This document shows positions 1-64,000 of a stretch of 64,000 nt of DNA, one piece after another. The position numbers and the translations under genes are program-made. The stretch's first letter is position 1, and each line of letters opens with the position of its first letter. Origin of the DNA: Micromonospora sp. M71_S20 (lineage in GTDB: Bacteria > Actinomycetota > Actinomycetes > Mycobacteriales > Micromonosporaceae). The notes below the pieces were generated by a model that was not told the origin of the DNA, made no database searches, and saw only the letters and a program-made list of their open reading frames with translations. The DNA is taken from positions 852,395 through 916,394 of the forward strand of contig NZ_RCCV01000003.1 of the NCBI RefSeq assembly GCF_003664255.1. Direction: 5' to 3'.

Positions 1-609
1 GTCCGGCAGGGCGTCCGCACCCTGCTCGACATGGCCGGCATCGAGGTGGTCGGCGAGGCAGACGACGGCGAGGCGGCCCTGGACGTGATCGACGCGACCC
101 GGCCCGACGTCGTCCTGCTCGACCTGCGCATGCCGCGTCGGGACGGCATCTGGGCCCTTCGGCGGCTACGTGAGCGCGGGAGGGACGTACCGGTGCTGGT
201 GCTCACCACCTTCGACGACGACACCCTCGTCCTCGACGCCCTCCGCGCGGGAGCGCGGGGCTACCTGCTCAAGGACGTCACGCTGGAGCAGCTGACCCGG
301 GCGGTCGAGACCCTCGCCGCGGGCGGAACGCTCATCGCCGTGTCGATCACCGACCGGCTCCTGCGCGCCATCCGCTCGGCGCCGTCCCCGATCGGGGTGA
401 GCGCTCCGCCATCGCAGGAACTCACCGAGCGGGAGCTGGACGTGCTGCGGCTGGTCGCCGAGGGCTACACCAACCGGGAGATCGCCGGCCTGCTCTTCCT
501 CGCGGAGGGAACGGTCAAGAACCACGTGTCGGCGATCCTGCTCAAGCTCGGCGCCCGGGACCGCACCAACGCGGTGCTGCGGGCGCTGCACGAGGGCGTC
601 CTGCGGTAG
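1..609 (+). CDS. NarL/FixJ-type response regulator, 5' end missing
   Basis: The reading frame is open from base 1, so the start codon and first strand of the receiver lie outside the window. The receiver domain shows the acidic pair (EADDGE), the phosphoacceptor Asp in VVLLDLRMP (bases 121-123), the switch Thr in VLTTFDDD and the conserved Lys in GYLLKD. The C-terminal third is a LuxR-type helix-turn-helix beginning LTERELDVLRL and containing TNREIA and GTVKNHVS. Proteins of this type are phosphorylated by a membrane histidine kinase and bind DNA as dimers. The partner kinase is probably encoded just upstream, outside the window. The protein ends normally, 157 bases before the next gene. Confidence 0.95.
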   Translation, partial: VRQGVRTLLDMAGIEVVGEADDGEAALDVIDATRPDVVLLDLRMPRRDGIWALRRLRERGRDVPVLVLTTFDDDTLVLDALRAGARGYLLKDVTLEQLTRAVETLAAGGTLIAVSITDRLLRAIRSAPSPIGVSAPPSQELTERELDVLRLVAEGYTNREIAGLLFLAEGTVKNHVSAILLKLGARDRTNAVLRALHEGVLR

Positions 610-766
610 CGCCGACCGTGGCCTGCCCGCCGTCCCGTCCGGTCGTCCGGGCCGACCTTCGTGCCACCGCTTCGCCACAGCCACGCGCACTTCTGCGGGC
701 TTCGATGCGTGTGGGATCCCCGACGGGATCTTGCTCTGCGCCACGCCGAGCGGGCACGATCGACCG

Positions 767-1759
767 ATGACGACGCGTTGGGGCATGACCGTACCGCTGG
801 ACGGCATCCCGCTCGCCGAGCACGCCGCGGTCTACGCGGCCCTCGACCGGGCCGGATTCACCGACGTCTGGTCCTCCGAGGTCAACGGGGCGGACGCGTT
901 CACCCCGTTGGCGCTCGCCGCCGCCTGGCAGCCCCGGCTGCGCCTGGGCACCGCGATCACGCCGGTCTTCACCCGGGGCCCGGGCCTGCTGGCGATGAGC
1001 GCGGCGGCGCTGGCCGACGCCGCCCCCGGCCGGTTCGCGCTCGGCATCGGCGCGTCCTCGCCGGTCGTCGTCCGCAACTGGAACGCCGTGCCGTTCGACG
1101 AACCGTTCCGGCGCACCCGCGACGTGCTGCGGTTCCTGCGCGCGGCGCTGTCCGGGGCGACCGTCGACGAGGAGTACGACACCTTCACCGTGCGCCGCTT
1201 CACCCTGGACCGCAAGCCGGCCGTGCCGCCGCCGGTGCTGCTCGCCGCGCTGCGCCCCGGGATGCTGCGGCTGGCCGGCGCCGAGGCCGACGGCGTCATC
1301 CTCAACTGGCTGGCCGCCGCCGACGTGCCCCGGGCGCTCGCCGAGGTCGGCGAGCGGCGCCCCGGCTACGAGGTGGTCGCCCGGATCTTCGTCTGCCCGA
1401 CCGAGGACGCCGCGCACGCCCGCGCCCTGGGCCGCCGGCTGATCACCAGCTACCTGACCGTCCCCGCGTACGCCGAGTTCCACCGCTGGCTCGGCCGGGA
1501 GGAGGTGCTCGGGCCGATGTGGCGGGCCTGGGCCGCCGGGGACCGGCGCGGCGCGGGCGCGGCGGTGCCCGACGACGTGGTCGACGCGTTGGTGCTGCAC
1601 GGCTCGCCGGAGCACTGCCGCGAGCAGGTCCGCCGCTACGCCGACGCCGGCGTGGACGTGCCGGTGCTGGCGCTGCTGCCCACCCCCGAGCTCGCCGCCG
1701 GTGGCGCGGCGGCGCTGGCGGACCTGATCACGCGCCTGGGCGGGGGTGGGGCGCGGTGA
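767..1759 (+). CDS. LLM-class (luciferase-like) F420/flavin-dependent oxidoreductase
   Basis: A 330-residue TIM-barrel monooxygenase/dehydrogenase of the luciferase-like family. N-terminal WGMTVPLDG, the LGTAITPVFTRGP segment and the PGRFALGIGASSP segment match the cofactor-binding strands of actinobacterial LLM proteins, which usually use F420 or FMN. The ATG at 767 is preferred over an in-frame TTG at 731 because homologues begin close to the first barrel strand; no strong ribosome site separates the two. The stop codon overlaps the GTG start of the SDR gene (GTGA), so the two are co-translated and probably act on the same substrate. The substrate cannot be read from sequence. Confidence 0.9.
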   Translation: MTTRWGMTVPLDGIPLAEHAAVYAALDRAGFTDVWSSEVNGADAFTPLALAAAWQPRLRLGTAITPVFTRGPGLLAMSAAALADAAPGRFALGIGASSPVVVRNWNAVPFDEPFRRTRDVLRFLRAALSGATVDEEYDTFTVRRFTLDRKPAVPPPVLLAALRPGMLRLAGAEADGVILNWLAAADVPRALAEVGERRPGYEVVARIFVCPTEDAAHARALGRRLITSYLTVPAYAEFHRWLGREEVLGPMWRAWAAGDRRGAGAAVPDDVVDALVLHGSPEHCREQVRRYADAGVDVPVLALLPTPELAAGGAAALADLITRLGGGGAR

Positions 1760-2547
1760 ACCTCACCGACCGGGTGGCCGTGATCACCGGTGGGGCCGGC
1801 GGCATCGGCTCCGCCCTGGCCCGCCGCTTCGCCGCCGAGGGCGCCGCCGCCGTGGTGGTGGCCGACCTCGACGCCGACGCGGCCCGTGCGGTGGCCGACG
1901 GCCTCGGCCCGGTCGCCCACGCCGTCGGGCTGGACGTGACCGACGAGGAGCAGGTCCGCGCCCTGGTCGCCGACACCGAGCGGCGGTACGGGCGCATCGA
2001 CCTGTTCTGCGCCAACGCGGGCGTCACCTCCGGTGGCGGGATGGAGATCGACGACGCCGGCTGGGACCGCGCCTGGCGGGTCAACGTGCTCTCGCACGTC
2101 TACGCGGCCCGCGCGGTGCTGCCGGCGATGCTCGCCCGGGGCGGCGGCTACCTGCTGCACACCTGTTCGGCGGCGGGCGTGCTGACCTCGGTCGGTGACG
2201 CCCCGTACGCCACGACCAAGCACGCCGCCGTCGGCTTCGCCGAGTGGCTCTCCGTCACCTACCGCGACCAGGGCGTCCGGATCAGCGCGCTGTGCCCGCA
2301 GGGCGTGGACACGCCGATGCTCGCCGACGGGCTGGCCGCCGGTCACCTGGGCGCGCGGGTCGTGGCCGCCTCCGGTGCGGTACTCACCGCCGACCAGGTG
2401 GCGGATGCGGTGGTCGCCGGCCTCGCCGAGGAGCGCTTCCTGATCCTGCCGCACCCCGAGGTCGCCGGGTACGCCCGCCGCAAGGCGGAGGACCCGGACG
2501 GCTGGCAGTCCGGCCTGCGCAAACTCGTCCGCCGTCTGCGGGCCTGA
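1756..2547 (+). CDS. SDR-family NAD(P)-dependent oxidoreductase
   Basis: A 263-residue classical short-chain dehydrogenase/reductase. The cofactor motif TGGAGGIG is at residues 11-18, the structural NAG motif follows in CANAG, the catalytic Ser is in TCSAAG and the Tyr-Lys pair in YATTK. An Asp at the end of the second strand (VVADLD) favours NAD over NADP. The GTG start overlaps the upstream LLM gene by 4 bases, forming a two-gene operon of two redox enzymes. Substrate unknown; SDRs of this length typically oxidise alcohols or reduce ketones. Confidence 0.93.
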   Translation: MNLTDRVAVITGGAGGIGSALARRFAAEGAAAVVVADLDADAARAVADGLGPVAHAVGLDVTDEEQVRALVADTERRYGRIDLFCANAGVTSGGGMEIDDAGWDRAWRVNVLSHVYAARAVLPAMLARGGGYLLHTCSAAGVLTSVGDAPYATTKHAAVGFAEWLSVTYRDQGVRISALCPQGVDTPMLADGLAAGHLGARVVAASGAVLTADQVADAVVAGLAEERFLILPHPEVAGYARRKAEDPDGWQSGLRKLVRRLRA

Positions 2548-2849
2548 GGCCGGCCGCGCGGATCCGGTCCTCAGCCCCGTCACGACGACGCACGTCACTT
2601 CCTGCCGTCCGCCGACCTCCTGCGGACCGACGGCGAGCCGCTCACCGTCCAACCCGACGAGTCGCCACGTTGGAGCCCGGACAAGGAACTCTGGTCGCAG
2701 GGTGAGACGGCGTGGGCGCGCCGGGTCGACGAGCAACGTGTTCTGCCTGTCGTGCCGCCAGGCGAGTGTGCGAACTCCTCCGCATGCCGCACGTCGACTT
2801 CTGATATTTCGGCCTGGACGCATATTCTGCCTCCCGATATATTGTGGCC
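2548..2849. other. intergenic region with AT-rich PadR promoter
   Basis: About 300 bases without an intact gene. From about 2580 to 2770 one forward frame stays open and has coding-like composition, so it may be a decayed gene, but I recognise no family and there is no start. The last 50 bases turn abruptly AT-rich and hold GATATTT (2803-2809) and CGATATAT (2835-2842). PadR regulators commonly bind ATAT-containing palindromes at their own promoters, so these are candidate operator half-sites for the next gene. Confidence 0.45.
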
Positions 2850-3194
2850 ATGGCGACTCGACCGATGACCGAAGCGGCGTTCTTCGTCCTGGCAGCGCTG
2901 GCCGGTAGGCCCTGCCATGGCTACGGCATCGTCAACGAGGTGAAGGAGTTGTCGCAGGGGCGGGTGCACCTGAGGGTGGGCACGCTCTACGGCGTGCTCG
3001 ACCGGCTCGTCACCGACGGTCTGGTGGAACTGGACCGCGAGGAGGTGCAGCAGGGCCGGCTCCGGCGGTACTACCGGCTCACCGACTCCGGCGGGCGGGC
3101 GTTGGCGGAGGAGGCTGACCGTCAGGCCGCCAACGCCCGTGCGGCCACTGAAAGGCTCGGTGTGTGGCGGCCCGCCGTGGGCGGTGCGGCATGA
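2850..3194 (+). CDS. PadR-family transcriptional regulator
   Basis: A 114-residue winged-helix repressor. The N-terminal segment with FFVLAALAGRPCHGYGI and the RVHLRVGTLYGVLDRLV recognition region are diagnostic of PadR, followed by a short C-terminal dimerisation helix rich in Ala. ATG at 2850 is chosen; a GTG six bases upstream and an ATG at 2865 are alternatives. The stop overlaps the ATG of the membrane protein downstream (ATGA), a coupling typical of PadR regulators that control a permease-type partner. AT-rich sequence directly upstream suggests autoregulation. Confidence 0.92.
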   Translation: MATRPMTEAAFFVLAALAGRPCHGYGIVNEVKELSQGRVHLRVGTLYGVLDRLVTDGLVELDREEVQQGRLRRYYRLTDSGGRALAEEADRQAANARAATERLGVWRPAVGGAA

Positions 3195-4252
3195 CGAGTC
3201 GCCTGGAGCAGCGGTACCGCCGGCTGCTGACGCTGCTGCCAGCCTCCTATCGCCGCAGGTGGGAAGACGACATGGCCCACACGTTCCTGGAGTGCGTCGG
3301 CGCCGAGGAGGACACCGAGGACGCCGCGTACCTCCGGGACCACGGCCGGCCCGACGGTCATGAAGTCCTCAGCGTCCTGGCGCTCGCTACGCGGCTTCGG
3401 CTTGGCGGCGTCGGCGCCGAGCCGAGGTCGCGGCTCTGGGGCGATGCGATCCGTGCGGTGGCGCTGCTCGGCCTGCTCTTTCATGCCGTCATGGCGGCGA
3501 TGGAAATCGGCGTCATGCCCTGGCTCGCCGACGAGTTTCCGCCACTGCCGTCGTCGCCCACCGAGCCGGCATCAGGCCTGCCAGGTGAAGCGTGGCGCCT
3601 GGTGTCCGATTCCGTTGGGCTGTTCGCGATCGCCGCGTTCATCGCGCTCGCGGTGAATCAGCCCAGGCCGGCCCGCTGGCTGGCGGTGGTGCCCCTCGGA
3701 GCGGCCTGGGTCGCCAGGATCTACGAGGCGGTGTCCCTGCCCGGCGGCACGCCCCCCGGCGCCTGGCTCATCGTGCTCGTCGACACGGCCTTGGTGCTGG
3801 CGCTGGTGGCGTTCCATCGGGAGGCTCCGCCCGTGCGCACCCGGACCTGGGTCCGTGCCTTCGTCGCCGGTGTCCTCCTGAGCCCCCTGCACGTCATCGG
3901 ATTGTGGGCACTTCCCGTGGAGCAGGATGTGCGATTCGCGGCGCTGGACTGGTCGGGCCTGTGTGCGTTGTCGGTGTCCGCCGCGGGTATCGCCTACCTC
4001 GTCCTGCACCCGTCGGCAGCGGCCCGGGCGGCCCACTGGCCGCTGACTCTCCTGCTCCTGGGGCTTGCCGCCCTCGTGCTGCGCGGCGTGTCCATCGCCG
4101 ATCACGTCCTGCGGGGCGGCGCGCCTGCCGCCGTGATGGCGGCCTGCGCTGCCGAAGCAGTGCTGCTGCTGGTGGTGTGCGTGCCGCTGGCGGTGCTCGC
4201 GCGGCGGGCGACCCGGGAACTGCGCATGAACCCCGCCGACATGGCGGGTTGA
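3191..4252 (+). CDS. multi-pass membrane protein coupled to PadR
   Basis: 353 residues. A cytosolic N-terminal segment (LEQRYRRLLTLLPASYRRRWEDDMAHTF, abbreviated here to its LLPASYRRRWEDDM core) matches the permease-prefix/HAAS-like domain found fused to or next to PadR-controlled membrane proteins. It is followed by about eight predicted hydrophobic helices, including GDAIRAVALLGLLFHAVMAA and a Leu-rich helix near residue 285. No transport or catalytic motif is visible. The ATG overlaps the PadR stop, so the two genes are translationally coupled. Its role is probably sensing or export linked to the PadR ligand, but this is inference. Confidence 0.8.
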   Translation: MTSRLEQRYRRLLTLLPASYRRRWEDDMAHTFLECVGAEEDTEDAAYLRDHGRPDGHEVLSVLALATRLRLGGVGAEPRSRLWGDAIRAVALLGLLFHAVMAAMEIGVMPWLADEFPPLPSSPTEPASGLPGEAWRLVSDSVGLFAIAAFIALAVNQPRPARWLAVVPLGAAWVARIYEAVSLPGGTPPGAWLIVLVDTALVLALVAFHREAPPVRTRTWVRAFVAGVLLSPLHVIGLWALPVEQDVRFAALDWSGLCALSVSAAGIAYLVLHPSAAARAAHWPLTLLLLGLAALVLRGVSIADHVLRGGAPAAVMAACAAEAVLLLVVCVPLAVLARRATRELRMNPADMAG

Positions 4253-4310
4253 CGTGACACGAGTCGTCGGGTGGCCGGCGACCCACTGTTGGGTGAGAGG
4301 AGACCCGCTG

Positions 4311-4499
4311 ATGACGGAACCTGACATGCCGCGCAGGACGCCGGATCCCGATGGTGCGGAGAGGTACCGGCGGTTGCCGGCACGCGTGAGCCTCGACCAG
4401 GTCGTGACCACTCAGGCCGCGGCGACCCCGGCCGGCCTGCTGTGGCTGGCCAGTCCGGGCGACATCGGGGGCTGTGGCGGCGACGGCGACGGCGATTGA
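4311..4499 (+). CDS. 62-residue orphan peptide, Gly/Asp-rich C-terminus
   Basis: The ATG at 4311 follows a good purine-rich ribosome site (GAGAGGAG, 7-14 bases upstream) and lies 58 bases after the membrane-protein gene, so it may share its transcript. The peptide has a charged, Arg-rich first half (PRRTPDPDGAERYRRLPARV) and a short tail ending GGCGGDGDGD with one Cys. I do not recognise the family. The leader-like first half and the small, polar, Cys-containing tail resemble a modified-peptide precursor, but no modifying enzyme is next to it, so that reading is speculative. Confidence 0.5.
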   Translation: MTEPDMPRRTPDPDGAERYRRLPARVSLDQVVTTQAAATPAGLLWLASPGDIGGCGGDGDGD

Positions 4500-4567
4500 C
4501 GCAGGGCACCTCCGCACGGATCGCACCCGCGTTCCGGCCCGGAAAGGTCGGTCACGCCTGAGCGCCG

Positions 4568-6328
4568 CTAGAAGCTGCTGACGAGCTTGACGAACGCGTC
4601 GTCGATCTTCGCCGGGTCGCGGGCGTCGAACGCCTTGCCCGCGGACGCCTTGGCGATCCGGTCCAGCGTCCCGAAGTCGGACTTCTCGTCGAAGGCGATG
4701 CAGAAGATCTTGATCGGTCGTTCCGGATCCAACGCGACATCCTTCAGCAGCCGGGCGAGGCTGTTGTCCTTGGTGTACTCGTTCGTGCCGTCGGTCAGTA
4801 CGACCACCGCGTTGATCCGCGACTGGTCGTAGTGATCGAGCATGTGCCGGTGTGCCGCCCGTACGGTGGCGTACAGCGCGGTGCCGCCCTCGACGTGGAG
4901 ATTGTTGAGCTCCTTGGTGAGCGTCTTCTGGTCGAAGGGTGACAGCCGGACCTCCTCGCTGTACGGCGACTTCGGCCGCTGCGGGGTCTCCGACGAGAAC
5001 GACCAGAGCGCGACCTTGTCCTCGGAGTTCAGCAGGCCGAAGCCCTTGGCGGCGGCCCTGGTCGCCACCTGGAACCTGGTCCGCTCACCGATCTTCGCGT
5101 TCATCGAACCGGAGGTGTCGACGGCCACGAGGATGTTGGCCTTCTTGCGCAGCGTGCCCCAGCCGGTGAGGATCGCCTTCACCACGGCGGGATCCGGCGG
5201 GTCGAAGTAGGTGAGGTTCTCGGCCCCCCGCCCGCCGACGGCGGCGATCAGCGGGCCGGCCGCGTTCCGCTCGTGGTCGCGGAACCCGTGCCGGCTGAAG
5301 CTCTGCTGCTGCGGCGGCTCCTGGAGGAACTTCAGGAAGTCGGCGGCGGCGTCACGCTGCTCCGGGCTGGCCGAGGGGAGCACCACGTACGGGTGGTCGA
5401 GGTTGAACGTGCCCTCCTTCGGATACAGCGCGACCAGCGGGACCCTCGGCTTCTCGCCCGGAGTCGGGCTCAGCTTCCCCTCGTTGTACTGGTAGACCAG
5501 CTCCTCCTGCGTCACCACCGCGCTCATGTCCGTCGGGGCCGCCGTGTCGGCGCTGGACAGGTCCGCCTCGGCGCGGTCCTTCAACAGGTCCACGATGTCG
5601 TCGCTGTAGTGGGACACGTTGGCCTCGATGCGGCGGACGAACTGGGTCACCGTCGGATTCGCGACGTCGCTCTCGGTCAGGTCGCTGGCCCGGTTGATGG
5701 CCGCGTAGTAGCTCGCGATCGTGGCCGCCAGCCCGGAGGTGGACATGTTCGGGTTGACCTTGCCGAAGCTGAACCGCCCCCAGTCGGGGCGACCGAAGGT
5801 GGCCCAACCCGTGCGCCCGGACGAGCCCAGGACCTCACCCCAGCCGAGTGGGCCCTGTTGCTGGAGGTGCTTACCCTTCGACTGCGGCATGGCGATCACC
5901 AGCGGGCTGTTCGCGATCGACGGGTACCGGCCCGGGGTCTGCGCCGGGCGTCCGGCGGCCTCGTCCAGCAACTTCAACTGCCCGGTCCACAGGCTCGACG
6001 TCGGCAACCACACCTGCGGCCGTGGCAGGTTGGGCTGCTTGGCCGCCCAGTCGCCGGCCAGCGCGTCCGTCGAGGCGCCGGAGGCGAGGCCGTGCACGGT
6101 CACCACGGCGCACCGGTCGCCGACTCGCCGATCGCTCTTGTTGTAGCGTTCCGCCAGCTCGCCGAGCAGCACGTCCTTTTCGATCGATGAGCTGACCTCC
6201 AGCGGCGTGCACCCGACGTCCGCCGCCGGCCGGACGATCAGGTAGGCCGCCGCGATGACCGCGGATCCGGCCACGATGGCCGCGGTGTACGGCAGCCACG
6301 GCCGGGCAGTCGGTCGAGCTGAAACCAT
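4568..6328 (-). CDS. substrate-binding plus von Willebrand factor A domain protein
   Basis: 586 residues. One hydrophobic segment near residues 13-30 (AAIVAGSAVIAAAYLIV) anchors or exports the protein. Residues about 40-370 resemble an extracellular solute-binding fold, and residues about 395-586 form a VWA domain with the metal-binding MIDAS motif DTSGSM near residue 405 and the conserved later Thr/Asp in VVVLTDGTNEY. This two-domain arrangement is common in actinobacteria and is thought to work at the outer face of the membrane in ligand binding or complex assembly. It is transcribed alone, away from the next leftward gene. Confidence 0.88.
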   Translation of the reverse strand: MVSARPTARPWLPYTAAIVAGSAVIAAAYLIVRPAADVGCTPLEVSSSIEKDVLLGELAERYNKSDRRVGDRCAVVTVHGLASGASTDALAGDWAAKQPNLPRPQVWLPTSSLWTGQLKLLDEAAGRPAQTPGRYPSIANSPLVIAMPQSKGKHLQQQGPLGWGEVLGSSGRTGWATFGRPDWGRFSFGKVNPNMSTSGLAATIASYYAAINRASDLTESDVANPTVTQFVRRIEANVSHYSDDIVDLLKDRAEADLSSADTAAPTDMSAVVTQEELVYQYNEGKLSPTPGEKPRVPLVALYPKEGTFNLDHPYVVLPSASPEQRDAAADFLKFLQEPPQQQSFSRHGFRDHERNAAGPLIAAVGGRGAENLTYFDPPDPAVVKAILTGWGTLRKKANILVAVDTSGSMNAKIGERTRFQVATRAAAKGFGLLNSEDKVALWSFSSETPQRPKSPYSEEVRLSPFDQKTLTKELNNLHVEGGTALYATVRAAHRHMLDHYDQSRINAVVVLTDGTNEYTKDNSLARLLKDVALDPERPIKIFCIAFDEKSDFGTLDRIAKASAGKAFDARDPAKIDDAFVKLVSSF

Positions 6329-6753
6329 CGGGTCCCTCCAGGGGTGCGGCGGTGGCGTCGGCGATGGCCTACCGGGTTGACCGCCACCCGGTAGCCATGT
6401 CCGTCCCTGCCCGGGTGGACGGCGCCCCGGCCGCCCACGCCCGGCCGCCCGATGAGCTGGCAGGGCCCCGCCGTGCGCGGATCACACGAGCCCGGCGGCG
6501 TGGTGCCCGGCATCGCTGCCCCTGTCAGCCCAGCCATTGTGACTCCACCGAAACCTTGACGAGCCGCGCCGGGGCGACGGACGACAGAGGTATGGTGTCA
6601 CGGCCCGCCAGCCCGAAAGCCACTCGCCTCCGGCGTGTCGTGCCGTCTCGCGGTTCGAGCGGAACTGACGATGGCGGTGGATCCCTCGCGCGAGAGGGCG
6701 GTGCGTGGTTCGTCCGCCAGCAACCGGTCGCGGGACCCGCGCCACAGTGCCGC
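6329..6753. other. 425-base gap without a supported gene
   Basis: This stretch separates two leftward genes and should hold the promoter of the VWA gene at its left edge. Only a small hairpin (CCGTCC/GGACGG near 6400-6425) stands out. I see no convincing coding frame or RNA gene; long open frames here reflect high G+C. Confidence 0.5.
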
Positions 6754-7821
6754 TCACAGGCGGACGATCTGACCCACGCGCGGCGGCGTCCGGCCGGCGA
6801 GCACCTCCAGCCAGGCGCGCTCCAGGGCGGCGGGCCCGGATCCGGTGCGGACGTCGAGCCATCCGCCCACGACGCCGGTGAACCGTTGCCAGGCGTCCGT
6901 GAACCGCTGGTCGAGCCCGTCGCGGCCCCAGTCCTGGCGGCGCTTGCGCATCTGCACCGGGGCGAAGAACACCTCTCCGGCGGCGTCGGCGTTCGGGATC
7001 TGGGTGGTGAGCCCGACCGCGACGTCCCGCACGAGCCGGTCGCCGAGGTGCTCCCGCAGGGCCGCGCGGGTGGCGGGCGCGCCGGACAGGTCGAGATACG
7101 CGGTCGGTACGGCGTCGAGGGCGTGGATGTCGTCGTAGGAGACGACGTCGTCGTAGCACCCGAGTGACCGGGTGAACGCGAGGTTGCCGGGTGAGGTGAG
7201 CCCGACCAGGCGCGGGCCCCGGCCGTGCAGCTCGAAGGCGGCGGCGTACGCGGTCTTGCTCGATGCCGACGACAGCACCAGCGACCGCGCCCCGTAGAAG
7301 TCGTTGTCGACGACATGGTCGGCCAGCATGAAGGAGGTGAAGAACAACGGCCGGAACAGGACCAGCAGGTCCTCCTGGTCTTCCCGGTACGCCGGGTCGC
7401 CGGTGGTCGCCCGGTACACGTTGTACGGCGAGGGCAGGTCGGCCCGGTGTGCGCTCGCGTCGCGGAATCCGGAAGCGTCCACCCGGTCCGGCCGCACCAG
7501 CAGGTGACCCGCCGGCGGGAGGTAGCCGTAGACCCGCTGCCCCGCCGCGACCCCCTCGACCGTCGACTCGACCACCTCGGCGAAGCCCCACAGCGGCGGA
7601 AGTCCCCACTGCGGGCCGAGCCCACGGGGGCCGGGCGGGAAGAACTCCCAGTACCGCATCGAGTCGCCGAGCACCGCGTAGGTGACGTTGTTGGCGGTGA
7701 GGCCGACGCGGTCCACCCGCAACAGTGCCTCGCCGTCGGCGAGGGTGGGCGTCGTGCCTTCGACGAGGGTGGTCCGGCTCAGGTCGTCACGGGCCACGGC
7801 GAAGCTCCAGGAAGCAGGCAT
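6754..7821 (-). CDS. DUF2855 family protein
   Basis: 355 residues matching the DUF2855 family, which looks like a degenerate medium-chain reductase: the N-terminal half has the GroES-like pattern (EALLRVDRVGLTANNVTYAVLGD) and the later SLVLSSASSKTAYAAAF region takes the place of the nucleotide-binding fold. The zinc ligands of alcohol dehydrogenases and a clear glycine-rich dinucleotide motif are missing. The biochemical role of this family is not established. ATG at 7821 is the only good start. It stands alone in a leftward orientation. Confidence 0.85.
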   Translation of the reverse strand: MPASWSFAVARDDLSRTTLVEGTTPTLADGEALLRVDRVGLTANNVTYAVLGDSMRYWEFFPPGPRGLGPQWGLPPLWGFAEVVESTVEGVAAGQRVYGYLPPAGHLLVRPDRVDASGFRDASAHRADLPSPYNVYRATTGDPAYREDQEDLLVLFRPLFFTSFMLADHVVDNDFYGARSLVLSSASSKTAYAAAFELHGRGPRLVGLTSPGNLAFTRSLGCYDDVVSYDDIHALDAVPTAYLDLSGAPATRAALREHLGDRLVRDVAVGLTTQIPNADAAGEVFFAPVQMRKRRQDWGRDGLDQRFTDAWQRFTGVVGGWLDVRTGSGPAALERAWLEVLAGRTPPRVGQIVRL

Positions 7822-7999
7822 GATGCGACGCTAAGCAGCCCCGGAGTCCGAGACAAGTGCACTGCGAGTGCAAAATCCCACTCGCGGTCCGGTTGACGGA
7901 GCCACCACCCGGAGCCGGCGGCAGCGACGGCGGTGGATCGCGCCGCGTGCAGCTCGGCCCGAATGGGGGTGACCGGATCGCCGAGCCTCGCGGAGGGGC

Positions 8000-10396
8000 T
8001 CAGCGGTGCCAGCGGAGGGGACCGGGGCGCACGGACCAGAGGAGGCGCCGCCACCAGGGGCGGGCGGCGCGCAGCGCGGCGACGTAGTCGCCGGCCGTCG
8101 TGGCGGCCCGCGCCGCCTGCTCCGTCGTGGCGGTGGCAGGGGCGAACGCCGTCTGGTTGAGCAGCCCCGCCAGCTCCTCGACGTCCGCCCCGAAGGGGAG
8201 GACGGCACGGGCGTGGGCGGCGACCTCGGAGGCGGAGAGGTCCCCACCGACCGGGTGACCGGCCAGCCGCAGCGCGTCGGTGACCTCCCGCCAGGCGCCG
8301 GCGATCCGCTGGCCGGGGTCGCCCCGTTCCAGCCGCGCCCGGGTCAGTGCCCGGCGCATCAGCAGCAGGGCGAGCAGCGCGGCCACGACCAGCAGCAGCA
8401 CGCCGCCCGTCCCGCCGCCGACCAGCAGCGCCGTCGACGGTCCGCCGGAGTCGGCCGGCCTGCCCGGTGCGGCCACCGGCTCCGGCGACGGGGTCGGCTC
8501 GACCGTCGGCTCCGGCACCTCCGACGGGGGCGGATCCTCCGGGGCGGGCCGGAAGTCCTCCTCCACCGGGCGGGGCTCCTCGTCGGGCCGGGGCAGCGGA
8601 TCGAACGGCACCCAGCCCAGCCCTTCGAAGAGCACCTCCGGCCAGGCGTACGCGTCGCCGGCTCGGACCGGGCCGTCGCCGGCGGCGCGGAAGCCCACCA
8701 CCACCCGGGTCGGCAGCCCCGTCAGCCGGCCCAGCACGGCGAACGCCGCCGCGAACTGCTCGGAGGTGCCCCGCTGGCCGCCGGCGTTGCGGGGCCCGAA
8801 GAGGAAGAAGTTCAGGTTCGGGTACGCGTGCCCGCTCGGCGCGTCCGCGACGAGGCGGTAGTGCTCGGCGAGGAACTGCTCCACGGCGGCGGCCCGCGCG
8901 TACGGGGCCCCGTTGGACTCGGCGAGCTGGGCGGCGAGCCGGCGCAACGGGTCCGGCACCCCGTCGGCGACCCGCAGCACCCGGGCCACCTCCTCGCCGG
9001 CCGGCACGTCCGCCGTGCCGAGCAGGTTGGCGTCCGGCGTCTCCAGCGCCGACGTCACGCTGTAGCGCAGCCCCGGGGTCAGGCCCTCCGGGCGGATCAG
9101 CGTCCCGGTCGTCGGGTCGTACGCCACCCGCGCGCCGGTGACCTCGCGCGGGGTGGCGACGGCGGGCAGCAGCCGGCCGCTCAGTCCGGCGACGGTGATC
9201 TCCTGCCGTACCGTCTCCACGGTGCTGTCGGGGGCCGGCGCCGTGGCGGGCAGGATCCGCCCCGCGTTGCGGTACGTGGCGCCGACCCGCCAGGTCACCC
9301 CGTCGTAGTCGCTGAGCACCGCCAGCCGGATCGGCACCGGTCGTGCGGCGGGGCCCGGCCCGGGGGCGGTCCCCGGCTGCTCGGCCGGCACGGGATCCGG
9401 CGGGCCCGACCGTCGCGTACGCACGTCGAGCAGCTGCTGTCCCGGGTTCAGCGCCCAGCCGGAGATCCGGATGAGCGGGTTCTCGTCGAGGGTCTCCACC
9501 TGCGGCGGCTCGACGTACCGCCGAGGGTCCACCGGCCGGCCGTCGACCTGGCCGGCGAGCAGCGGACCGAGCAGCGTGACCAGCCCGACCACCACCGCGA
9601 GGCCGGCGGCGGAGGCGGCGGCGAGCCGGGCCCGGACGGCGGCGCGGACCGCCGGCGCCAGGCCGGCGGCCGGGTCGACGCCGGCCGTGGCCCGGCCGCC
9701 CGCCGGCACCGCGAGGCCGAGCACCGCCACGGCCACGAGGGCCAGCGTCGGCCCGATCGCGGGATCGGCGTTCGGGCCGACCACGTAGAGCGCGGCGGCG
9801 TAGAGCAGCACCGGCGGCAGGTAGCCGAGCAGCACCCGGCCCGCCCGCATCGCCACCTCCGCCCCGGCGAGGCCGGCCAGCCACGCGGCGACCAGCGGCA
9901 CCAGCACCGTGTCGGGGGTCGGCTCCACGGGGATCATCGCCGTCAGCAGCCGGGGGATGCCGTTCGCAGCGGCGTCCGCGGTCACCTGGGCCAGACCGCC
10001 GGGCAGTTCGGCGCGGGCCGCGGTGAGGCGCAGCGACCAGGCCGTCCAGCCGGCCATCGCGAGCACCGACACGGGTGCGACCAACCACGAGGGCAGCCGG
10101 CGGGCGGCCACGCTGACCAGTACCGAGCCCACCGCCGCCCCGAGCACCAGCCGGGTCAGCAGCGGGCCGGCGTAGACCCGGCCGAGCACCTCGCCGGCCA
10201 GGCCGATCATCGCGATCAGTGCCAGCGGCACCGGGACCGCCCGCAGCGCCCGTCCCAGCCAAGCAATCCGGCCGCCCTCGGCGCGGCCACGGCCGTCACC
10301 ACCGCCGGCCCTGGTCGGGCCGGTGGTCGCCGTCGTACCGCCCCCGTCGGCCAACCTCCCCGGCGCGTCGTCGGGCGCGCCGCCGGGCACCGTCAC
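8000..10396 (-). CDS. TgpA-like membrane protein (DUF3488, transglutaminase fold, DUF4129)
   Basis: 798 residues: a block of N-terminal membrane helices (residues about 35-260, DUF3488), an extracytoplasmic region with a transglutaminase-core fold around residues 530-600, a Pro-rich stretch, one C-terminal helix near residue 655 and a cytosolic DUF4129 tail. The active-site positions look altered: GTSEQFA has Ser (about residue 542) where active enzymes have Cys, and DAYAWPEV has Tyr where the catalytic His of HAWxEV is expected, though FDPLP keeps the Asp. It may therefore be structural. The GTG start overlaps the stop of the DUF58 gene (GTGA). The MoxR-DUF58-TgpA trio is a standard actinobacterial operon. 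Confidence 0.9.
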   Translation of the reverse strand: MTVPGGAPDDAPGRLADGGGTTATTGPTRAGGGDGRGRAEGGRIAWLGRALRAVPVPLALIAMIGLAGEVLGRVYAGPLLTRLVLGAAVGSVLVSVAARRLPSWLVAPVSVLAMAGWTAWSLRLTAARAELPGGLAQVTADAAANGIPRLLTAMIPVEPTPDTVLVPLVAAWLAGLAGAEVAMRAGRVLLGYLPPVLLYAAALYVVGPNADPAIGPTLALVAVAVLGLAVPAGGRATAGVDPAAGLAPAVRAAVRARLAAASAAGLAVVVGLVTLLGPLLAGQVDGRPVDPRRYVEPPQVETLDENPLIRISGWALNPGQQLLDVRTRRSGPPDPVPAEQPGTAPGPGPAARPVPIRLAVLSDYDGVTWRVGATYRNAGRILPATAPAPDSTVETVRQEITVAGLSGRLLPAVATPREVTGARVAYDPTTGTLIRPEGLTPGLRYSVTSALETPDANLLGTADVPAGEEVARVLRVADGVPDPLRRLAAQLAESNGAPYARAAAVEQFLAEHYRLVADAPSGHAYPNLNFFLFGPRNAGGQRGTSEQFAAAFAVLGRLTGLPTRVVVGFRAAGDGPVRAGDAYAWPEVLFEGLGWVPFDPLPRPDEEPRPVEEDFRPAPEDPPPSEVPEPTVEPTPSPEPVAAPGRPADSGGPSTALLVGGGTGGVLLLVVAALLALLLMRRALTRARLERGDPGQRIAGAWREVTDALRLAGHPVGGDLSASEVAAHARAVLPFGADVEELAGLLNQTAFAPATATTEQAARAATTAGDYVAALRAARPWWRRLLWSVRPGPLRWHR

Positions 10397-11565
10397 CACC
10401 TGCGCACCCCGTCCCACTCGGCGGCGAACGCCGCCCCGTCCGCGGCGTCGATCACCACCAGGCCGGCCGCGCCCGACGGTGCCGGCTCCGTCGCCCCGAA
10501 GACCCCCACCACCACCGACGGGTACGCGGCCCGCAGCGCGCCCACCGTCCCCAGATCGTCGCGGCCCCCCGGCCCGGTGAGGAAGACCAGCGTGTCGCCG
10601 AGCCGCTCCCGCCGCAGCCGGGTGGTGGCGGGCTGAAGGTCGCCCTCGTCGGCGAGTTCCGCCGCCGCGAGCCGGTCCAGCGGCCCGTGCGCCGCCGCGT
10701 CGTCGCCGGCCGCCGCGTCGCCGCCCGCCGGCTCCGGCGCGACCAGCAGCAGCACCACCGGCAGACCCTCGCGGTACGCGGCGACCAGCACCGAGGCGGC
10801 GGCCTCGCACGCCGACTCGAACGACTCGGCCACCCCGTCGAGGCGCTGCGGGTGGGCGGCCGTCCGGTTGTCCAGCAGCAGCACGATCCGGGGCAGGCTG
10901 GTGTCCACGTTCTCCCGCACCATCAGCTCGCCCACCCGGGCGCTGGTACGCCAGTGCACCCGGCGCAGCTCGTCACCGACCACGTACTCGCGCAGCGAGT
11001 CGAAGGTGATCGACCCGTGTGGCACCTTGTCCACCCGGCCGTCCAGGCTGCGCCCCGCCCCCGTGGGCACCGCGTTCAGCGGGTGCACGCGCGGGTGCAC
11101 CCAGACCGGCACCGTGCCGCCGTACGGGCGGGCCAGCGCCACCAGGCCCAGGGGGTCGCGCCGGGTCACCCGCAGCGGCCCCACCGGCACCACGCCCCGG
11201 CGGGCGGTCGGCACCTCGTAGCGGACCGTGGTGTCACGGCCCGGTCGCAGCCGCAGCAGCGGCACCGGGACCACCCGGTCGCCGCACCGGTCCTCGGCCA
11301 CCAGGCTCGCCGCCCGCAGCCGCCCCGCGTTGCGCACCGTCAGGGTCATGGTGGCCGGCTCGCCCCGCGCCACCCGGTCCGGGTCGGCGCTACGGGTCAC
11401 CTCCAGGCGGGGCCGCCACGCCGCGCTCAGCACGGCGTAGCCCACGGCGAAGCCGGCCGCCGCCCCGAGCAGCGCCAGCTCCGGGTACGCGAAGCGGAAG
11501 CCGGCGACGAGCAGCACGACGGCGGCGACGAGCAGCCCGACACACCGGGCGGTGAACGCGGACAC
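10393..11565 (-). CDS. DUF58 domain-containing membrane protein
   Basis: 390 residues with two N-terminal transmembrane helices (residues about 7-48) and the DUF58 signature SLREYVVGDELRRVHWRTSAR near residue 190, abbreviated by its core YVVGDELRRVHW. DUF58 proteins carry a VWA-like fold and are encoded next to MoxR ATPases, where the pair is thought to act as a chaperone system at the membrane. The C-terminal end overlaps the start of the TgpA-like gene. The spacing to the upstream MoxR stop is 12 bases. Confidence 0.92.
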   Translation of the reverse strand: MSAFTARCVGLLVAAVVLLVAGFRFAYPELALLGAAAGFAVGYAVLSAAWRPRLEVTRSADPDRVARGEPATMTLTVRNAGRLRAASLVAEDRCGDRVVPVPLLRLRPGRDTTVRYEVPTARRGVVPVGPLRVTRRDPLGLVALARPYGGTVPVWVHPRVHPLNAVPTGAGRSLDGRVDKVPHGSITFDSLREYVVGDELRRVHWRTSARVGELMVRENVDTSLPRIVLLLDNRTAAHPQRLDGVAESFESACEAAASVLVAAYREGLPVVLLLVAPEPAGGDAAAGDDAAAHGPLDRLAAAELADEGDLQPATTRLRRERLGDTLVFLTGPGGRDDLGTVGALRAAYPSVVVGVFGATEPAPSGAAGLVVIDAADGAAFAAEWDGVRRW

Positions 11566-11577
11566 CGGCGTCGCCGG

Positions 11578-12573
11578 TCAGCCCTGGACCGGGGCCGGCT
11601 GGCCCGAGGGGAGCGGCACCGGGACCGAGGCGACCGCCTGGCGCAGCACCTCGGCGGCGGTCACCCCGCGCACCTGCGCGTCGGGGGTGAGCAGCAGCCG
11701 GTGTGCGAAGACCGGCTCGGCCAGGGTCTTCAGGTCCTCCGGCATGATCCAGCCGCGCCCGTCGATCAGCGCGTACGCGCACGCCGCCCTGGTCAGCGCG
11801 ATCACGCCCCGGGGACTGACCCCGACGCGCACCTGCGGGTGGGTGCGGGTGGCTGCGGCCAGCCGCACCGCGTACGCGTAGAGCGGCTCGGCGATGTGCA
11901 CCCGGCGGGCCATGCGGACCATCTCCCCGACGGTGGCCGTGTCGGTGACCGCGGTCAGCGCCTCCGGGGAGCGGACCGTCGCCCCCCGCAGCACCTCCAC
12001 CTCGACCGCCTCGTCGGGATAGCCGACGGAGAGCTTCACCAGGAACCGGTCGAGCTGGGCCTCGGGCAGCCGGTACGTGCCGTCCATCTCCACCGGGTTC
12101 TGGGTGGCCACCACCAGGAACGGCTGCGGCACCGGGTGCCGGACCCCGTCGACGGTGACGGTGCGCTCCTCCATCACCTCCAGCAGCGCCGACTGGGTCT
12201 TCGGCGACGCCCGGTTGATCTCGTCGGCGATGACGATGTTGGCGAACACCGGCCCCGGGTGGAACTCGAAGCCCCGGGTGGCCTGGTTGAAGATCGTCAC
12301 CCCGGACACGTCGGAGGGGAGCAGGTCGGGGGTGAACTGGATGCGCCGCCATTGCCCCTTCACGGTCGCCGCGATGGCCCGGGCCAGGGTGGTCTTGCCG
12401 ACCCCCGGCACGTCCTCCAACAGCACGTGCCCCTGGGCGAAGAGGGCGGTCAGCGCCAGCCGGACCACCTGCGGCTTGCCCAGCACCACCGCGTTGACGT
12501 TCTCGGCCAGCCGGGCGGCGAGGGCGGCGAAGCCCTGCACCTCCGGCTGGGTGAGCGGTTCTGGGGTGTTCAC
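11578..12573 (-). CDS. MoxR-family AAA+ ATPase
   Basis: 331 residues. The Walker A motif is GVGKTTLA near residue 55, the Walker B region is VIADEINRA and the sensor region VVATQNPVE follows, all typical of MoxR/RavA-type AAA+ proteins. A C-terminal lid domain contains the SPRGVIALTRAACAYA helix. MoxR proteins act as ATP-driven chaperones for VWA-fold partners; the DUF58 product immediately downstream is the likely client. The gene lies 28 bases after the FN3 gene. Confidence 0.95.
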   Translation of the reverse strand: MNTPEPLTQPEVQGFAALAARLAENVNAVVLGKPQVVRLALTALFAQGHVLLEDVPGVGKTTLARAIAATVKGQWRRIQFTPDLLPSDVSGVTIFNQATRGFEFHPGPVFANIVIADEINRASPKTQSALLEVMEERTVTVDGVRHPVPQPFLVVATQNPVEMDGTYRLPEAQLDRFLVKLSVGYPDEAVEVEVLRGATVRSPEALTAVTDTATVGEMVRMARRVHIAEPLYAYAVRLAAATRTHPQVRVGVSPRGVIALTRAACAYALIDGRGWIMPEDLKTLAEPVFAHRLLLTPDAQVRGVTAAEVLRQAVASVPVPLPSGQPAPVQG

Positions 12574-12601
12574 GGGCGGTGGTGCTCCTTGCCTGGGTGG
12601 G

Positions 12602-15238
12602 TCAGCAGGTGGGCAGGACCTTGATGTCGTCGCCGCCCTCCAGGTTGAGCCAGGCCCAGGGGATGTAGGTGCGTCCCTTGTAGTCGACCTGCACCCACCA
12701 GGTGCTGCGCTTCTCGTTGTTGTAGATGTAGGCGTAGACCTCTTCGCCCTGCTTCTTGCAGTAGGCCTTGAGCCGGGTGCCGTTCGCGACCCAGCCGGCC
12801 TGCTGGTCGTCGTCCTGCCGGGTGACCCTGAAGATCTCGTTGCCGTTGCGCTCCCCGGGGATCTCCCGGGTGCAGTAGCGGGCCTCCTCGCCGGAGGAGC
12901 CGTTGCGGCAGGTCGCGATCCCGTAGAGGGCGCCCGTGGCCTGGGCGCGGGTGGCGGTGCCCTTGCCGGCGGCGTTGCTCGCCGTCACGGTGAAGGTGTA
13001 CTTCGTGCCGGGGGTCAGGCCCGTCATCGTGATGCTGGAGCAGTTCCCGGGCTTCGCCGGCTCGCCGTTCGTGCTCAGCGCGCAGGTCGCCCTGCCGCCG
13101 CCGGCGTCCACGGTGAACGTCACCGTCGCCGAGGCGGCGTTGGCCGAGGAGCCGGTCACGGTGACGCGGGGCTCGGCCACCGTGCGGGCCGTGGTGGTGG
13201 CCTCCGGGCCGGGGCCGGCCTCGTTGACCGCCCGCACCTTCACGGTGACGTTCTGGCCGTTGCCCAGCCCGTCCAAAGTGGCCCGGGTGTCGGTCACCTC
13301 GCTGCTGCGCCCGCCCACGTCCACGAGGTACTTCGTCACCGGCCGGCCGTTCGCCGCCGCCGGGGACCACTGCACCGCGACGGCGCCCGGCCGATCCGCC
13401 ACCGTGGTCGACCGAAGCTCGGTCGGCCGCTCCGGCGGCGCGTACGGCACGACGGTGTTGCTCACCGGCGAGGCCGCCGAGCCGGCGCCCCGGTCGTTGA
13501 CCGCCACCACCGTGAACGCGTACTGCGTGCCGTACTCCAGTTCGCCCGCCGGCACCACCAGCTCGGTCCTGCGGGACTCGCCGGCCGGGGCGTTGGTGCC
13601 CGCCGACGTGGCCGTGACCACGTACTTCGCGATCGTGTTGCCCTGCCCGTTGGCGGCCGGCCACTTCACCAGCACCGTGCCGTCCGGGCGCTCCTGGGCG
13701 GTGACGGCGGCCGGCGGGTCCGGCACGGCGGCCGTGGGCGTCACGGGGTTGCTGGTACGCGCGGGACCGTCGCCCTTCGCGTTGACCGCGTGCACCGAGA
13801 ACCGGTACGTCTCGCCGTTGGTCAGGCCCTTGATCTCGACCGCCCGCTGGTTGGCGCCCACCTGCACGCGCTGGCCCGCGCCCTGCACCACGTACCGGAC
13901 GATCTCCGCCCCGTTGGCCGGCGCCGGGCGCCAGCTCACCCGGGCCTGCGCGTTGCCGGCGGCGGCGGTGACACCGCGCGGGGCGCCCGGCTTGCCCACC
14001 TCGGGCTTCTTCGGCGGGGGCGGCGGCGGGGGAGCCGGTGGCGGGTCGCCGCCGAGCACGTCGTTGGCGTACTTGTCGACCTCGCGGACCTGGTGCTTGT
14101 CGTCCACCACCTGGGCGGTGGCCGAGTCGGGGGCGTTGATGAACAGGTGGTTCTCCCGCACCTCCAGCTCCAGCGGCCCGGTGCCCCGGCCCCGGATGGT
14201 GTCGACGAGCTGCCCGCCGGAGTCGAAGACGTAGACGGTGCCGGACGCCTCGTCGGCGCAGTAGTAGCGGCCGGCCCACGCCACGGCCGGGCTGAGCTTG
14301 TCGCCCGCGCCCGGCACGGTGAACGCCCGCACCGCGCCTGCGTCGTCGACCACGTGCACCCGCCGCTCGCCGGGCACCGTCACGGGCACGTCCGGCCCGC
14401 TGGTGCGCGCCGGCAGCGCGCCCGGCGCGGTCATCGTCAGCGGCGTGGTCCGCACCTCGCCGCGCTGCACGGTCACCAGGGCGCCGGCGGTGCGGTCGAG
14501 CACCGCGACGCCGTCGTCCAGAGTGGAGACGACCAGCTCGTGGCTGGCGTCCGCGACGTCGTACGTCTCGACCTTCTTCGGGCTGAGCCCGGCTCCCGCG
14601 GGGGCCGCCGACGCGGGCGCGGAGGGCAGCGGCGCGGCGGTGACCGCCGAGACGGTGCCCTCGCTGGGCACCGCGATCCAGAGGCGTCCCTCGCCGTCGA
14701 AGGACCCGCCGGTGATGCCCGGCGGGTAGCGCACCGGCTCGCCGATCGGGGTCAGCGACCGCGGGTCGAGCTGCCGGACGACGCCCTGCACGGCGTCGAC
14801 GACGAACGCCGCGTCCTCGTGCAGGGCCACGTTGACGCCCAGCCCCGGGGTCGTCCGGGTGGTCGCGGTGATCTGGAGGGTGGCCAGGTCCAGCGAACTG
14901 ACCTGGCCGGTGTTCAGGTCCCGCAGGACGAGCAGCCGGTCGGTCTGGGTGACCTGCACCGGGTGCCGGCGGGCGCCCGGGACCCCGACCCGGGTGTCGA
15001 CCCGCGCGGTGATGCCGTTGACGCGGGCCAGCTCGCTGCGCGCGGCGCTCCACAGCCAGGAACTCGCGTCGTGGCTCGCCACCGCGTTGTCCGCCGCGCC
15101 GAGGCCGTGGATGGTGAGCCCCATGGCGGCCAGCAGCGCGGCCACCGTCGCGATGGTGACGACCCCGCCCCGCATCCGGCGGGGCCGGCGACGCGGCGGA
15201 CCGGTGCCGGCGTGCCCGGCGTCATCGATGGTGGCCAC
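12602..15238 (-). CDS. membrane-anchored fibronectin type III repeat protein
   Basis: 878 residues from a GTG at 15238, chosen because GGGAGG sits 9 bases upstream; earlier in-frame starts lack a ribosome site. One helix near residues 25-45 (VVTIATVAALLAAMGLTIHG) anchors it, with the bulk outside. Residues about 50-400 look like a beta-propeller or repeat region (many VxVxD/LD strands), then a Pro-rich spacer and at least four FN3 repeats with the usual PxAPxxVTA and YRFSVHAVN patterns. The last 100 residues hold several Cys and a compact SH3-like end. It belongs to the MoxR/DUF58 cluster; a cell-surface scaffold role is inferred. Confidence 0.82.
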   Translation of the reverse strand: MATIDDAGHAGTGPPRRRPRRMRGGVVTIATVAALLAAMGLTIHGLGAADNAVASHDASSWLWSAARSELARVNGITARVDTRVGVPGARRHPVQVTQTDRLLVLRDLNTGQVSSLDLATLQITATTRTTPGLGVNVALHEDAAFVVDAVQGVVRQLDPRSLTPIGEPVRYPPGITGGSFDGEGRLWIAVPSEGTVSAVTAAPLPSAPASAAPAGAGLSPKKVETYDVADASHELVVSTLDDGVAVLDRTAGALVTVQRGEVRTTPLTMTAPGALPARTSGPDVPVTVPGERRVHVVDDAGAVRAFTVPGAGDKLSPAVAWAGRYYCADEASGTVYVFDSGGQLVDTIRGRGTGPLELEVRENHLFINAPDSATAQVVDDKHQVREVDKYANDVLGGDPPPAPPPPPPPKKPEVGKPGAPRGVTAAAGNAQARVSWRPAPANGAEIVRYVVQGAGQRVQVGANQRAVEIKGLTNGETYRFSVHAVNAKGDGPARTSNPVTPTAAVPDPPAAVTAQERPDGTVLVKWPAANGQGNTIAKYVVTATSAGTNAPAGESRRTELVVPAGELEYGTQYAFTVVAVNDRGAGSAASPVSNTVVPYAPPERPTELRSTTVADRPGAVAVQWSPAAANGRPVTKYLVDVGGRSSEVTDTRATLDGLGNGQNVTVKVRAVNEAGPGPEATTTARTVAEPRVTVTGSSANAASATVTFTVDAGGGRATCALSTNGEPAKPGNCSSITMTGLTPGTKYTFTVTASNAAGKGTATRAQATGALYGIATCRNGSSGEEARYCTREIPGERNGNEIFRVTRQDDDQQAGWVANGTRLKAYCKKQGEEVYAYIYNNEKRSTWWVQVDYKGRTYIPWAWLNLEGGDDIKVLPTC

Positions 15239-15394
15239 TACCGGCTGCCTCCCGTGTCGTCCCTGGCAGGTGGCGCGCCATGTCCGGCGACCCTCCCCTG
15301 AGCCGGGTGCCATCATATGGCCGGGTCGGGGGCGTGGGAACCCGCACCGTCCCCCTGTGGACACCGTGCGTGTGCGCCACGCCGCAGTGGACGG

Positions 15395-18300
15395 TCAGCT
15401 CGACGGCGTGTCGCCCTCCCGTTCCGTGCAGACCTGCCCGGACGTGGCGAACGAGTCCGTCGAGTAGACCGCCAGCACGGTGAAGCAGTAGTCCACCCGC
15501 GAGTTCAGTCCGTTGACCGTGTAGCTGGTCTGCCCCGGGTCCACCGTGGCCATCACGCCCAGCGCCTGACCGGTCCGGCCGCCGGCCACCATGAACGGCA
15601 CCCCGCCACCCGCCGGGTCCGTCCAGTTCAGGGTGATCGTCGCCGAGTCGTCCTTCAGCGTCAGCCCGCCCGGCGGCGGGCCGGCCGCCGACGCGGACGG
15701 CGCGGCAGCCGACGGCGAGGCGGGTCCCGCCGGCGGCGCCGCGTCGCGGTTGAGCACCAGCACGCCCACGCCGACGAGCGCCACCACGGCCAGGACCGCG
15801 ACGACCACCGCGACGATGACCGTCGTGCGGTTCCGGCCCCCCTCCTCGGGCTCCGGCATCATCGGGTACGCCGGCGGCGGCGGGAAGGCCGGCGCCTGCT
15901 GCTGCGCGGGGTGCTGGGCCGTCGGCCGGGCCCGCACGGGCTGCGCCTTCATCGGGAACGTCTCGTCGATGTCGAGGTACGCCGGCGGCAGGTCGTCGAC
16001 CTTCTCCCGCTCCGGCTCCGCCTGCTCCACCTCCTCCCGTTCCCGTTCCCACTCGGCCCGTTCCAGCTCCTCCTCGATGTCCGGCTGGTCGGTGTCGGCG
16101 TCGGTCGTCGCTCCCGTGAGCGCCTGTGGGGGAGCCGTGCTGCTCCACGGCGGCGCGGACATGCTCCACGGCGGCGCGCTCACCGGCGGCTGGCCCCCGG
16201 GCGGCGCGCTCACCGGCGGTTGAACCCCGGGCGGCGCGCTGAACGGCTGCGGAAGAGCGGGCGGCGCGCTGACCGGCGGTGGCATCACCGACGGTGGGGG
16301 CGGGATCGGCGGTAAGGGGGGAACCGGCGGCGTACTGACACCCCGCGGCGGTGCGCTGACGGGTGGGCTGCTCGTCGGGTACGCGGGCGGTGCGCTGACC
16401 GGGGGCGTCGGTGGCGCGCTGACCGGCGGTGCGCTGACCGGCGGTGCACTCGGCGGCGCGCTGACCGGCGGCGCGCTGACCGGGGCGGCGTGCGTCGCTG
16501 CCGGTGACATATCGGGCGGCGGCGTCTCGGACGATCGGGCGGGGCTGACCGGAGCATCCGGTGCGGCGGGAGTGCCGGCGGCGCGAGCGATCTCCTCGGC
16601 GAGCAGCGGCTCGATCTGCTTGACCTGGATGGTCGGCTTGGCCCAACCGGGTGCCGGGCCGGCCGGACGCTCCGGCGCCTCCGACGCCGGGGCGGTCGCC
16701 TCCGGCGCCGACGCGCGCGGGGCCTCGCCGACGGACTCGGCCAGCGGCGAGGACGGGACGTCAGGCGCGGCAGGCTCGGCATCCGGCGTACGGGGTCGGG
16801 GTGACGCGGCGCTGGTCGTACCCGTGCTGGAGGGTGGTTCGGCGGCGGGCCCCGCGGTCGTTCCGGGCGGCGTGGTGCTCGACGGCGACGCGGCTTCGGA
16901 CGCCGCCGTCCCGGCCGACGCGCCGACGGTCGGGGACGCCTCGTCGGCGGCCCGGTGTCGCGGCGCAACGGCGGGTCCCGTCGGGGACACCGCAGTCCCT
17001 GCCTGCACGGGCGGCTCCGCGCCGGCCGGCGGAGGAACGGGCGGCTTCGGCGCGGCCGGCACGGATGGGGCGGGCGGCTCCGGCGCGGTGACGACGGGGG
17101 CGGCGGCCGCGTGGCGCAGGGGCGGCGGGACGGGTGGCGTCGCGGCAGGCGGAGACGACACCGGGGCCGGCGGCTGCGCCGTCCTTGGGGCCGGAACGAC
17201 CGAGGCCACCCCGGCCGCCGCCGGCGGAGCGGGGCGCGGCGCAGGTGTGGCGGGACCCGGCGTCGCCGGCGGATGGGCCGGTCCGGGAGGAGGCGCCCAG
17301 GGAGACCGCGGCGCCGCCGGTGCGGGGCGTTGCGCCGGGACGACCGGGGGCGGCGGCACGGGCACCGACGGCACCTGAGGGTGCGCCGGGGCGGCGGTGG
17401 ACGCCGACGGCACGACCGGGGGCGGCGGGATGGGCACCGCCGGGGCGTACGGCGGCTGCGCCGGGGACGGCACGGCCGGAGGCGGGGGTACGGCGGCACG
17501 GGCCGGCCCCGGTGGCGTGGGCACGACCGGCGGCGGCGGGATCCGCTGCGGCGGGGTGGCGTACGGGGTCGCTTGTCCCCGCCCGGGGGCATACGGTGTC
17601 TGCGGCGGGGGCGGCACGTGCGGTGGCGTCGGCGGGGCCCACGCCTGCCGGGGCGGGGCGGACACCACCGGCGGGGGCGGAACCGGGGCACCCTGCGGCG
17701 GGGCCGGATACGCCTGCGGCGGCGTGGGCGGCATCTGCGGCGCGTGGCCGCCCGAGCGCGGCGGCTGCGGGCCCGCCGCAGGACGCGGCGCCGGGGCGAC
17801 GGGAGTGGCCCGTCCCACCCCACGTACGCCCGGAACGGGTGGCGGCGGCGGGATCGGCGGGGTGTGCGGGGCGTGCGGAGACGCCGGTGCGGCCGGCGGG
17901 CCGCTCGCGACGTGCGGCGTCGGGTGCGCGGCCGGCGGCTGCGGCGGGCCGACCGCGGCGGGCTCGTGCGGCCGCCAGGTGGTGGAGAGCACCGCCAGCG
18001 ACATCGTCGGCTCGGAGAGCGCGGACATGTCGGGCCGCGCGGCCGGCGGCGCGGGCTGAGGGGCGGGAGCGGCGTCGCCGAGATACTGCCGTGCCGTGCG
18101 TACCGCAGGGTGGTCGACGCCGAGCACGGCGGGCCCGAGGGCGGCGACGCGGGTGTAGTTGCGGCGGGCCTCGTGCCGGTTGCCCAACTCGTCCGCCACC
18201 GCGGCCAGCTCGAAGGAGAGCGCCAGCATCAGCGGATCGGACGGTGGCCAGAGGCGCTCGCCGGCGGCGAACGCCTCCTCCAGCACCCGGCGGGCGGCAC

Positions 18301-18496
18301 CCGGGTCGTCCGCCTCCCGGTGCAGGCGGGCCAACAGGTGCGCGGTGCTCAGCACATCCGGGTGGTCCTTGCCGTACGGTGGCCGGGCGGAGCCGACGGC
18401 GTCGTTGAGCAGCCGACGGGCGGAATAGAGATCGCCCGCGGCGCGCAGGGCGAGGGCCCGGTGCTGCACGGCGGCCAGGGGAGAGGGATGGGACAC
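15395..18496 (-). CDS. TPR and proline-rich protein with TM helix and terminal FN3 domain
   Basis: 1033 residues. Residues 1-140 are tetratricopeptide-like helices (DLYSARRLLNDAV, DPGAARRVLEEAF, NRHEARRNYTRVA). Residues about 160-800 are an extremely Pro/Ala/Ser-rich linker with recurring VSAPP and PVVPxP units. A single transmembrane helix (VIVAVVVAVLAVVALVGVGVLV) lies near residue 895, followed by an extracellular FN3-type domain. The layout is a cytosolic protein-binding end, a disordered stalk and an outer sensor-like domain. It is the first gene of the leftward MoxR cluster, 156 bases before the FN3 gene. Confidence 0.85.
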   Translation of the reverse strand: MSHPSPLAAVQHRALALRAAGDLYSARRLLNDAVGSARPPYGKDHPDVLSTAHLLARLHREADDPGAARRVLEEAFAAGERLWPPSDPLMLALSFELAAVADELGNRHEARRNYTRVAALGPAVLGVDHPAVRTARQYLGDAAPAPQPAPPAARPDMSALSEPTMSLAVLSTTWRPHEPAAVGPPQPPAAHPTPHVASGPPAAPASPHAPHTPPIPPPPPVPGVRGVGRATPVAPAPRPAAGPQPPRSGGHAPQMPPTPPQAYPAPPQGAPVPPPPVVSAPPRQAWAPPTPPHVPPPPQTPYAPGRGQATPYATPPQRIPPPPVVPTPPGPARAAVPPPPAVPSPAQPPYAPAVPIPPPPVVPSASTAAPAHPQVPSVPVPPPPVVPAQRPAPAAPRSPWAPPPGPAHPPATPGPATPAPRPAPPAAAGVASVVPAPRTAQPPAPVSSPPAATPPVPPPLRHAAAAPVVTAPEPPAPSVPAAPKPPVPPPAGAEPPVQAGTAVSPTGPAVAPRHRAADEASPTVGASAGTAASEAASPSSTTPPGTTAGPAAEPPSSTGTTSAASPRPRTPDAEPAAPDVPSSPLAESVGEAPRASAPEATAPASEAPERPAGPAPGWAKPTIQVKQIEPLLAEEIARAAGTPAAPDAPVSPARSSETPPPDMSPAATHAAPVSAPPVSAPPSAPPVSAPPVSAPPTPPVSAPPAYPTSSPPVSAPPRGVSTPPVPPLPPIPPPPSVMPPPVSAPPALPQPFSAPPGVQPPVSAPPGGQPPVSAPPWSMSAPPWSSTAPPQALTGATTDADTDQPDIEEELERAEWEREREEVEQAEPEREKVDDLPPAYLDIDETFPMKAQPVRARPTAQHPAQQQAPAFPPPPAYPMMPEPEEGGRNRTTVIVAVVVAVLAVVALVGVGVLVLNRDAAPPAGPASPSAAAPSASAAGPPPGGLTLKDDSATITLNWTDPAGGGVPFMVAGGRTGQALGVMATVDPGQTSYTVNGLNSRVDYCFTVLAVYSTDSFATSGQVCTEREGDTPSS

Positions 18497-18717
18497 ATGG
18501 CCATGCTGCCGCGTGAGGCCCGTCGGACGCTACCCAGCCCCTCCCGTTTGCCACGGTTCGCCCGGGGCAAGATGCCTTCCGACCTGCGGCGGTCCATCGG
18601 CCGGAAGCCGATGTGCATGATCCACCCGGGGCGTGTACAGTAACTCCCCGTGCGGCCCACCAGGGCGGCCGGCGGGTGGAAGGTCACCTCGGTCGACACG
18701 GTAGGCTGGACGAGCAG

Positions 18718-18801
18718 GTCCGGGTGGCGGAATGGCAGACGCGCTAGCTTGAGGTGCTAGTGCCCGTATAGGGCGTGGGGGTTCAAGTCCCCCCTCGGAC
18801 A
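18718..18801 (+). tRNA. tRNA-Leu (anticodon GAG)
   Basis: An 84-base class II tRNA. The acceptor arms GTCCGGG and CTCGGAC pair with one G-U, the anticodon stem CTAGC/GCTAG closes the loop TTGAGGT (anticodon GAG), a long variable arm CCC/GGG follows, and the T arm is GGGGG-TTCAAGT-CCCCC. The final base is the discriminator A; CCA is not encoded. The integrase gene of the mobile element begins 600 bases downstream, so the 3' end of this tRNA is the likely integration site. A possible -10 box TACAGT lies at 18636-18641. Confidence 0.97.
18778..18801 (+). other. probable attachment site (attL) in the tRNA-Leu 3' end
   Basis: Tyrosine integrases of actinobacterial ICEs recombine at tRNA 3' ends, including the T arm. 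The integrase gene and its AbrB-like partner follow directly after this tRNA, so the chromosome/element junction should lie in or just after these bases. I looked for a second copy of the T-arm/acceptor sequence in the rest of the window and saw none, so the partner attR is probably outside. The boundaries given are approximate. Confidence 0.55.
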
Positions 18802-18846
18802 CGAGTACGTCTCATATGTGCGACGTAGACGTAGCGGTGGTTGAGC

Positions 18847-19410
18847 ATGCTTGACCACCGCAAAATTCTCTCCAGCGCCGCGTCAGGCGCTACTCTCGGT
18901 GACCGGCGGGCGGCGAGTCCTTCGTCGCCACGCGGCAGCTCGTCAGTGATCCCCGCCGTTGCCTTGCCCGGTCAGGCGACAGCCAGGCGCGGTGCTCCTG
19001 GCTCCCCCGCGACGGTCATGAGACGTCCTCCACTGCCGCTTCCGAGTCTTGCCGTGCCCCGAAGCCGTACAGCTGTCTATGGCGTGGCGACCCTCGATTC
19101 GCATGGTCGGATCGCCGACCGGTCGGCGATGAAGGGACTCCAGTGGAGTCCCGGACTGCGACTGCACATCAAGGAGCGCCGTGGGCTGATCGTCGTATCA
19201 GCCGATAATCAGGGCGTCTTCAAGGTGACGAAAGAAGGCCACGTCCGCCTGCCGGCAGTGGTCCGTCAATGGTGTGGTCTTGCCGCCGGCGACCGCGTGC
19301 TCATCGTGGCTGAACCAGCCAGCGGGCGCCTGGTGGTCCACCCTCCGGGAAAGCTCGACGAGATGATTACCCAGGCTCACGATGCGGTGTTCGGGGGCGA
19401 GCATGAGTGA
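18847..19410 (+). CDS. AbrB/SpoVT-like DNA-binding protein coupled to integrase
   Basis: Up to 187 residues. The last 95 contain two AbrB-like swapped-hairpin units: YGVATLDSHGRI with its following basic strand, then FKVTKEGHVRLPAVVRQWCG ending in GDRVLIVAEP. Single-unit AbrB proteins bind DNA as dimers, so a tandem unit may form the fold within one chain. The start is uncertain: ATG 18847 (or TTG 18841) gives a long low-complexity N-terminus, while ATG 19018 gives a shorter protein beginning just before the first unit. The stop overlaps the integrase start, implying a joint role such as control of integration or excision. Confidence 0.75.
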   Translation: MLDHRKILSSAASGATLGDRRAASPSSPRGSSSVIPAVALPGQATARRGAPGSPATVMRRPPLPLPSLAVPRSRTAVYGVATLDSHGRIADRSAMKGLQWSPGLRLHIKERRGLIVVSADNQGVFKVTKEGHVRLPAVVRQWCGLAAGDRVLIVAEPASGRLVVHPPGKLDEMITQAHDAVFGGEHE

Positions 19411-20422
19411 TGGCGCGGCTAATAGCGCTGAGTTGGAGGCGGCTCGGCTGCTTCTTGCTCGTATGGGCATCTCGCCTGCTGAATTAGTGGGGACTGGGGT
19501 GGCTCGGCCTCCGTCGCCGACCTTTGCCGAGTACGTCCCGGTGGTGGCGGCTGCGGTCACGGCGGGTACGAGGCGTGCCTACGGCTCTTATTGGAAGCGG
19601 GTGGTGGAGCACTGGGGGCAGCGGAGACTAGACGAGCCCACACCCTCGGAGATCGAGCGGTTGGCGGAGTACGTCAGGACACACGTTGTGGCTCGGCGGA
19701 ACGCCCGTGGAGGTCGAAGCGCGGCGGAGCATCTGATTGCCGCTCTGCGTTGTCTCTACAAGAGGGCAGTTGCTGATGGCTTCATCGCGGCGTCGGATAA
19801 TCCTGCGTTGAAGGTGGCGAAGCCGCGACGTCTGCCGAGCACGCGGCGGGCGGTGGCGGACAGCCGGCTGGCCGAGATCAACGAGGTTGCAGCCAGTACG
19901 GGCGACGATCCGGCGCTCGACACGTTGCTTCTGCGGTTGCACACCGAGACGGCGTGTCGGCGCGGTGGCGCGCTGGCGCTTCGGCCGGCCGATCTGGACC
20001 CGGATCAATGTCTGATTATGCTGCGCGAGAAGGGGGACTCGATGCGATGGCAACCGGTTTCTCCTACGCTCATGCGGTATCTGCAGCGGCATGCTGAGGA
20101 GCGGGGTGCGACGGAGAAGGCTCAACTGCTGCGCTACCGGAATGGGCAGCCCATCACGTACCGACGGTATGATCATCTCTGGGTACGGATCGGCGAGCAC
20201 CTTCCGTGGGTCTACGTGCAGCAAATCAGCACCCACTGGTTACGTCACACCACCCTGACATGGGTGGAAAGGAACTTCGGCTACGCCATCGCGCGAGCAT
20301 ACGCCGGTCATTCGGAAAGCGGCGGTGATGTTGGTACTACAGCCACTTATGTGCGGGCGACAGTGCAGGAGATCGCCGCAGCCTTGTCGGCGCTTACTAA
20401 TGAACCGCATCCCTTGAGCTAG
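19403..20422 (+). CDS. tyrosine-type site-specific integrase
   Basis: 339 residues. An N-terminal SAM-like core-binding domain (TRRAYGSYWKRVVEHWG, residues about 55-75) precedes the catalytic domain. Catalytic residues visible are Arg in TETACRRGG (about residue 187), His-x-x-Arg in HWLRHT (about 276), the second His/Trp position in AGHS (about 302) and the nucleophile Tyr in ATYVRA (about 315). It should catalyse insertion into and excision from the tRNA-Leu gene. It overlaps the AbrB-like gene by 8 bases and ends 8 bases before a strong hairpin terminator. Confidence 0.95.
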   Translation: MSDGAANSAELEAARLLLARMGISPAELVGTGVARPPSPTFAEYVPVVAAAVTAGTRRAYGSYWKRVVEHWGQRRLDEPTPSEIERLAEYVRTHVVARRNARGGRSAAEHLIAALRCLYKRAVADGFIAASDNPALKVAKPRRLPSTRRAVADSRLAEINEVAASTGDDPALDTLLLRLHTETACRRGGALALRPADLDPDQCLIMLREKGDSMRWQPVSPTLMRYLQRHAEERGATEKAQLLRYRNGQPITYRRYDHLWVRIGEHLPWVYVQQISTHWLRHTTLTWVERNFGYAIARAYAGHSESGGDVGTTATYVRATVQEIAAALSALTNEPHPLS

Positions 20423-20430
20423 CTGTGTGG

Positions 20431-20460
20431 TGGGACCTGGCCTTGTAGGGCTGGGTCCCA
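20431..20460 (+). terminator. hairpin terminator after integrase
   Basis: TGGGACC at 20431-20437 pairs with GGTCCCA at 20454-20460, and the stem continues inward with two wobble and several G-C pairs to about 12 pairs around a small loop. It lies right after the integrase stop. There is no U tract, as is usual in actinobacteria. It may serve both strands, since a leftward gene ends at 20577. Confidence 0.75.
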
Positions 20461-20576
20461 TCATGCGACGCGGCGGGGTTGCGGAACCGGAAAAGAGTTT
20501 CGATAGCGGTTGTCTGCTTCTCTAGTAGTGGCATGTCCAGAGCGCGCCGTAGCGGATTGCCGAGTGGCCGGTTCAT

Positions 20577-21080
20577 TCAATGAAGCGGCGCAGACCTGCC
20601 GCAGTTGGGGAAGGAACAGTAGCCGTTGGCTCCCTGGATGTAGGGGTGGCGCTGGCTGGTGTTCGATGATCCCCGCGCGGTGGGGCGATGTTTGGTGTTT
20701 GAATCCGGTCCGATGGTCGGACCAGATCTGTCCGGCTGCCGGACCAGCGCTAGTTCTGTGGTCGAACCAACTAGCATCTGTGGGGGGATTCGAAGGCGGT
20801 AGGCAGTCCTTGCTTTCTTGCGACGAGCGTCGTCCACCTTTGGCCTGAATCGCGTGACCCAGCCCGCCTCCTCAAGTTGGTTGAGCCAGACGGCGATTGT
20901 GGAGCGTGCCATTCCTGTTGCCCGTTCCAGGTCTGTCAAACTCGGTGAGAACTGCGCCGGGATTACTGCGGTTGAGGTGTCTGTCCACGTTAAGAGTGTG
21001 AGGATAAGGTGACGTCCTGAAGGGCTGAGGCGGCATTCAGCGTCTCGAACTGCGCGCTCTACGGCCCATCGCTCTACCAT
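20577..21080 (-). CDS. winged-helix DNA-binding protein with C-terminal CxxxxC
   Basis: 167 residues. A helix-turn-helix region runs from SPSGRHLILTLLTW through SLTDLERATGMARSTIAVWL to LEEAGWVTRFRPK (residues about 25-85), resembling MarR/replication-initiator winged helices that begin with a gene-poised first helix. The tail ends NGYCSFPNCGRSAPLH, a possible half zinc site. ATG 21080 is chosen because GGAAAGG lies 9 bases upstream; ATG 21089 overlaps that site. Position next to the integrase and XRE gene suggests a role in element regulation, excision or replication, but I do not recognise a named family. Confidence 0.75.
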   Translation of the reverse strand: MVERWAVERAVRDAECRLSPSGRHLILTLLTWTDTSTAVIPAQFSPSLTDLERATGMARSTIAVWLNQLEEAGWVTRFRPKVDDARRKKARTAYRLRIPPQMLVGSTTELALVRQPDRSGPTIGPDSNTKHRPTARGSSNTSQRHPYIQGANGYCSFPNCGRSAPLH

Positions 21081-21441
21081 GCGGTTCATCCTTTCCGTCG
21101 CCGCGTGCGGTCGTTGGTTCCCTGCTTCCGTCTGGCACCTGAGCCTCGTGACCGTAGTGGTGCGTTCCTGTTCTGGCCAGGCGCGGAGCTGCTTGTGGCG
21201 TGGGCCTGGCTGCTCGGCGGCGGCGGTGACCTGTGGTTCCGGTCTTCGCGGGGATGCGGCCACAGTTGGCTGCATCGGTTGGGGGATCGGGCCGGCTGGT
21301 AGCTGCGAGGCAGTGGCGGGCAGGCATGGACGTGCTTGACCGCCGCCGGCGGTGGGCGAGGAGCCTGGCTGGCTGGCGTCGAGGCCAGGCTTGTCGACCG
21401 GAGTGGGTCTGTCTGGCCCTGCTGGCTGCGGATCGCCTCGC
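21081..21441. other. 361-base region between winged-helix and XRE genes
   Basis: The leftward winged-helix frame stays open to about 21275, but that extension is rich in Arg/Thr/Gln with no recognisable domain and no ribosome site. Frames on the other strand look like composition shadows. It should contain the winged-helix promoter; no clear -10 or -35 box is visible. Confidence 0.4.
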
Positions 21442-21879
21442 TTACTCGCCCGTGTGTCCGTGCTGGTTTGTGGGCGAGTTGGGTGGAGTCTGGGCCGCTT
21501 GCTCCATAGTCAGGATGTTCTGGATGATCGCGGCGATGCCTTCGCGTGCTCCGGGAGACAGCTTCTCGATGGACCGGGTGAGCACCTGGACGTCGGCGCT
21601 GCTCTGGGATGAGTCGAGGAAGAAGGCTGGCGAGACTCCGAAAAACTCGGCCAGGGCCGTCAGTGTCGCGGCTGTGGGGTTGTTGTGCTCGTCGCTGCGC
21701 AGTCTGCGTAGGGTCTCCGGAGAGATGCGATGACCTCGGGCTTTGAGTGCCTCAGATACCTCGGCGTCCGTGTATGGACCTCGGCCCTTGGGGTGGTGAT
21801 GGGCGTAGAGGTATCGAAGTCTGTCTCTGATGAGTGCTGGGCCGGAGCCACCTGGTGGGTCCTCGTGCGGTGCCGCCAT
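21442..21879 (-). CDS. XRE-family repressor (EspR-like helix-turn-helix)
   Basis: 145 residues. The N-terminal half carries a helix-turn-helix with YTDAEVSEALKARGHRIS followed by PETLRRLRSDEHNNPTAATL and FFGVSPAFFLD, close to the EspR/XRE style of actinobacteria; the C-terminal half is a helical multimerisation segment. The start at ATG 21879 is favoured over ATG 21936 because a candidate operator (21901-21919) would otherwise lie inside the gene. It is divergent from the transfer operon, with a matching operator on that side, so it is probably the master repressor of transfer and of itself. Confidence 0.88.
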   Translation of the reverse strand: MAAPHEDPPGGSGPALIRDRLRYLYAHHHPKGRGPYTDAEVSEALKARGHRISPETLRRLRSDEHNNPTAATLTALAEFFGVSPAFFLDSSQSSADVQVLTRSIEKLSPGAREGIAAIIQNILTMEQAAQTPPNSPTNQHGHTGE

Positions 21880-21900
21880 GACGCCCCAAACTGCGACTAG

Positions 21901-21919
21901 AGTTGGTTGTACCCCAACT
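21901..21919. promoter_or_regulatory. operator 1, AGTTGG-N7-CCAACT
   Basis: An inverted repeat, AGTTGG at 21901-21906 and CCAACT at 21914-21919, centred 31 bases upstream of the XRE start codon. The same half-sites with the same 7-base spacing recur at 21975-21993. Identical spacing on both sides of a divergent regulator is the pattern of autoregulation. Confidence 0.7.
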
Positions 21920-21923
21920 TTAT

Positions 21924-21936
21924 GTGGAAGTTCCAC
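21924..21936. promoter_or_regulatory. GTGGAAGTTCCAC palindrome
   Basis: A 13-base near-perfect palindrome (GTGGAA, central G, TTCCAC) between the two AGTTGG operators. It may be a site for a second regulator or for RNA polymerase accessory binding; nothing else in the window shows the same word. Confidence 0.4.
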
Positions 21937-21970
21937 GTCGGCTGTGCTTAACTCTCAGTGCCCGAGCCAC

Positions 21971-21997
21971 ACCAAGTTGGCGTAGCGCCAACTTGGT
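21971..21997. promoter_or_regulatory. operator 2, extended AGTTGG-N7-CCAACT palindrome
   Basis: Arms ACCAAGTTGGCG (21971-21982) and CGCCAACTTGGT (21986-21997) are perfectly complementary over 12 bases around a 3-base centre. The inner AGTTGG-N7-CCAACT matches operator 1. It lies 40 bases upstream of the ATG of the transfer operon, so a bound repressor would block that promoter or its early transcript. Confidence 0.72.
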
Positions 21998-22036
21998 GGG
22001 TTGAGGGTAGCGCATCGGTCGGCCTCGCTGGAGGGG

Positions 22037-23266
22037 ATGTGGGGCTCCGATCCGCTTCGTTCGAGGACCGCGAAGCCCTGTGGTGACACGGTCTTCGATG
22101 GGCCTGCTCGTGTGGTCGACGTCCAGGTCGTGACAGTAACGGGGGACCGGCCAGCGGCGACGGCGTCTCGTCGCCGCTGGCTAGTGCTGTACGGCGAGCC
22201 TTCGGGGGAGGCGGACGTGTCGGATCCATCGACTGGCCGAGCAGGTGACTTCGCCAGCACCGCGACCTCTTCGGAGGTGTCGGACGGCGAACGGGGGAGG
22301 TTGGCGGAGCGGGCGACGCCCGCTCCGCCAACCGCACCCCGCCGGTCCACGGCGCACCGCGCCAGTCCGGAGAGCGTTGCGCCCTGGTGGGCACCGGGCG
22401 TCAGGCAAGGCCCACGAGAGATTCCGCGCGAGTTCGGCGGCGGCAGCCGGGTCGAGTCGCTGTGGCTGCGTGTGTCGTCGCTGCGCGCGGGCTGTCCCTT
22501 GGTGAGCGTGTCGTCGGCGGATGGCGGTGTGGGGCGTTCGACGCTGACGGCGGCGCTCGGTGGGGTGTTGGCGCTGGCAAGTCCCGCGCCGATCGTGGCG
22601 GTGGATGCGACCGGACGTGCGTGGGGTGGTTTGGGCCACCGCGTGGTTCGAGGTGGCTCGGCTTCGGCGTGGGACGCCAGCGTTGCGGAGCAGCAGTTGG
22701 CTGATCCGCTGGTCGCCGAGGGGCTGATGCAGACGGGGCCGACTGGCCTGCGTGTGCTGGTCGGTGAGAGCAGGATGACGGTGCAGCGGCGTCCTCCCAC
22801 CTGGTCGGAGATGTTCGGTGTGATCGGCCATCTGCGGTCGGTGTACGCGATGGCGTTGCTGGATCTTCCTGCGGCGGACAACACCCCGACGTGGCGGGCG
22901 TTGGGGTGGGCGACCGTGCCGGTGCTGGTGACCCGTGCCACCGTCGATGCCCTGCAGCACACCATGCGGCTGCTGGCTCATCTGAAGGCAGCGGGACTGG
23001 GCCAGGTGGCGGAGTCCGCGGTGGTGGTGGTCATGACGACCACCCATTCGACCGCGCGGGAGGTTCGCGCGGTCGAGCACCTCGCGCGGCAGGCGGCGAC
23101 GCATCTGGTCCGGGTGCCCTTCGACCCGGTGCTCGCGCGTCCCGACCCGCTGGATCCTCGGTCGCTGAGCAAGGCCACGCGAACCGCGTTGACCGAGGTC
23201 GCCGCAGCGGTTGTCGACCGCTGCCCTGCTGCCCCTGACCCGCGCGAGGGGGCTCCTGTCGCCTGA
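22037..23266 (+). CDS. ParA/MinD-like ATPase heading the transfer operon
   Basis: 409 residues. The first 150 are Pro/Ser/Arg-rich and probably disordered. From about residue 155 comes a MinD/ParA-type fold with the deviant Walker A VSSADGGVGRSTL (Gly-Gly-Val-Gly-Arg-Ser-Thr near residue 163, Arg in place of Lys), the strand PIVAVDATG and the later LLDLPAAD Walker-B-like strand. Such RST variants occur in actinobacterial secretion and conjugation loci. ATG 22037 follows GGAGG closely; a TTG at 22001 is possible but abuts the operator. It is the first gene of the rightward operon and may position the transfer machine. Confidence 0.82.
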   Translation: MWGSDPLRSRTAKPCGDTVFDGPARVVDVQVVTVTGDRPAATASRRRWLVLYGEPSGEADVSDPSTGRAGDFASTATSSEVSDGERGRLAERATPAPPTAPRRSTAHRASPESVAPWWAPGVRQGPREIPREFGGGSRVESLWLRVSSLRAGCPLVSVSSADGGVGRSTLTAALGGVLALASPAPIVAVDATGRAWGGLGHRVVRGGSASAWDASVAEQQLADPLVAEGLMQTGPTGLRVLVGESRMTVQRRPPTWSEMFGVIGHLRSVYAMALLDLPAADNTPTWRALGWATVPVLVTRATVDALQHTMRLLAHLKAAGLGQVAESAVVVVMTTTHSTAREVRAVEHLARQAATHLVRVPFDPVLARPDPLDPRSLSKATRTALTEVAAAVVDRCPAAPDPREGAPVA

Positions 23267-23300
23267 GGACGGCGGCTCGTCTACGGGGGAGGAACTGGTT

Positions 23301-23666
23301 GTGATCGTGAATTGGGTAGCGGCTGTGTTGACGGCGCGGGCGCCTGCGGTGGTGGCGGTGCTCGCGCCCGATCCGACGCCGACGCCGTCCGGCGGGGGGT
23401 TCGACTTCGGCCGGATCAGCCCCGACCCGGCGGCGGTCCCGCGCTCGGATCTGTTCTACAAGCTCGCCAACGCGGCGCTGTTTCTCGGCGTGATCTCTGC
23501 GGTGGCGGGCCTGGCGGCCGGTGCGATCGCGTTCGGCATCGGACCGATCTTCGGCGCACACATCATCAGCGATCGAGGTAAATCGATGATGTGGAAGGCC
23601 GGTCTGGTGGCGATCGTCGTGGGTTCGGCGACGTCGATCATCGCGTTCCTGCTCAGCGAGATCTAG
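23301..23666 (+). CDS. two-helix membrane protein, VirB2/TrbC-like
   Basis: 121 residues from a GTG with GGAGG 8 bases upstream. A hydrophobic N-terminal segment could be a signal peptide, followed by a Pro/Gly linker, then two transmembrane helices (AALFLGVISAVAGLAAGAIAF and AGLVAIVVGSATSIIAFLL) separated by a short basic loop. Two close helices after a cleavable leader is the layout of VirB2/TrbC pilins and related channel subunits. It lies between the ATPase and the VirB8-like gene, which supports a transfer-apparatus role. The identification rests on topology and position, not on a sequence motif. Confidence 0.7.
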   Translation: MIVNWVAAVLTARAPAVVAVLAPDPTPTPSGGGFDFGRISPDPAAVPRSDLFYKLANAALFLGVISAVAGLAAGAIAFGIGPIFGAHIISDRGKSMMWKAGLVAIVVGSATSIIAFLLSEI

Positions 23667-23678
23667 GAGGTGTCCCGC

Positions 23679-24386
23679 GTGCGGGAATCCGGTTACAAGA
23701 CGGTCGACGCTCGGCGTGGTGGCGCGAGAGTGCTGCTGCTCCTGTTCGCCGTGGTGGTCGCGGGGACTGCGGTCTTCGTCGCAGGACGCGCCAGCGCACC
23801 GGAGCGGGCTGCGCCGGTTGGTTACAGCGATCGGCTCGTCAGGGGAGTGCCGGTCGGGTTCGCGGGGACGCCTCGCGGGGCGGGTGACGCGGCGGCGGCG
23901 TACGTGGTGGCGGTGGCCGCTGCGGCGGGCCGTCCGGATGTCGAGCGGCAAACGCTGATCGACATTATCGCTGTGGACGGTTCGGGCCCGGCGGTGGCCG
24001 AGATGATGGGCGCGGGCACGCCACCGGCCGGCAACGCGGGCATCTCCCAGACGATGGCCGCCCGGGTCTGGGTCTCCGACGTGGACCTCAACGCCCAGGT
24101 GCCGGCCGGCGGCGAGGTGACAGCTCGGCTGCTGGTGTGCGCTCTCACCGGGTCGATGACCGATGGTGTCGTGGCGGGCCCGCAGACGGGCCTGGCGGGT
24201 GGCTGGTACGTGCAGTCGGTGACGGTGCGCTGGACCCAGGGCCGCTGGCGGGTGGTGGTGGCGCAGCGGCCGGTGCCGGTGCCACCGCCGGACCAGCGGG
24301 GCGCGCGCCGTGACGGCGGCCCGCGGGACACCCAACCACTGCTGGACGTGCTCAGCGCACGCTCGTGGGTACCGGGAACGGTCTGA
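23679..24386 (+). CDS. VirB8/TcpC-like conjugal transfer membrane protein
   Basis: 235 residues with one N-terminal helix (VLLLLFAVVVAGTAVFVAG, residues about 16-35) and an extracytoplasmic domain made of repeated strand patterns (ARVWVSDVDLNAQVPAG, WYVQSVTVRWTQGRWRVVVAQ). This is the arrangement of bitopic VirB8/TcpC-type proteins that bridge the channel. GTG 23679 is chosen because TAGGAGGTG sits 8 bases upstream; a GTG at 23670 overlaps that ribosome site. It is 12 bases after the two-helix gene and 4 bases before the VirB6-like gene. Confidence 0.72.
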   Translation: MRESGYKTVDARRGGARVLLLLFAVVVAGTAVFVAGRASAPERAAPVGYSDRLVRGVPVGFAGTPRGAGDAAAAYVVAVAAAAGRPDVERQTLIDIIAVDGSGPAVAEMMGAGTPPAGNAGISQTMAARVWVSDVDLNAQVPAGGEVTARLLVCALTGSMTDGVVAGPQTGLAGGWYVQSVTVRWTQGRWRVVVAQRPVPVPPPDQRGARRDGGPRDTQPLLDVLSARSWVPGTV

Positions 24387-24390
24387 GCCC

Positions 24391-26532
24391 ATGGCGTGGT
24401 TGATCTCGCTGCGGCGTGGAGTCGGCGTGGCCGTCGGCGTGCTGGTCCTGGTGGGCGCGGTAGCCGTCCCCGCCGGTCCGGCCGTAGCGGCGCCGACCCC
24501 GAGCCCCGCTGCGTCGGCCCCGGGTGAGTCTTGTCCCGCGCCGCCCCCTGCCGACGTAGGGGTCCCGCCCGGAGGAGAGCAGGCAACTCCGCAGGTGAAC
24601 TGGTGCCTGCCGTGGGCGCGCTGGAAAGCAGGCGACGGGTGGGTCACCCACTGCACGAAGGCCACCGGCGCGGTCGAGCAGGAGCGGTGCGACGCGGTGT
24701 CGCTCACGGTGCAGTCACCGCCGCCGGAGGGCACGCCATCGGTGCTCGACGAGCGGCTGCCGACCGGCGGCGCCCCGCCGGTGAGGTGCGAACGATTCGC
24801 CGACCGCGCGACGGAAGATCAGGGCAACGCCGAGCGGTGGACGGCCAAGCAGCAGCGCTGCGAGGCCCTGCGCGCGTCGCTGCTGCCCTTCTCCTCTCTC
24901 AAGCCAGCCACCTGCGACACCCTCGATGTGAGCTGCAAGGTGGGCGAGCAGGTCAAGCAGGCCGCGAGGTCGGGGTTCGAAGGGTTGGCGGACATCGCCG
25001 TCGCGGGCTTCGCCTGGACGTTGGGCAAGTTGGCCGAGGTGGTGTTCGAGCAGTCCTCCGCGGTGCCGGACGAGCCGTTCTACGGCGTCTACAACGACAT
25101 CTCCGGCGTCCTGATCGTGATGGTGCTGCTCGTCTTCCTCATCTCCACCGCCATCAACGGGCTGCGACTCAACGGCCCCGGTCCCCTGTCCACCCTGGGT
25201 GGGTTGGTGCGTGCCCTGTTCGGGATCGCGTTCGCCGGCGGTATCGCCTACATCCTCATGGCCGCCTGGGACGAGGCGACCGTGGCGCTGATCGCCCGCA
25301 ACCAGCAACGCGACTGGCAGCCGAGCATGTGGGTGGACGCGCTCAACGCCCTGACCGCGGACACCGGCACGATTCTGCTGGCCTTCGTCATCGCGGTGAT
25401 CAGCGTGATCGGGCTGGTGCTGGTGTTCGTGATGCTGCTGTTCCGCTCCCTGCTGGCCGCCGGCGCGGCGCTGTTCGGGGCGATGGCGATGACCGGTCAG
25501 GTCATGGCCGAGACCCGCTCATGGGGTCGCAAATGGTTCTGGACCTGCAACGCCCTGGCCAGCAGCAAGTTCTTCATCGCCGCGCTCTGGATCTACGGCA
25601 CGCGCACCACCTACGAAAGCGACAACGTCATCAACGTGCTGCGCGGCATGTTCATGATCATCCTGATGGTGCTCGCGCCGTGGATTCTGCTGCGGTTGAC
25701 GAGCATGTGGGACGGCTACCTGGCCGACGTCGACGCGCGAGGCTTTCTGACCTCCGCAGCCAGCGCGGTCGGTATGGACGCGGCTGCCCGACGGCTCAGC
25801 GGTGCCCTCAGCGGCGGTGATGACAGCGGTGAGGGTCCGGATGCCGCATCGCTGATGCAGGGCAACGCCGATGCCATCCCCACGAACCCCACCAGCGACG
25901 CCGGCCCGCAACCTGCCAAGGTCCCCGAGGCGGTGGAGGCACTGCACGGTCGCGGTGACGCAGACCAGGTCGGGCAGTCCAGCGGCGCACCGGAAACCGG
26001 CCACGAAGGCGGGGAGAACGCGCAGGAGGCCGAGGGGGTCGAGCGCGACTCCCGCACCGCCCAGACCGATGTGGCGACGGGACAACTGTCCGCACCCGGT
26101 GACGCGGACGGCCAGGCGGCGCTGCCGGTCACGCCGAACGCGGTCGCGCAGAAGACCACCGGCGCGGATACCCCGGCATCCGGCAGCCCTGCGGTCGCGC
26201 AGCCGCACAGTGGCACCGCCGCAGACGCGTCCCCTGGCCCGACACCGCCTGCCAACTCGCCGTCCCCGGCGCCGACGCCCGGTGTGACGCCGCCTGCCAG
26301 CACATCGCCGACTAGCTCGCCACTTCCAGCGCCGACGCCCGATCCGCAACCGCCTGCCAACTCGCCGTCGCCGTTGCCCGGTGCGACCGGGCACGGCTCG
26401 CCGGAGGCCGCTGGCGCAGCGTCCAGCGCGAATCCGCCTGCGCAGGGCGACCCTGCGGCCGGTGCGGGCGCCGGTCGTGCGGGGGGCGCTGCCGCTGGCG
26501 GTGCCGCCGAGCTACCCATCGTTCCGGTTTAG
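24391..26532 (+). CDS. VirB6/TrbL-like polytopic transfer protein
   Basis: 713 residues. A signal peptide (residues 1-35, ending VAVPAGPAVAAP) precedes a Cys-containing outer domain, then at least six transmembrane helices between residues about 210 and 440 (for example ISGVLIVMVLLVFLISTAI and IVISVIGLVLVFVMLLF region), and a long acidic then Pro/Ser/Thr-rich tail with imperfect repeats of PPANSPSP and APTP. The helix cluster with WILLRLTSMWDG resembles the SCO6881/TrbL family found before SCO6880-type genes in actinobacterial ICEs. Such proteins form the inner-membrane channel platform. Confidence 0.85.
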   Translation: MAWLISLRRGVGVAVGVLVLVGAVAVPAGPAVAAPTPSPAASAPGESCPAPPPADVGVPPGGEQATPQVNWCLPWARWKAGDGWVTHCTKATGAVEQERCDAVSLTVQSPPPEGTPSVLDERLPTGGAPPVRCERFADRATEDQGNAERWTAKQQRCEALRASLLPFSSLKPATCDTLDVSCKVGEQVKQAARSGFEGLADIAVAGFAWTLGKLAEVVFEQSSAVPDEPFYGVYNDISGVLIVMVLLVFLISTAINGLRLNGPGPLSTLGGLVRALFGIAFAGGIAYILMAAWDEATVALIARNQQRDWQPSMWVDALNALTADTGTILLAFVIAVISVIGLVLVFVMLLFRSLLAAGAALFGAMAMTGQVMAETRSWGRKWFWTCNALASSKFFIAALWIYGTRTTYESDNVINVLRGMFMIILMVLAPWILLRLTSMWDGYLADVDARGFLTSAASAVGMDAAARRLSGALSGGDDSGEGPDAASLMQGNADAIPTNPTSDAGPQPAKVPEAVEALHGRGDADQVGQSSGAPETGHEGGENAQEAEGVERDSRTAQTDVATGQLSAPGDADGQAALPVTPNAVAQKTTGADTPASGSPAVAQPHSGTAADASPGPTPPANSPSPAPTPGVTPPASTSPTSSPLPAPTPDPQPPANSPSPLPGATGHGSPEAAGAASSANPPAQGDPAAGAGAGRAGGAAAGGAAELPIVPV

Positions 26533-26545
26533 GTGAGGAGACCAG

Positions 26546-28042
26546 GTGACCCAGTTCCAGTTTCCACCGCGGTCCACGCGCGGCTCGATCATGGGTTTCT
26601 CGTGGGGGCAGATCGGCATGGCCGTGGCCGGCGTGATCTGCCTGGTCGTTGCCGCGAATCTGTTGGCGGCCGGCCGGCAGGGTGTCGCCGGGGGGATGCT
26701 GTTGGCAGCGCTGCTGCTGCTCACGGTGGGTCTGCTGCGGCTGCGGGGCCGCCGTGTCACCGAGTGGGCCCCCATCGTCGCCGGGGCGCTCGCCCAGCGT
26801 GCCGCCCGGCAGGATCGGTACCGCGGTGGTGTCTTCGCCGCCAACCCGGGCAGCACGCACCTGCACCTGCCCGGTCCGGCCGCCGGGTACCGCTGGCTGC
26901 CGGCGTTCGCCGCTGACGGGCTGACCGAGGTGGGGTTGTTGCACCACCGCCGGGAGAACACCGTTACCGCGGCCCTGCTGTGCGCGGGCAGCAACCTGGT
27001 CCTGGCCGACACGTCGGTGCAGCAGCAGCGCTTGACGTCGTGGGCGGAGGTGCTGAATCTGCTCGGCACCGAGTACGCCGACGCCGGTCTGAGCCGGTGG
27101 GCGCTCACGGCCCGCGCCGTGCCCGATGTCGGCAACCGGGCGCAGCGCCACCTGGTGCAGGCGGCGGTCGACACCGACACGCCCGCGTACCGGTCCCTCG
27201 CGGAGTTGACCGCCGGGGCGGCGCCGTCGACGCAACGCCACGAGGTGTACCTGAGCGTCGTGTTCGACACGAAGAAGCTGTCGGCGGAGATCGCCAACGC
27301 GGGTGGCACCGACGCGGCCATCGCCACCGTGGTGCTGGACAAGCTCGGCGGTGTGCGGGCCGCGGTCGAGGAGGCCGGCGTCGACACGGTGGGCTGGTTG
27401 ACGCCACGGCAGTACGCGGCGGTGCTGCGTACCCAGTTCGACCCCGCAGACCAGCCGCACGTGGACATGCAGACCGTGGACGCGGGCGGGGTGGCGCCGC
27501 ACATGGCCGGACCGGTCGCCGCCGAGAGCGTCGGCTGGTCGTCGTACCGCCACGACTCTGGGTTCTCGCAAACCCTGTGGGTGTATGAGATGCCACGCCA
27601 GCCGGTGGCCATGACGTGGATGACGGCTCTGTTCACCCGCACCACCGGCCGGCGCGCGGTGACGCTCGTCGCCGAGCCGGTGCCCGCGCAACTGGCCCAG
27701 TTGGCGACGCGGCGTGACAAGGTCGCCCGCGCCGGTGACGAGATCACCAAACGCAAGATGCGGCTGGTGCGCACCGCGCGCGAAGACGAGGAGGCCCGCT
27801 CGGTGGAGCAGGTCGACCGGGAGCAGGCGGTTGGGCACGTGCGCTACCGCTACGCGCTCGTCGTCACCGTCACCGCCGGCAGCGAAGAGCAACTCCGGCA
27901 CGACGTGCGCGCGATCAAACGCGTCCTGGGCCGCACCGGCTGCCAGGCGGTGGTGCTTTACGGCGAGCAGGACCAGGGCTTCGTCGCCGGGGCGCTGCCC
28001 CTGGCGCGCGGGCTCAAGCCGATGCGGGGGTGGTGGGCGTGA
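26546..28042 (+). CDS. SCO6880-family transfer protein (PrgI/VirB4 N-half-like)
   Basis: 498 residues from a GTG with GAGGAG 8 bases upstream. Two membrane helices near residues 20-65 resemble PrgI-type subunits, and the soluble remainder resembles the N-terminal domain of VirB4 without an ATPase core. The pattern TLWVYEMPRQPVAMTWMTALF and the closing GAxPLARGLKP are characteristic of SCO6880 proteins. It probably works with the separate ATPase encoded by the next gene, whose GTG overlaps this stop. Membrane anchoring of the ATPase is the likely role. Confidence 0.9.
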   Translation: MTQFQFPPRSTRGSIMGFSWGQIGMAVAGVICLVVAANLLAAGRQGVAGGMLLAALLLLTVGLLRLRGRRVTEWAPIVAGALAQRAARQDRYRGGVFAANPGSTHLHLPGPAAGYRWLPAFAADGLTEVGLLHHRRENTVTAALLCAGSNLVLADTSVQQQRLTSWAEVLNLLGTEYADAGLSRWALTARAVPDVGNRAQRHLVQAAVDTDTPAYRSLAELTAGAAPSTQRHEVYLSVVFDTKKLSAEIANAGGTDAAIATVVLDKLGGVRAAVEEAGVDTVGWLTPRQYAAVLRTQFDPADQPHVDMQTVDAGGVAPHMAGPVAAESVGWSSYRHDSGFSQTLWVYEMPRQPVAMTWMTALFTRTTGRRAVTLVAEPVPAQLAQLATRRDKVARAGDEITKRKMRLVRTAREDEEARSVEQVDREQAVGHVRYRYALVVTVTAGSEEQLRHDVRAIKRVLGRTGCQAVVLYGEQDQGFVAGALPLARGLKPMRGWWA

Positions 28043-29613
28043 GCCGGGCACGGGTGCGGCGGGAAGGGTCCCTTGGGCAGCGCATCGAGCAGGCGGCGCA
28101 GCGGCGGGACCTGGCGGCGGCGCAGGCCGACCTAGCGCGTGAGCAGCGCGCCCTGTACCGGATGTCGGAGCGGCTGCTGGGCGCGCCGCCGGTCGACGGG
28201 CGCGGCGCGCTGGGGCGGGCGGCGGGGCGGGTGTTCTGGCGGCTGCGGCTGCCGCCGCTGGTCACCACCAGCGCGCAGCTGTGCAGCGTGTATCCGTTCG
28301 TTGCCGACCCGGGCCTGGGGGTGGACGGGCCGCTGATCGGGCAGGAGGTGTACTCCCGGACCGGGTTCGTGTTCTCAATGCGGGAGCTGTACCGCGCCGG
28401 GGTCCTCAGCGCCCCGAACATGGTGGTCACCGGGGAGATCGGGTCGGCGAAGTCGTCGCTGCTCAAGACGATCGCGTTCCGGGGCATCCCGTTCGGCACC
28501 CGCTTCTACATCGTCGACGTCAAGGGCGAATACGACGCCCTCGCCGAGGCCGCCGGTATCCGGCCGGTGCGTATCGGTCCCGGAGCGGGCGTGGTGATGA
28601 ACCCCCTTGCAGGCATCCGCCGGCAGCCGGGGCAGGGAGAGGCGCAGTGGCTGCAGATCCAGCGAGCCCGCCGGCTGCTGCTGCTCGAAGGGCTCCTGGA
28701 GATCCAACTCGGCGGCCTGCTCGGTGAGGCCGAACGTTCGCTGATCGAATACGCCCTCGACGCGGTGACCCGGGCCGATGACGGCACCAGCGCCGACCGG
28801 CTTGCCACGCCCACCCTGTCGCTAGTGCTCGCCGCGATGGGTGACCCGCAGGCATGGGCGCATCGCCTCGCCGGAGTGCACTACGACGTCGACCAGTTCG
28901 CCGCCGACAGCCGCCGGGTCCGCCTCGCGCTGGAGCGGCTGATCACCGGCGCCCTCGGCGGGATCTTCGACGCCCCGGTGGCGTCGACGTTGACGGTGGA
29001 CTTCGACCAGCCCGGCGCGATCCTCGACCTGCGGGCGGTGCGGACCTCGGACCAGATGACCGCGATGGCGATGACCTGCGCCCAGTCCTGGCTGGAGGCG
29101 GAGCTGACCCGCCCCGACGCCCCACCTCGGGTGTGCCTGTACGACGAGTTCGCCTTGATCACCCGCCACCTCGGCCTCGTGCGGCGGATGCGTGAGCAAC
29201 TGAAACTCGCCCGCGCGCTGGGCACGGAGAACATCCTGGCGTTCCACCGCTTCTCGGACCTCGCGGCCAGCGGCAGCGCCGACTCCGAGCAGGTCCGCAT
29301 CGCCCGCGGACTGATCGAGGACACCGGCGTGCGGGTGTCCTACCGCCAGGCCGCCGGCTCGCTGGACGCCGCCCGCGAATTCCTCGGCACCACCGACGTG
29401 GAGACCAACCTGCTGCTGCACCTGCGCCGTGGCGTCGGGCTGTGGAAGGTCGGGATGCGCTCCTACGTCGTCAAGCACCAGTTATCCACGTTGGAGCAGG
29501 CCATGGTCGACACCGACAGCCGCATGCGCGTTGACCCTGACCGGCCAGGGCGGGAGCTGACCGAGGCGGAGTACGAGGCGCGGGAGTCCGCCGCCGTGGG
29601 GCAGGTGCCGTGA
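28039..29613 (+). CDS. VirB4-like conjugative ATPase
   Basis: 524 residues. The P-loop region is TGEIGSAKSSLLKT near residue 131, with Ala where canonical Walker A has the last Gly; the following FYIVDVKGEYDALAEAAG strand-turn is typical of VirB4/TraE-type motors. Walker B is CLYDEFAL near residue 366, followed by an arginine-rich sensor region (VRRMREQLKLARALG). It should energise assembly or transport in the transfer channel. The GTG start overlaps the SCO6880 stop and the TGA overlaps the next ATG, so all three motor genes are coupled. Confidence 0.9.
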   Translation: MSRARVRREGSLGQRIEQAAQRRDLAAAQADLAREQRALYRMSERLLGAPPVDGRGALGRAAGRVFWRLRLPPLVTTSAQLCSVYPFVADPGLGVDGPLIGQEVYSRTGFVFSMRELYRAGVLSAPNMVVTGEIGSAKSSLLKTIAFRGIPFGTRFYIVDVKGEYDALAEAAGIRPVRIGPGAGVVMNPLAGIRRQPGQGEAQWLQIQRARRLLLLEGLLEIQLGGLLGEAERSLIEYALDAVTRADDGTSADRLATPTLSLVLAAMGDPQAWAHRLAGVHYDVDQFAADSRRVRLALERLITGALGGIFDAPVASTLTVDFDQPGAILDLRAVRTSDQMTAMAMTCAQSWLEAELTRPDAPPRVCLYDEFALITRHLGLVRRMREQLKLARALGTENILAFHRFSDLAASGSADSEQVRIARGLIEDTGVRVSYRQAAGSLDAAREFLGTTDVETNLLLHLRRGVGLWKVGMRSYVVKHQLSTLEQAMVDTDSRMRVDPDRPGRELTEAEYEARESAAVGQVP

Positions 29614-31466
29614 TGGCCGGCTCCCTCATGTCCCCCGGACACCGGCTGCCCAAGCGCGGCATGCCCCGCGCTGACATCCTGGCGCGGCTGGCGCTGCTGG
29701 GCATTGCCGCGACGCTCGTGCTGCTGGGCGCCATCACGCTGTGGCTGGCCGGACAACTCGGCGGGCTGCTTACCCACCTGTCATGGCCGGACAGCACGCC
29801 AGCGGACGCGCCCAGCATCGCCGTACGGATGATCTTCCACCGCGGCGATCCCGCGGCGGCGTGGCCCGCTTCCGCCCGCGCGGACCTGCCGCCGACCGGC
29901 CTGCTGTACCTGCTGTGGCTCGTGTTGTTCAGCGCCACCGTTGTGGGCCTGGCGGTGCCGGTGGTCCGGTTCGCGCAGCGGCGGGTGCAGCGGCACGGGT
30001 TCGCCCGCCGCAAGGACCTCGACCAGGTCGTCACGGCGGTGGCGGTGCTGCGCCGCGTCGATGTCCTGCGCCCCGGCCTGATCGTTCAGGTAAGCGACCG
30101 GCCCGAGGTCGTGCAGGCCAAGTTGCGCCGTCGCGCTGATCCGCTGGAGGTGGCGCGGCGCCTCGGCGAGCACGCGCTGACTGGCGAGCCGTTGTACCTG
30201 GCTAACGAGTACACCGAACTGCTCGCCGGCGCGGCCCGCTTCGCGGGTAAGACCAGCCGCTACGTCGTGCCGCGTGTCGCGGACGCTCGCGGCGCGGTCA
30301 TCACGACCTCCACCCGCCTGGACGTCGCCGCCGTCACCTACGACCTGCGCGCCGAGATTGGCCCGACGTGGATCTTCGAACCGCAGGGTCAGCTTCCCGG
30401 GGTTCCTCGGCTGCGGTGGTCACCGATTGAGGGTGCGGAGGATCCCGACATCGCGGCGTTGCGGGCGAAGGGGTTCGCCGCCGGCGCCGGCCTCAAGGCC
30501 GACGCCGAGAACGGCCAATACTTCCAGGACCAGGCTGCGTCCATCATCCGCGGCCTGCTGCACGCCGCCGCCCTCGACGAGAACACCACCCTGACCGACG
30601 TGGCCAGCTGGGCGGCCAACCCCAGCGACCCGCGTGCGGAGCGGATCCTGCGCCACCACCAGCAGACGGTGTGGGCAGACCGGTTGGCGTTTCACCGCGA
30701 GTCCACCGGCCGTAGCCGAGACGCCATCCAGTCCGTCGTCTTCGGCGCGCTGGATGCGTTCAGCAACCCGCGGATCCTGCACGCCTGCTCCCCGCCACGC
30801 GGACAGCAGTTCCGGCCGGAGCCATGGCTCGATGAGTCCGGCACCCTCTACCTGGTCGGCACCCGCAGCGGGCAGTCGCTGGTCGCGCCGCTGTTCGCCG
30901 CGATCGCCGAAGACATCATCTACCGCACCCTGCAACGTGCCCTGACTGCCGTGGGCGGCCGGGTCGAGCCGTGCCTGTACCTGGTCGGCGACGAGATCAC
31001 CAACATCGCGCCGCTGCCGTCGCTGCCCGAGCTGGTGTCCGAGGGCGGCGGGTCTGGTGTCGCCCTGTCGCTGTGCTGCCAGAACACCCACCAGTTGCAG
31101 CAGCGGTGGGGACGCGACGGCGGCCAGGCCCTGCGCGACGGCGTGAACGCCCGCTTCGTGATGGGCGGCATGCAGGACGTGTCCGCGCTCAAAGACGCGC
31201 AGTCGCTTCTTGGGCAGGTGCAGGAGGTGACGTCGGCAGCGTCCTGGGGCGGCGGGCGCGCCAGCGTGCAGGAGAACAGCCGCCGGGAGAACCTGATCGA
31301 TCTCGCGGAGCTGCGGACCCTGCCGGCCGGTCACGCCTTGGTGCTGCTCGGGAACATGCCTCCGGTCGAGGTGGTGCAGCCGGCGTGGTGGGAACGCCCG
31401 GACGCTGACCGGTTCCGCGCCGCGCAGGCCGCTTTCGCGGCCCGTCTCGAAGGGCGGCGTCTCTGA
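29613..31466 (+). CDS. VirD4/TraG-type coupling protein
   Basis: 617 residues. Two N-terminal transmembrane helices (residues about 22-50 and 90-115) anchor a cytosolic motor. The nucleotide-binding region is unusual: AARFAGKTSRYVVPRVAD near residue 207 keeps Gly-Lys-Thr-Ser but lacks the usual upstream Pro/Thr-rich lead. The block CLYLVGDEITNIAPLPSLPELVSEGGG contains the acidic pair of Walker B (abbreviated YLVGDEITNIAP), and LSLCCQNTHQL matches the TraG sensor motif. Coupling proteins bring the relaxase-DNA complex to the channel. It overlaps both neighbours by one to a few bases. Confidence 0.92.
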   Translation: MAGSLMSPGHRLPKRGMPRADILARLALLGIAATLVLLGAITLWLAGQLGGLLTHLSWPDSTPADAPSIAVRMIFHRGDPAAAWPASARADLPPTGLLYLLWLVLFSATVVGLAVPVVRFAQRRVQRHGFARRKDLDQVVTAVAVLRRVDVLRPGLIVQVSDRPEVVQAKLRRRADPLEVARRLGEHALTGEPLYLANEYTELLAGAARFAGKTSRYVVPRVADARGAVITTSTRLDVAAVTYDLRAEIGPTWIFEPQGQLPGVPRLRWSPIEGAEDPDIAALRAKGFAAGAGLKADAENGQYFQDQAASIIRGLLHAAALDENTTLTDVASWAANPSDPRAERILRHHQQTVWADRLAFHRESTGRSRDAIQSVVFGALDAFSNPRILHACSPPRGQQFRPEPWLDESGTLYLVGTRSGQSLVAPLFAAIAEDIIYRTLQRALTAVGGRVEPCLYLVGDEITNIAPLPSLPELVSEGGGSGVALSLCCQNTHQLQQRWGRDGGQALRDGVNARFVMGGMQDVSALKDAQSLLGQVQEVTSAASWGGGRASVQENSRRENLIDLAELRTLPAGHALVLLGNMPPVEVVQPAWWERPDADRFRAAQAAFAARLEGRRL

Positions 31467-32062
31467 TGGCGCAGCGCACATTCCAGTTCGAGCTGCCGCA
31501 GCAGGCATCGGAGGAACAGCGGGCCCTTGCGGAGCTCGCCGGGCTCATCGACACCCTGCGCGGCAGCGTGGAGCAGCTCGCTGAGGCGCACGTGGCCCTC
31601 GCCGAACGCGTCGACGCCCTCGACGCCCCGGGCGGGTGGGTGCCGGCGGGTTACTGCTGGCGCGACTTGGACGCCGACGCCGCACGGCAGCTGTGGGCGT
31701 GGCTGGCCGCGTGGACGCGGTGGCTCGTGGACCGCTACGGCCTGGCGCAGGACCTCGGGGCGTGCTGGCCGGCACATCCTGCCCTGGTGGAGGAGCTGAC
31801 CGCGCTGAGCGTGTCCTGGCACCACGCCTACTCCGGCAAGGCCGACCCGGACGCGCCGCTGCGCTGGCACGAGGCGCTGCACCGCGCCCGCCACCGGTGG
31901 CAGGGCTGGGACACCACCCGCTGCCGGCACGGGCACCACACACCCCGCAGCGGCGACACCGTCTGGTCGCAGCCGTGGCCCGACGACGCCGAGCGGGCCG
32001 TCACCGACGACATCGACGCCCGCCAGCGCGCGGCGCCGCAACCGGAAGGTAGGACGACATGA
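31466..32062 (+). CDS. conserved transfer-operon protein (DUF4913-like)
   Basis: 198 residues. An N-terminal coiled coil (residues 15-50, EELAELAGLI type heptads) precedes a Trp-rich domain with WRDLDADAARQLWAWLAAW, CWPAHPALVEELTAL and PLRWHEALHRAR. These resemble DUF4913 proteins, which recur next to TraG-type genes in actinobacterial elements and have no known biochemical role. The ATG overlaps the coupling-protein stop, so it belongs to the operon and may be a cytosolic adaptor for that protein. Confidence 0.75.
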   Translation: MAQRTFQFELPQQASEEQRALAELAGLIDTLRGSVEQLAEAHVALAERVDALDAPGGWVPAGYCWRDLDADAARQLWAWLAAWTRWLVDRYGLAQDLGACWPAHPALVEELTALSVSWHHAYSGKADPDAPLRWHEALHRARHRWQGWDTTRCRHGHHTPRSGDTVWSQPWPDDAERAVTDDIDARQRAAPQPEGRTT

Positions 32063-32319
32063 CGCAACCAGCCGAGGTCACCAGCGTGTGGGACTGGCAC
32101 CGCTTCGAAGCCGCGTTGCTCGGACTGCGCGAAGGCATCGACACGCTCCAGGACTACATCGCCGAGATTCACGACGCGCGTCACGACTGGCGCGACGACC
32201 ACCAGGAGGACACGCAGCGATGGACGGAACTCGACGAGGTGACGCGGCGGGAGACGGAGCTGGACTTCGCCAGCGACGGGCACCTCGACGGGAACTACAC
32301 CCGCGACGTCGACGAATGA
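32059..32319 (+). CDS. small acidic protein of the transfer operon
   Basis: 86 residues, very acidic and His/Asp-rich, largely helical (FEAALLGLREGIDTLQDYI). The ATG overlaps the upstream stop by 4 bases and its stop overlaps the next start, so it is certainly part of the operon. I do not recognise a family; no motif, signal or membrane segment is visible. Confidence 0.7.
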   Translation: MTQPAEVTSVWDWHRFEAALLGLREGIDTLQDYIAEIHDARHDWRDDHQEDTQRWTELDEVTRRETELDFASDGHLDGNYTRDVDE

Positions 32320-32540
32320 GCGGCACCGTGCGCAGCGCCAAGGCTCCGATGGCCCGCATCAACGCCGACTTGGAGCAGCTACGCCACGACATCGACGCCC
32401 TGGTCGACGTCGTGGACCGCCACCCGCACGCGCGCCCGCAACTCGTGGAGATCCATCACCAGGTGCGGCTGCTGGGACAGCACCTCAACACCGCTCTCGC
32501 CTCGCCCACCGAGCCCGTGCCACCCGAGGAGAAGCAGTGA
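32316..32540 (+). CDS. small helical protein of the transfer operon
   Basis: 74 residues, predicted as a helical hairpin (MARINADLEQLRHDIDALVDVV and LVEIHHQVRLLGQHLNTAL). It starts with an ATG overlapping the previous stop (ATGA) and ends overlapping the lipoprotein GTG. The family is not recognised. Its helical coiled character suggests a protein-protein adaptor. Confidence 0.68.
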   Translation: MSGTVRSAKAPMARINADLEQLRHDIDALVDVVDRHPHARPQLVEIHHQVRLLGQHLNTALASPTEPVPPEEKQ

Positions 32541-33040
32541 CACGACATCCCGTCAGGGCGGCCATCGCGGGGGTGGCCACCCTACTGCTCACCGCCTGCG
32601 CCGCATCCCAGCCCGCTCCGGCCGGCAGCGCACCCACCACCGGCACCGCAGCCGAGCCTGCGGTGCCGACCGGGACGCTGCCCGCCGATCCTGATGGCGT
32701 CTTGCCGGCCACGTCAGTCGCGGCCGATCCGGCGGCGGTGACCACCGCGCTGCGGTTCGTGCGTGCCTGGGCCCGCCCGGACCTGCCCGCCGAGACCTGG
32801 TGGGCGGGCGTGCGTCCCTACGCCGTTCCCGCCTACGCGGAGCTACTCGCCACGGTGGACCCGGCCAACGTCCCCGCCACCCGCCTCACCGGCGGCGGGC
32901 AGGTCGTGGCAGCCACGGCGCAGCGGGTCGACGTCGATGTCAGCACCGACGCCGGGGTGCTGCGGGTGGTCTGTGTGCGCAGCGGCCACCGGTGGCTGGT
33001 CGCCACGCTCGGCGTCGCCAAGGAGGCTGCGGCGCGGTGA
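32537..33040 (+). CDS. lipoprotein of the transfer operon
   Basis: 167 residues. The signal peptide ends in the lipobox LLTACA (Cys near residue 21), so the protein is lipid-anchored outside the membrane. A Thr/Pro/Ala-rich linker leads to a compact domain (residues about 65-165) with ALRFVRAWARP, WWAGVRPYAVPAYAELL and a beta-rich end, similar in outline to other ICE-encoded VirB8/NTF2-like outer domains. Overlaps on both sides tie it to the operon. It probably acts at the cell-wall side of the channel. Confidence 0.78.
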   Translation: MTRHPVRAAIAGVATLLLTACAASQPAPAGSAPTTGTAAEPAVPTGTLPADPDGVLPATSVAADPAAVTTALRFVRAWARPDLPAETWWAGVRPYAVPAYAELLATVDPANVPATRLTGGGQVVAATAQRVDVDVSTDAGVLRVVCVRSGHRWLVATLGVAKEAAAR

Positions 33041-34116
33041 ACCGTGGACGAATCGGACTCAGTGTGGCGGTCATCGCCGCGCTGCTGTTGTGCGTTGTGC
33101 CGGTGACGGTGGTGCTCACCGACGACACGCCGGCAGCGGCGTGCACCGCCACCGGCCCGTCGCCCTCATCCACGAGCAAGGTAAGGGCTGTGGGGCGGTG
33201 GAACGCCGAGCAGGTCGGCAGCGCCGCGCAGATCGTCGCCGTGGGACGGCAGCGTGGTGTGCCGGCCCGGGGGTGGATCATCGCGGTGGCCACCGCGATG
33301 GTCGAGTCGAGCCTGCGTAACCTGCGCGGCGGCGACCGCGACTCCCTCGGCCTGTTCCAGCAGCGGCCCAGCCAGGGATGGGGCACGCCCGCACAGATCC
33401 TCGATCCCGTCTACGCGAGCGGCAAGTTCTACGACAAGCTGCTGCGCATCGACGGCTGGGAGCGCCTGCCATTGACCGTGGCCGCGCAGCGGGTGCAGGT
33501 CTCGGCGTTTCCCGACCGCTACGGCCAGTACGAGCACGACGCCGAGCAGGTCGTCGCCGCAGTCGCCGGTGTTACCACGATCGCCGAGCTACCCGGGGCC
33601 AGCCTCGCCACGTGTCCAGGCGGTCCAGTGACGGTGGCGGCGTCGGGGTGGACGGTGCCGTTGCGCGCGGCGGTGGGCAGCGGCTACGGGCCACGCGCCG
33701 GCCGGCTGCACGCCGGCGTGGACCTCAGCGTGCCCCGCAACACCATCATCCGGGCGGCCAGCGCCGGGCAGGTGGTGTGGGCCGGCTGCGACCCGAGCAC
33801 CGGCAACTGCGACATCGACGGCAGCCCGAGCACCCGGGGATGCGGCTGGTACGTCGACCTCGTGCACGCCGGCGGCTACGGCACCCGCTACTGCCACCTG
33901 GTCCGCCGTCCTGATGTCGCCGAGGGCGACACCGTGCAGGCCGGACAGCAGATCGGGCTGGTTGGCACCAGCGGCCACTCCTCCGGCCCGCACCTGCACT
34001 TCCAAACCCACCAGCGGGTCTGCTCCGGGTCGCGCTGCGACCTGGCCAACGCCAACTCCACCGATCCGGTGCCGTTCATGCGCCACCGCAGCGCGGCACT
34101 CGGCGAAAGGGGGTGA
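33037..34116 (+). CDS. cell-wall hydrolase: lysozyme-like domain plus M23 peptidase
   Basis: 359 residues from a GTG overlapping the lipoprotein stop. An N-terminal signal/anchor helix (residues 6-28) is followed by a lysozyme-like domain with the catalytic Glu in ATAMVESSLRN and the SLGLFQQRPSQGWG motif. Residues about 200-345 form an M23 metallopeptidase with zinc ligands His and Asp in RLHAGVDLSVP and the later HLHF motif (PHLHFQTH). Such two-enzyme proteins open peptidoglycan for the transfer channel, the VirB1 role. It closes the main transfer block. Confidence 0.92.
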   Translation: MNRGRIGLSVAVIAALLLCVVPVTVVLTDDTPAAACTATGPSPSSTSKVRAVGRWNAEQVGSAAQIVAVGRQRGVPARGWIIAVATAMVESSLRNLRGGDRDSLGLFQQRPSQGWGTPAQILDPVYASGKFYDKLLRIDGWERLPLTVAAQRVQVSAFPDRYGQYEHDAEQVVAAVAGVTTIAELPGASLATCPGGPVTVAASGWTVPLRAAVGSGYGPRAGRLHAGVDLSVPRNTIIRAASAGQVVWAGCDPSTGNCDIDGSPSTRGCGWYVDLVHAGGYGTRYCHLVRRPDVAEGDTVQAGQQIGLVGTSGHSSGPHLHFQTHQRVCSGSRCDLANANSTDPVPFMRHRSAALGERG

Positions 34117-34119
34117 GGC

Positions 34120-34138
34120 GCCAACAGCAGACGTTGGC
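34120..34138. promoter_or_regulatory. GCCAAC-N7-GTTGGC inverted repeat
   Basis: A 6-base stem with a 7-base loop right after the hydrolase stop. It could be a small transcript hairpin. It also uses the same CCAAC/GTTGG words and 7-base gap as the XRE operators, but in the opposite order. Confidence 0.35.
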
Positions 34139-34172
34139 AGGTAGGTCATCAGCCACAACGGGGGGAGACAAC

Positions 34173-34316
34173 ATGTATGACGAGGATGAGGAGACCGAGC
34201 GTCCGCGCCGGCCGGCACCGCAACCGCCGCCGCCGACCGACCGCGGCGGGCAGATCGGGCAGCGCCGCAACCGCAAGCCCCACCGGCGCGCGCCACGGCG
34301 CAGGTGGATGCGATGA
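34173..34316 (+). CDS. 47-residue basic/proline-rich protein
   Basis: The ATG follows GGGGGGAGA and the stop overlaps the MarR start (ATGCGATGA). The product begins MYDEDEETERP, has a run of prolines, and ends very basic (RRNRKPHRRAPRRRWMR). No domain is recognised; it is likely a disordered DNA- or RNA-interacting peptide, or a leader for the MarR gene. Confidence 0.5.
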   Translation: MYDEDEETERPRRPAPQPPPPTDRGGQIGQRRNRKPHRRAPRRRWMR

Positions 34317-34846
34317 ACGCCGCCACCGACCGCCGGCCACGTCGCGTCGGCGGCGTCTACCGGCCGCCGGTCAATGCGGCGCGGATGCCGACGCCCCGGC
34401 CGGGTCCGCTGGCGCAACTGGTGCGCACCGCCAACACCCTGCGCGCCCAGATCGAACGCGACGTGCTGCGCGACGAAGGGTTGACGTGGACCACGTACGA
34501 CGTGCTCGTGTTGGTCTGTGCCCGCCGGGCGGTGGAGACCCGCGCGGCGGCCGTCGAGGTCGGCATCGCCAAGGCCACCTTGACGGCCGCCCTCGTGTCG
34601 CTCGTCGATCGAGGGCTGGTCCGCCGGGACCTGCACGAGGAGGACCGGCGGCGGGTGGTCCTGCGCCCGACCCAGGCCGGCGTGGAACTGGCCCGCCGTG
34701 TCCAAGGCCCTGTCGAAGCCGCACAATCCCGGCTGTTCAGCGAGCCGGGCATGCCCTCGGAAGACAGCCTTGCCCGCGTCCTGCGGTCCCTCGCGACCCG
34801 CTCACAGCAGGACAGGACCGCCGACGAGCCGGATGAAACCCGGTGA
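34313..34846 (+). CDS. MarR-family transcriptional regulator
   Basis: 177 residues. The winged helix is visible as LTWTTYDVLVLVCARRAV, then AAAVEVGIAKATLTAALVSLVDRGLV and the wing LHEEDRRRVVLRPTQAG (residues about 55-125). Flanking helices form the dimer interface. MarR proteins usually repress a neighbouring exporter and release on ligand binding; a truncated permease and an MFS exporter follow. The ATG overlaps the preceding small gene. A GTG at 34304 is a possible longer start. Confidence 0.88.
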   Translation: MNAATDRRPRRVGGVYRPPVNAARMPTPRPGPLAQLVRTANTLRAQIERDVLRDEGLTWTTYDVLVLVCARRAVETRAAAVEVGIAKATLTAALVSLVDRGLVRRDLHEEDRRRVVLRPTQAGVELARRVQGPVEAAQSRLFSEPGMPSEDSLARVLRSLATRSQQDRTADEPDETR

Positions 34847-35298
34847 CCGGGCGCATCGGGGTAGCCCGCGGCACCGCCCTGTACGTCGGGGCGGTGCTCG
34901 GGCCCGGCGTGCTGGTGCTGCCCGCGCTCGCCGTGCAGGCCGCCGGACCGGCGTCGCTGCTGGCCTGGACCGCGATGCTGGCGTTGTCGGTGCCGATCGC
35001 AGCGGCGTTCGCCGCGCTCGGCATCCGCCATCCCGACTCCGGTGGGGTGGCGACCTTCACCCGACGGGCGTTCGGACCAACGCCGGCGGCGGTCGCCGCC
35101 GCTGCCTCGACGTGGTGGCGCTACCACCCGGCGCAGCGCGACCTACCGGCCGGCAGGCCGGTGCCGAAACCCGCCGGGGGCACGAGGCCGCGACGCATCG
35201 CGGAGGTGGACGTTCAACCCCGCCGCTCGTACGACCTCGTCAATCCGGCAGCCAGGACCGCCGCAACCAGCCGAACCCATCGCAACCGACAGCGGTGA
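34843..35298 (+). pseudogene. truncated APC-family amino-acid permease
   Basis: The first 85 residues match the start of APC-superfamily permeases: the unwound first helix GTALYVGAVLGPGVLVLPALAV with its Gly-rich break, then a second helix and DSGGVATFTRRAFGP. After that the frame reads a Trp/Arg/Pro-rich stretch with no membrane helices, and it ends at residue 151; intact permeases have about 400 residues and 10-12 helices. The gene is therefore cut short after two helices. It overlaps the MarR stop, so it was once the regulated partner. Confidence 0.78.
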
Positions 35299-35306
35299 CG
35301 TCCGTT

Positions 35307-35341
35307 GGTGGTCGTCGGCACTGTCCTGGCCGGCGACCACC
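35307..35341 (+). promoter_or_regulatory. hairpin in the MFS exporter leader
   Basis: GGTGGTCGTCGG (35307-35318) pairs with CCGGCGACCACC (35330-35341) with one G-U pair around an 11-base loop. It lies between the truncated permease and the MFS start codon at 35380. It could terminate transcription from upstream or act as an attenuator for the exporter. Confidence 0.5.
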
Positions 35342-35379
35342 AGCGCCTCCTGTCCCGAGACCGGTAAAGGAGCCCTCTG

Positions 35380-36792
35380 GTGACATCCACTGTCGCACCT
35401 ACCGAAGCCTCGGCAGCCAGCGTGGCCTGGCGCCTCGGCGCCCTCTACGGCCCGGCGGTCTACGGCGTCAGCGCCGCATCCGTCGCGGTGCCCGCCGCCG
35501 CTGACGACCTCCACACCGCGCCGGCAACGGCCGTATGGATCCTGACCATCCACGCCCTGGGTCTCGGAGTCGGTGCCGCCGTCGCCGGCCGAGCCACCGA
35601 CGTGTGGGGGCCACGACGCGTCCTCACCCTCGGGGCAGTGCTGCTCGCGGCCGGGACGATGCTCTGCGCCGTGGCGACCGCTCTCGCCGTAGCTGTCGCA
35701 GGCCGCGCACTGCTCGCCACCGGATCGGGAGCGATGACCGCGACCGCTCTCACCCTGGCCGCCGGCCGGTCGTCATCGCAGCGGCCGGCGGTGCTGGCCC
35801 GACTCGGCGCCGCCATGGCACTGTTCTCTGCCACCGCACCGCTCGCCGGGGCCCTCGCCGTCACCACGTCCTGGAAGACGGCGCTCATCCTGCCCGCCCT
35901 GTCGCTGACCGCTATACCCCTGTGCTGGCCGCTCGCCCAATCCCGCCCCGCGCTGCCGGCACGGGTCGACTGGGCGGGCGCGGGTCTGCTGGTCCTCACC
36001 GCGGCGGGGCTGCTGCTGACAATTCAGTCCGCCACCCTGCACTTCCCACCGCTACCCACCCTCGGTCTGATCACGGGCACCTGCGCGCTCGCGATCCTGC
36101 TCAACCGGCACCGCCGCCGGCACCCCGACGGCTTCATCCCCGCCGTGACCAGCCAGCGACGGTTCCTCCTCGCCGGCCTGGCCGGCGCCGGCATCTACGG
36201 CGGCCTGTTCGGCTGCGTGTTCGCCGTCCCGCAGATGCTCACCCACCTCGGGTACACCGCCCAGAGCATCGGGTTGCTGCTTCTTCCGGGCGCGATCGTG
36301 GCGGCGGCGGCTGCCCGCCTCGCCGGCCACGCCACGGCCGATGTGACCCGACGGCGGGTGCTGGCTGCCACGAGCGCGCTGTTCAGCGCCAGCCTGCTGC
36401 TCGCCGCCTGGAGCCAGCAGCCGGTAACCCTGATCTGCGCGGCAACTGCCGGGTTTGCCGCCTTCGCCATCGCCCAGACGACCCTGACTCCCGCCGTCAC
36501 GGCTCACATCGACCGCGGGCAGCGAGGCGGAGCGCTCGGTCCGCTGAACCTCATGTTCTTCATCGGGGGCGCGCTGGGCGCCGCGACGTGCTCGGCGTTG
36601 TGGCAGCCGTGGGGACTGCCCGCGGCCCTCGCCACCATGGCCGCGCTACCAGCAATCAGCGTGGTAGCCGCACGTGCGGCGCTGCGCGAGCCACAGCGGG
36701 CCAGATGGAGCGGAACGAGCGGTGGTATGCGCCCTCGGGCAGGAGAGGCCGCTGGGCAGACCGGCAGCACACCCTTTCGTAACATCCTGTAG
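35380..36792 (+). CDS. MFS efflux transporter (DHA2-like)
   Basis: 470 residues from a GTG preceded by AAAGGAG. Twelve to fourteen hydrophobic helices are visible. Motif A (GRATDVWGPRRVLTLG) follows helix 2, and the helix 5 antiporter signature survives in GAAMALFSATAPLAGALAV. The later half has the usual second set with a long loop. DHA2 proteins expel drugs by proton antiport. With a MarR gene upstream, a resistance cassette is likely; the substrate is unknown. Confidence 0.9.
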   Translation: MTSTVAPTEASAASVAWRLGALYGPAVYGVSAASVAVPAAADDLHTAPATAVWILTIHALGLGVGAAVAGRATDVWGPRRVLTLGAVLLAAGTMLCAVATALAVAVAGRALLATGSGAMTATALTLAAGRSSSQRPAVLARLGAAMALFSATAPLAGALAVTTSWKTALILPALSLTAIPLCWPLAQSRPALPARVDWAGAGLLVLTAAGLLLTIQSATLHFPPLPTLGLITGTCALAILLNRHRRRHPDGFIPAVTSQRRFLLAGLAGAGIYGGLFGCVFAVPQMLTHLGYTAQSIGLLLLPGAIVAAAAARLAGHATADVTRRRVLAATSALFSASLLLAAWSQQPVTLICAATAGFAAFAIAQTTLTPAVTAHIDRGQRGGALGPLNLMFFIGGALGAATCSALWQPWGLPAALATMAALPAISVVAARAALREPQRARWSGTSGGMRPRAGEAAGQTGSTPFRNIL

Positions 36793-36824
36793 TCGATCGG
36801 TAGCTGTGAATGGGGAGAGTTGGT

Positions 36825-38630
36825 ATGAGCCACGGCAGCGCGGCAAAGGACCGCGAAGACCAAGCTGAATCGATTGGCGAACCGGCCGTCGACCTACGGG
36901 AGGTGCTGCTCAAGCTCGGTAGGCACCTGTGGGATGAGGTGCGGAACACTCGGGGCGACAACTGGCCACCGCCCTGGCTGGTCCTCGCGGCGGCTGGCAT
37001 CGGGGTTGGCGTCGTGCTGATGCTGATCGTGCCGGTCGTGCGCGGATTGCTTGGCGGCGCAGGTGACGCGCTCGCGGCCCTGGCCGGCTGGACCCACGAC
37101 CAGGCGTACGCACAGGTCGTGCTCGCGCCGGTACGCCGATATCTGCAAACCCACGCTGAGGGTCTGCCAATCGCGGCGGAAACGCTGTGGTGGACATGGT
37201 GCGCCACCGGCATCGTGCTGCTGGCCCTGTGCGTGCTGCGCGTCGTCGCCGCACGCATCGGATGGCTCCTGTACGGAACGGCCACCACCGCGATGGTGGT
37301 GTCCGCGACGCCTGGCGGCGGGCGCTGGATCGCGGCGGCCGTCAGCGCCTTGTGGTGGGTGCTGTTGTCGATTCCCGCCTTCGGCAGGCGCGGGTCCTCA
37401 CCGGTGGTGGTGCTTCCCGCACTACCCACTGGCGCAGCACCTGCGTTGCCCGAGGCTACGGACGCGGCGGCACAAGTGGACTTCGGCGGGAGCGACCTAC
37501 GGTCTCCATCAGTTCCCGACGATCACGCGGCCTGGGCCGCAGCACTCTACGAGCGACAGCTTCGTAGAGCCAACTTCGCCCCACCCGCCGCAACGCCCGT
37601 GACCTGGACGGCTGCGGCTACAGGCCCGACAACCTTCACCGCCGTGGAGGGCAACCGCCGCGTCAGCGGCATCGTCATCAACGGGCTCGCCGCCGAGGAC
37701 CTGCTGCGACAACTGGCAACGCCCGCAGGCGCCAGCGCCACCGTGCAGTGGACGACCAACCCACCCCAAACACCCCGACGCCGCCGACCGACGGATCAGG
37801 GCTTCGCCGGGACCCCGCCGATCGCCGACTTCGTGGTGGACAGTACGGACGCCCTACCCGCGCTGGTCGCAGCAATCATCGAGACCAGAAGCCGGTGGCG
37901 CGACCTTGACGTCAACGAGCACATCTCAGCTCGTGCGGACCTGCTCAACCGCACCGCCCCGCTAATATCCAATGCCGCCGACTGCATGCCCGAATCCGAC
38001 GACGGCGTCTACCTCGGCAGCATTCGGCTCAACGACTGGATCTCCGTAGACACAGTCGTCGGCGGCAACGCTTCGCGTTGGAACGACTTCGACCTACACC
38101 GCCCGTACATCGTTGGGCTGATCATCCAAAAGCTGCTGACGGCAGCCGACCCCGAAGCAGCCGTCACCGAAATCCTGACCGACGATGGCCATGCCTGCAT
38201 GCGCCGTTACAACGGCCCCGCAGGTCCCCTGCACCGCCTTGGCAGGAACGGCACCCACCGCACACACGCTTTCCGCATCCTCGGCCTACCGATCATGGCC
38301 GCCGAAGTAGCAATCGACGCACTACCGCTGCGCATCGACGCCATGAGCACCTGGGGACAGGGCAACTGGGGCGACAGCTACGACGGCCCAGCTGACCGGA
38401 TGTGGCACGCCCTGCGCGACCGCGGCCTACTCGACGGAAACATCACCGGCAGCGGCCCGCACGCCAAACTAGAGCCATACCGCACCGCTGCTCCCTGGCT
38501 CCTCGGTAACCCACGCACCGCCGCCGCCGTCAGCGCGGCGTACGAACGGATCTATCCAGGAGCTCTCGGCATCCCGGCCGACGCGATGACCGGCCCGCAA
38601 CAATGGCTCCGCTGGCTACTTCGCGCCTAG
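36825..38630 (+). CDS. large membrane protein with ParB-like GTHR motif
   Basis: 601 residues; ATG 36825 has GGGGAGAG upstream, and an ATG at 36810 is the alternative. Four transmembrane helices lie in residues about 50-190 ([39 protein letters not shown] and two more), followed by about 400 cytosolic residues. The C-terminal part contains [21 protein letters not shown] (core [13 protein letters not shown]), similar to the DGNHR loop of ParB/sulfiredoxin-fold enzymes. I recognise no named family. It is cargo between the exporter and Lsr2 genes, with codon use and G+C a little lower than the transfer operon. Confidence 0.75.
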
Positions 38631-38952
38631 CGAAGAATTCTGCCCGATATGCCTGACTGGCGCCCGGGGGTCAACCACATGCCAGGCTGGGGATGTGCCT
38701 GACGTCGGCGATCCGCAGGCTCATGTTTCTGTGATGAGGGTATTACGGTCAGCGGTGAAGGTGAGGCAGTTGCCTGGTGCGCGCAAGTCACTGCTTGTTC
38801 TTGGGGTGACATCGTGGTCGGCCGTCCCCGCGGCGGTTATGGATGAGGTTGGGGAGGCATGCCCGGTATTCAAAGGTGAACCCTTGGAATTCCGTTATCC
38901 GATGCAGGGGGCTATTATCCGGGGCACGCAACTCAAGCTGAAGGACGACGCG
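38631..38952. other. AT-richer leader region of lsr2
   Basis: About 320 bases with clearly lower G+C than the surroundings, especially 38820-38950 (runs such as TTCAAAGG, GGAATTCCG and GCTATTATCC). An open frame runs through it into lsr2, but it has no domain and the Lsr2 family start is at 38953. AT-rich DNA ahead of an Lsr2 gene fits self-silencing by Lsr2, which binds AT-rich DNA. Confidence 0.45.
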
Positions 38953-39333
38953 GTGGCTAAGCAGACCATTCATAAGCTCATCGACGACCTGGACGGAGGT
39001 GACGCTGACGAAACCGTCAAGTTCGCTCTCGACGGTGTCCAGTACGAGATTGACCTGTCAGCTTCCAACGCCGACAAGCTTCGGGACCTCTTCAAGCCCT
39101 ATACCAGCCATGGGGCGAAGGTTGCCCGCGGTGGCATCGCTGCCGGCGGTCGAGTAGCCCGAACTTCTGCGACTCCAGCCGCTTCGCGTCGTGCCGGCAG
39201 CGGCACCGCCGTCAATCGGGAGCAGAACAAAGCGATCCGGGATTGGGCAAAGAGGACCGGGAAGGCTGTTTCGGACCGGGGACGGATCCCGCAGGAAGTG
39301 GTGGATGAGTATCACCGGAGCGCGGGGCGCTGA
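38953..39333 (+). CDS. lsr2: Lsr2-family nucleoid-associated xenogeneic silencer
   Basis: 126 residues. GTG 38953 is preferred because it gives the family N-terminus ([21 protein letters not shown]) and has AAGGA 8 bases upstream; the frame upstream is open but unrelated. Residues 1-65 form the oligomerisation domain with [26 protein letters not shown] (core [13 protein letters not shown]). The C-terminal DNA-binding domain has [19 protein letters not shown] with the AT-hook-like RGR and ends in [11 protein letters not shown]. Lsr2 bridges AT-rich foreign DNA, so this ICE-borne copy could silence the element or interact with the host copy. Confidence 0.95.
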
Positions 39334-39428
39334 CCAGCGTCCAGCGGCATGCCAACATCGCGCCCTGCGTAGCAATCCTGCGTCGGGCGGCGCCGCGCCT
39401 GCAAGGGCGATGGCGCGACGGCGGCGCG

Positions 39429-39755
39429 TCACGACGAGTCGCCGCCAGCGGAACGACCCTGATGAGGCGGAGATCCGCTGTGCTGCTCGCGCCATCGCCC
39501 TGCGGTCTCAGCCCGCAGGAGTCGATCGACCATCGCTTCGGCCTCGTCGTGGGAGTCGTACGTCCACCGCAGCACCTTCCCGCTCTCGGTGTCCCCTGCT
39601 CGCGCGACGACCTGCCACCGTGTCTGACGAATCAGCCACACGTCGCGCCGGGCCAAGCGGCCCCAGGTCCCGTTCCACCACCGTCGGGTGATCTCCTCCT
39701 CCACCCCCGGATCGTACACACGTTCGACTGCTGCGCGGCGGGTGGACAGGCTCAT
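39429..39755 (-). CDS. conserved hypothetical protein, Trp-rich
   Basis: 108 residues, starting MSLSTRRAAVERVYDPG. The middle has WWNGTWGRLARRDVWLIRQTRWQVVARAG (core RDVWLIRQTRWQVVA) and a helix HDEAEAMVDRLLRAE, similar in style to short actinobacterial ICE/phage proteins. Function unknown. The ATG overlaps the stop of the leftward gene before it (GAATGA), so the two form an operon. Confidence 0.62.
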   Translation of the reverse strand: MSLSTRRAAVERVYDPGVEEEITRRWWNGTWGRLARRDVWLIRQTRWQVVARAGDTESGKVLRWTYDSHDEAEAMVDRLLRAETAGRWREQHSGSPPHQGRSAGGDSS

Positions 39756-39955
39756 TCGCAGTGGTCTTGGCCGCCGCGGTCTCGCGGCTGGCAGCAATCG
39801 GGTCGGTGACGGTAGATGCGCAGGCTCGGGCCGTTGCGCTGGTGACCGTGGTCGCCGGTGATCTCGTAGAGGCGCGCCCGCCACAACGCCGTCTCGCCGC
39901 CTGCGGAGACGACCTGACCATCGCCTGGGCCGCCTCTGAGCAGCACGTCCATCAC
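39752..39955 (-). CDS. small conserved hypothetical protein
   Basis: 67 residues beginning MMDVLLRGGPGDGQVV, a strand-loop opening common in small phage and ICE proteins that carry GGPxDGQ. It contains a CC pair and an acidic end. The ATG at 39955 or 39952 may be used. It is translationally coupled to the Trp-rich gene that follows. No function is known. Confidence 0.58.
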   Translation of the reverse strand: MMDVLLRGGPGDGQVVSAGGETALWRARLYEITGDHGHQRNGPSLRIYRHRPDCCQPRDRGGQDHCE

Positions 39956-40146
39956 CTAACGGTACGCATCTGCGTCGGTTCGAGTCGGACTTGGCCGCTG
40001 CCCGCAGCCACGGCGAGGGTTGTAAGGTTCAGCCTGTAAGGGTGCTAGAATTTTATGTTTAGAAGTGGCAGGAAGACCCCCGCCCCGGCTTCCCAGGCGA
40101 GAGGCGGAGGCCCTTCCTCACCGGTTGGGGCTCAGTTGACGGTCAG

Positions 40147-40305
40147 TCAGTTGGGCCCACATCCGTTTCCGGCCAGCGTCACCGCCAGCCCTACGGCGTA
40201 GGTGAGCACCTTGAGTATCAGTGCCACCCACTCCCCGACGTCTCGCCACCGGTTGGCGTCGGTTCGCCGGTTCCTGGTGGGCCGTGAAGGCCCCTTGCGG
40301 CGCAT
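40147..40305 (-). CDS. 52-residue single-helix membrane peptide
   Basis: A short frame read from the sequence: a very basic N-terminus (RRKGPSRPTRNRRTDANRW) then one hydrophobic helix (WVALILKVLTYAVGLAVTLAG) and a short tail. GGAGGA lies 11 bases before the ATG. The basic-then-hydrophobic layout resembles small membrane peptides of mobile elements and type I-like toxins. No partner is clear. Low-to-moderate support, since the frame is short. Confidence 0.4.
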   Translation of the reverse strand: MRRKGPSRPTRNRRTDANRWRDVGEWVALILKVLTYAVGLAVTLAGNGCGPN

Positions 40306-40542
40306 GGTCAACTGTGTCCTCCGGGTTGTAGTTGAAGTGGAGGACGGTCGTCCCCCGGCCGGAGGAACGACCCCGGTCCAGCTTCAACCCCAGTTCAAGC
40401 AACCCAAAGACACCGCAGCCTTAACAGCGCTTGGCACACAATAGCGAGCGATGGCGGCGGGTTGCGTCTCGCGCTGCTCTTTCGCACGTATGTCTTGAAT
40501 GGCTGAGGCGGGGGTCAGCGTGAACCGACCGCTGCAAGGTCT

Positions 40543-41433
40543 TTATCGGGACGTGGCGGGGAGGGGCACGTCGTCGATCCACGTGGGCGCGAGTTGACCG
40601 TCTGGACCGGGGAGGATGAACCGGTATCCGTCCGCGTCGGCGACGACCTCCACTGCGTCGATTGCGTCGAGTAGGGCGTGGATGCGGGGGAAGGCCGCGC
40701 TGCGGATCCGTGACGCGATGTCGGGGACGTTCATGATGGACAGGGCCCAGCCGGCGAGGTTGGCCGGACTCTTCGGATTGATTTGTTCGGCGCGTCGGGC
40801 GGCGTCGCTGTCGAGCACGAACGCTTCGGTGTCGAGGACCCGGTACATGAGCTGCGTGCCCTTGCGGGGGATGGGGATCTCCGTGCCGGGCCACAGCTCG
40901 GCCGGCAGCGCGTGGCTGGCGGCGCCGACTCGGCCCACCAGGGGCATCGGCTCGCTGGCCAGCTCGGGGAACTGCTGGATGGTGGGGTCCACCAGTCGCT
41001 GCATCTGCGGTAGCCACAGCACGACGTGCCCCGCGTAGGCGTCGGTCTCCCATCTGGCGTTCTCCCCGTAGAGGCTGGTGCTGGCCCCGGGCGGTTCGAC
41101 GAGCACCGAGACGGGCGTGATTCGGGCGTCGATGCCGAAGATCGCGTAGAGCCGTTTCAGGATCAGGCAGGCGTCGATGCAGACGTTCGCCGCTTTGCCC
41201 CGCAGGTGGTCGACCAGGAGCACCACGGGCAGGAATGTCACGGCGAAGTCCGGTGGTACCTGCGTCATCATCAACACCGCCCGCTCCGTGTCGACGTGCA
41301 ACCGGCCAGACCGGTACGTCACTGTGCGGGACTCACCGCCTGGCCCGATCAGCGTCTTCGACTGTGCGGGGCCCAACGACTTCCCGGGACCCAGCGGGAC
41401 CCGCTTCGGCTGACGCTTCTTCGACTTCGGCAT
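40543..41433 (-). CDS. transglutaminase/papain-like fold protein of unknown role
   Basis: 296 residues, starting with a basic tail (MPKSKKRQPKRVPLGPGKSL). A Cys in ANVCIDACLILKRLYAIFGI sits at the start of a helix, a His in AYAGHVVLWLP starts a strand, and an Asp follows in QRLVDPTIQQF. Cys-helix, His-strand, Asp is the order of transglutaminase-like and N-acetyltransferase-like enzymes, so a thiol catalytic fold is likely. I do not recognise a named family. No signal peptide or membrane segment; it stands alone, divergent from DUF5954. Confidence 0.72.
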   Translation of the reverse strand: MPKSKKRQPKRVPLGPGKSLGPAQSKTLIGPGGESRTVTYRSGRLHVDTERAVLMMTQVPPDFAVTFLPVVLLVDHLRGKAANVCIDACLILKRLYAIFGIDARITPVSVLVEPPGASTSLYGENARWETDAYAGHVVLWLPQMQRLVDPTIQQFPELASEPMPLVGRVGAASHALPAELWPGTEIPIPRKGTQLMYRVLDTEAFVLDSDAARRAEQINPKSPANLAGWALSIMNVPDIASRIRSAAFPRIHALLDAIDAVEVVADADGYRFILPGPDGQLAPTWIDDVPLPATSR

Positions 41434-41716
41434 GAGGGGTGCCTCCGATGATCAGGCGACATCGACCCCCAAGAATACGTAGCGAAGTCGTCATGTGACG
41501 TCCCGTGTCGGCCCGGTGCGGCTATCGGCCGATCGTGTGCGCCGGCACGACGGATCTCACTGTGTCTCACCTTTCTTGGCTGCTCACCGGCTCAAAGCCC
41601 TGGACTGGCGACTCTGCCGGTCCCGGCGGCCCATGTGCCGTCGACGCCCGCCCGCCGGTCACCGGTGGCGGACACGCCACCTCCGCTGCCGACGGGGAGT
41701 TCGGGGTAGTCACACA

Positions 41717-42673
41717 ATGACTGCTATGGGTGATGATGAGATGTCCATGCCAGTGGTCTTGCGGGTGCAGCGGCGTGATGACCCGGTGGGTGCGGTCACG
41801 GAGCACGACGCCGCGCGGCGGGCTGAGGAGTACCCGCGGATTCGGATCGGTGCTCCGTTGTTCGGGCATGCCGTGCAGGCCGAGGCCGGACGATGGCGGG
41901 TGTGTGCGGTGGTGTCGGATACGCCGCCGGCGGCGCGGGACTTCCTTGCGCATCAGTTGCGGGAGCTGCTGGACGAGACCGAGGATGTCGGGCTGGCCGC
42001 AGAGTTGACCGCGGTGGTCGATGTGTTGGACCGGGAGAAGCGCGACGAGGTGACGGTCGCCGGCCGGGCGTATCGGATCCTACGGGTGGACACGTTCGCG
42101 CGGTTCGGTCCGGACGGTCCCGAACCACCCCGGCCCACGGACCGGGATCCCCGCGACGCCGACGACCACGACGGCTTCCTCGATGAGGAGATCGTCGCCG
42201 ATCCGGGAGCGGTGACCGGAGTCAGTGAGGCGATGTTGCGGGTCGAGTTGATGACGGCGCACTATCCGCGCGCGCAGGTGCCCGCCGAGGTGTACGCCGA
42301 CAGCGTCGCCGCCGTCACCGACTACCCGGTTGGGGTGGTTCTTCCGGCCCGTTACGCTGCCGCTGAGTGCGTCGGCGGGTCGTGGCGGCCGTACAGCCGG
42401 GCGGTGGCCACACCTCAGTTGGCGCGTGACGAGATCGCCTTCGGCCTGCGTCACATCGAGCCGCGTCTGCTGAGGCTCACCGATGAGCAGACGGTCGTCC
42501 TGCGGCAGGCTGCCGACGAGTTGGACGCCAATCCTGTGGACGACCTCACCGTGTTCGGGCGCCGCTTCCGGGTGACTCGCATCGAAACCCTGCTGCGCAT
42601 GTCCAATGTTGCTCCGGAGGGACCACGCCCGTCGGATCCGGACCCGGAGCAGCCGCCGGCGGCTGACCGATAG
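41717..42673 (+). CDS. DUF5954 family protein
   Basis: 318 residues matching the DUF5954 family: the pattern VVLRVQRRDDPVGAVTEHDA, IRIGAPLFGHAVQAEAGRW, then VAGRAYRILRVDTFARFGPDGPEPPRP (core RILRVDTFARFGPDGPEPP). A repeat of the same unit (FGRRFRVTRIETLLRMS) ends the protein, so it looks like two related halves. The family is found across Streptomyces-like actinobacteria with no known role. ATG 41717 is the first of several close starts; no strong ribosome site is visible. Confidence 0.8.
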   Translation: MTAMGDDEMSMPVVLRVQRRDDPVGAVTEHDAARRAEEYPRIRIGAPLFGHAVQAEAGRWRVCAVVSDTPPAARDFLAHQLRELLDETEDVGLAAELTAVVDVLDREKRDEVTVAGRAYRILRVDTFARFGPDGPEPPRPTDRDPRDADDHDGFLDEEIVADPGAVTGVSEAMLRVELMTAHYPRAQVPAEVYADSVAAVTDYPVGVVLPARYAAAECVGGSWRPYSRAVATPQLARDEIAFGLRHIEPRLLRLTDEQTVVLRQAADELDANPVDDLTVFGRRFRVTRIETLLRMSNVAPEGPRPSDPDPEQPPAADR

Positions 42674-42752
42674 CCGCGCCGCATGCGCGACCCGCGCCGG
42701 CTCGGTCGCGGCGTTGTCGTCTGTGAGCTGCCGGTGTCATGTGTGTCCGGCT

Positions 42753-43835
42753 CTACTCCGCGATCTCGGGCTGGTTGGCAGGCTGGACCTCGTCGTGGAG
42801 ATCAGGGCGTGGTCGGGGAGTAGCCGCCTGGCTGGGCGTCGTGTCGGTTGTCGCGGCTGTTCGTGGAAGCATGCGGTCAACCGTCTTGCTGAGTTGTTCC
42901 ACGCGTTCGGCGATGTGCTGGACGTAGCCGAGTACCTCACGGGTTAGCTGGTCGGCAGCTGGTGTTCTGGCCTGGTCGGCTTGGGCGACGAGGCTTTGCA
43001 GGATGGTGCCGGTCTGGTGTGGTTCGGGGCTGGCGGAGTACACTGTCGGCGGAAACATGGCCTGGGCGCCCTGGCTCAGGTTGTGGGGGTCGCGTTCGCC
43101 ATCTGGTGGAGCGGCCCTTCTCTCGTTGAGGTGCAGTTCCGTGCCGGTTGTTGCTTCAATGACGGTGGCGACGTCGGCGATGCGGTTCCACCACTGGGGT
43201 TCGTCGGCGCGGATGGCGCGGCCTGCGGACCAGGCCACGGAGTCGGCCATCCAGAGCCCCGGGTCGTTGTGGCCCTCGACGTGGATGAGGCGCATGCGGT
43301 GGCTGATGGCGCCTTGGTCGAGTAGTCGTCGGTAGGCGCGAATGTCGTTGCGGTCGGTGGCGGGTAGGCGGCTGCCGGCGTCGCGGGCTTGCTGCCACTC
43401 CGTTGGACTGGCCCGGGTTTCGAGGTAGACGTCGCGGACCCGCTGGCCATCGAGGTAGCGCAGGAGGCGTTCCAGGCTGACTTGCCGGGCGTGTTCACGT
43501 TGGCTCTCTAGGTGGGCGCGGGCGTGTTGAGGATTGGGTGGTGGAAGGTCTCTGGTGCCTGCGTTGAGGGGCACCTGTGCGGAGACGACGGACCAGCCGG
43601 CGTGTTCGGCGACGACGTCGAGCATCGCTTCGATGGTGCCGACGTGTCCGCGGTGGTAGAGGGCGGTGGAGTGGTAGCTGTCGTGGATTCCGGCGGCAGT
43701 GCTGGCGGCGGCTTCGGCGGCGGGGACGTCTTCTTGGTCGATGATGACGGCGGCCATGAGGTAGGCGCCGGGGCTGCCGCGTTGTTGCAGCCACGATTCG
43801 TCGACGAACGCGATGGGGTGGGGTTGAGCGGCCAT
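42753..43835 (-). CDS. DUF3800-like protein coupled to relaxase
   Basis: 360 residues. The opening IAFVDESWLQQRG has the DE pair that begins DUF3800 (RNase H-like fold) proteins, and the later GLWMADSVAWSAGRAIR matches their ADxVA motif near residue 200. The C-terminal 100 residues are a helical tail. DUF3800 proteins are predicted nucleases, often near mobile elements and structured RNAs. The ATG overlaps the relaxase stop (ATGA), so it is made with the relaxase and may act on transferred DNA. Confidence 0.75.
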   Translation of the reverse strand: MAAQPHPIAFVDESWLQQRGSPGAYLMAAVIIDQEDVPAAEAAASTAAGIHDSYHSTALYHRGHVGTIEAMLDVVAEHAGWSVVSAQVPLNAGTRDLPPPNPQHARAHLESQREHARQVSLERLLRYLDGQRVRDVYLETRASPTEWQQARDAGSRLPATDRNDIRAYRRLLDQGAISHRMRLIHVEGHNDPGLWMADSVAWSAGRAIRADEPQWWNRIADVATVIEATTGTELHLNERRAAPPDGERDPHNLSQGAQAMFPPTVYSASPEPHQTGTILQSLVAQADQARTPAADQLTREVLGYVQHIAERVEQLSKTVDRMLPRTAATTDTTPSQAATPRPRPDLHDEVQPANQPEIAE

Positions 43836-46800
43836 CAGTCGAGCTCCGTTTCCTCGGTGACCGTCTGGTCGGGTGTGGGGCTGACGCGGTGGCGGGCGGC
43901 GTCGGCCTGCTGGGTGAGGTGCGCGGTGACGGGTGCGGCGTGGGGTTGTGGGCGGGTGTCGTCGATGGCGCGGACCCGGGCGGTGGTGGCGGCGACGGCG
44001 TCGGCGAGGTTGGCGCGGCGGGTCGCGGCGCGGCGGGTTTGTTCGGCGGCGGCGGCGAGTCCGGCGTAGCGGGTGGGCAGGGCGTTGGTGTACCAGCGCT
44101 GCCAATCGCCGTGGCGGGCTTCGAGGTCGGTGACGCGTTCGCGGCGCTGGTCGATGCCGGCGCTGAGGGTGGCGAGTTTCGCGCTCAGGCTGGCGTGGTG
44201 GCCGGCTGCGGCGGCGGCCCGCTGGTGTGCTTCCTGCTGGGCGGCGAGCATCCGGGCGCGGGAGGGGCCGCGTTGCCACCAGCGGGGCTTCTGCTGCTGA
44301 GCGGTGGCGGCGCGTTGGCCGGCGGTGGTGATGGCGGCGAGGAGCAGGGTGAGGTCGTGGTGGCGGTGCTCGGCGTCGGTGAGGTCGAGGTGCGCGTCAC
44401 GGAGTTGGTCGGCGACGTAGGTCGGCGCGGTGGCGTCGATGGTCTGCTGCGCGGTGATGAGTTGCGCGAGTTCAGCGTTGTCGGTGGTGGTGAGGTGTCC
44501 GGCGAGGGTCGCGGCGCCGAGCGCGACGCGGGCGCGGTGCCAGGCGTTCCACCGCGAGATGTCACTGGTGGGGGGTTCGGCCCCGATGGGGTGGTCGCTG
44601 GTGAGCTGGTAGCGGTCTCGGTAGGTGACCACGATCTCGGCTCGGGCGAGCCACTGGTCGCGGCCCGCCTCATCCTGCGGTACGGCCCCGAGCGCGCGGG
44701 CCCAGGCCGGTTGGTGCTCGGCGGCGAGGTCGGCCAGGGCGCTGACGCGGCGGTCGCAGATGGCGGCGACTTGCCGTAGGGCGTCTCCGATGTCGCCGGT
44801 GAGGTCGGCGGGCATGCGGTCGGTGTAGGACGCGGCGAGCGCCGCGGTGGTGGCGATGGCAGGGTCGGCGGTGGCGCGAGCCATCAGGCGGTCGATGCGC
44901 CAGGACAGCACCGCGGCGATGTCGTCGGCGGAGCCGAGTTCCCGGGGCCGAATCGCGCGGCGCAGCACGTCGGCGGGATTAAGGCCGGCTTCTCGCAGGG
45001 TGGTGAGTCGGGCGATGAGCGCGGGCAGCGCGAGGTCGCGGGCGAGCCGGTCAGCCGTAGTTTGTCCGCTGATGCGGGCGACGATGGCGAGGTATTCGGG
45101 GATGCGGGCGCGGGCGGACAGGTCGTCGTAGATGGGTGTCCAGGTGTGCAGGGCGTCGACGTCGGCCCAGAGTTGATGTTCGGTTTCGGTGGCGGAGCGG
45201 TCGGGGGTGGCGCGGCGCATGATGTCGGCCAGGACGGCGACGCGGGCAGTGGGTGGCTGGGGTGGGGTGCCTTCGCGGGGGTGGTCGTCGGTGACGACGT
45301 ACGCCTCGTTGAGGGTGTGGCCGCGGGTGAGCATGACGTACAGCCGGGCCAGGGTGGTGTTGTCGTCGACGAGCGCGCGGGCGGTGTGCACGGTCTGCCC
45401 TTGGACGGAGTCGACGGTGAGGGCGTAGGCGAGCTGCACGTGCCGCGCGACGTACGTGGCGGGCAGGACGGCGCTCGCGTCGGTGCGCAGGTTGGTGACG
45501 TGGAGTCGCCCGTCGCGGGTGACGGCTTGTACGCGCCACTGGTCGCGGTTGGCGACGAACGCGCCGCCGGCGCCGAGGCGACGGTCGTTGCGGCGGGTGA
45601 CGATGATGTCGCCGACACTGGCCTCGTTGCCGTCGCGCAGGCGTACGGCCGGGCCGGTGCGGACGAGGCCGGCGCGCAGGAGGATGTCGCGGGCGCGGCG
45701 GGCGATGTCGGCGGCTTCGTCGCCGGTTTCGACGAGCATCATGCTGGGGTGTCCGGTGGCCATGTCGGCGGCCCACCGGTCCAGCATCTGGCCGATGAGC
45801 AGGGTGCGGTGCCCGCCGTGGAGCCGGCCGCGGCGGTCGTATTCGTGCAGGACGGTGAGGTCGCCGGTGCGCAGCCGCAGCGACGCCGATCCTTCCCACG
45901 GCTGAGCGAATCGGTGGACTTGGGTGAGGTGGGTGGTGGCACCGAGGCTGTCGAGGTAGCGGAACAGTCCGCCGGGTCCGATGGCGGAGATTTGCGCGGG
46001 GTCACCGACGAGGATGAGCCGGCCGCCGACGGCGTCGAGTTGGGTGACGAGGCGGGCGAGGTCGTGGCTGGACACCTGCGACGCCTCGTCGATGATGACC
46101 CACTGCCCGGGTGCGAAGCGCCAGTCGGCGCGCGTGCCGGGCGGCGGCCGGTCGTGGGAGTGCAGCCAACGGGCGATGTTTTCGGTCCGCAGCATCGTGC
46201 CGTCGGGTTGGCGGGTGGCGTCGGCGAGCAGCTGCGCGGCGGACTGTCCCACGGTGAGACCGATTACCGGCACGCCGGCGTGCTGGGCGGCGGCGGCGAC
46301 GGCGCGCTGGAGGTAGGTCTTGCCGGTGCCGGCGGGCCCGACGACGCCGGTGACGCGCCGGTCATCGCCGACGAGGAATCGCAGCGCCGCGGCCTTCTCC
46401 GGCGACAACCGGAACGCGGCGGTGGCGGCGTCGATCGCCGCTCGCGGAGCGGGGCGAGCGCCGCGCCGGCCGGCGTAGGTGATGACTTCCTTTTCGGCGG
46501 CGAGGACGGCGTGGGTGGTCATCTGCAGGTCTCGGTGGCGGGTGTATTCGCTGTGCTGGTCGCTGCCGCGCAGCAGCGTCGGCCCCCACTGCACGAGGGC
46601 GGGCGGTGTCAGCACCCGCAGCCCGCCCAGGTTCTTGGCGATGGCCTCACCAGCGAGTGTCTGCACCTTCCGCCAGTCGGCGTGCGGCGAGTCACCGGGG
46701 GTGATGTCGAGGACCCGGCCGATGGCCAGTTCGAGGTGTTCGCGGCCGAACACGGCCCGCTCGCGGCCGAGGGTGTGCACGGCGCGGGCGAGCGCCAAGC

Positions 46801-48097
46801 GCACGTCGCGGCGTACTGCCGCGTCAACGACCCGGTCGCGTGCAGGACCGGTGATTCGCAGTTCGTCGGCGGCGGTGCGCAGCGCTTCCTCGTCCACACC
46901 GGCCGGGTGCAGCTGGCGGGCGTGGCGTAGGACGCGCCGCGCTGCGTCGGCGGTGTCGTCGTGCACCTCACCGGTGAGAACGCGGCGTACCTGAGCGGGG
47001 GTGTCGAGCCCAGCTGTGCGGTCCTCGGCTTGCCATCGCTGCACGGCCTGGTCGGTGGACTCCGCGCCCTTGGCCGGGCGGCGGGTCCGCAGGGTCGCGT
47101 CCTGGGCGCGTCGGCGCCACTGCGCCGCCGCCGAACGCGCCGGTGGTCCGGTGCGGTCGACACGGCGGTCCATCTCCTCGGTGATGGCGGCGCGCCGCTT
47201 GCTGTAGTGACGCAACGACGCCTCGCTGATGCCGACGATCTCGCGGATCCCGGAGTCCGTGCGGGCGGCGAAGGTGACGCCGCGGCGCGCGTGTAGTTCG
47301 AGTTCCACGGCGCGTTCGTAGGCGACGCGGGCGCCGACGGTCGCGCGGTAGAAGGCACGCCCGTCCAACGCCAACCACTGTGGATTGCCGTTCCCGTCGA
47401 CTGTCTTGACCTTCGCGGAGACGACGATGTGTGAGTGCAGCTGCGGGTCACGCTCGCGGCTCATCCGGTGGTCGAAGACCAGCGCGGCCAGCCCTTGGGT
47501 GTCGAGTTGGCGGACGCCACCCGCGCCGGTCCGGGTGAAGGCCCCGTGCCGCTGAAGGTGATCGAGCAGCGCGCGCACGCCAGCGTGGTGAGCGGCCATG
47601 ACATCCTGCTTGACGGTGTCGTCGCCAAAGGCCCACAACAGCGACACGGACTTCACGGGATGGGCCGTGACGTCGTATGCGGACACGGCCCGCCGCTCGG
47701 GGGCGTTCATGATGTCGTGCCACACCTTGTCGCGCTGTTCCACCGTGGCGTCGTCGGGCAGGTGCGCTAGTGCGCGTCGTACCGCTTCGTCGCGGTATTC
47801 GTTGGTCATCGGCGCGTAGATGCGCCATTTCTGGCCGAGCTGGAAGCCCGTCGTGGGATGCCGTCCCTGACCGATCAGATTGCGCATCTGCTTCTCGAAG
47901 ACCCAGCCGCGCACGCCGAGCACAGCGGCGCCATTGCCCGCCCACCAACCGGGGCTTTCACCCCGCGCGGCGTGGTTGATGTAGTAGGGCGTCGGGCCCC
48001 CGTGACCGACAGGGCGCAGGTCATGGCGACCGGCGGCGACCTGCTCCATGACATAGCGGTAACCGTCGCCGGGCGAGATGCGCGTGACGGTCAACAT
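43835..48097 (-). CDS. TrwC/TraA-type relaxase-helicase (MOBF)
   Basis: 1420 residues. The N-terminal relaxase domain starts MLTVTRISPGDGYRYV with candidate nucleophile tyrosines, and the metal-binding HxH appears in RDPQLHSHIVVSAKV near residue 219. From residue about 560 a RecD-like helicase follows: Walker A GVVGPAGTGKTYLQ near 588, Walker B WVIIDEASQV near 665 and RLILVGDPAQISAIGPGG. The last 300 residues are coiled coil. It nicks oriT and unwinds the transferred strand. ATG 48097 is favoured over a TTG 21 bases upstream. DUF3800 is coupled downstream. Confidence 0.95.
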   Translation of the reverse strand: MLTVTRISPGDGYRYVMEQVAAGRHDLRPVGHGGPTPYYINHAARGESPGWWAGNGAAVLGVRGWVFEKQMRNLIGQGRHPTTGFQLGQKWRIYAPMTNEYRDEAVRRALAHLPDDATVEQRDKVWHDIMNAPERRAVSAYDVTAHPVKSVSLLWAFGDDTVKQDVMAAHHAGVRALLDHLQRHGAFTRTGAGGVRQLDTQGLAALVFDHRMSRERDPQLHSHIVVSAKVKTVDGNGNPQWLALDGRAFYRATVGARVAYERAVELELHARRGVTFAARTDSGIREIVGISEASLRHYSKRRAAITEEMDRRVDRTGPPARSAAAQWRRRAQDATLRTRRPAKGAESTDQAVQRWQAEDRTAGLDTPAQVRRVLTGEVHDDTADAARRVLRHARQLHPAGVDEEALRTAADELRITGPARDRVVDAAVRRDVRLALARAVHTLGRERAVFGREHLELAIGRVLDITPGDSPHADWRKVQTLAGEAIAKNLGGLRVLTPPALVQWGPTLLRGSDQHSEYTRHRDLQMTTHAVLAAEKEVITYAGRRGARPAPRAAIDAATAAFRLSPEKAAALRFLVGDDRRVTGVVGPAGTGKTYLQRAVAAAAQHAGVPVIGLTVGQSAAQLLADATRQPDGTMLRTENIARWLHSHDRPPPGTRADWRFAPGQWVIIDEASQVSSHDLARLVTQLDAVGGRLILVGDPAQISAIGPGGLFRYLDSLGATTHLTQVHRFAQPWEGSASLRLRTGDLTVLHEYDRRGRLHGGHRTLLIGQMLDRWAADMATGHPSMMLVETGDEAADIARRARDILLRAGLVRTGPAVRLRDGNEASVGDIIVTRRNDRRLGAGGAFVANRDQWRVQAVTRDGRLHVTNLRTDASAVLPATYVARHVQLAYALTVDSVQGQTVHTARALVDDNTTLARLYVMLTRGHTLNEAYVVTDDHPREGTPPQPPTARVAVLADIMRRATPDRSATETEHQLWADVDALHTWTPIYDDLSARARIPEYLAIVARISGQTTADRLARDLALPALIARLTTLREAGLNPADVLRRAIRPRELGSADDIAAVLSWRIDRLMARATADPAIATTAALAASYTDRMPADLTGDIGDALRQVAAICDRRVSALADLAAEHQPAWARALGAVPQDEAGRDQWLARAEIVVTYRDRYQLTSDHPIGAEPPTSDISRWNAWHRARVALGAATLAGHLTTTDNAELAQLITAQQTIDATAPTYVADQLRDAHLDLTDAEHRHHDLTLLLAAITTAGQRAATAQQQKPRWWQRGPSRARMLAAQQEAHQRAAAAAGHHASLSAKLATLSAGIDQRRERVTDLEARHGDWQRWYTNALPTRYAGLAAAAEQTRRAATRRANLADAVAATTARVRAIDDTRPQPHAAPVTAHLTQQADAARHRVSPTPDQTVTEETELD

Positions 48098-48118
48098 GCC
48101 TCGACCGTAGAAGATCAA

Positions 48119-48332
48119 CTACAGAAGTGGCAGTCGAGAATGCAAGGGGGTGTATCCCATGTAAGTGTGCAAGAAGTGAGGGGGAGGGGGTCTAGGCAGG
48201 TCAGCGATGCTGTGGCCAAAATTGAACGGGTGCGGTGAGAAGATGCGGAATTGTGGCTAGGTTCGAACGATTCGGTAATTCATGTGGGGTGTGGTCTGGT
48301 GGGCGGACTTGGGCAGTGGTTACTGTCGGGAA
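48119..48332. other. candidate origin of transfer (oriT) region
   Basis: A 214-base noncoding stretch directly upstream of the relaxase, with lower G+C than its neighbours. It contains direct repeats AGAAGTG (48123 and 48172) and TGCAAG (48141 and 48168), a G-rich tract near 48178-48192, an inverted GAATT (48248-48252)/AATTC (48277-48281) pair around a TTCGAA palindrome at 48262-48267. oriT of MOBF systems normally lies next to the relaxase gene and carries such repeats. The nick site cannot be identified by eye. Confidence 0.5.
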
Positions 48333-48746
48333 ATGGCGAGTAGAACGGGGAATGAGGCGACTCGGGCGCTGCGGCGGCGGCAGGAATTGGAGCTGCGGGC
48401 GGTGCGGGCGGTCGAGCAGGCGGCCGGCACGGTGCAGGAGGTGCAGCGGCGGCGGCATGATGCCGTGGCGCGGCTGGATCAGGAGGTCGACGCGGCTGCG
48501 GCGGCTCACGGCTTGGCCGTGGCGGTGCTGGCGACGGTGCTTCGCGATGACGGCTTGGCGGCGAGCTTGACCGGGGTGGACGTTGCCCGGGTGCGGTCGT
48601 ACCGGCGTGGCGCGGATGGTGCTGCGGTGCGTGCGCGGATCGGGGAGTTGGGCGAGGTGCTGCCGCGTCGGCGTCGCACGGCGGTTCAGGTGCCCGACGC
48701 GCGAGTGCCGCCGGTCGGGGATGCCGGCGGGAATCAGATGACCTGA
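48333..48746 (+). CDS. helical accessory protein beside the relaxase
   Basis: 137 residues. The first 65 form a long charged helix rich in Arg/Glu/Ala (LRRRQELELRAVRAVEQAAGTVQEVQRRR in short ELELRAVRAVEQAAG), followed by a DGLAASLTGVDVARVRSYRR segment that looks like a small helix-turn-helix or binding domain. Divergent from the relaxase across the oriT candidate, it may be a relaxosome accessory protein. The ATG has TCGGGA upstream. No named family recognised. Confidence 0.65.
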   Translation: MASRTGNEATRALRRRQELELRAVRAVEQAAGTVQEVQRRRHDAVARLDQEVDAAAAAHGLAVAVLATVLRDDGLAASLTGVDVARVRSYRRGADGAAVRARIGELGEVLPRRRRTAVQVPDARVPPVGDAGGNQMT

Positions 48747-48752
48747 GCTGCG

Positions 48753-48793
48753 AGCGTTGGCCGGTCCGGGGTGCGACCGGACCGGCCAACGCT
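48753..48793. terminator. 17-pair bidirectional terminator
   Basis: AGCGTTGGCCGGTCCGG (48753-48769) pairs perfectly with CCGGACCGGCCAACGCT (48777-48793) around a 7-base loop. It sits between two convergent genes, so it serves both. Confidence 0.88.
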
Positions 48794-48805
48794 GCGGGGT
48801 TGTGT

Positions 48806-49474
48806 CTACGTGCAGTCGAGTCCGCACCCGGTACAGACGACGATGAGGCCACCGGCGAGCGTCTGCGTATCGCTGTCCGTGGCGGTGCAGTGCTCCGGGA
48901 TGGCGGCAGGCCAGTCCCCTTCGATGACGGTGCGGCCGGGGTAGACCCAATCGAGGGGTTCGCTGCCGTGGTACATGACGGGCGGGCCGGGGATCGGGGC
49001 GGCGAGGGGGAGCGTGACCCTGCGGAGTAGCGCGGTGCCGGTGAGGTCGGCAGGGATGAAGGGCGGCGTCTTCTTGCGGGTGGCGGTGCGGAACTGCTCG
49101 TAGTCCTTGAAGGTCGGCGAGGCCAGTTCCGCGCGGTCGATGAGGGCTAGCGCCTCGTAGGGCTCGGCGGCTTTGTAGTGGCGGAGGGCGGCTTTCAGGT
49201 AGCGGTCGGCGTAGGCGTCGCGCTCGGCCTGTCGCTTGTCGCGTTCGGCCTGAGTCGTGCATGGTGCGGTGAGTAGGTGGGGGTGGGCGTCGAGGTGGGC
49301 GGCCACGGCCTCCCAGACCGCAGAACGGCCGTACTTCAGGGTGAGTCCGTCGAGGTGGCCGTCTGCGATGTAGCGGACAGCTGCGTTCTTACCGCCTGGG
49401 ATGCGGAAGTAGTTGGGTGCCCAGTCGGCGCAGGTCTGTGCGATCGTGACGAGTGCGGCGCGGGCCATGTCCAC
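48806..49474 (-). CDS. hypothetical ICE protein with C-terminal Cys cluster
   Basis: 222 residues. The N-terminal part has LVTIAQTCADWAPNYFRIPGG and a helical region rich in charged residues (ERDAYADRYLKAALRHYKAAEPYEAL, core YLKAALRHYKAAEPYEAL). The end VVCTGCGLDC holds three Cys, possibly with others a metal site. The family is not recognised. It lies alone between terminators. Confidence 0.6.
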   Translation of the reverse strand: MDMARAALVTIAQTCADWAPNYFRIPGGKNAAVRYIADGHLDGLTLKYGRSAVWEAVAAHLDAHPHLLTAPCTTQAERDKRQAERDAYADRYLKAALRHYKAAEPYEALALIDRAELASPTFKDYEQFRTATRKKTPPFIPADLTGTALLRRVTLPLAAPIPGPPVMYHGSEPLDWVYPGRTVIEGDWPAAIPEHCTATDSDTQTLAGGLIVVCTGCGLDCT

Positions 49475-49591
49475 GGGCGGTGTCCTCTCGAAGTAGGGGC
49501 GCTGGGTGCTGGTGCGGAGGGCCGGTACGCGACGGGAGCGGTTGCGGCCGGCGGCGTGCTCGATGAGCGCAGGAGTCGTCGCGGTGGGGTG

Positions 49592-49618
49592 GCCCGGCCG
49601 CCTCGTATGCGGCCGGGC
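49592..49618. terminator. hairpin between leftward genes
   Basis: GCCCGGCCGC (49592-49601) pairs with GCGGCCGGGC (49609-49618), 10 G-C-rich pairs around a 7-base loop, between the gene ending at 49658 and the next leftward gene starting at 49474. It is a likely terminator for the ParB-like gene pair. Confidence 0.8.
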
Positions 49619-49657
49619 GCTCGGCGGGTAGTGGCCGACGGGAGAGGGCCGGATAGG

Positions 49658-50059
49658 TCAGCGCTGGGTTTTGATCTGACGGGTTTCTGCGACGGTGAGT
49701 AGGTGCGCGGGTAGCTGTGGTAGGTGCTCGCGCCAGGCTCGGTACAGGCGGTGGGTGCCGTCGATGAGTAGCGGTGCTGGTGCTGCGCCGGGGATGTCGA
49801 CGTGCGCCACGATCAGCGGTTGCGTTAGGTCGGTGGTCATGGCGTAGGTGCGGTTGATGGCGTTGTGAGCTGGCCCGATGAGACTGATCGCCCAGGGGTT
49901 CGGGTTGTCGAGGTGCGTTAGGCCGTAGGCGGTGGCCCAGGCGGTGACGTCAACGGGGCTGGTGGCGCGGGGCGTGGCTGCGATGAGTGTTCGTGCGGCG
50001 TCGATGTCGAACACCCACGGCCCGAAGTGGAACCACTGCGGCATCCGGCCGTGGCTCAC
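49658..50059 (-). CDS. small ParB/Srx-fold protein
   Basis: 133 residues from a GTG overlapping the stop of the preceding leftward gene. The motif LLIDGTHRLYRAWREH is the nucleotide-binding DGxHR loop of ParB-like/sulfiredoxin-fold proteins, preceded by a beta strand DLTQPLIVAHVDIPG. Modern ParB proteins use this fold to bind CTP; the short form here lacks the helix-turn-helix, so it may be a nuclease-like or regulatory single domain. It is coupled to the Cys-containing gene upstream. Confidence 0.75.
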   Translation of the reverse strand: MSHGRMPQWFHFGPWVFDIDAARTLIAATPRATSPVDVTAWATAYGLTHLDNPNPWAISLIGPAHNAINRTYAMTTDLTQPLIVAHVDIPGAAPAPLLIDGTHRLYRAWREHLPQLPAHLLTVAETRQIKTQR

Positions 50060-50457
50060 TGCGCGTTGTTCCTGGCGTGCAGGCGGGTGTAGATCGCGAC
50101 GCATCGCAGGATCAGTTCGTGTGATGGCAGGGTCAGGAGCCGCTGTCGTTTGTCGTCGCGGAGGTGGTCCCAGATCAGGACGGTGACGGCAGCCGACCAG
50201 GTGTCGACGATCACCCCGTCGATCTTGGCGTACTGCTGGTTGGCGACGATGCGGCGCAGCGTGTCGATGAGGGTGGCGTCGCCGGTCGGGTGGGTGGCGT
50301 CGTCGGGTCGGGCTGCCTCGGGTAGCTGGGTGTAGCAGTCCTCGCAGGTGTAGTCGATGCGCGGGGGGTGTTCGGTCTCCCAGCGGCGTACGTCGGCGAC
50401 GGGGAGCCCGCATACCGATTGGCGCGGGTCGCGGGGGTGGCGGATGTGCCATGACAT
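50056..50457 (-). CDS. hypothetical ICE protein with zinc-knuckle-like Cys pairs
   Basis: 133 residues; ATG 50457 has CCGGAGG 8 bases upstream, favoured over an earlier GTG. It has SVCGLPVADV and then YTCEDCYTQLP, so Cys residues 15, 37 and 40 might bind metal. The C-terminal half is helical (TLIDTLRRIVANQQ, ELILRCVAIYTRL). It overlaps the ParB-like gene by 4 bases. Unknown function. Confidence 0.6.
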   Translation of the reverse strand: MSWHIRHPRDPRQSVCGLPVADVRRWETEHPPRIDYTCEDCYTQLPEAARPDDATHPTGDATLIDTLRRIVANQQYAKIDGVIVDTWSAAVTVLIWDHLRDDKRQRLLTLPSHELILRCVAIYTRLHARNNAQ

Positions 50458-50631
50458 TGAGGGGCCTCCGGGCGGGTCTGTCATTTGGCGTGGTTGGGCT
50501 GCGGCCTCGTGGTGGCTGTCGTCGCGAACGCAGGCTGCGCGGTGGGCCTTCGGCGGTGGCTCCTGCTGAGGCGCGGAGGGCGAGCGCCGGGAGTGGTCAC
50601 CGGCTGGTGCGCTCGAACGACGTTCCTTCGG

Positions 50632-50662
50632 GCTGCCCGGCCGCTGCGGGCGGCCGGGCAGC
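50632..50662. terminator. 13-pair hairpin terminator
   Basis: GCTGCCCGGCCGC (50632-50644) pairs with GCGGCCGGGCAGC (50650-50662) around a 5-base loop, directly after the stop of the leftward gene 50668-51114. Confidence 0.88.
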
Positions 50663-50667
50663 GTGGG

Positions 50668-51114
50668 TTAGTCGCGTTGGCCGAGTAGGCGGGCGGGGTT
50701 GCCGGTGATGGTCCATCCGGCGGTGTCGTTGATCAGTCGGTGGGTGCGGTGGGCGAGCGTGAGGGGGTACAGGTGGGGGCGTTGTACGTAGTGCTTGCCG
50801 TGCTGCCAGAGGTCGAGCAGCATTGCGGCCAGTCGCAGGGTGGCGCGCATGCGTCCGGGGTTGCAGTCGGTGCAGTGGTGCCGGCGGGCGTAGGCGATCA
50901 GGGCGACGGTTGCCGTTCGTAGTTCAACGGCGGTGGTGAGGTCGTATACCCCGCTGGTCGGCCAGGCGGGCCGGTGGTCGCATAGCTCCAGGTGGTTGAT
51001 GACGTCGGCCATGCGGTGGCGAGCGTCGTCGAGCATGGTCAGAACTTGGCTGGTGCGGTGGACGGCGGGGGTTGTGGTGGGGAGGGCCATGGTGGGGGCT
51101 GTGAGGGCAGACAT
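50668..51114 (-). CDS. hypothetical ICE protein, helical
   Basis: 148 residues, mostly helical, with a His/Cys group in YARRHHCTDCNPGRM and a Tyr/His-rich region near HGKHYVQRPHLYPL. Similar short proteins with a CxxC near the middle are common in actinobacterial elements but have no known role. The ATG has GAGGAG upstream. It is preceded by the hairpin at 51182 and followed by that at 50632, so it is probably monocistronic. Confidence 0.55.
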   Translation of the reverse strand: MSALTAPTMALPTTTPAVHRTSQVLTMLDDARHRMADVINHLELCDHRPAWPTSGVYDLTTAVELRTATVALIAYARRHHCTDCNPGRMRATLRLAAMLLDLWQHGKHYVQRPHLYPLTLAHRTHRLINDTAGWTITGNPARLLGQRD

Positions 51115-51181
51115 GCGGGCTCCTCGTGCTGGGGTTAGTGAGGGGCGGCGTCGCCGTGCCGCTGTGGTGCGGGGTGGGGTG

Positions 51182-51224
51182 GGCGGCCCGGGTCGGGGAG
51201 GGGGTGGCGCTGACCCGGGCCGCC
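51182..51224. terminator. 13-pair hairpin terminator after the GGDEF gene
   Basis: GGCGGCCCGGGTC (51182-51194) pairs perfectly with GACCCGGGCCGCC (51212-51224) around a 17-base loop. It lies 8 bases after the GGDEF stop. Confidence 0.85.
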
Positions 51225-51231
51225 GGTGGGC

Positions 51232-51870
51232 CTACCGGTAGCGGCGGCGGTGGTTGCCGGTGCGGGGAGCGATGGTGAGGCCGGGGCGGTATTCCTGGAC
51301 GCTGCCGCCGCGTTCTTTGGCGACGCACATTGCAATGTCGGCGTGGTGAAGGAGTTCAAAGGCGGTGCGGTGGCTGTTGTTGGCGACGGCGAGTCCGACG
51401 CTGGCGTGGCAGCCGAAGGTCTGCCACTGGATCATGATCATTCGGTGGTTGAGGGCGTCGGCGACAGCGTGGGCGTAGGCGCGGCTGAGATCGTCGTCGC
51501 CGTCGACAACGACGGCGAATTCGTCGCCGCCCATGCGGCCGGCGAATGCACGGGGCATCCGAAGTTCGGTGAGGACGTGCGCTACCTCTCGCAGGACTGC
51601 GTCTCCGGTGGCGTGGCCGTGCTCGTCGTTGATGTCCTTGAAGCGGTTGAGGTCGAGCATGATCACGGAGACGGGCCGCTTGCGGTCGCTGAGTAGGCCG
51701 TTGAGGTGAGCGACCAGGGCGCGACGGTTCGGCAGCCCGGTTAGCGCGTCGTGGTCGGCGTCGTGTCGGGCGGCGTTCAGGGCGGAGCGGAGGTGCCGGT
51801 TCTGTGCGATGAGCGCGAAGCAGCTCGCGCTGGTGCCGAGGAGGAGCGCGTAGGTGATGGGGTCGTGCAC
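51232..51870 (-). CDS. GGDEF-domain diguanylate cyclase-like protein
   Basis: 212 residues from a GTG with GGGAG 7 bases upstream. A single N-terminal helix (ITYALLLGTSASCFALIAQ) may anchor it. The GGDEF domain starts DALTGLPNRRALVAHL and carries RMGGDEFAVVVDG near residue 113, intact for c-di-GMP synthesis. The inhibitory RxxD site five residues upstream is not kept (RAFA), so product feedback may be lost. It may alter c-di-GMP in the host or recipient. Its leader is copy A of the repeated element. Confidence 0.9.
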   Translation of the reverse strand: MHDPITYALLLGTSASCFALIAQNRHLRSALNAARHDADHDALTGLPNRRALVAHLNGLLSDRKRPVSVIMLDLNRFKDINDEHGHATGDAVLREVAHVLTELRMPRAFAGRMGGDEFAVVVDGDDDLSRAYAHAVADALNHRMIMIQWQTFGCHASVGLAVANNSHRTAFELLHHADIAMCVAKERGGSVQEYRPGLTIAPRTGNHRRRYR

Positions 51871-51902
51871 TGAGGGCTCCCTGGGGTTGGGTTGGTGGGG
51901 GG

Positions 51903-51947
51903 TGTTCGGTTGGGGTTCGCCGTCCCTCCCGAACAACTATTACTATA
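51903..51947 (-). promoter_or_regulatory. leader element copy A (promoter plus hairpin)
   Basis: On the minus strand: -10-like TATAGT (from 51947 to 51942), then TGTTCGG pairing with CCGAACA (51929-51935 with 51903-51909) around a 19-base loop that contains GGGACGGCGAAC. The start codon of the GGDEF gene is about 70 bases from the -10. Copy B at 53074-53118 has the same layout with a compensatory change in the stem. Confidence 0.7.
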
Positions 51948-52028
51948 CACCATGGATGAATGTGGCTCTACCCGTGCCGGTGCCAGAGTGGCTGTTATTT
52001 TTCGATCTTGAGCGGTGTTTCTTGTGCA

Positions 52029-52067
52029 AGGGCCCGGCGGCGTCTCCTCGGGATGCCGCCGGGCCCT
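52029..52067. terminator. 13-pair hairpin terminator
   Basis: AGGGCCCGGCGGC (52029-52041) pairs with GCCGCCGGGCCCT (52055-52067). It lies between the leftward gene ending at 52089 and leader A, so it stops upstream transcription before the GGDEF promoter. Confidence 0.88.
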
Positions 52068-52088
52068 CGCCCTAATAGGCGGCTAGAG

Positions 52089-52589
52089 CTAGCGGCGGAT
52101 CGGTCGGATGCGGAGGATGTCTCCGAGGGCGATTCGTGCGGCGGGCTGGCGGGTCTGCGGATCCAGGAAAGGGGTGTAGTCCGTCGTCCACACGAGGTAC
52201 CAGGTGTGGGCGGCGTGTCCGGGGCGGGCGTTGCGTGGGTCGCCGGAGGCTTCCCCGTTGGTCTGCTGCTCGCTTCGGTATCTGGTCATCGTGCCGGCGA
52301 GCATCGGGCAGGCGGTGGCGCTGTAGTGGGCACACTCGGGGTGCATGGGCGGTTCGGGAGCGATCAGGCGGGGTAGGTCGACGTCGCGCATGGCGAACAC
52401 GAAGGGCCGGAACGTCGGCTCGCCGCAGATCTGGCACCGGTGGTCGCGCAGTGATGCGCCCAACCGTTGCGCGTCGATCGCGCCGAATCGATAGCGCCCG
52501 TCGGGCATGTGGGCGGTGATCCACGGTACGACCAGTCCGGCGAGCGTGGGGCGGTGTCTCAGGGCGACGAGAATGTCGATTTTAGTCAT
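52089..52589 (-). CDS. hypothetical ICE protein with zinc-finger-like Cys/His
   Basis: 166 residues from an ATG with GAGGA upstream. Two Cys lie in RCQICGEPTF and further Cys/His in HPECAHYSATACP, giving a plausible zinc-binding pair of knuckles (residues about 55-95). The C-terminal region TWYLVWTTDYTPFLDP and RIALGDILRIRPIRR is beta-rich. I do not know the family. It lies 25 bases after an intercistronic hairpin following the leftward gene upstream. Confidence 0.6.
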   Translation of the reverse strand: MTKIDILVALRHRPTLAGLVVPWITAHMPDGRYRFGAIDAQRLGASLRDHRCQICGEPTFRPFVFAMRDVDLPRLIAPEPPMHPECAHYSATACPMLAGTMTRYRSEQQTNGEASGDPRNARPGHAAHTWYLVWTTDYTPFLDPQTRQPAARIALGDILRIRPIRR

Positions 52590-52614
52590 GGTGATTCCTC
52601 GCGCGTTGGTTGCC

Positions 52615-52640
52615 GGTGCCGGCCCTTCCGGGCCGGCACC
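52615..52640. terminator. 11-pair intercistronic hairpin
   Basis: GGTGCCGGCCC (52615-52625) pairs perfectly with GGGCCGGCACC (52630-52640) around a 4-base loop, between two leftward genes. It is either a partial terminator or an mRNA stabiliser. Confidence 0.82.
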
Positions 52641-52665
52641 GATCGAGGGCTGCGGCGGTCGTGCC

Positions 52666-53043
52666 CTACAGGGCGAGGCTGGCGCGGAGGTTCGGCCGCA
52701 TCTCGTGCACCGGCACCAGGGCGCGCGTCGTGGTGCCGTCAATGGTGACGCGGAAGAGGTAGCGCGCCGGGACTCGGCTGCCTTCTCGGTCGCGGTCCGC
52801 CTCAAGGTCGATTCGCAGCGTGTCGGGGATGTGGGCGTAGGGCCGGACGGCCTCGATGACCTCGTCCGGGTCCGTGACCCGCTCCATTGCGCCCAGCCAG
52901 ACGGGCAGGGCGTCGGGGCTCGTCTCGTCGGTCTCGCCGTGGTTCAGAACAACGGCGAAGTACGACGTCAGCGGACGGTCCCAGCCCACGCTGACCTTGT
53001 GGTCGATTCGGTGGGGAAGGGGGGTGAGGTTGTGACGACTCAT
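52666..53043 (-). CDS. hypothetical ICE protein, DUF-like
   Basis: 125 residues. The ATG at 53043 sits about 70 bases downstream of the -10 of leader copy B and has AGAAGAGG upstream. It has a beta-strand opening (HKVSVGWDRPLTSYFAVVLNHG) and a later ARYLFRVTIDGTTTRALVPV, suggesting a compact mixed alpha/beta fold. No named family recognised. A longer frame upstream merely reads through the leader element. Confidence 0.6.
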   Translation of the reverse strand: MSRHNLTPLPHRIDHKVSVGWDRPLTSYFAVVLNHGETDETSPDALPVWLGAMERVTDPDEVIEAVRPYAHIPDTLRIDLEADRDREGSRVPARYLFRVTIDGTTTRALVPVHEMRPNLRASLAL

Positions 53044-53073
53044 GACACCTCTTCTGGTTGGGTCTTGTGGGCG

Positions 53074-53118
53074 TGTCCGGCGGGAGTTCGCCGTTCCCTC
53101 CGGACAACTATTACTATA
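53074..53118 (-). promoter_or_regulatory. leader element copy B
   Basis: On the minus strand: -10-like TATAGT (53118-53113), followed by TGTCCGG/CCGGACA arms (53100-53106 with 53074-53080) around a 19-base loop holding GGAACGGCGAAC. The stem differs from copy A by one base pair (T-A in A, C-G in B), a compensatory change, while the promoter part AACTATTACTATACACCAT read on the plus strand is identical. Confidence 0.72.
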
Positions 53119-53298
53119 CACCATCGAGGGCTGTGTTTCTACCCTTCCCGGTCCTGGGGTGACCTGGGATCTTCATGATCGTGAAGGGTGGCACCTGGCG
53201 GTTGCGCTGCGAGCGTGGACCGGTGCGGAGCTTGCTCGCCCCCCCACTTCTTTCGGCGGTGGGGGGCGAGCTTGCTCGTCCGTGGCGCGCGCAGTGGA

Positions 53299-53380
53299 GG
53301 TCAAGTTCGGCCGCGGGGTTTCGAGCAAAAGATCATGCGGGGTGTGCATGATGTTTTGTGAGCCGCGGCCGAACTTGACC
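53299..53380. repeat. 82-base imperfect hairpin
   Basis: The outer 18 bases match perfectly (53299-53316 with 53363-53380) and inner arms AAAA, ATCATGC also pair after a small bulge, leaving a loop of about 7 bases. Its size exceeds an ordinary terminator. Possible roles: single-strand origin, recombinase site, ssDNA promoter, or small RNA gene. Confidence 0.65.
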
Positions 53381-53465
53381 GGAGCGAGCACGTCGCTAGC
53401 CTGTTGCGGCCCCCACCGTTGAAGGGAGGGGTTTTGGCAGTGCGGCCGGAGGCCGCTTCCGGTTT

Positions 53466-53487
53466 GCCTGGCCCGTCAGGGCCGGGC
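53466..53487. terminator. hairpin terminator after the tandem HTH gene
   Basis: GCCTGGCCC (53466-53474) pairs with GGGCCGGGC (53479-53487) with one G-U pair and a 4-base loop. It lies about 90 bases after the leftward stop at 53580. Confidence 0.6.
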
Positions 53488-53579
53488 GTCTTGACGGCGA
53501 GCATCCGGCGCAGGTCTGCGAGGGCGGGGTTTGTCGTTGTCCTGGGGTCGGCGCTTGTTGAGCGGCGGGCGGTTCGGTG

Positions 53580-54326
53580 TCAGTTGGTGCGCTGGTCGAG
53601 GATGGTCCACAGGGTGGCGCGTCGCCATTTGAGGCGGCGGCGTCCGGCGGGGCCGGTGTTCTGTTCGTCGGCGCGGTCGAGCACGGGAGTGGGCAGGGCG
53701 TTGGGGTGGTTGTAGCCGAGGATCCGGGCTGCCTCGGCTTTGCCGACGAGTTCGTCGGGGTCGCCGGTGCGGTCGGGGTGTCCGTGTGGGCTGCCGATCG
53801 GCCGTCCTGTGCTTTCGGCGCCGCCTCTGCCGACACGGTCTTCGGCGATCTTCCAGACGGTTTCGCGCTTCCAACGCCGGCGTGTGCGGCCCCCCGCGCT
53901 TGCAGAACTTTCGTCGGGGCACTCCTTCAGGCGCAGCCATACGGGGTTGTTGCCGTGTAGGGCGCTGCGGTTGGTGTAACCGAGGATGCGGGCTGCGGTA
54001 GCGACGTCAACGAGTTCGTTGGGGTCTCCGGTGCGATCGATGCTGGCTTGGGTGCTGCGTCTGATTCTGTTGCTGGGTGGCTCGTATCGTGCGATGTCTT
54101 CGCGGTTCCAGGTGCGGCCGTCGGCGGTGCGTTCGGGAAACCCGGTGGTGCTGCGCTCGCGGTAGAGCCGGTGCAGGTGGCTGACGGAGATTCCGAGCAG
54201 CGCTGCTGCTTCGACGTGGTTGACGACGTCGGGGTCGGGGGAGCGCGTGGGCATGCAGTGATGATGCCGCATGCCGGGTTGAGCGGGGTGGCTTGCCGGT
54301 TGGTACAGGGTGGGAGTGCTGCTCAT
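53580..54326 (-). CDS. protein with three MerR/excisionase-like helix-turn-helix units
   Basis: 248 residues if ATG 54326 is used; ATG 54254 and GTG 54374 are alternatives. Three successive units each read as a short HTH_17-type motif: NHVEAAALLGISVSHLHRLY, ELVDVATAARILGYTNRSAL and ELVGKAEAARILGYNHPNAL, each followed by a charged wing. The second and third copies are clear duplications. Single copies of this fold act as excisionases or replication/partition regulators; three in one chain could bind a repeated site. Role inferred. Confidence 0.72.
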   Translation of the reverse strand: MSSTPTLYQPASHPAQPGMRHHHCMPTRSPDPDVVNHVEAAALLGISVSHLHRLYRERSTTGFPERTADGRTWNREDIARYEPPSNRIRRSTQASIDRTGDPNELVDVATAARILGYTNRSALHGNNPVWLRLKECPDESSASAGGRTRRRWKRETVWKIAEDRVGRGGAESTGRPIGSPHGHPDRTGDPDELVGKAEAARILGYNHPNALPTPVLDRADEQNTGPAGRRRLKWRRATLWTILDQRTN

Positions 54327-54422
54327 GGTCTGCTTCGCCGTCGCCGCTGGGGGTTGTCGTACGATGGGTGCCACGTGTTCGGCGTTGGGTTCGTTGGGGC
54401 CTGTGGGCGTCGGACGCCAGGC

Positions 54423-54457
54423 GGCCGGGGGGAGTTCGCCAAACTAACCCCCCGGCC
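54423..54457. terminator. 10-pair hairpin after gene 54465
   Basis: GGCCGGGGGG (54423-54432) pairs with CCCCCCGGCC (54448-54457) around a 15-base loop. It lies 8 bases after the stop of the leftward gene, so it is a terminator. Its loop reads GGCGAAC on the minus strand, the same word as the leader family. Confidence 0.75.
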
Positions 54458-54464
54458 TCCGCCG

Positions 54465-54881
54465 TTAGGTCGTTTCACCTCTGCGGCATGGCGGTTGCTG
54501 CTGGGCAGGGGGCATGCAGCGTCGGGCGGCGCGTGCCAAGACTCCGTACTGCGTGTCGCCCCTGGCGACTACCTGTCCGGATGGGAGTCTACGGGCCACG
54601 TATTCGCGGCGTTGGGCGTCCCAGCCGCCGACGCACACGGCCGACGGCTCAGCGCGCATCTCCCATCGTTCGCCCTTGGCCGTCGTGATGTGGACGTGGT
54701 GCTCGCGGGTGAGCGTCCACCTGTCTCCGTGGGTGTCGAGGCGTAGGCCGTGTGGGTTGTTGTCGCGGAAGAGACGCCAGCGGCCGTCGCGATCGAGCAG
54801 CCGCGCGATGTCGTCGCGTGCGTCGAGTGGGCCGTGGGGTCGTGGTGCGCTGACCGCGTGGGGGTGTGGCGGCATCGACAT
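54465..54881 (-). CDS. hypothetical ICE protein
   Basis: 138 residues from an ATG with GGAG 6 bases upstream, about 67 bases from the -10 of leader copy C. Beta-rich repeats of WRLFRDNNPHGLRLDTHGDRW and HVHITTAKGERWEMRAEP suggest a small beta-sheet fold. Cys at residue about 98. Not a named family that I recognise. It is followed by a hairpin terminator. Confidence 0.58.
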   Translation of the reverse strand: MSMPPHPHAVSAPRPHGPLDARDDIARLLDRDGRWRLFRDNNPHGLRLDTHGDRWTLTREHHVHITTAKGERWEMRAEPSAVCVGGWDAQRREYVARRLPSGQVVARGDTQYGVLARAARRCMPPAQQQPPCRRGETT

Positions 54882-54907
54882 TGTGGCTCCGTGGGGTTGT
54901 TGGAGGG

Positions 54908-54953
54908 CGGTCGCTCGGAGGTTCGCCGTCCCCGAAGACCGGCTATTACTATA
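54908..54953 (-). promoter_or_regulatory. leader element copy C
   Basis: On the minus strand: TATAGT (54953-54948), then arms TCGG/CCGA and outer CGGTC/GACCG (54937-54941 with 54908-54912) closing a loop with GGGACGGCGAAC. The promoter words GGTGTATAGTAATAG are the same as in copies A and B, and distance to the start codon is again about 67 bases. Confidence 0.68.
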
Positions 54954-54966
54954 CACCTTGCTTGTT

Positions 54967-54996
54967 GGGCTTGCCATTCTGCGTCAGGGCAAGCCC
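54967..54996. terminator. 9-pair hairpin upstream of leader C
   Basis: GGGCTTGCC (54967-54975) pairs with GGCAAGCCC (54988-54996) around a 12-base loop, on the upstream side of the promoter. A second inverted repeat, GGGCGGGCCGG/CCGGCCCGCCC (55020-55030 with 55060-55070), follows. Both would insulate copy C from upstream leftward transcription. Confidence 0.65.
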
Positions 54997-55196
54997 GTGG
55001 TGTGTGCGCGGAGCTGGCAGGGCGGGCCGGCTGCGATCGGTGGGTTGCTCGGAGGCCGTCCGGCCCGCCCGGTGACCGCGGGAGCAACGGTCAGGTGCAC
55101 GACGACGCGAGGACAAAGAAAGCTGATGACCCGGGACAACCCTGCGCAACCGCGCGAGACGTGGGCGTCATTCGTCTGACCGGGTGTCGGTGATGG

Positions 55197-55642
55197 TTAT
55201 AGATGACCGTCGCCGGTGAGGCGTTGGCGCAGTTCTGATAGGGGGAGTCGGTGGCGTTGGCGGTGGCGTTGTTCGGTGAGGATGGCGACGTCGCCGAGTT
55301 TTTCGCGTAGTTGGGTTTCGGCTGCTTCGGCGGCGGTGTAGTGGTCGGGCAGGACGTGTAGTAGTCGTGCCCAGTGGTGTTTGCCGGCGCGGACGCATGC
55401 TCCTCCGCAGTTGTTGTGTGGTAGGCCGAGGTCGTAGAGCCGTGGTGGGCGTAGTCCGAGTTGCCGGGCCGAGTCCAGTAGTTCCTGCTTGGTGAGGTGC
55501 GGCGGGTCGAGTAGGGGGAAGGTTGGGCGGCGACGCGTTGGGCGGCGGCCCAGCTTCCGATGCCGCCGGAGTATTGGACGACGTGCAGGTGTTTATCGGG
55601 GTTGCTGAGTGTGGGGCGCGGGTTCGGGGCCGGTGTGGGCAT
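55197..55642 (-). pseudogene. PAPS-reductase/PP-loop family gene, internal deletion
   Basis: The gene starts well (HLHVVQYSGGIGSWAAAQRVAAQ, the PP-loop SGGxxS of phosphoadenosine-phosphosulfate-reductase-like proteins). Just after this the reading frame shifts, and the correct continuation is in another frame: FPLLDPPHLTKQELLDSARQ, LPHNNCGGACVRAGKHHWARL, ending LRQRLTGDGHL before a TAA at 55197. The central part of a 250-300 residue protein is missing and the frame is changed at the junction, so an internal deletion of several hundred bases is inferred. Such genes are common in ICE and phage leading regions and are linked with DNA modification. Confidence 0.82.
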
Positions 55643-55668
55643 GGGGTTCCGTTCGGATGCTTCTTTGC

Positions 55669-55715
55669 GGGCGGACGGTAGGGAGCCGTGCCGTGCCTAG
55701 CTGGGCGGACGGTAG
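55669..55715. repeat. GGGCGGACGGTAG direct repeat
   Basis: The same 13 bases occur at 55669-55681 and 55703-55715, 34 bases apart start to start, upstream of the PAPS-reductase relic on its promoter side. Possible operator half-sites or small iterons. Confidence 0.4.
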
Positions 55716-55907
55716 TGGGTGGGGAGGCGAGGGGGGCGCGTGAGCGCTCCTCGTCCGGAGCCGGGCGCTCGATGCGCCCTGTATCCGGCAGCGCGCGCGG
55801 TCGAGCGGTGCTGATTGACCGGTAGATGGTTGAGGACGGCGGTCGGTCGTTGGTGTTTCGTATCGCCCACCGGAGGGCTGGTGATCTTCGTTGGTGTAGC
55901 GGGGGTG

Positions 55908-55939
55908 CCGGTCGGGGGCCTGGTGTGGCCCCCGACCGG
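55908..55939. terminator. 13-pair hairpin after ParB gene
   Basis: CCGGTCGGGGGCC (55908-55920) pairs perfectly with GGCCCCCGACCGG (55927-55939) around a 6-base loop, 6 bases after the ParB stop. Confidence 0.9.
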
Positions 55940-55944
55940 TTGGA

Positions 55945-57630
55945 TCAGGCGGCGAGACGGCTTTCCGGCTCGGACCCGGCAGGTTCGTCGGTGTCGTCCG
56001 AGGGGCCGGGCGTCCCCTCGTCCGGCCGGGGCGCGATCTCGTTGTCGGCGGTGTCGGTGTCGAGCCCAGACAGCAGCTCGTCGGGCTCCGGGGCCGTGAC
56101 GACGGTGAGGTCGGCACGCTGCTTCGTGCGGTTGGCGACGGAGTCGATGATGAGCTGTTCGACCTTGCCGACTTGGAAGCCGTTGGAGACGCACCACTGC
56201 AACCACTTGGCGACCGCCGGGTCGGGTGCCCGCCAGGAAGACCGGGTAATGCCGCTTTCGTTGGCGGCGGCGATTGCCGTGAGCGACATGACCGAGTAAC
56301 GGCCGTCGCTGACACCTCGCGCGGGGACGCGCTTGGTGCCGGGTCGCTTGGTCTTGCCCGGTGACAGGAGTTCGTCGAGCATCTTCCGTCCGCCGTTGAC
56401 CCAGGTAGAGAGGATGTAGCCGGAGTCGGCCAGCATCTCCGCGATGAGCTTCGCGGTGCCCTTCGGCGGGGTCTTGGCGGTCAGGAACGTCGCCAGCCAT
56501 TCACGACGGACCGTGTTGGCGACTTCCATGGCCTTGTTGTTCTCGATGACCAGTCGCCGTTCGGCCTTCTCCTGTTCGGTCATGGGACCGCTGCGGGTGG
56601 AGGTCATGGCGTAGGCGGGCAGGGCGTGGCCGTGCGCGCGCCAGTCGGTGCAGTAGGTGGTTTCCGTCAGTCGGTCGTCGTAGGTGAGGAACAGTCGGAC
56701 GGCGTGGCCGGGGCAGCCGGTGTGCCCTTCGGGGTCGACGTGGTTGCCCTCGGCGTCGCGTAGGTCGCTGACCTCCTTGATCTTGGGGTCGTTGTACCGG
56801 GGGTGCTCGGACAGCAGCGTGATTCCGGCAGCGACAAGTTCGGCGCGGCGGGCGGCTTCTGCGGCGATGGCGGCCCGGGTGCCGCGATATTGCTCGACGG
56901 CACGGGCGAAGGCGAAGGGCCCATTCTCGGCCTCGTCCAGCAGTGCTTCGACGCATTCGGGTTCGTCGGCGAATTCTGCGAGCGCGGCGACCTGGGTGAG
57001 GTCGAGCCCGAGGGTGTGCGTGCGTTCGGTGGTGCGCTTGTCCAGGGTGGCGAGTTGCCGCCCGGCTTTGATCTGCTCCGGCTGGTAGCCGGTGTGTCGG
57101 GCGATGTCGTCGTCGGTCATGCCGTCGAGGGCGAGTTGCTGGATGCCTCGGGCCTGCTGGGCGGCGGTGAGGTCGGTGCGGTGGACCTGCCGGAGCATGC
57201 TGATGAGCTGTTCGCGGTTGGCGGCTAGGTCGTCACGAACGATGACCTGGATCCACTTCTGCTCTGCCTCGACGGCGGACCAGTAGCGCTGCTCGCCGTC
57301 GATGATGAGGTACGGACCGTCGTCGTCGCCCAGCCCGAGCGGCGTGACGATCAGCGGCGAGAGCAGGCCGCGAACACCGTCCTGGTGCAGGTTCTGCACG
57401 ATGCCGGGGAGGGCCTGCGCGTCGTCGCGGGCGTTACCCGGGTTGGGCTTGATGTTGGCGACCTCGACCATGCAGTGCCGGCCGGGCAGCTCGGGCATGT
57501 CCTGGTCGTCGCCGGTACCCTGCGAGCGGGCGTCCGTGTCGGTCGAAGCTGCCTCGGAGGACTCGGGAAGATCGTCGGCTGCCGGGGCCTCGCTGTCGAT
57601 CTGCGGTGCGGGTGCGGTTTGCGTGAGCAC
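55945..57630 (-). CDS. ParB/RepB/Spo0J-family protein
   Basis: 561 residues from a GTG with GGGAG upstream. The ParB-like N-terminal domain contains VEVANIKPNPGNARDD and the nucleotide loop YLIIDGEQRYWSAVE (residues about 50-125), and the helix-turn-helix region is LTAAQQARGIQQLALDG and TDDDIARHTGYQPEQIKAGRQLA. The large C-terminal half, with a Cys/His segment (GHTGCPGHAVRLFLTYDD), is unlike chromosomal ParB. ICE-borne ParB proteins may stabilise the element or act as DNA clamps in the leading region. Leader copy E lies just upstream. Confidence 0.9.
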   Translation of the reverse strand: MLTQTAPAPQIDSEAPAADDLPESSEAASTDTDARSQGTGDDQDMPELPGRHCMVEVANIKPNPGNARDDAQALPGIVQNLHQDGVRGLLSPLIVTPLGLGDDDGPYLIIDGEQRYWSAVEAEQKWIQVIVRDDLAANREQLISMLRQVHRTDLTAAQQARGIQQLALDGMTDDDIARHTGYQPEQIKAGRQLATLDKRTTERTHTLGLDLTQVAALAEFADEPECVEALLDEAENGPFAFARAVEQYRGTRAAIAAEAARRAELVAAGITLLSEHPRYNDPKIKEVSDLRDAEGNHVDPEGHTGCPGHAVRLFLTYDDRLTETTYCTDWRAHGHALPAYAMTSTRSGPMTEQEKAERRLVIENNKAMEVANTVRREWLATFLTAKTPPKGTAKLIAEMLADSGYILSTWVNGGRKMLDELLSPGKTKRPGTKRVPARGVSDGRYSVMSLTAIAAANESGITRSSWRAPDPAVAKWLQWCVSNGFQVGKVEQLIIDSVANRTKQRADLTVVTAPEPDELLSGLDTDTADNEIAPRPDEGTPGPSDDTDEPAGSEPESRLAA

Positions 57631-57678
57631 GGTCCGTGCTCCCTTCGGGTTGTGGGTGTGTTGGTTGGCCGGGGCGCG

Positions 57679-57697
57679 TCTGGGGTTGCCGTCCAGA
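57679..57697 (-). promoter_or_regulatory. leader element copy E (hairpin, degenerate)
   Basis: TCTGG and CCAGA pair around a loop that reads GACGGCAACC on the minus strand, about 55 bases before the ParB start. The loop and position match copies A-D, but the TATAGT box is absent and no clear -10 is seen at the expected place; a TTGACA-like -35 is at 57771-57776. Weaker than the others. Confidence 0.5.
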
Positions 57698-57717
57698 GCA
57701 CTCCGGTGGTTCGTGGG

Positions 57718-57738
57718 ACCGCTGCCGAAGGCAGCGGT
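57718..57738. terminator. 9-pair hairpin terminator
   Basis: ACCGCTGCC (57718-57726) pairs with GGCAGCGGT (57730-57738) around a 3-base loop. It lies 57 bases after the leftward stop at 57795. Confidence 0.78.
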
Positions 57739-57794
57739 GGTGGTGGGCTACGTGCGGGTCGCTGTGGAGTTGTCAAGGAACCGGGCTGGATCAG

Positions 57795-58331
57795 TCAGGC
57801 GGCTGTGGCGAGGGCGGTGAGGTGTGGGCGGTTGGGTGGTGACGGCATGGTGCAGTCGGTGCAGGTGCCGCCGTCCCAACGGTGTTTGCTGGCACCGTCG
57901 CCTGCCGGGCACGGCATGAGCTGTAGGTCGGCGAGGTGTGCGCGGTTCAGGCAGACGGGGCACAGGCCCCAGTTGGCGGTTGGTGCGCCGGAAATCGGGG
58001 TGTCGCAGTGGGTGCAGCAGCATCCGGCCTGCCGGAGGGCTTGACCGATGACGTCGGCTGCGGCGATCGCGCGGCGGGCATCGAGGGCGAGGCCCTTCCA
58101 CGCGGCGGTCTTTTGCACGCGCTGCCAGTCCTCGTCGGTCAGTGCGGGGCTGGGCAGGGTGGCGGGGTCGTCTGCCTGGGCGTGTAGGTACGCCTCGACC
58201 TCCGCGCGGCCGAACAGGGGGCCAGTCCACTGGAAGGTGCGGGCGAGTACGGATACGAGGTGTCGCGCGTCGGGCTCTGCGAGGTTTCGGGGCAGTGACA
58301 CGCCGTGAGGCAGCCCGATGAACATGGGCAT
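57795..58331 (-). CDS. hypothetical ICE protein with two zinc-ribbon-like motifs
   Basis: 178 residues from an ATG with GGAG upstream. The central region has CCCTHCDTPISG and CPVCLNRAHLADL, and the end has CPAGDGASKHRWDGGTCTDC. The two CxxC pairs with His nearby look like zinc-binding knuckles, so a nucleic-acid-related role is plausible. Family not recognised. A terminator separates it from the DUF932 gene upstream. Confidence 0.62.
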   Translation of the reverse strand: MPMFIGLPHGVSLPRNLAEPDARHLVSVLARTFQWTGPLFGRAEVEAYLHAQADDPATLPSPALTDEDWQRVQKTAAWKGLALDARRAIAAADVIGQALRQAGCCCTHCDTPISGAPTANWGLCPVCLNRAHLADLQLMPCPAGDGASKHRWDGGTCTDCTMPSPPNRPHLTALATAA

Positions 58332-58435
58332 GGGTGCTCCATCGGTGGGAGAAGATCGGCACGGGATGGCACGCGACAACCGAGCGTGCAAAGCGGGAAC
58401 ACCGGCGGAAGTTGCGGGTGCGGGCCGCTGGGGGT

Positions 58436-58460
58436 CGGGTGCCGCTGGCGGCGGCACCCG
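58436..58460. terminator. 10-pair hairpin after DUF932
   Basis: CGGGTGCCGC (58436-58445) pairs with GCGGCACCCG (58451-58460) around a 5-base loop, 8 bases after the DUF932 stop. Confidence 0.85.
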
Positions 58461-58468
58461 CCCAACGG

Positions 58469-59608
58469 TCAGAGCGTGGCAGCGATCTCCATGGCCCGGA
58501 TGCCGACGCTTTCCATGTCGAACGCGGCATCGGGGTCGCTGAGGGTCTGCGCGGCGCTGGTGACCGCGTGCAGCATGCCCCCGGCGGTTCGGTCCCCGCC
58601 GTCGATGAAGTGGTTGAGGATCAGGCGCTGCTGGTCCTCGGTGAAGCGAAGCCGCTGCCCGACGACGCGGATGGTGTGGTCGGGGTCCGCGATGCGCCGG
58701 CCCGCCTTCTCCTCGATCTCCTCGATCTTGCGGCGAACGTAGCGGACATCAAGGAAGCGGCGCACGGCGTCGCGGGCCTGCTTACCGATAAGGCTGAGAT
58801 TCGCCTCGTGGGTGTCGTTGCTCCACCGGATCGTTCCCTCGTCCATCTTCGCGCCCAGGTGAACCGCACGCAGGGCATCTTTGGTGACGGTCACGCCGTT
58901 GTCGCAGACCTGAACGACGATACGCGGGGTGATGGTCATCGCGCCGGCACCGGTCTCGCTGTTGGTGAAGACGAGCCCAGCGAAGACAGTCGGGTTGTCC
59001 GCCCCGGTCGCTCCGGTGAAAGGGCTGCGGTAGTTACGCAGCAGAGTCGGGGCGAGCGACTTGATCGCCTCGGAGTGGACCCGCACGACCATGCGCCGCT
59101 CGCTCAGGTCGCACGCGAGGTTCACCCGCAGCCCGGACTCACGGATGCCGGTCAGCGCGGACATCAACACGTCCAGGTGGTCGATGATCTTGTAGCCGTC
59201 GCTGAGGAAGGCGCGCAGGATGCCGCCGCCGTTGCCGTCGGACAGGCAGCGGGCGAGGTATCGCTTGCCGTGTTGGAGATCGAGCCAGCCGTTGACGTTG
59301 GTGTCGTAGAGGTGCAGGGCCTGGGCGCGGGTCTTGCGGAGGTAGGCGGTGGGGATGCCCAGCTTCTCGCCGAGTCCGGCGTCGCCGAGTTCGGTGGGCA
59401 GGTACAGCCCATCGGCGGAGGTGACCCCGGTGTCGGTGAGGACCGGCTCTGCCCCCGTGATGCGCAGGTGGCCGGCTTCGGCTCGCAGCATCCCGGTGCC
59501 GGCCACGATGTCGAGCTTGTGGCCCTGCTGCTGATTGAGGATGGCGGTCAGGTCCGCCAGGGAGGCGTGTCGGGCCGACAGGGGGATGGTGCTGATCGTG
59601 TCGCTCAC
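58469..59608 (-). CDS. DUF932 family protein
   Basis: 379 residues. The pattern RAFLSDGYKIIDHLDVLMSAL and the following RVVRVHSEAI-like region are typical of DUF932/phage-plasmid-like proteins; the C-terminal third contains a helical AADPDHTIRVVGQRLRF stretch. DUF932 genes are frequent in conjugative leading regions and plasmids, with no firmly known function. GTG 59608 is chosen because AAGGAAG lies 5 bases upstream and the distance to the -10 of leader D matches copies A-C; ATG 59644 is in frame but has no ribosome site. Confidence 0.85.
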   Translation of the reverse strand: MSDTISTIPLSARHASLADLTAILNQQQGHKLDIVAGTGMLRAEAGHLRITGAEPVLTDTGVTSADGLYLPTELGDAGLGEKLGIPTAYLRKTRAQALHLYDTNVNGWLDLQHGKRYLARCLSDGNGGGILRAFLSDGYKIIDHLDVLMSALTGIRESGLRVNLACDLSERRMVVRVHSEAIKSLAPTLLRNYRSPFTGATGADNPTVFAGLVFTNSETGAGAMTITPRIVVQVCDNGVTVTKDALRAVHLGAKMDEGTIRWSNDTHEANLSLIGKQARDAVRRFLDVRYVRRKIEEIEEKAGRRIADPDHTIRVVGQRLRFTEDQQRLILNHFIDGGDRTAGGMLHAVTSAAQTLSDPDAAFDMESVGIRAMEIAATL

Positions 59609-59644
59609 GGCACTTCCTTCGGTGAGGTTGGAATTGTTGGTCAT

Positions 59645-59680
59645 TCGGTCGGGGGTTGCCGCCCCTCCCTCATGTATATA
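59645..59680 (-). promoter_or_regulatory. leader element copy D
   Basis: On the minus strand: TATATAC (59680-59674), then GGGAGGGGCGGCAACCCCC (core GGCAACC), in which GGGG/CCCC close the loop GCGGCAA. The start codon at 59608 is about 67 bases downstream of the box. Promoter words differ from copies A-C, and the long outer stem is not clear. Confidence 0.55.
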
Positions 59681-60181
59681 AGGATACATGGGTTCTGTCT
59701 CCATGTCCACTTGAATCGCGCTCTCTTTGAAAGTTATGAGCGGGCTTTATGTCATTCGCCGGCTTGGTTTGGGGGCGATGGCTGATAGGAGAGTGCGGGG
59801 CGTATCTCGGTGGGGAGTGAGGGCTTTGGGGCGTGACATGGCACCAAGTCGGCTTTCGTGTTACGGCCCGAATCGGCTCGGTCGCTGCCACCGTGGCGCA
59901 GTTGACCTCACCTCAACCGCATCGGTGCAGTTAGGAGCAACGCCGGACCGGACACGACGAGCGCCGCCTCCTCCGCCGGTGATGGTTCTTGACCTCACCC
60001 CGACAAGATATCCGTCGGCGCAGCGGTTCACTGGGTCGATCACGACGGACGCCGTCGCCATGCTTGAAGCGCGAAAAGCCAACTAAAGGCGGTGCTGGGC
60101 GGCGAGACGCTGATCGAGTCGGAGGCTGTTGGGTGTAGGTCGGTTCAGTGAGTTAAGGTAGGCGCCGGCGTGCTGTCCAAC
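59681..60181. other. 500-base region without a supported gene
   Basis: A forward frame from 59727 to 60086 (119 codons) exists but lacks a ribosome site and recognisable motif, and its composition changes halfway, so it is not annotated as a gene. The region has lower coding character than elsewhere and would contain the DUF932 promoter at its left edge. Confidence 0.4.
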
Positions 60182-60691
60182 TTACTCGGTCGGCCTATCT
60201 GGGTCCTGGACACTCCCGCCCCTGACGTTGATCCACTCCTGTATCCGACGGCGCTTCCAGTAGCGAGTCATGCCGCCCGTAGGTGCCGGTTCTTCGAGAT
60301 CGAACAAGGGCAGGTAGCCGTCTTCGTGGCGTTTCCATGCCGCCTTGCTGCGGCCGGCGTAAAAGTCCCATGCGCCTTGACTGATATCGAGGATCTTCCG
60401 AAACTCGGCGGCAGGCAGCAGTTCCTCAGGATCGCCAACAAGATTGACCTGATGAACGCGTGCTCTGGCGGACTCGACGATCTGTGGCAGCAGGATGTCC
60501 CGGACGCGCTTCAACTCGTCGATGGGAAACCAGGACTTCTTGTCTTGCTTGACTGGCGCGGGCCAACCGGAGCCCTGCTCGCGTTGCTTGGGTGAGGTCT
60601 TGAGTCGGACCGTCGCCTCGGAACGACATGTGAACTCAGCCGCCCCGGCGATGTCGGTGTGCGGCTGACCACCGATGTTCCGGATCTCCAT
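60182..60691 (-). CDS. helix-turn-helix DNA-binding protein, excisionase-like
   Basis: 169 residues starting MEIRNIGGQPHTDI. It has two poised helix-turn-helix-like units: AAEFTCRSEATVRLKTSP and AAEFRKILDISQGAWDFYAGR, each followed by a basic wing (RYWKRRRIQEWI). The layout resembles the tandem HTH protein at 53580 and could bind a repeated site. Excision or replication control is a guess. It is the last leftward gene before the IS relic. Confidence 0.68.
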   Translation of the reverse strand: MEIRNIGGQPHTDIAGAAEFTCRSEATVRLKTSPKQREQGSGWPAPVKQDKKSWFPIDELKRVRDILLPQIVESARARVHQVNLVGDPEELLPAAEFRKILDISQGAWDFYAGRSKAAWKRHEDGYLPLFDLEEPAPTGGMTRYWKRRRIQEWINVRGGSVQDPDRPTE

Positions 60692-60846
60692 GCTGCCCCT
60701 GCCCGCGACTGTCCAGCGGTGGAAACGACCGGGGGACTTCATCCGCTCGCGCGGACGAAGTGGCAACCCCCCGGCCGCCTGAAACAACCAACAACCCAGC
60801 CTCACACCGCAAACGCCGTGAACGTGAGGCCGAAGAGCTTCTGATG

Positions 60847-61378
60847 CTAGCAGTCGGAGCTCGGGCGGTAGAACAGCAGCCGGCCGAGCGGATCACAAAT
60901 CACCAGGGCCTTCATCGTGTTCAACCCGGCCTTGCCGGACACAAACCGGTCCCGCCCGCTCCGCCCCGCGATCGGCCGACGTGCCCGAACCTCGGTGGCG
61001 CCCATCAACGCCTGCGGGTGGTACCCGAGGTGCGCCACCACGTCGGACAGGGTTCCGAAGCCGGACGCCGTCGTGCACCCGGCAGCCACGCTCGGCCAGC
61101 AGCGGCCTGACCTCGGCGATGCTGCGGCTGATCGTCGAGCGGTGGACACCGAACCAGGCGGCGACGACATCGTGCGTCAGCCCGTGCCGCAGGTGCACCA
61201 GCGTGGCCAGCAGCCGATCAACGAACCCGAACCGATGCTTGGCTCCCGCTCCGATCCGGCGACCGCGTGTCCGCGAGGCGAGCCGGTCATGGTGCTGTGT
61301 CCGCCGCTGCGGCCCCAGCTCGCTGACCAGGCCCTCAATCACCGAGCGGGACAGGCCCGTCAACCGACGATTCGTCAT
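60847..61378 (-). pseudogene. IS5-type (IS112-like) transposase, frameshifted and truncated
   Basis: The N-terminal part (TNRRLTGLSRSVIEGLVSELG, HRFGFVDRLLATLVHLRHGLTHDVVA and VHRSTISRSIAEVRPLLAERG) reads in one frame; after GCRVHDGVRLR the match continues in another frame (TLSDVVAHLGYHPQALMGA, TEVRARRPIAGRSGR, FVSGKAGLNTMKALVI, with the Asp-Gly-Thr-Glu/catalytic region partly visible). It stops at 60847 well before the transposase C-terminus. So it is broken by a frameshift and loss of the 3' end. No inverted repeats recognised. Confidence 0.78.
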
Positions 61379-61449
61379 GATCGCAGCACCCACCACGGCA
61401 CGAACAACGATCATCGATACTCAAGGATTCGCAACCTCGCACGAGATCG

Positions 61450-62619
61450 TTAGTGGTGCGCGGCGACCCGAAGAATCTCGGTTACGACTCGGACGGCGGC
61501 ATCTGGTCGGCCGTGTGCCGCGGCGGCTTGGGACATCGTGGTTCGGAGGCGGGAGTCGGTCAGTAGGTTCGTGGTGACGGCGCGGAGTTGGTGGGGGGTG
61601 GCTTGGTCGCCGTCGAGCATGACGGCGGCGCCTTCCTTTGCGAGGTGCCGGGCGGTGATGCGCTGCTCGTCCCCGGCGGACACCGGGTATGGGACAAGGA
61701 CGGATGCCTTGCCGAGTGCGGTCAGTTCGGCGACCGTGCCGGCCCCGCTGCGGGCGACGACGACGGCGGCTGCGGCGAGCAGGTCGGGCATCTCGTCGTG
61801 TATGAAGTCGACGACGCGGTAGCGGGGTGCGAGCTGCGGGGGTAGATCATCCGCGACCTGTTGCATTTCGGCGTAATTGAGGCTGCCGCACTGGTGGACG
61901 ATTTGGCAGTGGGGCAGAAGGTCCCGTAGGGCGCCGGCGAGCATTCGGTTGATCTGTTGGGCGCCGGAGGCTCCGCCGGTGACGAGTACGAGCGGTAGGG
62001 CGGGGTCGAGGCCGTACGCGGTGAGGCCTCTCGTGGGATCTCCTTGCAGAACTGCGGGCCGCACGGGGTTGCCGGTGACGACTGCGCGGCGGCGGGCCCG
62101 GGGCGGCAGGTGGTCGAGGGATGCCTGGTGGCTGAGCAGGATGCGGGTGGCTACGCGCGCGAGGATGCGGTTGGCCAGGCCGAGGGTGAGCGTTTGTTCG
62201 TGGAGCAGGTACGGGACGCGGAACAGGCGGGCGGCGAGGCCGATGGGGACGGAGACGTATCCGCCGGTGCTGAGTACGACTGCGGGCCGGGTGCGGGCGA
62301 CCGTGAGGGCTGCTTGGGCGATTCCCAAAGGGATGCGGAAGGCGTCGGCGATGTTGCGGGCCAGCTCGCGTGGGTTGGGGGAGCGGCGGAGTTTGCCAGT
62401 GGTGATCGCTTTGAACGGAATTCGGTTGCGCTCGGCGATCTTGGCTTCGAGCCCGTCGGCAACGCCGACCCAGAGCAGCTCGGGCGTGGTGCCAGCTTCG
62501 GCCATTCGCGACTGGAGGGTGGTGATGGTGGTTAGGGCTGGATAGGTGTGTCCGCCGGTGCCGCCGCCGGTGACGATCATGCGGAGTTGGCGGAGGTGCT
62601 GGGCGCTGTAGAGGGCCAT
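61450..62619 (-). CDS. MurG-like UDP-GlcNAc glycosyltransferase, extra copy
   Basis: 389 residues. MIVTGGGTGGHTYPALT (after 13 extra residues) is the GT-B donor/acceptor loop of MurG, and VVLSTGGYVSVPIGLAARLF, LHEQTLTLGLANRILA and VARSGAGTVAEL match the other MurG signatures. MurG normally makes lipid II inside the division-cell-wall cluster; here it sits with no mur genes, beside a tyrosine phosphatase. It may modify a different lipid-linked precursor, decorate a glycopeptide-like metabolite, or give immunity. ATG 62619 has weak ribosome pairing. Confidence 0.88.
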   Translation of the reverse strand: MALYSAQHLRQLRMIVTGGGTGGHTYPALTTITTLQSRMAEAGTTPELLWVGVADGLEAKIAERNRIPFKAITTGKLRRSPNPRELARNIADAFRIPLGIAQAALTVARTRPAVVLSTGGYVSVPIGLAARLFRVPYLLHEQTLTLGLANRILARVATRILLSHQASLDHLPPRARRRAVVTGNPVRPAVLQGDPTRGLTAYGLDPALPLVLVTGGASGAQQINRMLAGALRDLLPHCQIVHQCGSLNYAEMQQVADDLPPQLAPRYRVVDFIHDEMPDLLAAAAVVVARSGAGTVAELTALGKASVLVPYPVSAGDEQRITARHLAKEGAAVMLDGDQATPHQLRAVTTNLLTDSRLRTTMSQAAAAHGRPDAAVRVVTEILRVAAHH

Positions 62620-62705
62620 GCGTTACCACTTCGGGTGGTGGGTGCCGGACGGGTCGAGGCAGTTTAGCCGCTCTTTCGGCACCGATTTCGCCCGATCTCG
62701 GGTTG

Positions 62706-63146
62706 CTATGCGAGGTGTTGGTCGGCCCCTTGGTCGATCAGCTGGGCGCACGCGGTGAAGTCGGCGGCGGTCTTCTCCCACGGGTCGGGTACGTCGGCGT
62801 CGGGGAGATAGAGGCGCAGCTTGAGCTGGTCGTCGGGATGGGCTTGCTCTCGCAGGCGCGTGAGGATCGACTGGTCCATTGCGAGGATGGTGTCGGCCCA
62901 GTGCAGCATCGCCGCGGTGAGTTGAACGCCGCGGTGGTCGGTGAGGTCGTAGCCGAGCGCCGTGGCGGCCTCGATCATCAGGGGGTGTGCGGGTTGGTCG
63001 ACGAGGCGGCCGGCGTGCAGGGCTGCCGAGCGAACGACGACGGCATCCCCGCCGCGTGTTGCGAGGATCGCTGCGGCGAGGGGACTTCGACAGTGATTGC
63101 CGAGGCAGACGACCAAGATTCGATGAGCTGGTGATGCTGGCGGCAT
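62706..63146 (-). CDS. low-molecular-weight protein tyrosine phosphatase
   Basis: 146 residues. The P-loop CLGNHCRS (residues about 14-21, CX5RS) begins the protein and the general-acid Asp is in DADVPDPW near residue 116-121. This family dephosphorylates Tyr in polysaccharide-assembly kinases and arsenate-reductase-like proteins. Its placement 86 bases upstream of a MurG-like gene in the same direction suggests regulation of an envelope or polysaccharide pathway. No cognate kinase is in the window. A TATAAC box at 63193-63198 could be its -10. Confidence 0.9.
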   Translation of the reverse strand: MPPASPAHRILVVCLGNHCRSPLAAAILATRGGDAVVVRSAALHAGRLVDQPAHPLMIEAATALGYDLTDHRGVQLTAAMLHWADTILAMDQSILTRLREQAHPDDQLKLRLYLPDADVPDPWEKTAADFTACAQLIDQGADQHLA

Positions 63147-63192
63147 CGCGGTTGCTCCGTTCGACGGTTGCTGGGGGCGGGCCGGGCGGGTC

Positions 63193-63198
63193 GTTATA
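63193..63198 (-). promoter_or_regulatory. candidate -10 box, TATAAC
   Basis: Minus-strand TATAAC about 47 bases upstream of the phosphatase start, in the only AT-rich patch of the intergenic region. No matching -35 is visible. Confidence 0.35.
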
Positions 63199-63340
63199 TG
63201 AGGCCGGGCAGTGAGCTGTTCCGAGGGCCGCTACGACTGCACCAATGCGATCGGTGCTCAGTGTCCGACCCTTGCGCATTCTGGTTCGCGGGCCGCCGTC
63301 ACGATGTGCACCCGTACGTGGCCGGCTTGACGGTATGCGG

Positions 63341-63384
63341 GCCCGGCTCGCTGTGTGCCGCGTCCTCGGTTCAGCGAGCCGGGC
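63341..63384. terminator. 13-pair hairpin terminator
   Basis: GCCCGGCTCGCTG (63341-63353) pairs perfectly with CAGCGAGCCGGGC (63372-63384) around an 18-base loop, directly after the stop of the partial gene at 63391. Confidence 0.85.
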
Positions 63385-63390
63385 AAGAGG

Positions 63391-64000
63391 TCAAAGACTG
63401 TCGAGGTAGCGGCGTAGCCGCTCGGCGAGCTTGCGGGGCGGGTAGGGGTTCTTGAGCGGCCGGTAGCCCTCGCCGTGGCGTGGTTTCTCGGTGTAGACAT
63501 CCGACCCGTCGCGCTGCCAGCTGCCGATGATCACCAGCGTGCTGACCGGCCGCTGGGTTTTGACCGGTGCCACGCGATGGAGTTCAGTCAGGTCGAAGGT
63601 GTAGTACGTGTTCTCGGCGAAGGTGGCGTTCAGGACCGGGGCGAGCTTGACGGTGGTCACGGCGCTGTTGTCGTACGCGAAGCTGCCGCCGAGCTGCCAC
63701 GGGTAGTGCAGATACGGCGAGCCCTCGTCCGACTGCCGATAGGTCTGAAAGTTCAGTGCACCGGACAGGAGGCGGGAGCCGAAGCTCCAGGCGTGGTTGT
63801 GGATGTCTTCGGTAAGCAGCGGTGCCTCCGGCCACCACACGTGCAGTCGGACGCGGTGGCTCGGGTGGCTGTTCTCCAAGGGGATGGAGTCGAAGCCGTT
63901 AGGGTGCGCGAAGGATTGGTGGGCGATCTCCGCCAGGTGGTCCTCGTCGTTGAGGATCTGCTGGATGGTGTCCACGGCCCAGGACGGCAGGCCGGGGTCG
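63391..64000 (-). CDS. cupin-like conserved protein, partial
   Basis: The frame is open to the right edge, so the N-terminus lies outside the window; an internal GTG at 63975 gives 194 residues but is probably not the true start, as the frame upstream (DPGLPSWA) is open. The segment VWWPEAPLLTEDIHNHAWSFGSRLLSGAL has the HxH pair of a cupin-type metal site, and a later His is in TELHRVAP. This resembles cysteine-dioxygenase-like cupins of unknown substrate. It precedes the phosphatase and MurG-like genes in the same direction. Confidence 0.72.
   Translation of the reverse strand, partial: DPGLPSWAVDTIQQILNDEDHLAEIAHQSFAHPNGFDSIPLENSHPSHRVRLHVWWPEAPLLTEDIHNHAWSFGSRLLSGALNFQTYRQSDEGSPYLHYPWQLGGSFAYDNSAVTTVKLAPVLNATFAENTYYTFDLTELHRVAPVKTQRPVSTLVIIGSWQRDGSDVYTEKPRHGEGYRPLKNPYPPRKLAERLRRYLDSL

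Follow-up and report, generated by a model that had tools for sequence, protein, structure and literature searches.

A repeated promoter-and-hairpin leader with element-specific loops before several genes of a MobF integrative element in Micromonospora

To our knowledge, little work has addressed the way in which conjugative elements of high-GC Gram-positive bacteria turn on their earliest genes after reaching a recipient. The locus described here raises a related question: what is read in a short leader that stands in five copies, A to E, before different genes of one mobile element? The window, meaning the whole stretch of DNA analysed (64,000 nt of Micromonospora sp. M71_S20, GCF_003664255.1, NZ_RCCV01000003.1, positions 852,395-916,394 of the forward strand), places these leaders within a MobF integrative element of a soil bacterium, beside transfer machinery with a MobF (TrwC) relaxase-helicase (43835..48118, minus strand). 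All downstream genes lie on the minus strand. Leader A precedes a GGDEF (diguanylate cyclase-type) gene of 212 aa (51232..51870; PF00990, E=3.1e-35 for the longer frame), while the products behind B (125 aa, 52666..53043) and C (138 aa, 54465..54881) are without family match. The gene behind D encodes a DUF932-like protein of 379 aa (58469..59608; Pfam DUF932 E=0.043, below cut-off), several plasmid relatives of which are annotated DUF932, and that behind E a ParB-like protein of 561 aa (55945..57630; PF02195 E=4e-05, just below cut-off; TIGR00180 E=5.2e-11, below cut-off). T4SS-type actinobacterial ICEs are defined by an integrase, a MobF relaxase, a T4 coupling protein and a VirB4/TraC-like ATPase (PMC3218068). 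Here integrase, MobF and TraG/VirD4 are present, and the VirB4-like candidate (28030-29613) matches AAA_10 at E=0.05 only. The oriT and nic site of the element were not located, and a search of the window with 14-mers for an att repeat of the tRNA-Leu region found none. Given the relaxase, TraG/VirD4, integrase, ParB-like and DUF932-like genes, the label of ICE leading region that the initial annotation gave to this area is plausible.

The window contains three exact copies of the box TATAGTAATAG (51937-51947, 53108-53118 and 54943-54953, all minus strand; 0.14 expected from shuffling), with no further site there at up to two mismatches, and the 7.8-Mb genome has no exact copy besides these in A, B and C. 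By itself, the loop word GGNACGGCGAAC is not rarer than chance (61 sites at up to two mismatches versus 54.5 expected), so the evidence is the combination of box and loop. On the minus strand, the box includes the -10 of a promoter reading TAGAGC-17-TATAGT in A (51942..51970; -35 weak, 3/6), TAGAAA-17-TATAGT in B (53113..53141) and ATGGCA-18-TATAGT in C (54948..54977), and each promoter is followed by a hairpin with the loop ACGGCGAAC (51903..51935, 53074..53106 and 54908..54941, respectively). Outer and inner arms are TGTTCGG/CCGAACA and GGG/CCC in A, TGTCCGG/CCGGACA and GGGA/TCCC in B; the stem of C is longer. The initial annotation had described near-identical boxes with three GGNACGGCGAAC hairpin loops and a compensatory change between the outer arms of A and B, and both descriptions hold. 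It had also given A and B the same 19-base loop; the length is indeed equal, but the sequences differ (13/19 identical, by eye), and each of these stretches holds the inner stem closing the 9-nt loop ACGGCGAAC. Single-copy folding energies are unremarkable (z -1.4 to +0.4, 12 leaders folded), so support for the hairpin is comparative. From the hairpin end to the ribosome-binding site, A to C leave 17-21 nt, a gap at which direct occlusion is not obvious.

Copies D and E, also on the minus strand, had been noted as having a different or a missing box. D has its own sigma70-like promoter (TGGACA-17-TATCCT, 59681..59709), an operator-like dyad across its -10 (CATGTAT-N6-ATACATG, 59671..59690) that is also found, in some cases with mismatches, in related D leaders, and a hairpin with a loop around GCGGCAA (59651..59669). 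The E hairpin (57669..57706, loop ACGGCAA) is longer than had been noted; it is intergenic, before the parB-like gene, and has no promoter-like site at threshold. Such sites were found in 17/30 box-type, 4/6 D and 0/9 E copies, and the A+T fraction just upstream is 0.46-0.75 in box-type copies versus 0.21-0.39 in E. The promoterless state of E holds by threshold only, its best relaxed scores being 4-8 of 12 versus 6-10 in box-type copies and 8 in A itself. For the promoter, arm-exchange and complementary-strand analyses we used 30 of 32 box-type copies, omitting one duplicate each of elements L011 and L043.

Is the leader confined to this element? The class spans eight elements in three genera of the family, with 32 box-type copies, and the parB (E) hairpin is present in nine elements. 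Further covarying copies in other elements, on which the initial annotation had staked its reading beforehand, therefore exist. In these counts, two clusters of genome G182, separated by about 50 kb of a single contig, are taken as one element, and copies with decayed boxes, e.g. near 7815 of L041, are not counted. A search of 300 family genomes with model R1 matched eight, of which seven were accepted; the match in G143 (E=0.003, model positions 15-54) resembled a terminator hairpin and was dropped. In the order as a whole (397 genomes, with the family among them), four matched and none outside the family was accepted, G479 (E=0.005, model positions 14-54) being weak and partial and taken as chance. 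The filters of both searches were tightened at the cost of weak matches, and G170, whose element bears leaders, went undetected by R1, so some leaders outside the family may have escaped. In viral contigs, the pattern TATAGTAATRR-N8-20-GGCGAACC returned 10 stretches. All lie in loci with a GC content of 36-42%, R1 matched a single one at E<=1 (11.2 bits), and they were taken as chance. A related-locus search of genome contigs with poor patterns listed one archaeal relative among its matches.

The geometry is near-constant. Over the 32 box-type copies, duplicates included, the distance from box start to GGC is 27.0 ± 0.8 nt and that from GGC to the start codon 48.3 ± 2.7 nt (50-61 nt in 9/9 E copies), which puts the start codon about 75 bp behind the box. 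Behind every copy follows an ORF in sense orientation. With duplicates included and gene names assigned by us, partly from the window's proteins, leaders of different genes in the same element are 0.861 identical (55 pairs), whereas across lineages identity is 0.715 for the same gene (25 pairs) and 0.705 for different genes (316 pairs). Inside an element box and loop are near-uniform; another element has different ones, even before the same gene or in the same genus. For example, G170 and G182 belong to one genus and have unlike boxes and unlike loops. Loop types elsewhere are GGCAAG or GGCAAA. In the window's genus, same-gene leaders of different elements are slightly more alike (0.828 vs 0.800), perhaps a slight trace of descent by gene.

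Such uniformity might arise from host factors only: a strong housekeeping promoter followed by a generic 5' hairpin would protect the mRNA from decay, and duplication or gene conversion would keep the copies alike. The hairpins of A to D do lie close to the inferred 5' end behind sigma70-like promoters, and duplication does occur, since L011 and L043 contain two identical and two near-identical leaders inside elements; it may add to the within-element uniformity. Protection, however, needs no fixed loop, and the difference in box and loop between two elements of one genus and the identity of flanks within an element (0.585 and 0.612, against 0.861 for leaders) both speak against it. As E is moreover intergenic and away from any recognizable promoter, we consider this account unlikely.

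The stems provide the comparative support. In alignment A3 (20 of 26 copies, five G170-type and one duplicate omitted, and six G182 copies also outside it) the covariation score was 0.257, compared with 0.137 ± 0.019 in shuffles (0/500 as high) and 0.08-0.12 when slid. Two of five covariation measures were weaker, with 40/500 shuffles as high for pairs changed on both sides and 13/500 for further pair types. Exchanging arms among E copies (n = 9) raised the pairing energy from -23.3 to -15.4 kcal/mol, and 0/5,000 permutations were as stable. For A-type arms the corresponding numbers were 0/5,000 in the window's genus (n = 15) and 1/5,000 in other lineages (n = 15), while D stems gained no support (891/5,000). 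Shuffle and arm-exchange controls alike leave the relatedness of the copies in place. As in a covarying structured RNA, compensatory changes thus exceed shuffled and slid controls, although two of the five measures show this more weakly and D by itself does not show it. Around one loop type, the stems of E are very different from lineage to lineage. Together with an E hairpin lacking a promoter-like site, this covariation supports the earlier suggestion of a cis-regulatory RNA.

The same pattern argues against a double-stranded operator, with box and loop region bound in duplex form by one regulator, as a reader of the duplex would keep the stem letters, and here stems change in matched pairs and the loop stays. 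The box is conserved past the -10 hexamer, and a protein built from three helix-turn-helix units with weak likeness to MerR/BldC/RacA (53580..54254, minus strand) is a candidate DNA-level regulator present in all seven other box-type elements (8/8 with the window's); it looks like a double-stranded DNA binder. We consider the operator reading of box and loop very improbable, but an operator at the box by itself could exist on top of an RNA element. A small-molecule riboswitch, e.g. for c-di-GMP, is brought to mind by the GGDEF-type gene behind a box-type leader in 8/8 elements (Pfam run on the window's only). We find it hardly tenable for a small hairpin with element-specific loops, which would be unexpected for one ligand. 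At gathering level, Rfam matched only one tRNA in the window and no riboswitch; across 51000-60500 it gave two sub-threshold matches, neither at a leader, and no leader was matched up to E=1.

Could the hairpin instead work in single-stranded DNA? The initial annotation had proposed a hairpin promoter active on the entering strand, which the folds do not support. The hairpin lies downstream of the -10, and in complementary-strand folds the -10 is mostly unpaired (0.37 paired versus 0.63 for random-position hexamers, the positions not composition-matched and the comparison lacking a Frpo positive control). Both -10 and -35 are paired in 5/30 such folds, whereas in Frpo/ssi both are double-stranded in the hairpin; the box including the -10 is unpaired in the folds of A, B and C, and E has no promoter-like site at threshold. 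Despite a gene content resembling a leading region and the repetition of promoter plus hairpin, a Frpo-like promoter is barely conceivable here. A priming or protein-loading site (ssi-like) in the entering strand, acting there and not in mRNA, is a different proposal. The MobF relaxase family transfers single-stranded DNA, leader hairpins also form under DNA folding parameters, and E lacks a promoter-like site. Strand polarity counts are balanced (15 G.T versus 15 A.C cells), so that base-pair counts favour neither RNA nor complementary single-stranded DNA. A priming site, however, would have no need of a near-constant distance to the start codon or of a sense-direction ORF behind each copy, and we regard it as distinctly improbable.

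If the leader acts as RNA, what might read it? A cysteine-rich 178-aa protein encoded between D and E (57795..58331, minus strand) is a candidate, found solely in leader-bearing loci among those compared. Its predicted structure is poor (mean pLDDT 53.8), and with the helix-turn-helix protein resembling a duplex binder, no candidate showed a known RNA-binding fold. Loop variants within elements (CGGCAA in D and E against CGGCGAA in A to C in the window's genus; an E loop AGGCAAC in G182 unlike its box-type loop) mean that any one reader would need to tolerate several forms of the loop.

The reader might also be an RNA. Hairpins with loops complementary to leader loops occur in every lineage. 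In the window, hairpin F (54423..54457; GGCCGGGGGG[TTAGTTTGGCGAACT]CCCCCCGGCC in minus sense) has a loop invariant in five elements, and its plus-strand loop complements the leader loop of the window's genus (GTTCGCC versus GGCGAAC); in 335 genomes of the class it was found in its own genome only. In G006, G170 and G182 a hairpin R lies directly behind the 178-aa gene, with loop words CTTGCC, TTTGCC and CTTGCC facing leader loops GGCAAG, GGCAAA and GGCAAG, respectively. An R model matched 16 of 354 family genomes at E<=0.01, these three strongly (E<=2e-17); the remaining matches, 13 in number with E between 2e-5 and 0.009, were set aside purely because of their scores, and the best match in loci of the window's genus had E=0.079. 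Among eight viral-contig stretches with the R pattern, one (L128) is a G006-type element with R and boxes, and the remaining seven, by eye, lack a full second arm; two additional scans of viral contigs gave no matches. Under the antisense reading, a very stable element-encoded hairpin (R, or the plus strand of F) would kiss the leader loops, one antisense loop controlling the whole establishment regulon and co-evolving with its targets. Random 9-mers, however, match a sense hairpin loop in 8-14% of cases and either strand in 14-36% in G006, G170 and G182, the F complement lies only on the strand opposite the genes in the window's genus, and in G278 two more sense loops were also matched. These rates, strand and extra loops make the antisense reading suggestive only, and we hold it doubtful.

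Overall, we lean toward reading A to E as 5'-leader RNA elements through which a factor specific to each element would control candidate establishment genes as one post-transcriptional regulon. This reading is based on the repeated promoter, the near-fixed geometry and loop, the matched stems, the element-wise uniformity and the E copy without promoter-like site; a hairpin of near-fixed loop and freely changing stem before several unrelated genes suggests that a common factor recognizes every copy and coordinates the genes. Transcription in A to D would begin at a housekeeping-type promoter and give a leader of about 65 nt (start inferred) whose first bases fold into the hairpin, and in E read-through would reach a hairpin between genes. 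Some 50-60 nt before the start codon, the factor would recognize the conserved loop, which here is ACGGCGAAC or CGGCAA, whatever the sequence of the stem beneath it, and its binding would set translation or stability of the mRNA. Genes near the relaxase that bear the loop would in this way respond jointly, probably while the element establishes itself in a recipient. RNA rather than single-stranded DNA, a trans factor, an output in translation or stability and a role in establishment are what we infer from these patterns. With a loop-coded shared leader, sequence alone would be enough to delimit an establishment regulon and to list it in other elements, and nature would already supply matched and mismatched pairs in the element-specific loops.

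An open-access literature search found no earlier report of this leader, but several known systems resemble it, the nearest being the EGeRS of pLS20 plasmids and the SAS/ESAS of Cluster K mycobacteriophages. Phage-coat-protein-type mRNA hairpins also carry a fixed loop on a freer stem and are read in trans; they usually overlap the start region, whereas the leader hairpin lies about 50 nt upstream and is common to several genes. The EGeRS of pLS20-family plasmids are likewise conserved sequences immediately before several candidate establishment operons of one conjugative element, with a type differing by clade (PMC8708921). There, EGeRS1 is 420-751 bp long with several inverted repeats directly before the ribosome-binding site and lacks a strong sigma-A promoter, and no constitutive promoter was detected in the tested copy; our leader of about 75 bp, with one small hairpin and a sigma70-like promoter in most copies, does not fit that description. 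EGeRS2 is a strong promoter under an element-encoded ribbon-helix-helix repressor; the element described here has promoter-like sites and a candidate regulator of helix-turn-helix type. Cluster K mycobacteriophages carry the 13-bp asymmetric SAS GGGATAGGAGCCC at translation starts and, in addition, ESAS, whose 17-bp repeats are conserved in sequence while the spacer varies and whose inverted-repeat consensus differs by subcluster (PMC3203893). They share with our leaders the repetition ahead of many start codons in one mobile genome and a consensus varying between groups, but ESAS keeps its repeats and varies its spacer, while the leaders have free stems around a fixed loop. SAS is not enriched in the window (3 sites at up to two mismatches versus 1.92 expected, none in 51-60 kb). 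Finally, Frpo/ssi are leading-region repeats before early-expressed genes in which the folded strand itself contains the -35 and -10 (PMC11541004). Ours are similarly repeated before genes in a leading-like region, but their promoter is an ordinary one ahead of the hairpin, and the hairpin may also stand where no promoter is recognizable.

Within the window, the three box-type leaders A, B and C, all on the minus strand, share the sequence TATAGTAATAG, which has 3 occurrences in the whole genome, in agreement with the near-identical promoter box described in the initial annotation. A sigma70 scan of 51850-59760 returned 3 sites against 0.5 expected, which correspond to the B, C and D promoters; the promoter of A scored slightly under the scan threshold. 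Among 30 box-type copies, the -35 consensus was matched at 5/6 positions in 13 and at 4/6 in 7 (0.8% and 7.9% of random positions, respectively) and was poor in the remaining 10. The A-C hairpin lies 3' of the promoter, and its inner stem closes the loop ACGGCGAAC. As originally noted, the box is different in D, which has another promoter and the loop GCGGCAA, and missing in E, the hairpin before a parB-like gene, where the loop is ACGGCAA and no promoter-like site reached the scan threshold in 57600-58340. An operator-like dyad, CATGTAT-N6-ATACATG, covers the -10 of D (window 59671-59690).

The window forms one end of a contig in a 7.8-Mb genome. For two of its proteins, the closest named relatives belong to Micromonospora. 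It probably carries a T4SS-type conjugative element, judging from an integrase adjoining tRNA-Leu and from genes encoding a TraG/VirD4 coupling protein, an M23 peptidase and a MobF relaxase-helicase; a VirB4-like ATPase could not be confirmed in the window. Between 48 and 60 kb the leader-related genes are on the minus strand, pointing towards the relaxase.

A pattern search detected the leader in 3 of 300 genomes of the family, and relatives of the DUF932-like protein encoded behind D were present in 25 of the 300. The surroundings of these relatives, up to 20 kb per stretch, were read for leaders, and the family genomes were searched with R1, a covariance model built from 20 copies, which added one further element (G182) and failed to detect another (G170). 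In total, 32 box-type copies were found in 8 elements (3 in the window's own, G000; 5 in G278, 3 in G266, 2 in G247, 3 in G282, 5 in G006, 5 in G170 and 6 in G182), supplying the further covarying copies in other elements that the initial annotation had looked to. Five of these elements belong to the genus of the window, G006 to a second and G170 and G182 to a third. In the G123 stretch, D and E were the only leaders found. In a set of 397 genomes of the order, which included the family, no match from outside the family was accepted for R1, a model that had also missed G170, so that the leader system is family-level as far as sampled.

The proposal of a folded element backed by compensatory changes was upheld for the box-type leaders. 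In an alignment of 20 copies, the covariation score of the 12-pair stem was 0.257 versus 0.137 in shuffles, a value reached by 0 of 500 shuffles, and fell to 0.08-0.12 when one arm was slid; 72.5% of stem cells paired versus 62.1% after shuffling. Two measures were weaker: 40 of 500 shuffles scored as high for two-sided pair changes, and 13 of 500 did so for additional pair types. Unaided, RNAalifold kept 4 inner pairs, 3 of them with two-sided changes, and the outer stem is missing from some copies. As a second control, 3' arms were exchanged between copies in 5,000 permutations. None was as stable as the cognate arms for E or for box-type leaders of the window's genus, and one was for box-type leaders of other lineages. 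The D stem, which is nearly invariant, lent no support, with no stability gain for cognate arms (891/5,000 as stable). The E hairpins of G247 and G282 form an unbroken 14-bp stem of very different sequence with the same loop. A near-fixed loop on a free but matched stem argues that selection is acting on the folded single strand.

Box and loop vary from element to element. Of the 16 copies in the window's genus, 7 have the box TATAGTAATAG, 5 have TATAGTAATGA and 4 have other variants, and the loop is ACGGCGAAC in 14; the corresponding sequences are TATATTAGTAG (4/5) and GAGGCAAGC (3/5) in G006, TATATTTAGAT (4/5) and TGGGCAAAG (4/5) in G170, and TATCTTAGTAG (3/6) and AAGGCAAGC (6/6) in G182. 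Leaders of different genes within one element have a similarity of 0.861, with flanks at 0.585 and 0.612; across lineages the values are 0.715 for the same gene and 0.705 for different genes. Between elements of the window's genus, same-gene leaders score 0.828 versus 0.800 for others. In G006 the parB hairpin has the loop of its element; elsewhere its loop is a variant of the element's own. G170 and G182 differ although they belong to one genus, so the code is that of the element rather than the host, and we read this specificity as pointing to leader recognition by an element-encoded factor.

A GGDEF-type protein is encoded behind a box-type leader in all 8 elements (51232-51870 in the window), a presence that hints at c-di-GMP signalling in the element life cycle. 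Box-type leaders also precede the genes of small proteins B and C and of a product of ~505 aa; G006 and G170 add a DUF932-like protein, and G182 a candidate DprA-like protein, judged by eye. Together with ParB, this set resembles plasmid leading regions; no oriT was located. The DUF932-like protein has relatives, each sharing less than 60% identity with it, among plasmids (31 records, most of them actinobacterial) and phages (225 records, of which 204 carry the name Mycobacterium). Thirteen leader-less DUF932-like loci (L049-L061) harbor another strong conserved hairpin, AGAACATCTTGGCC..GGCCAGAGATCTTCT, possibly an element analogous to the leader. Twelve loci have one match, at ~3.1-3.9 kb of the oriented locus, and L055 has two. 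It lies slightly upstream of the DUF932-like gene in most, and in some its arms are repeated at other places as well. Separately, an intergenic repeat (..TTTCGAGNAAAAGATCATGCGGGGTGTGCATGATGTTTTG..) occurs once in the window, at ~53190-53410, and twice in G278 (L011, near 10360 and 13785, plus strand).

The initial annotation also raised a hairpin promoter active on single-stranded DNA. This idea fared poorly in complementary-strand folds, where the mean pairing probability of the -10 was 0.37 versus 0.63 for hexamers at random positions. Counts of G.T and A.C cells, at 15 each, favour neither RNA nor single-stranded DNA. Three facts favour a putative RNA form: the nearly constant hairpin-to-start-codon distance (box-type copies, 48.3 ± 2.7; nine E copies, 50-61), the sense orientation of leaders ahead of an ORF, and E, whose hairpin follows another gene and has no promoter-like site at threshold. 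Such sites were found in 17 of the 30 box-type copies, in 4 of the 6 D copies and in none of the 9 E copies, a threshold-dependent result for E, as relaxed scores (of 12) are 4-8 in E and 6-8 in some box-type copies. Upstream A+T separates the classes better than the score (0.21-0.39 in E, 0.46-0.75 in box-type copies).

Two proteins are candidates for the reader of the leaders. Within the stretches read, a helix-turn-helix protein was present in 7/7 other box-type elements and a 178-aa cysteine-rich protein in the same 7 plus G123, both in 0/17 leader-less loci, a pattern similar to that of other small genes compared. The confident helix-turn-helix protein model (mean pLDDT 88.8) has three helix-turn-helix units and weak matches to CarH, TraN, RacA, BldC and SoxR (best E 0.044), and would therefore fit a promoter better than RNA; structure prediction gave no usable model of the 178-aa protein. 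It is improbable that the reader is an element-encoded RNA with a loop complementary to the leader loops, although a search for hairpins with such loops found one, R, directly behind the 178-aa gene in three elements of two genera (oriented positions ~5787 in L044, ~4573 in L043 and ~12200 in L093). R is strongly structured (z -4.5 in G006, -5.9 in G170, -7.1 in G182), and its loop faces the leader loop as CTTGCC/GGCAAG, TTTGCC/GGCAAA and CTTGCC/GGCAAG, respectively, but these cases form a single family and are not independent, and random 9-mers give complementary loops in 8-14% for sense hairpins and up to 36% on both strands. Another hairpin, F (54423-54457), has a core of 21 nt that is invariant across five elements of the window's genus, although the adjacent protein is only 55-71% identical; its plus strand reads GTTCGCC, complementary to the leader loop, and its minus strand reads the leader-like GGCGAAC instead. 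In the window, the stop codon of gene C precedes the start of F by 7 bases. L128 (IMGVR_UViG_2772190661_000001; 127.7 kb), a contig filed as viral, also contains R together with G006-type box sequences, which suggests a conjugative element and not a virus.

Overall, the leader class is new and well supported. We consider it somewhat likelier than an even chance that A-E are leader RNA elements of one post-transcriptional regulon, read by an element-specific factor; confidence is tempered because the promoter absence in E rests on a threshold and the D and E loops differ from those of A-C. Everything past recognition we infer. Among known systems, the leader class is close in concept to EGeRS and to SAS/ESAS, but different from both in build.
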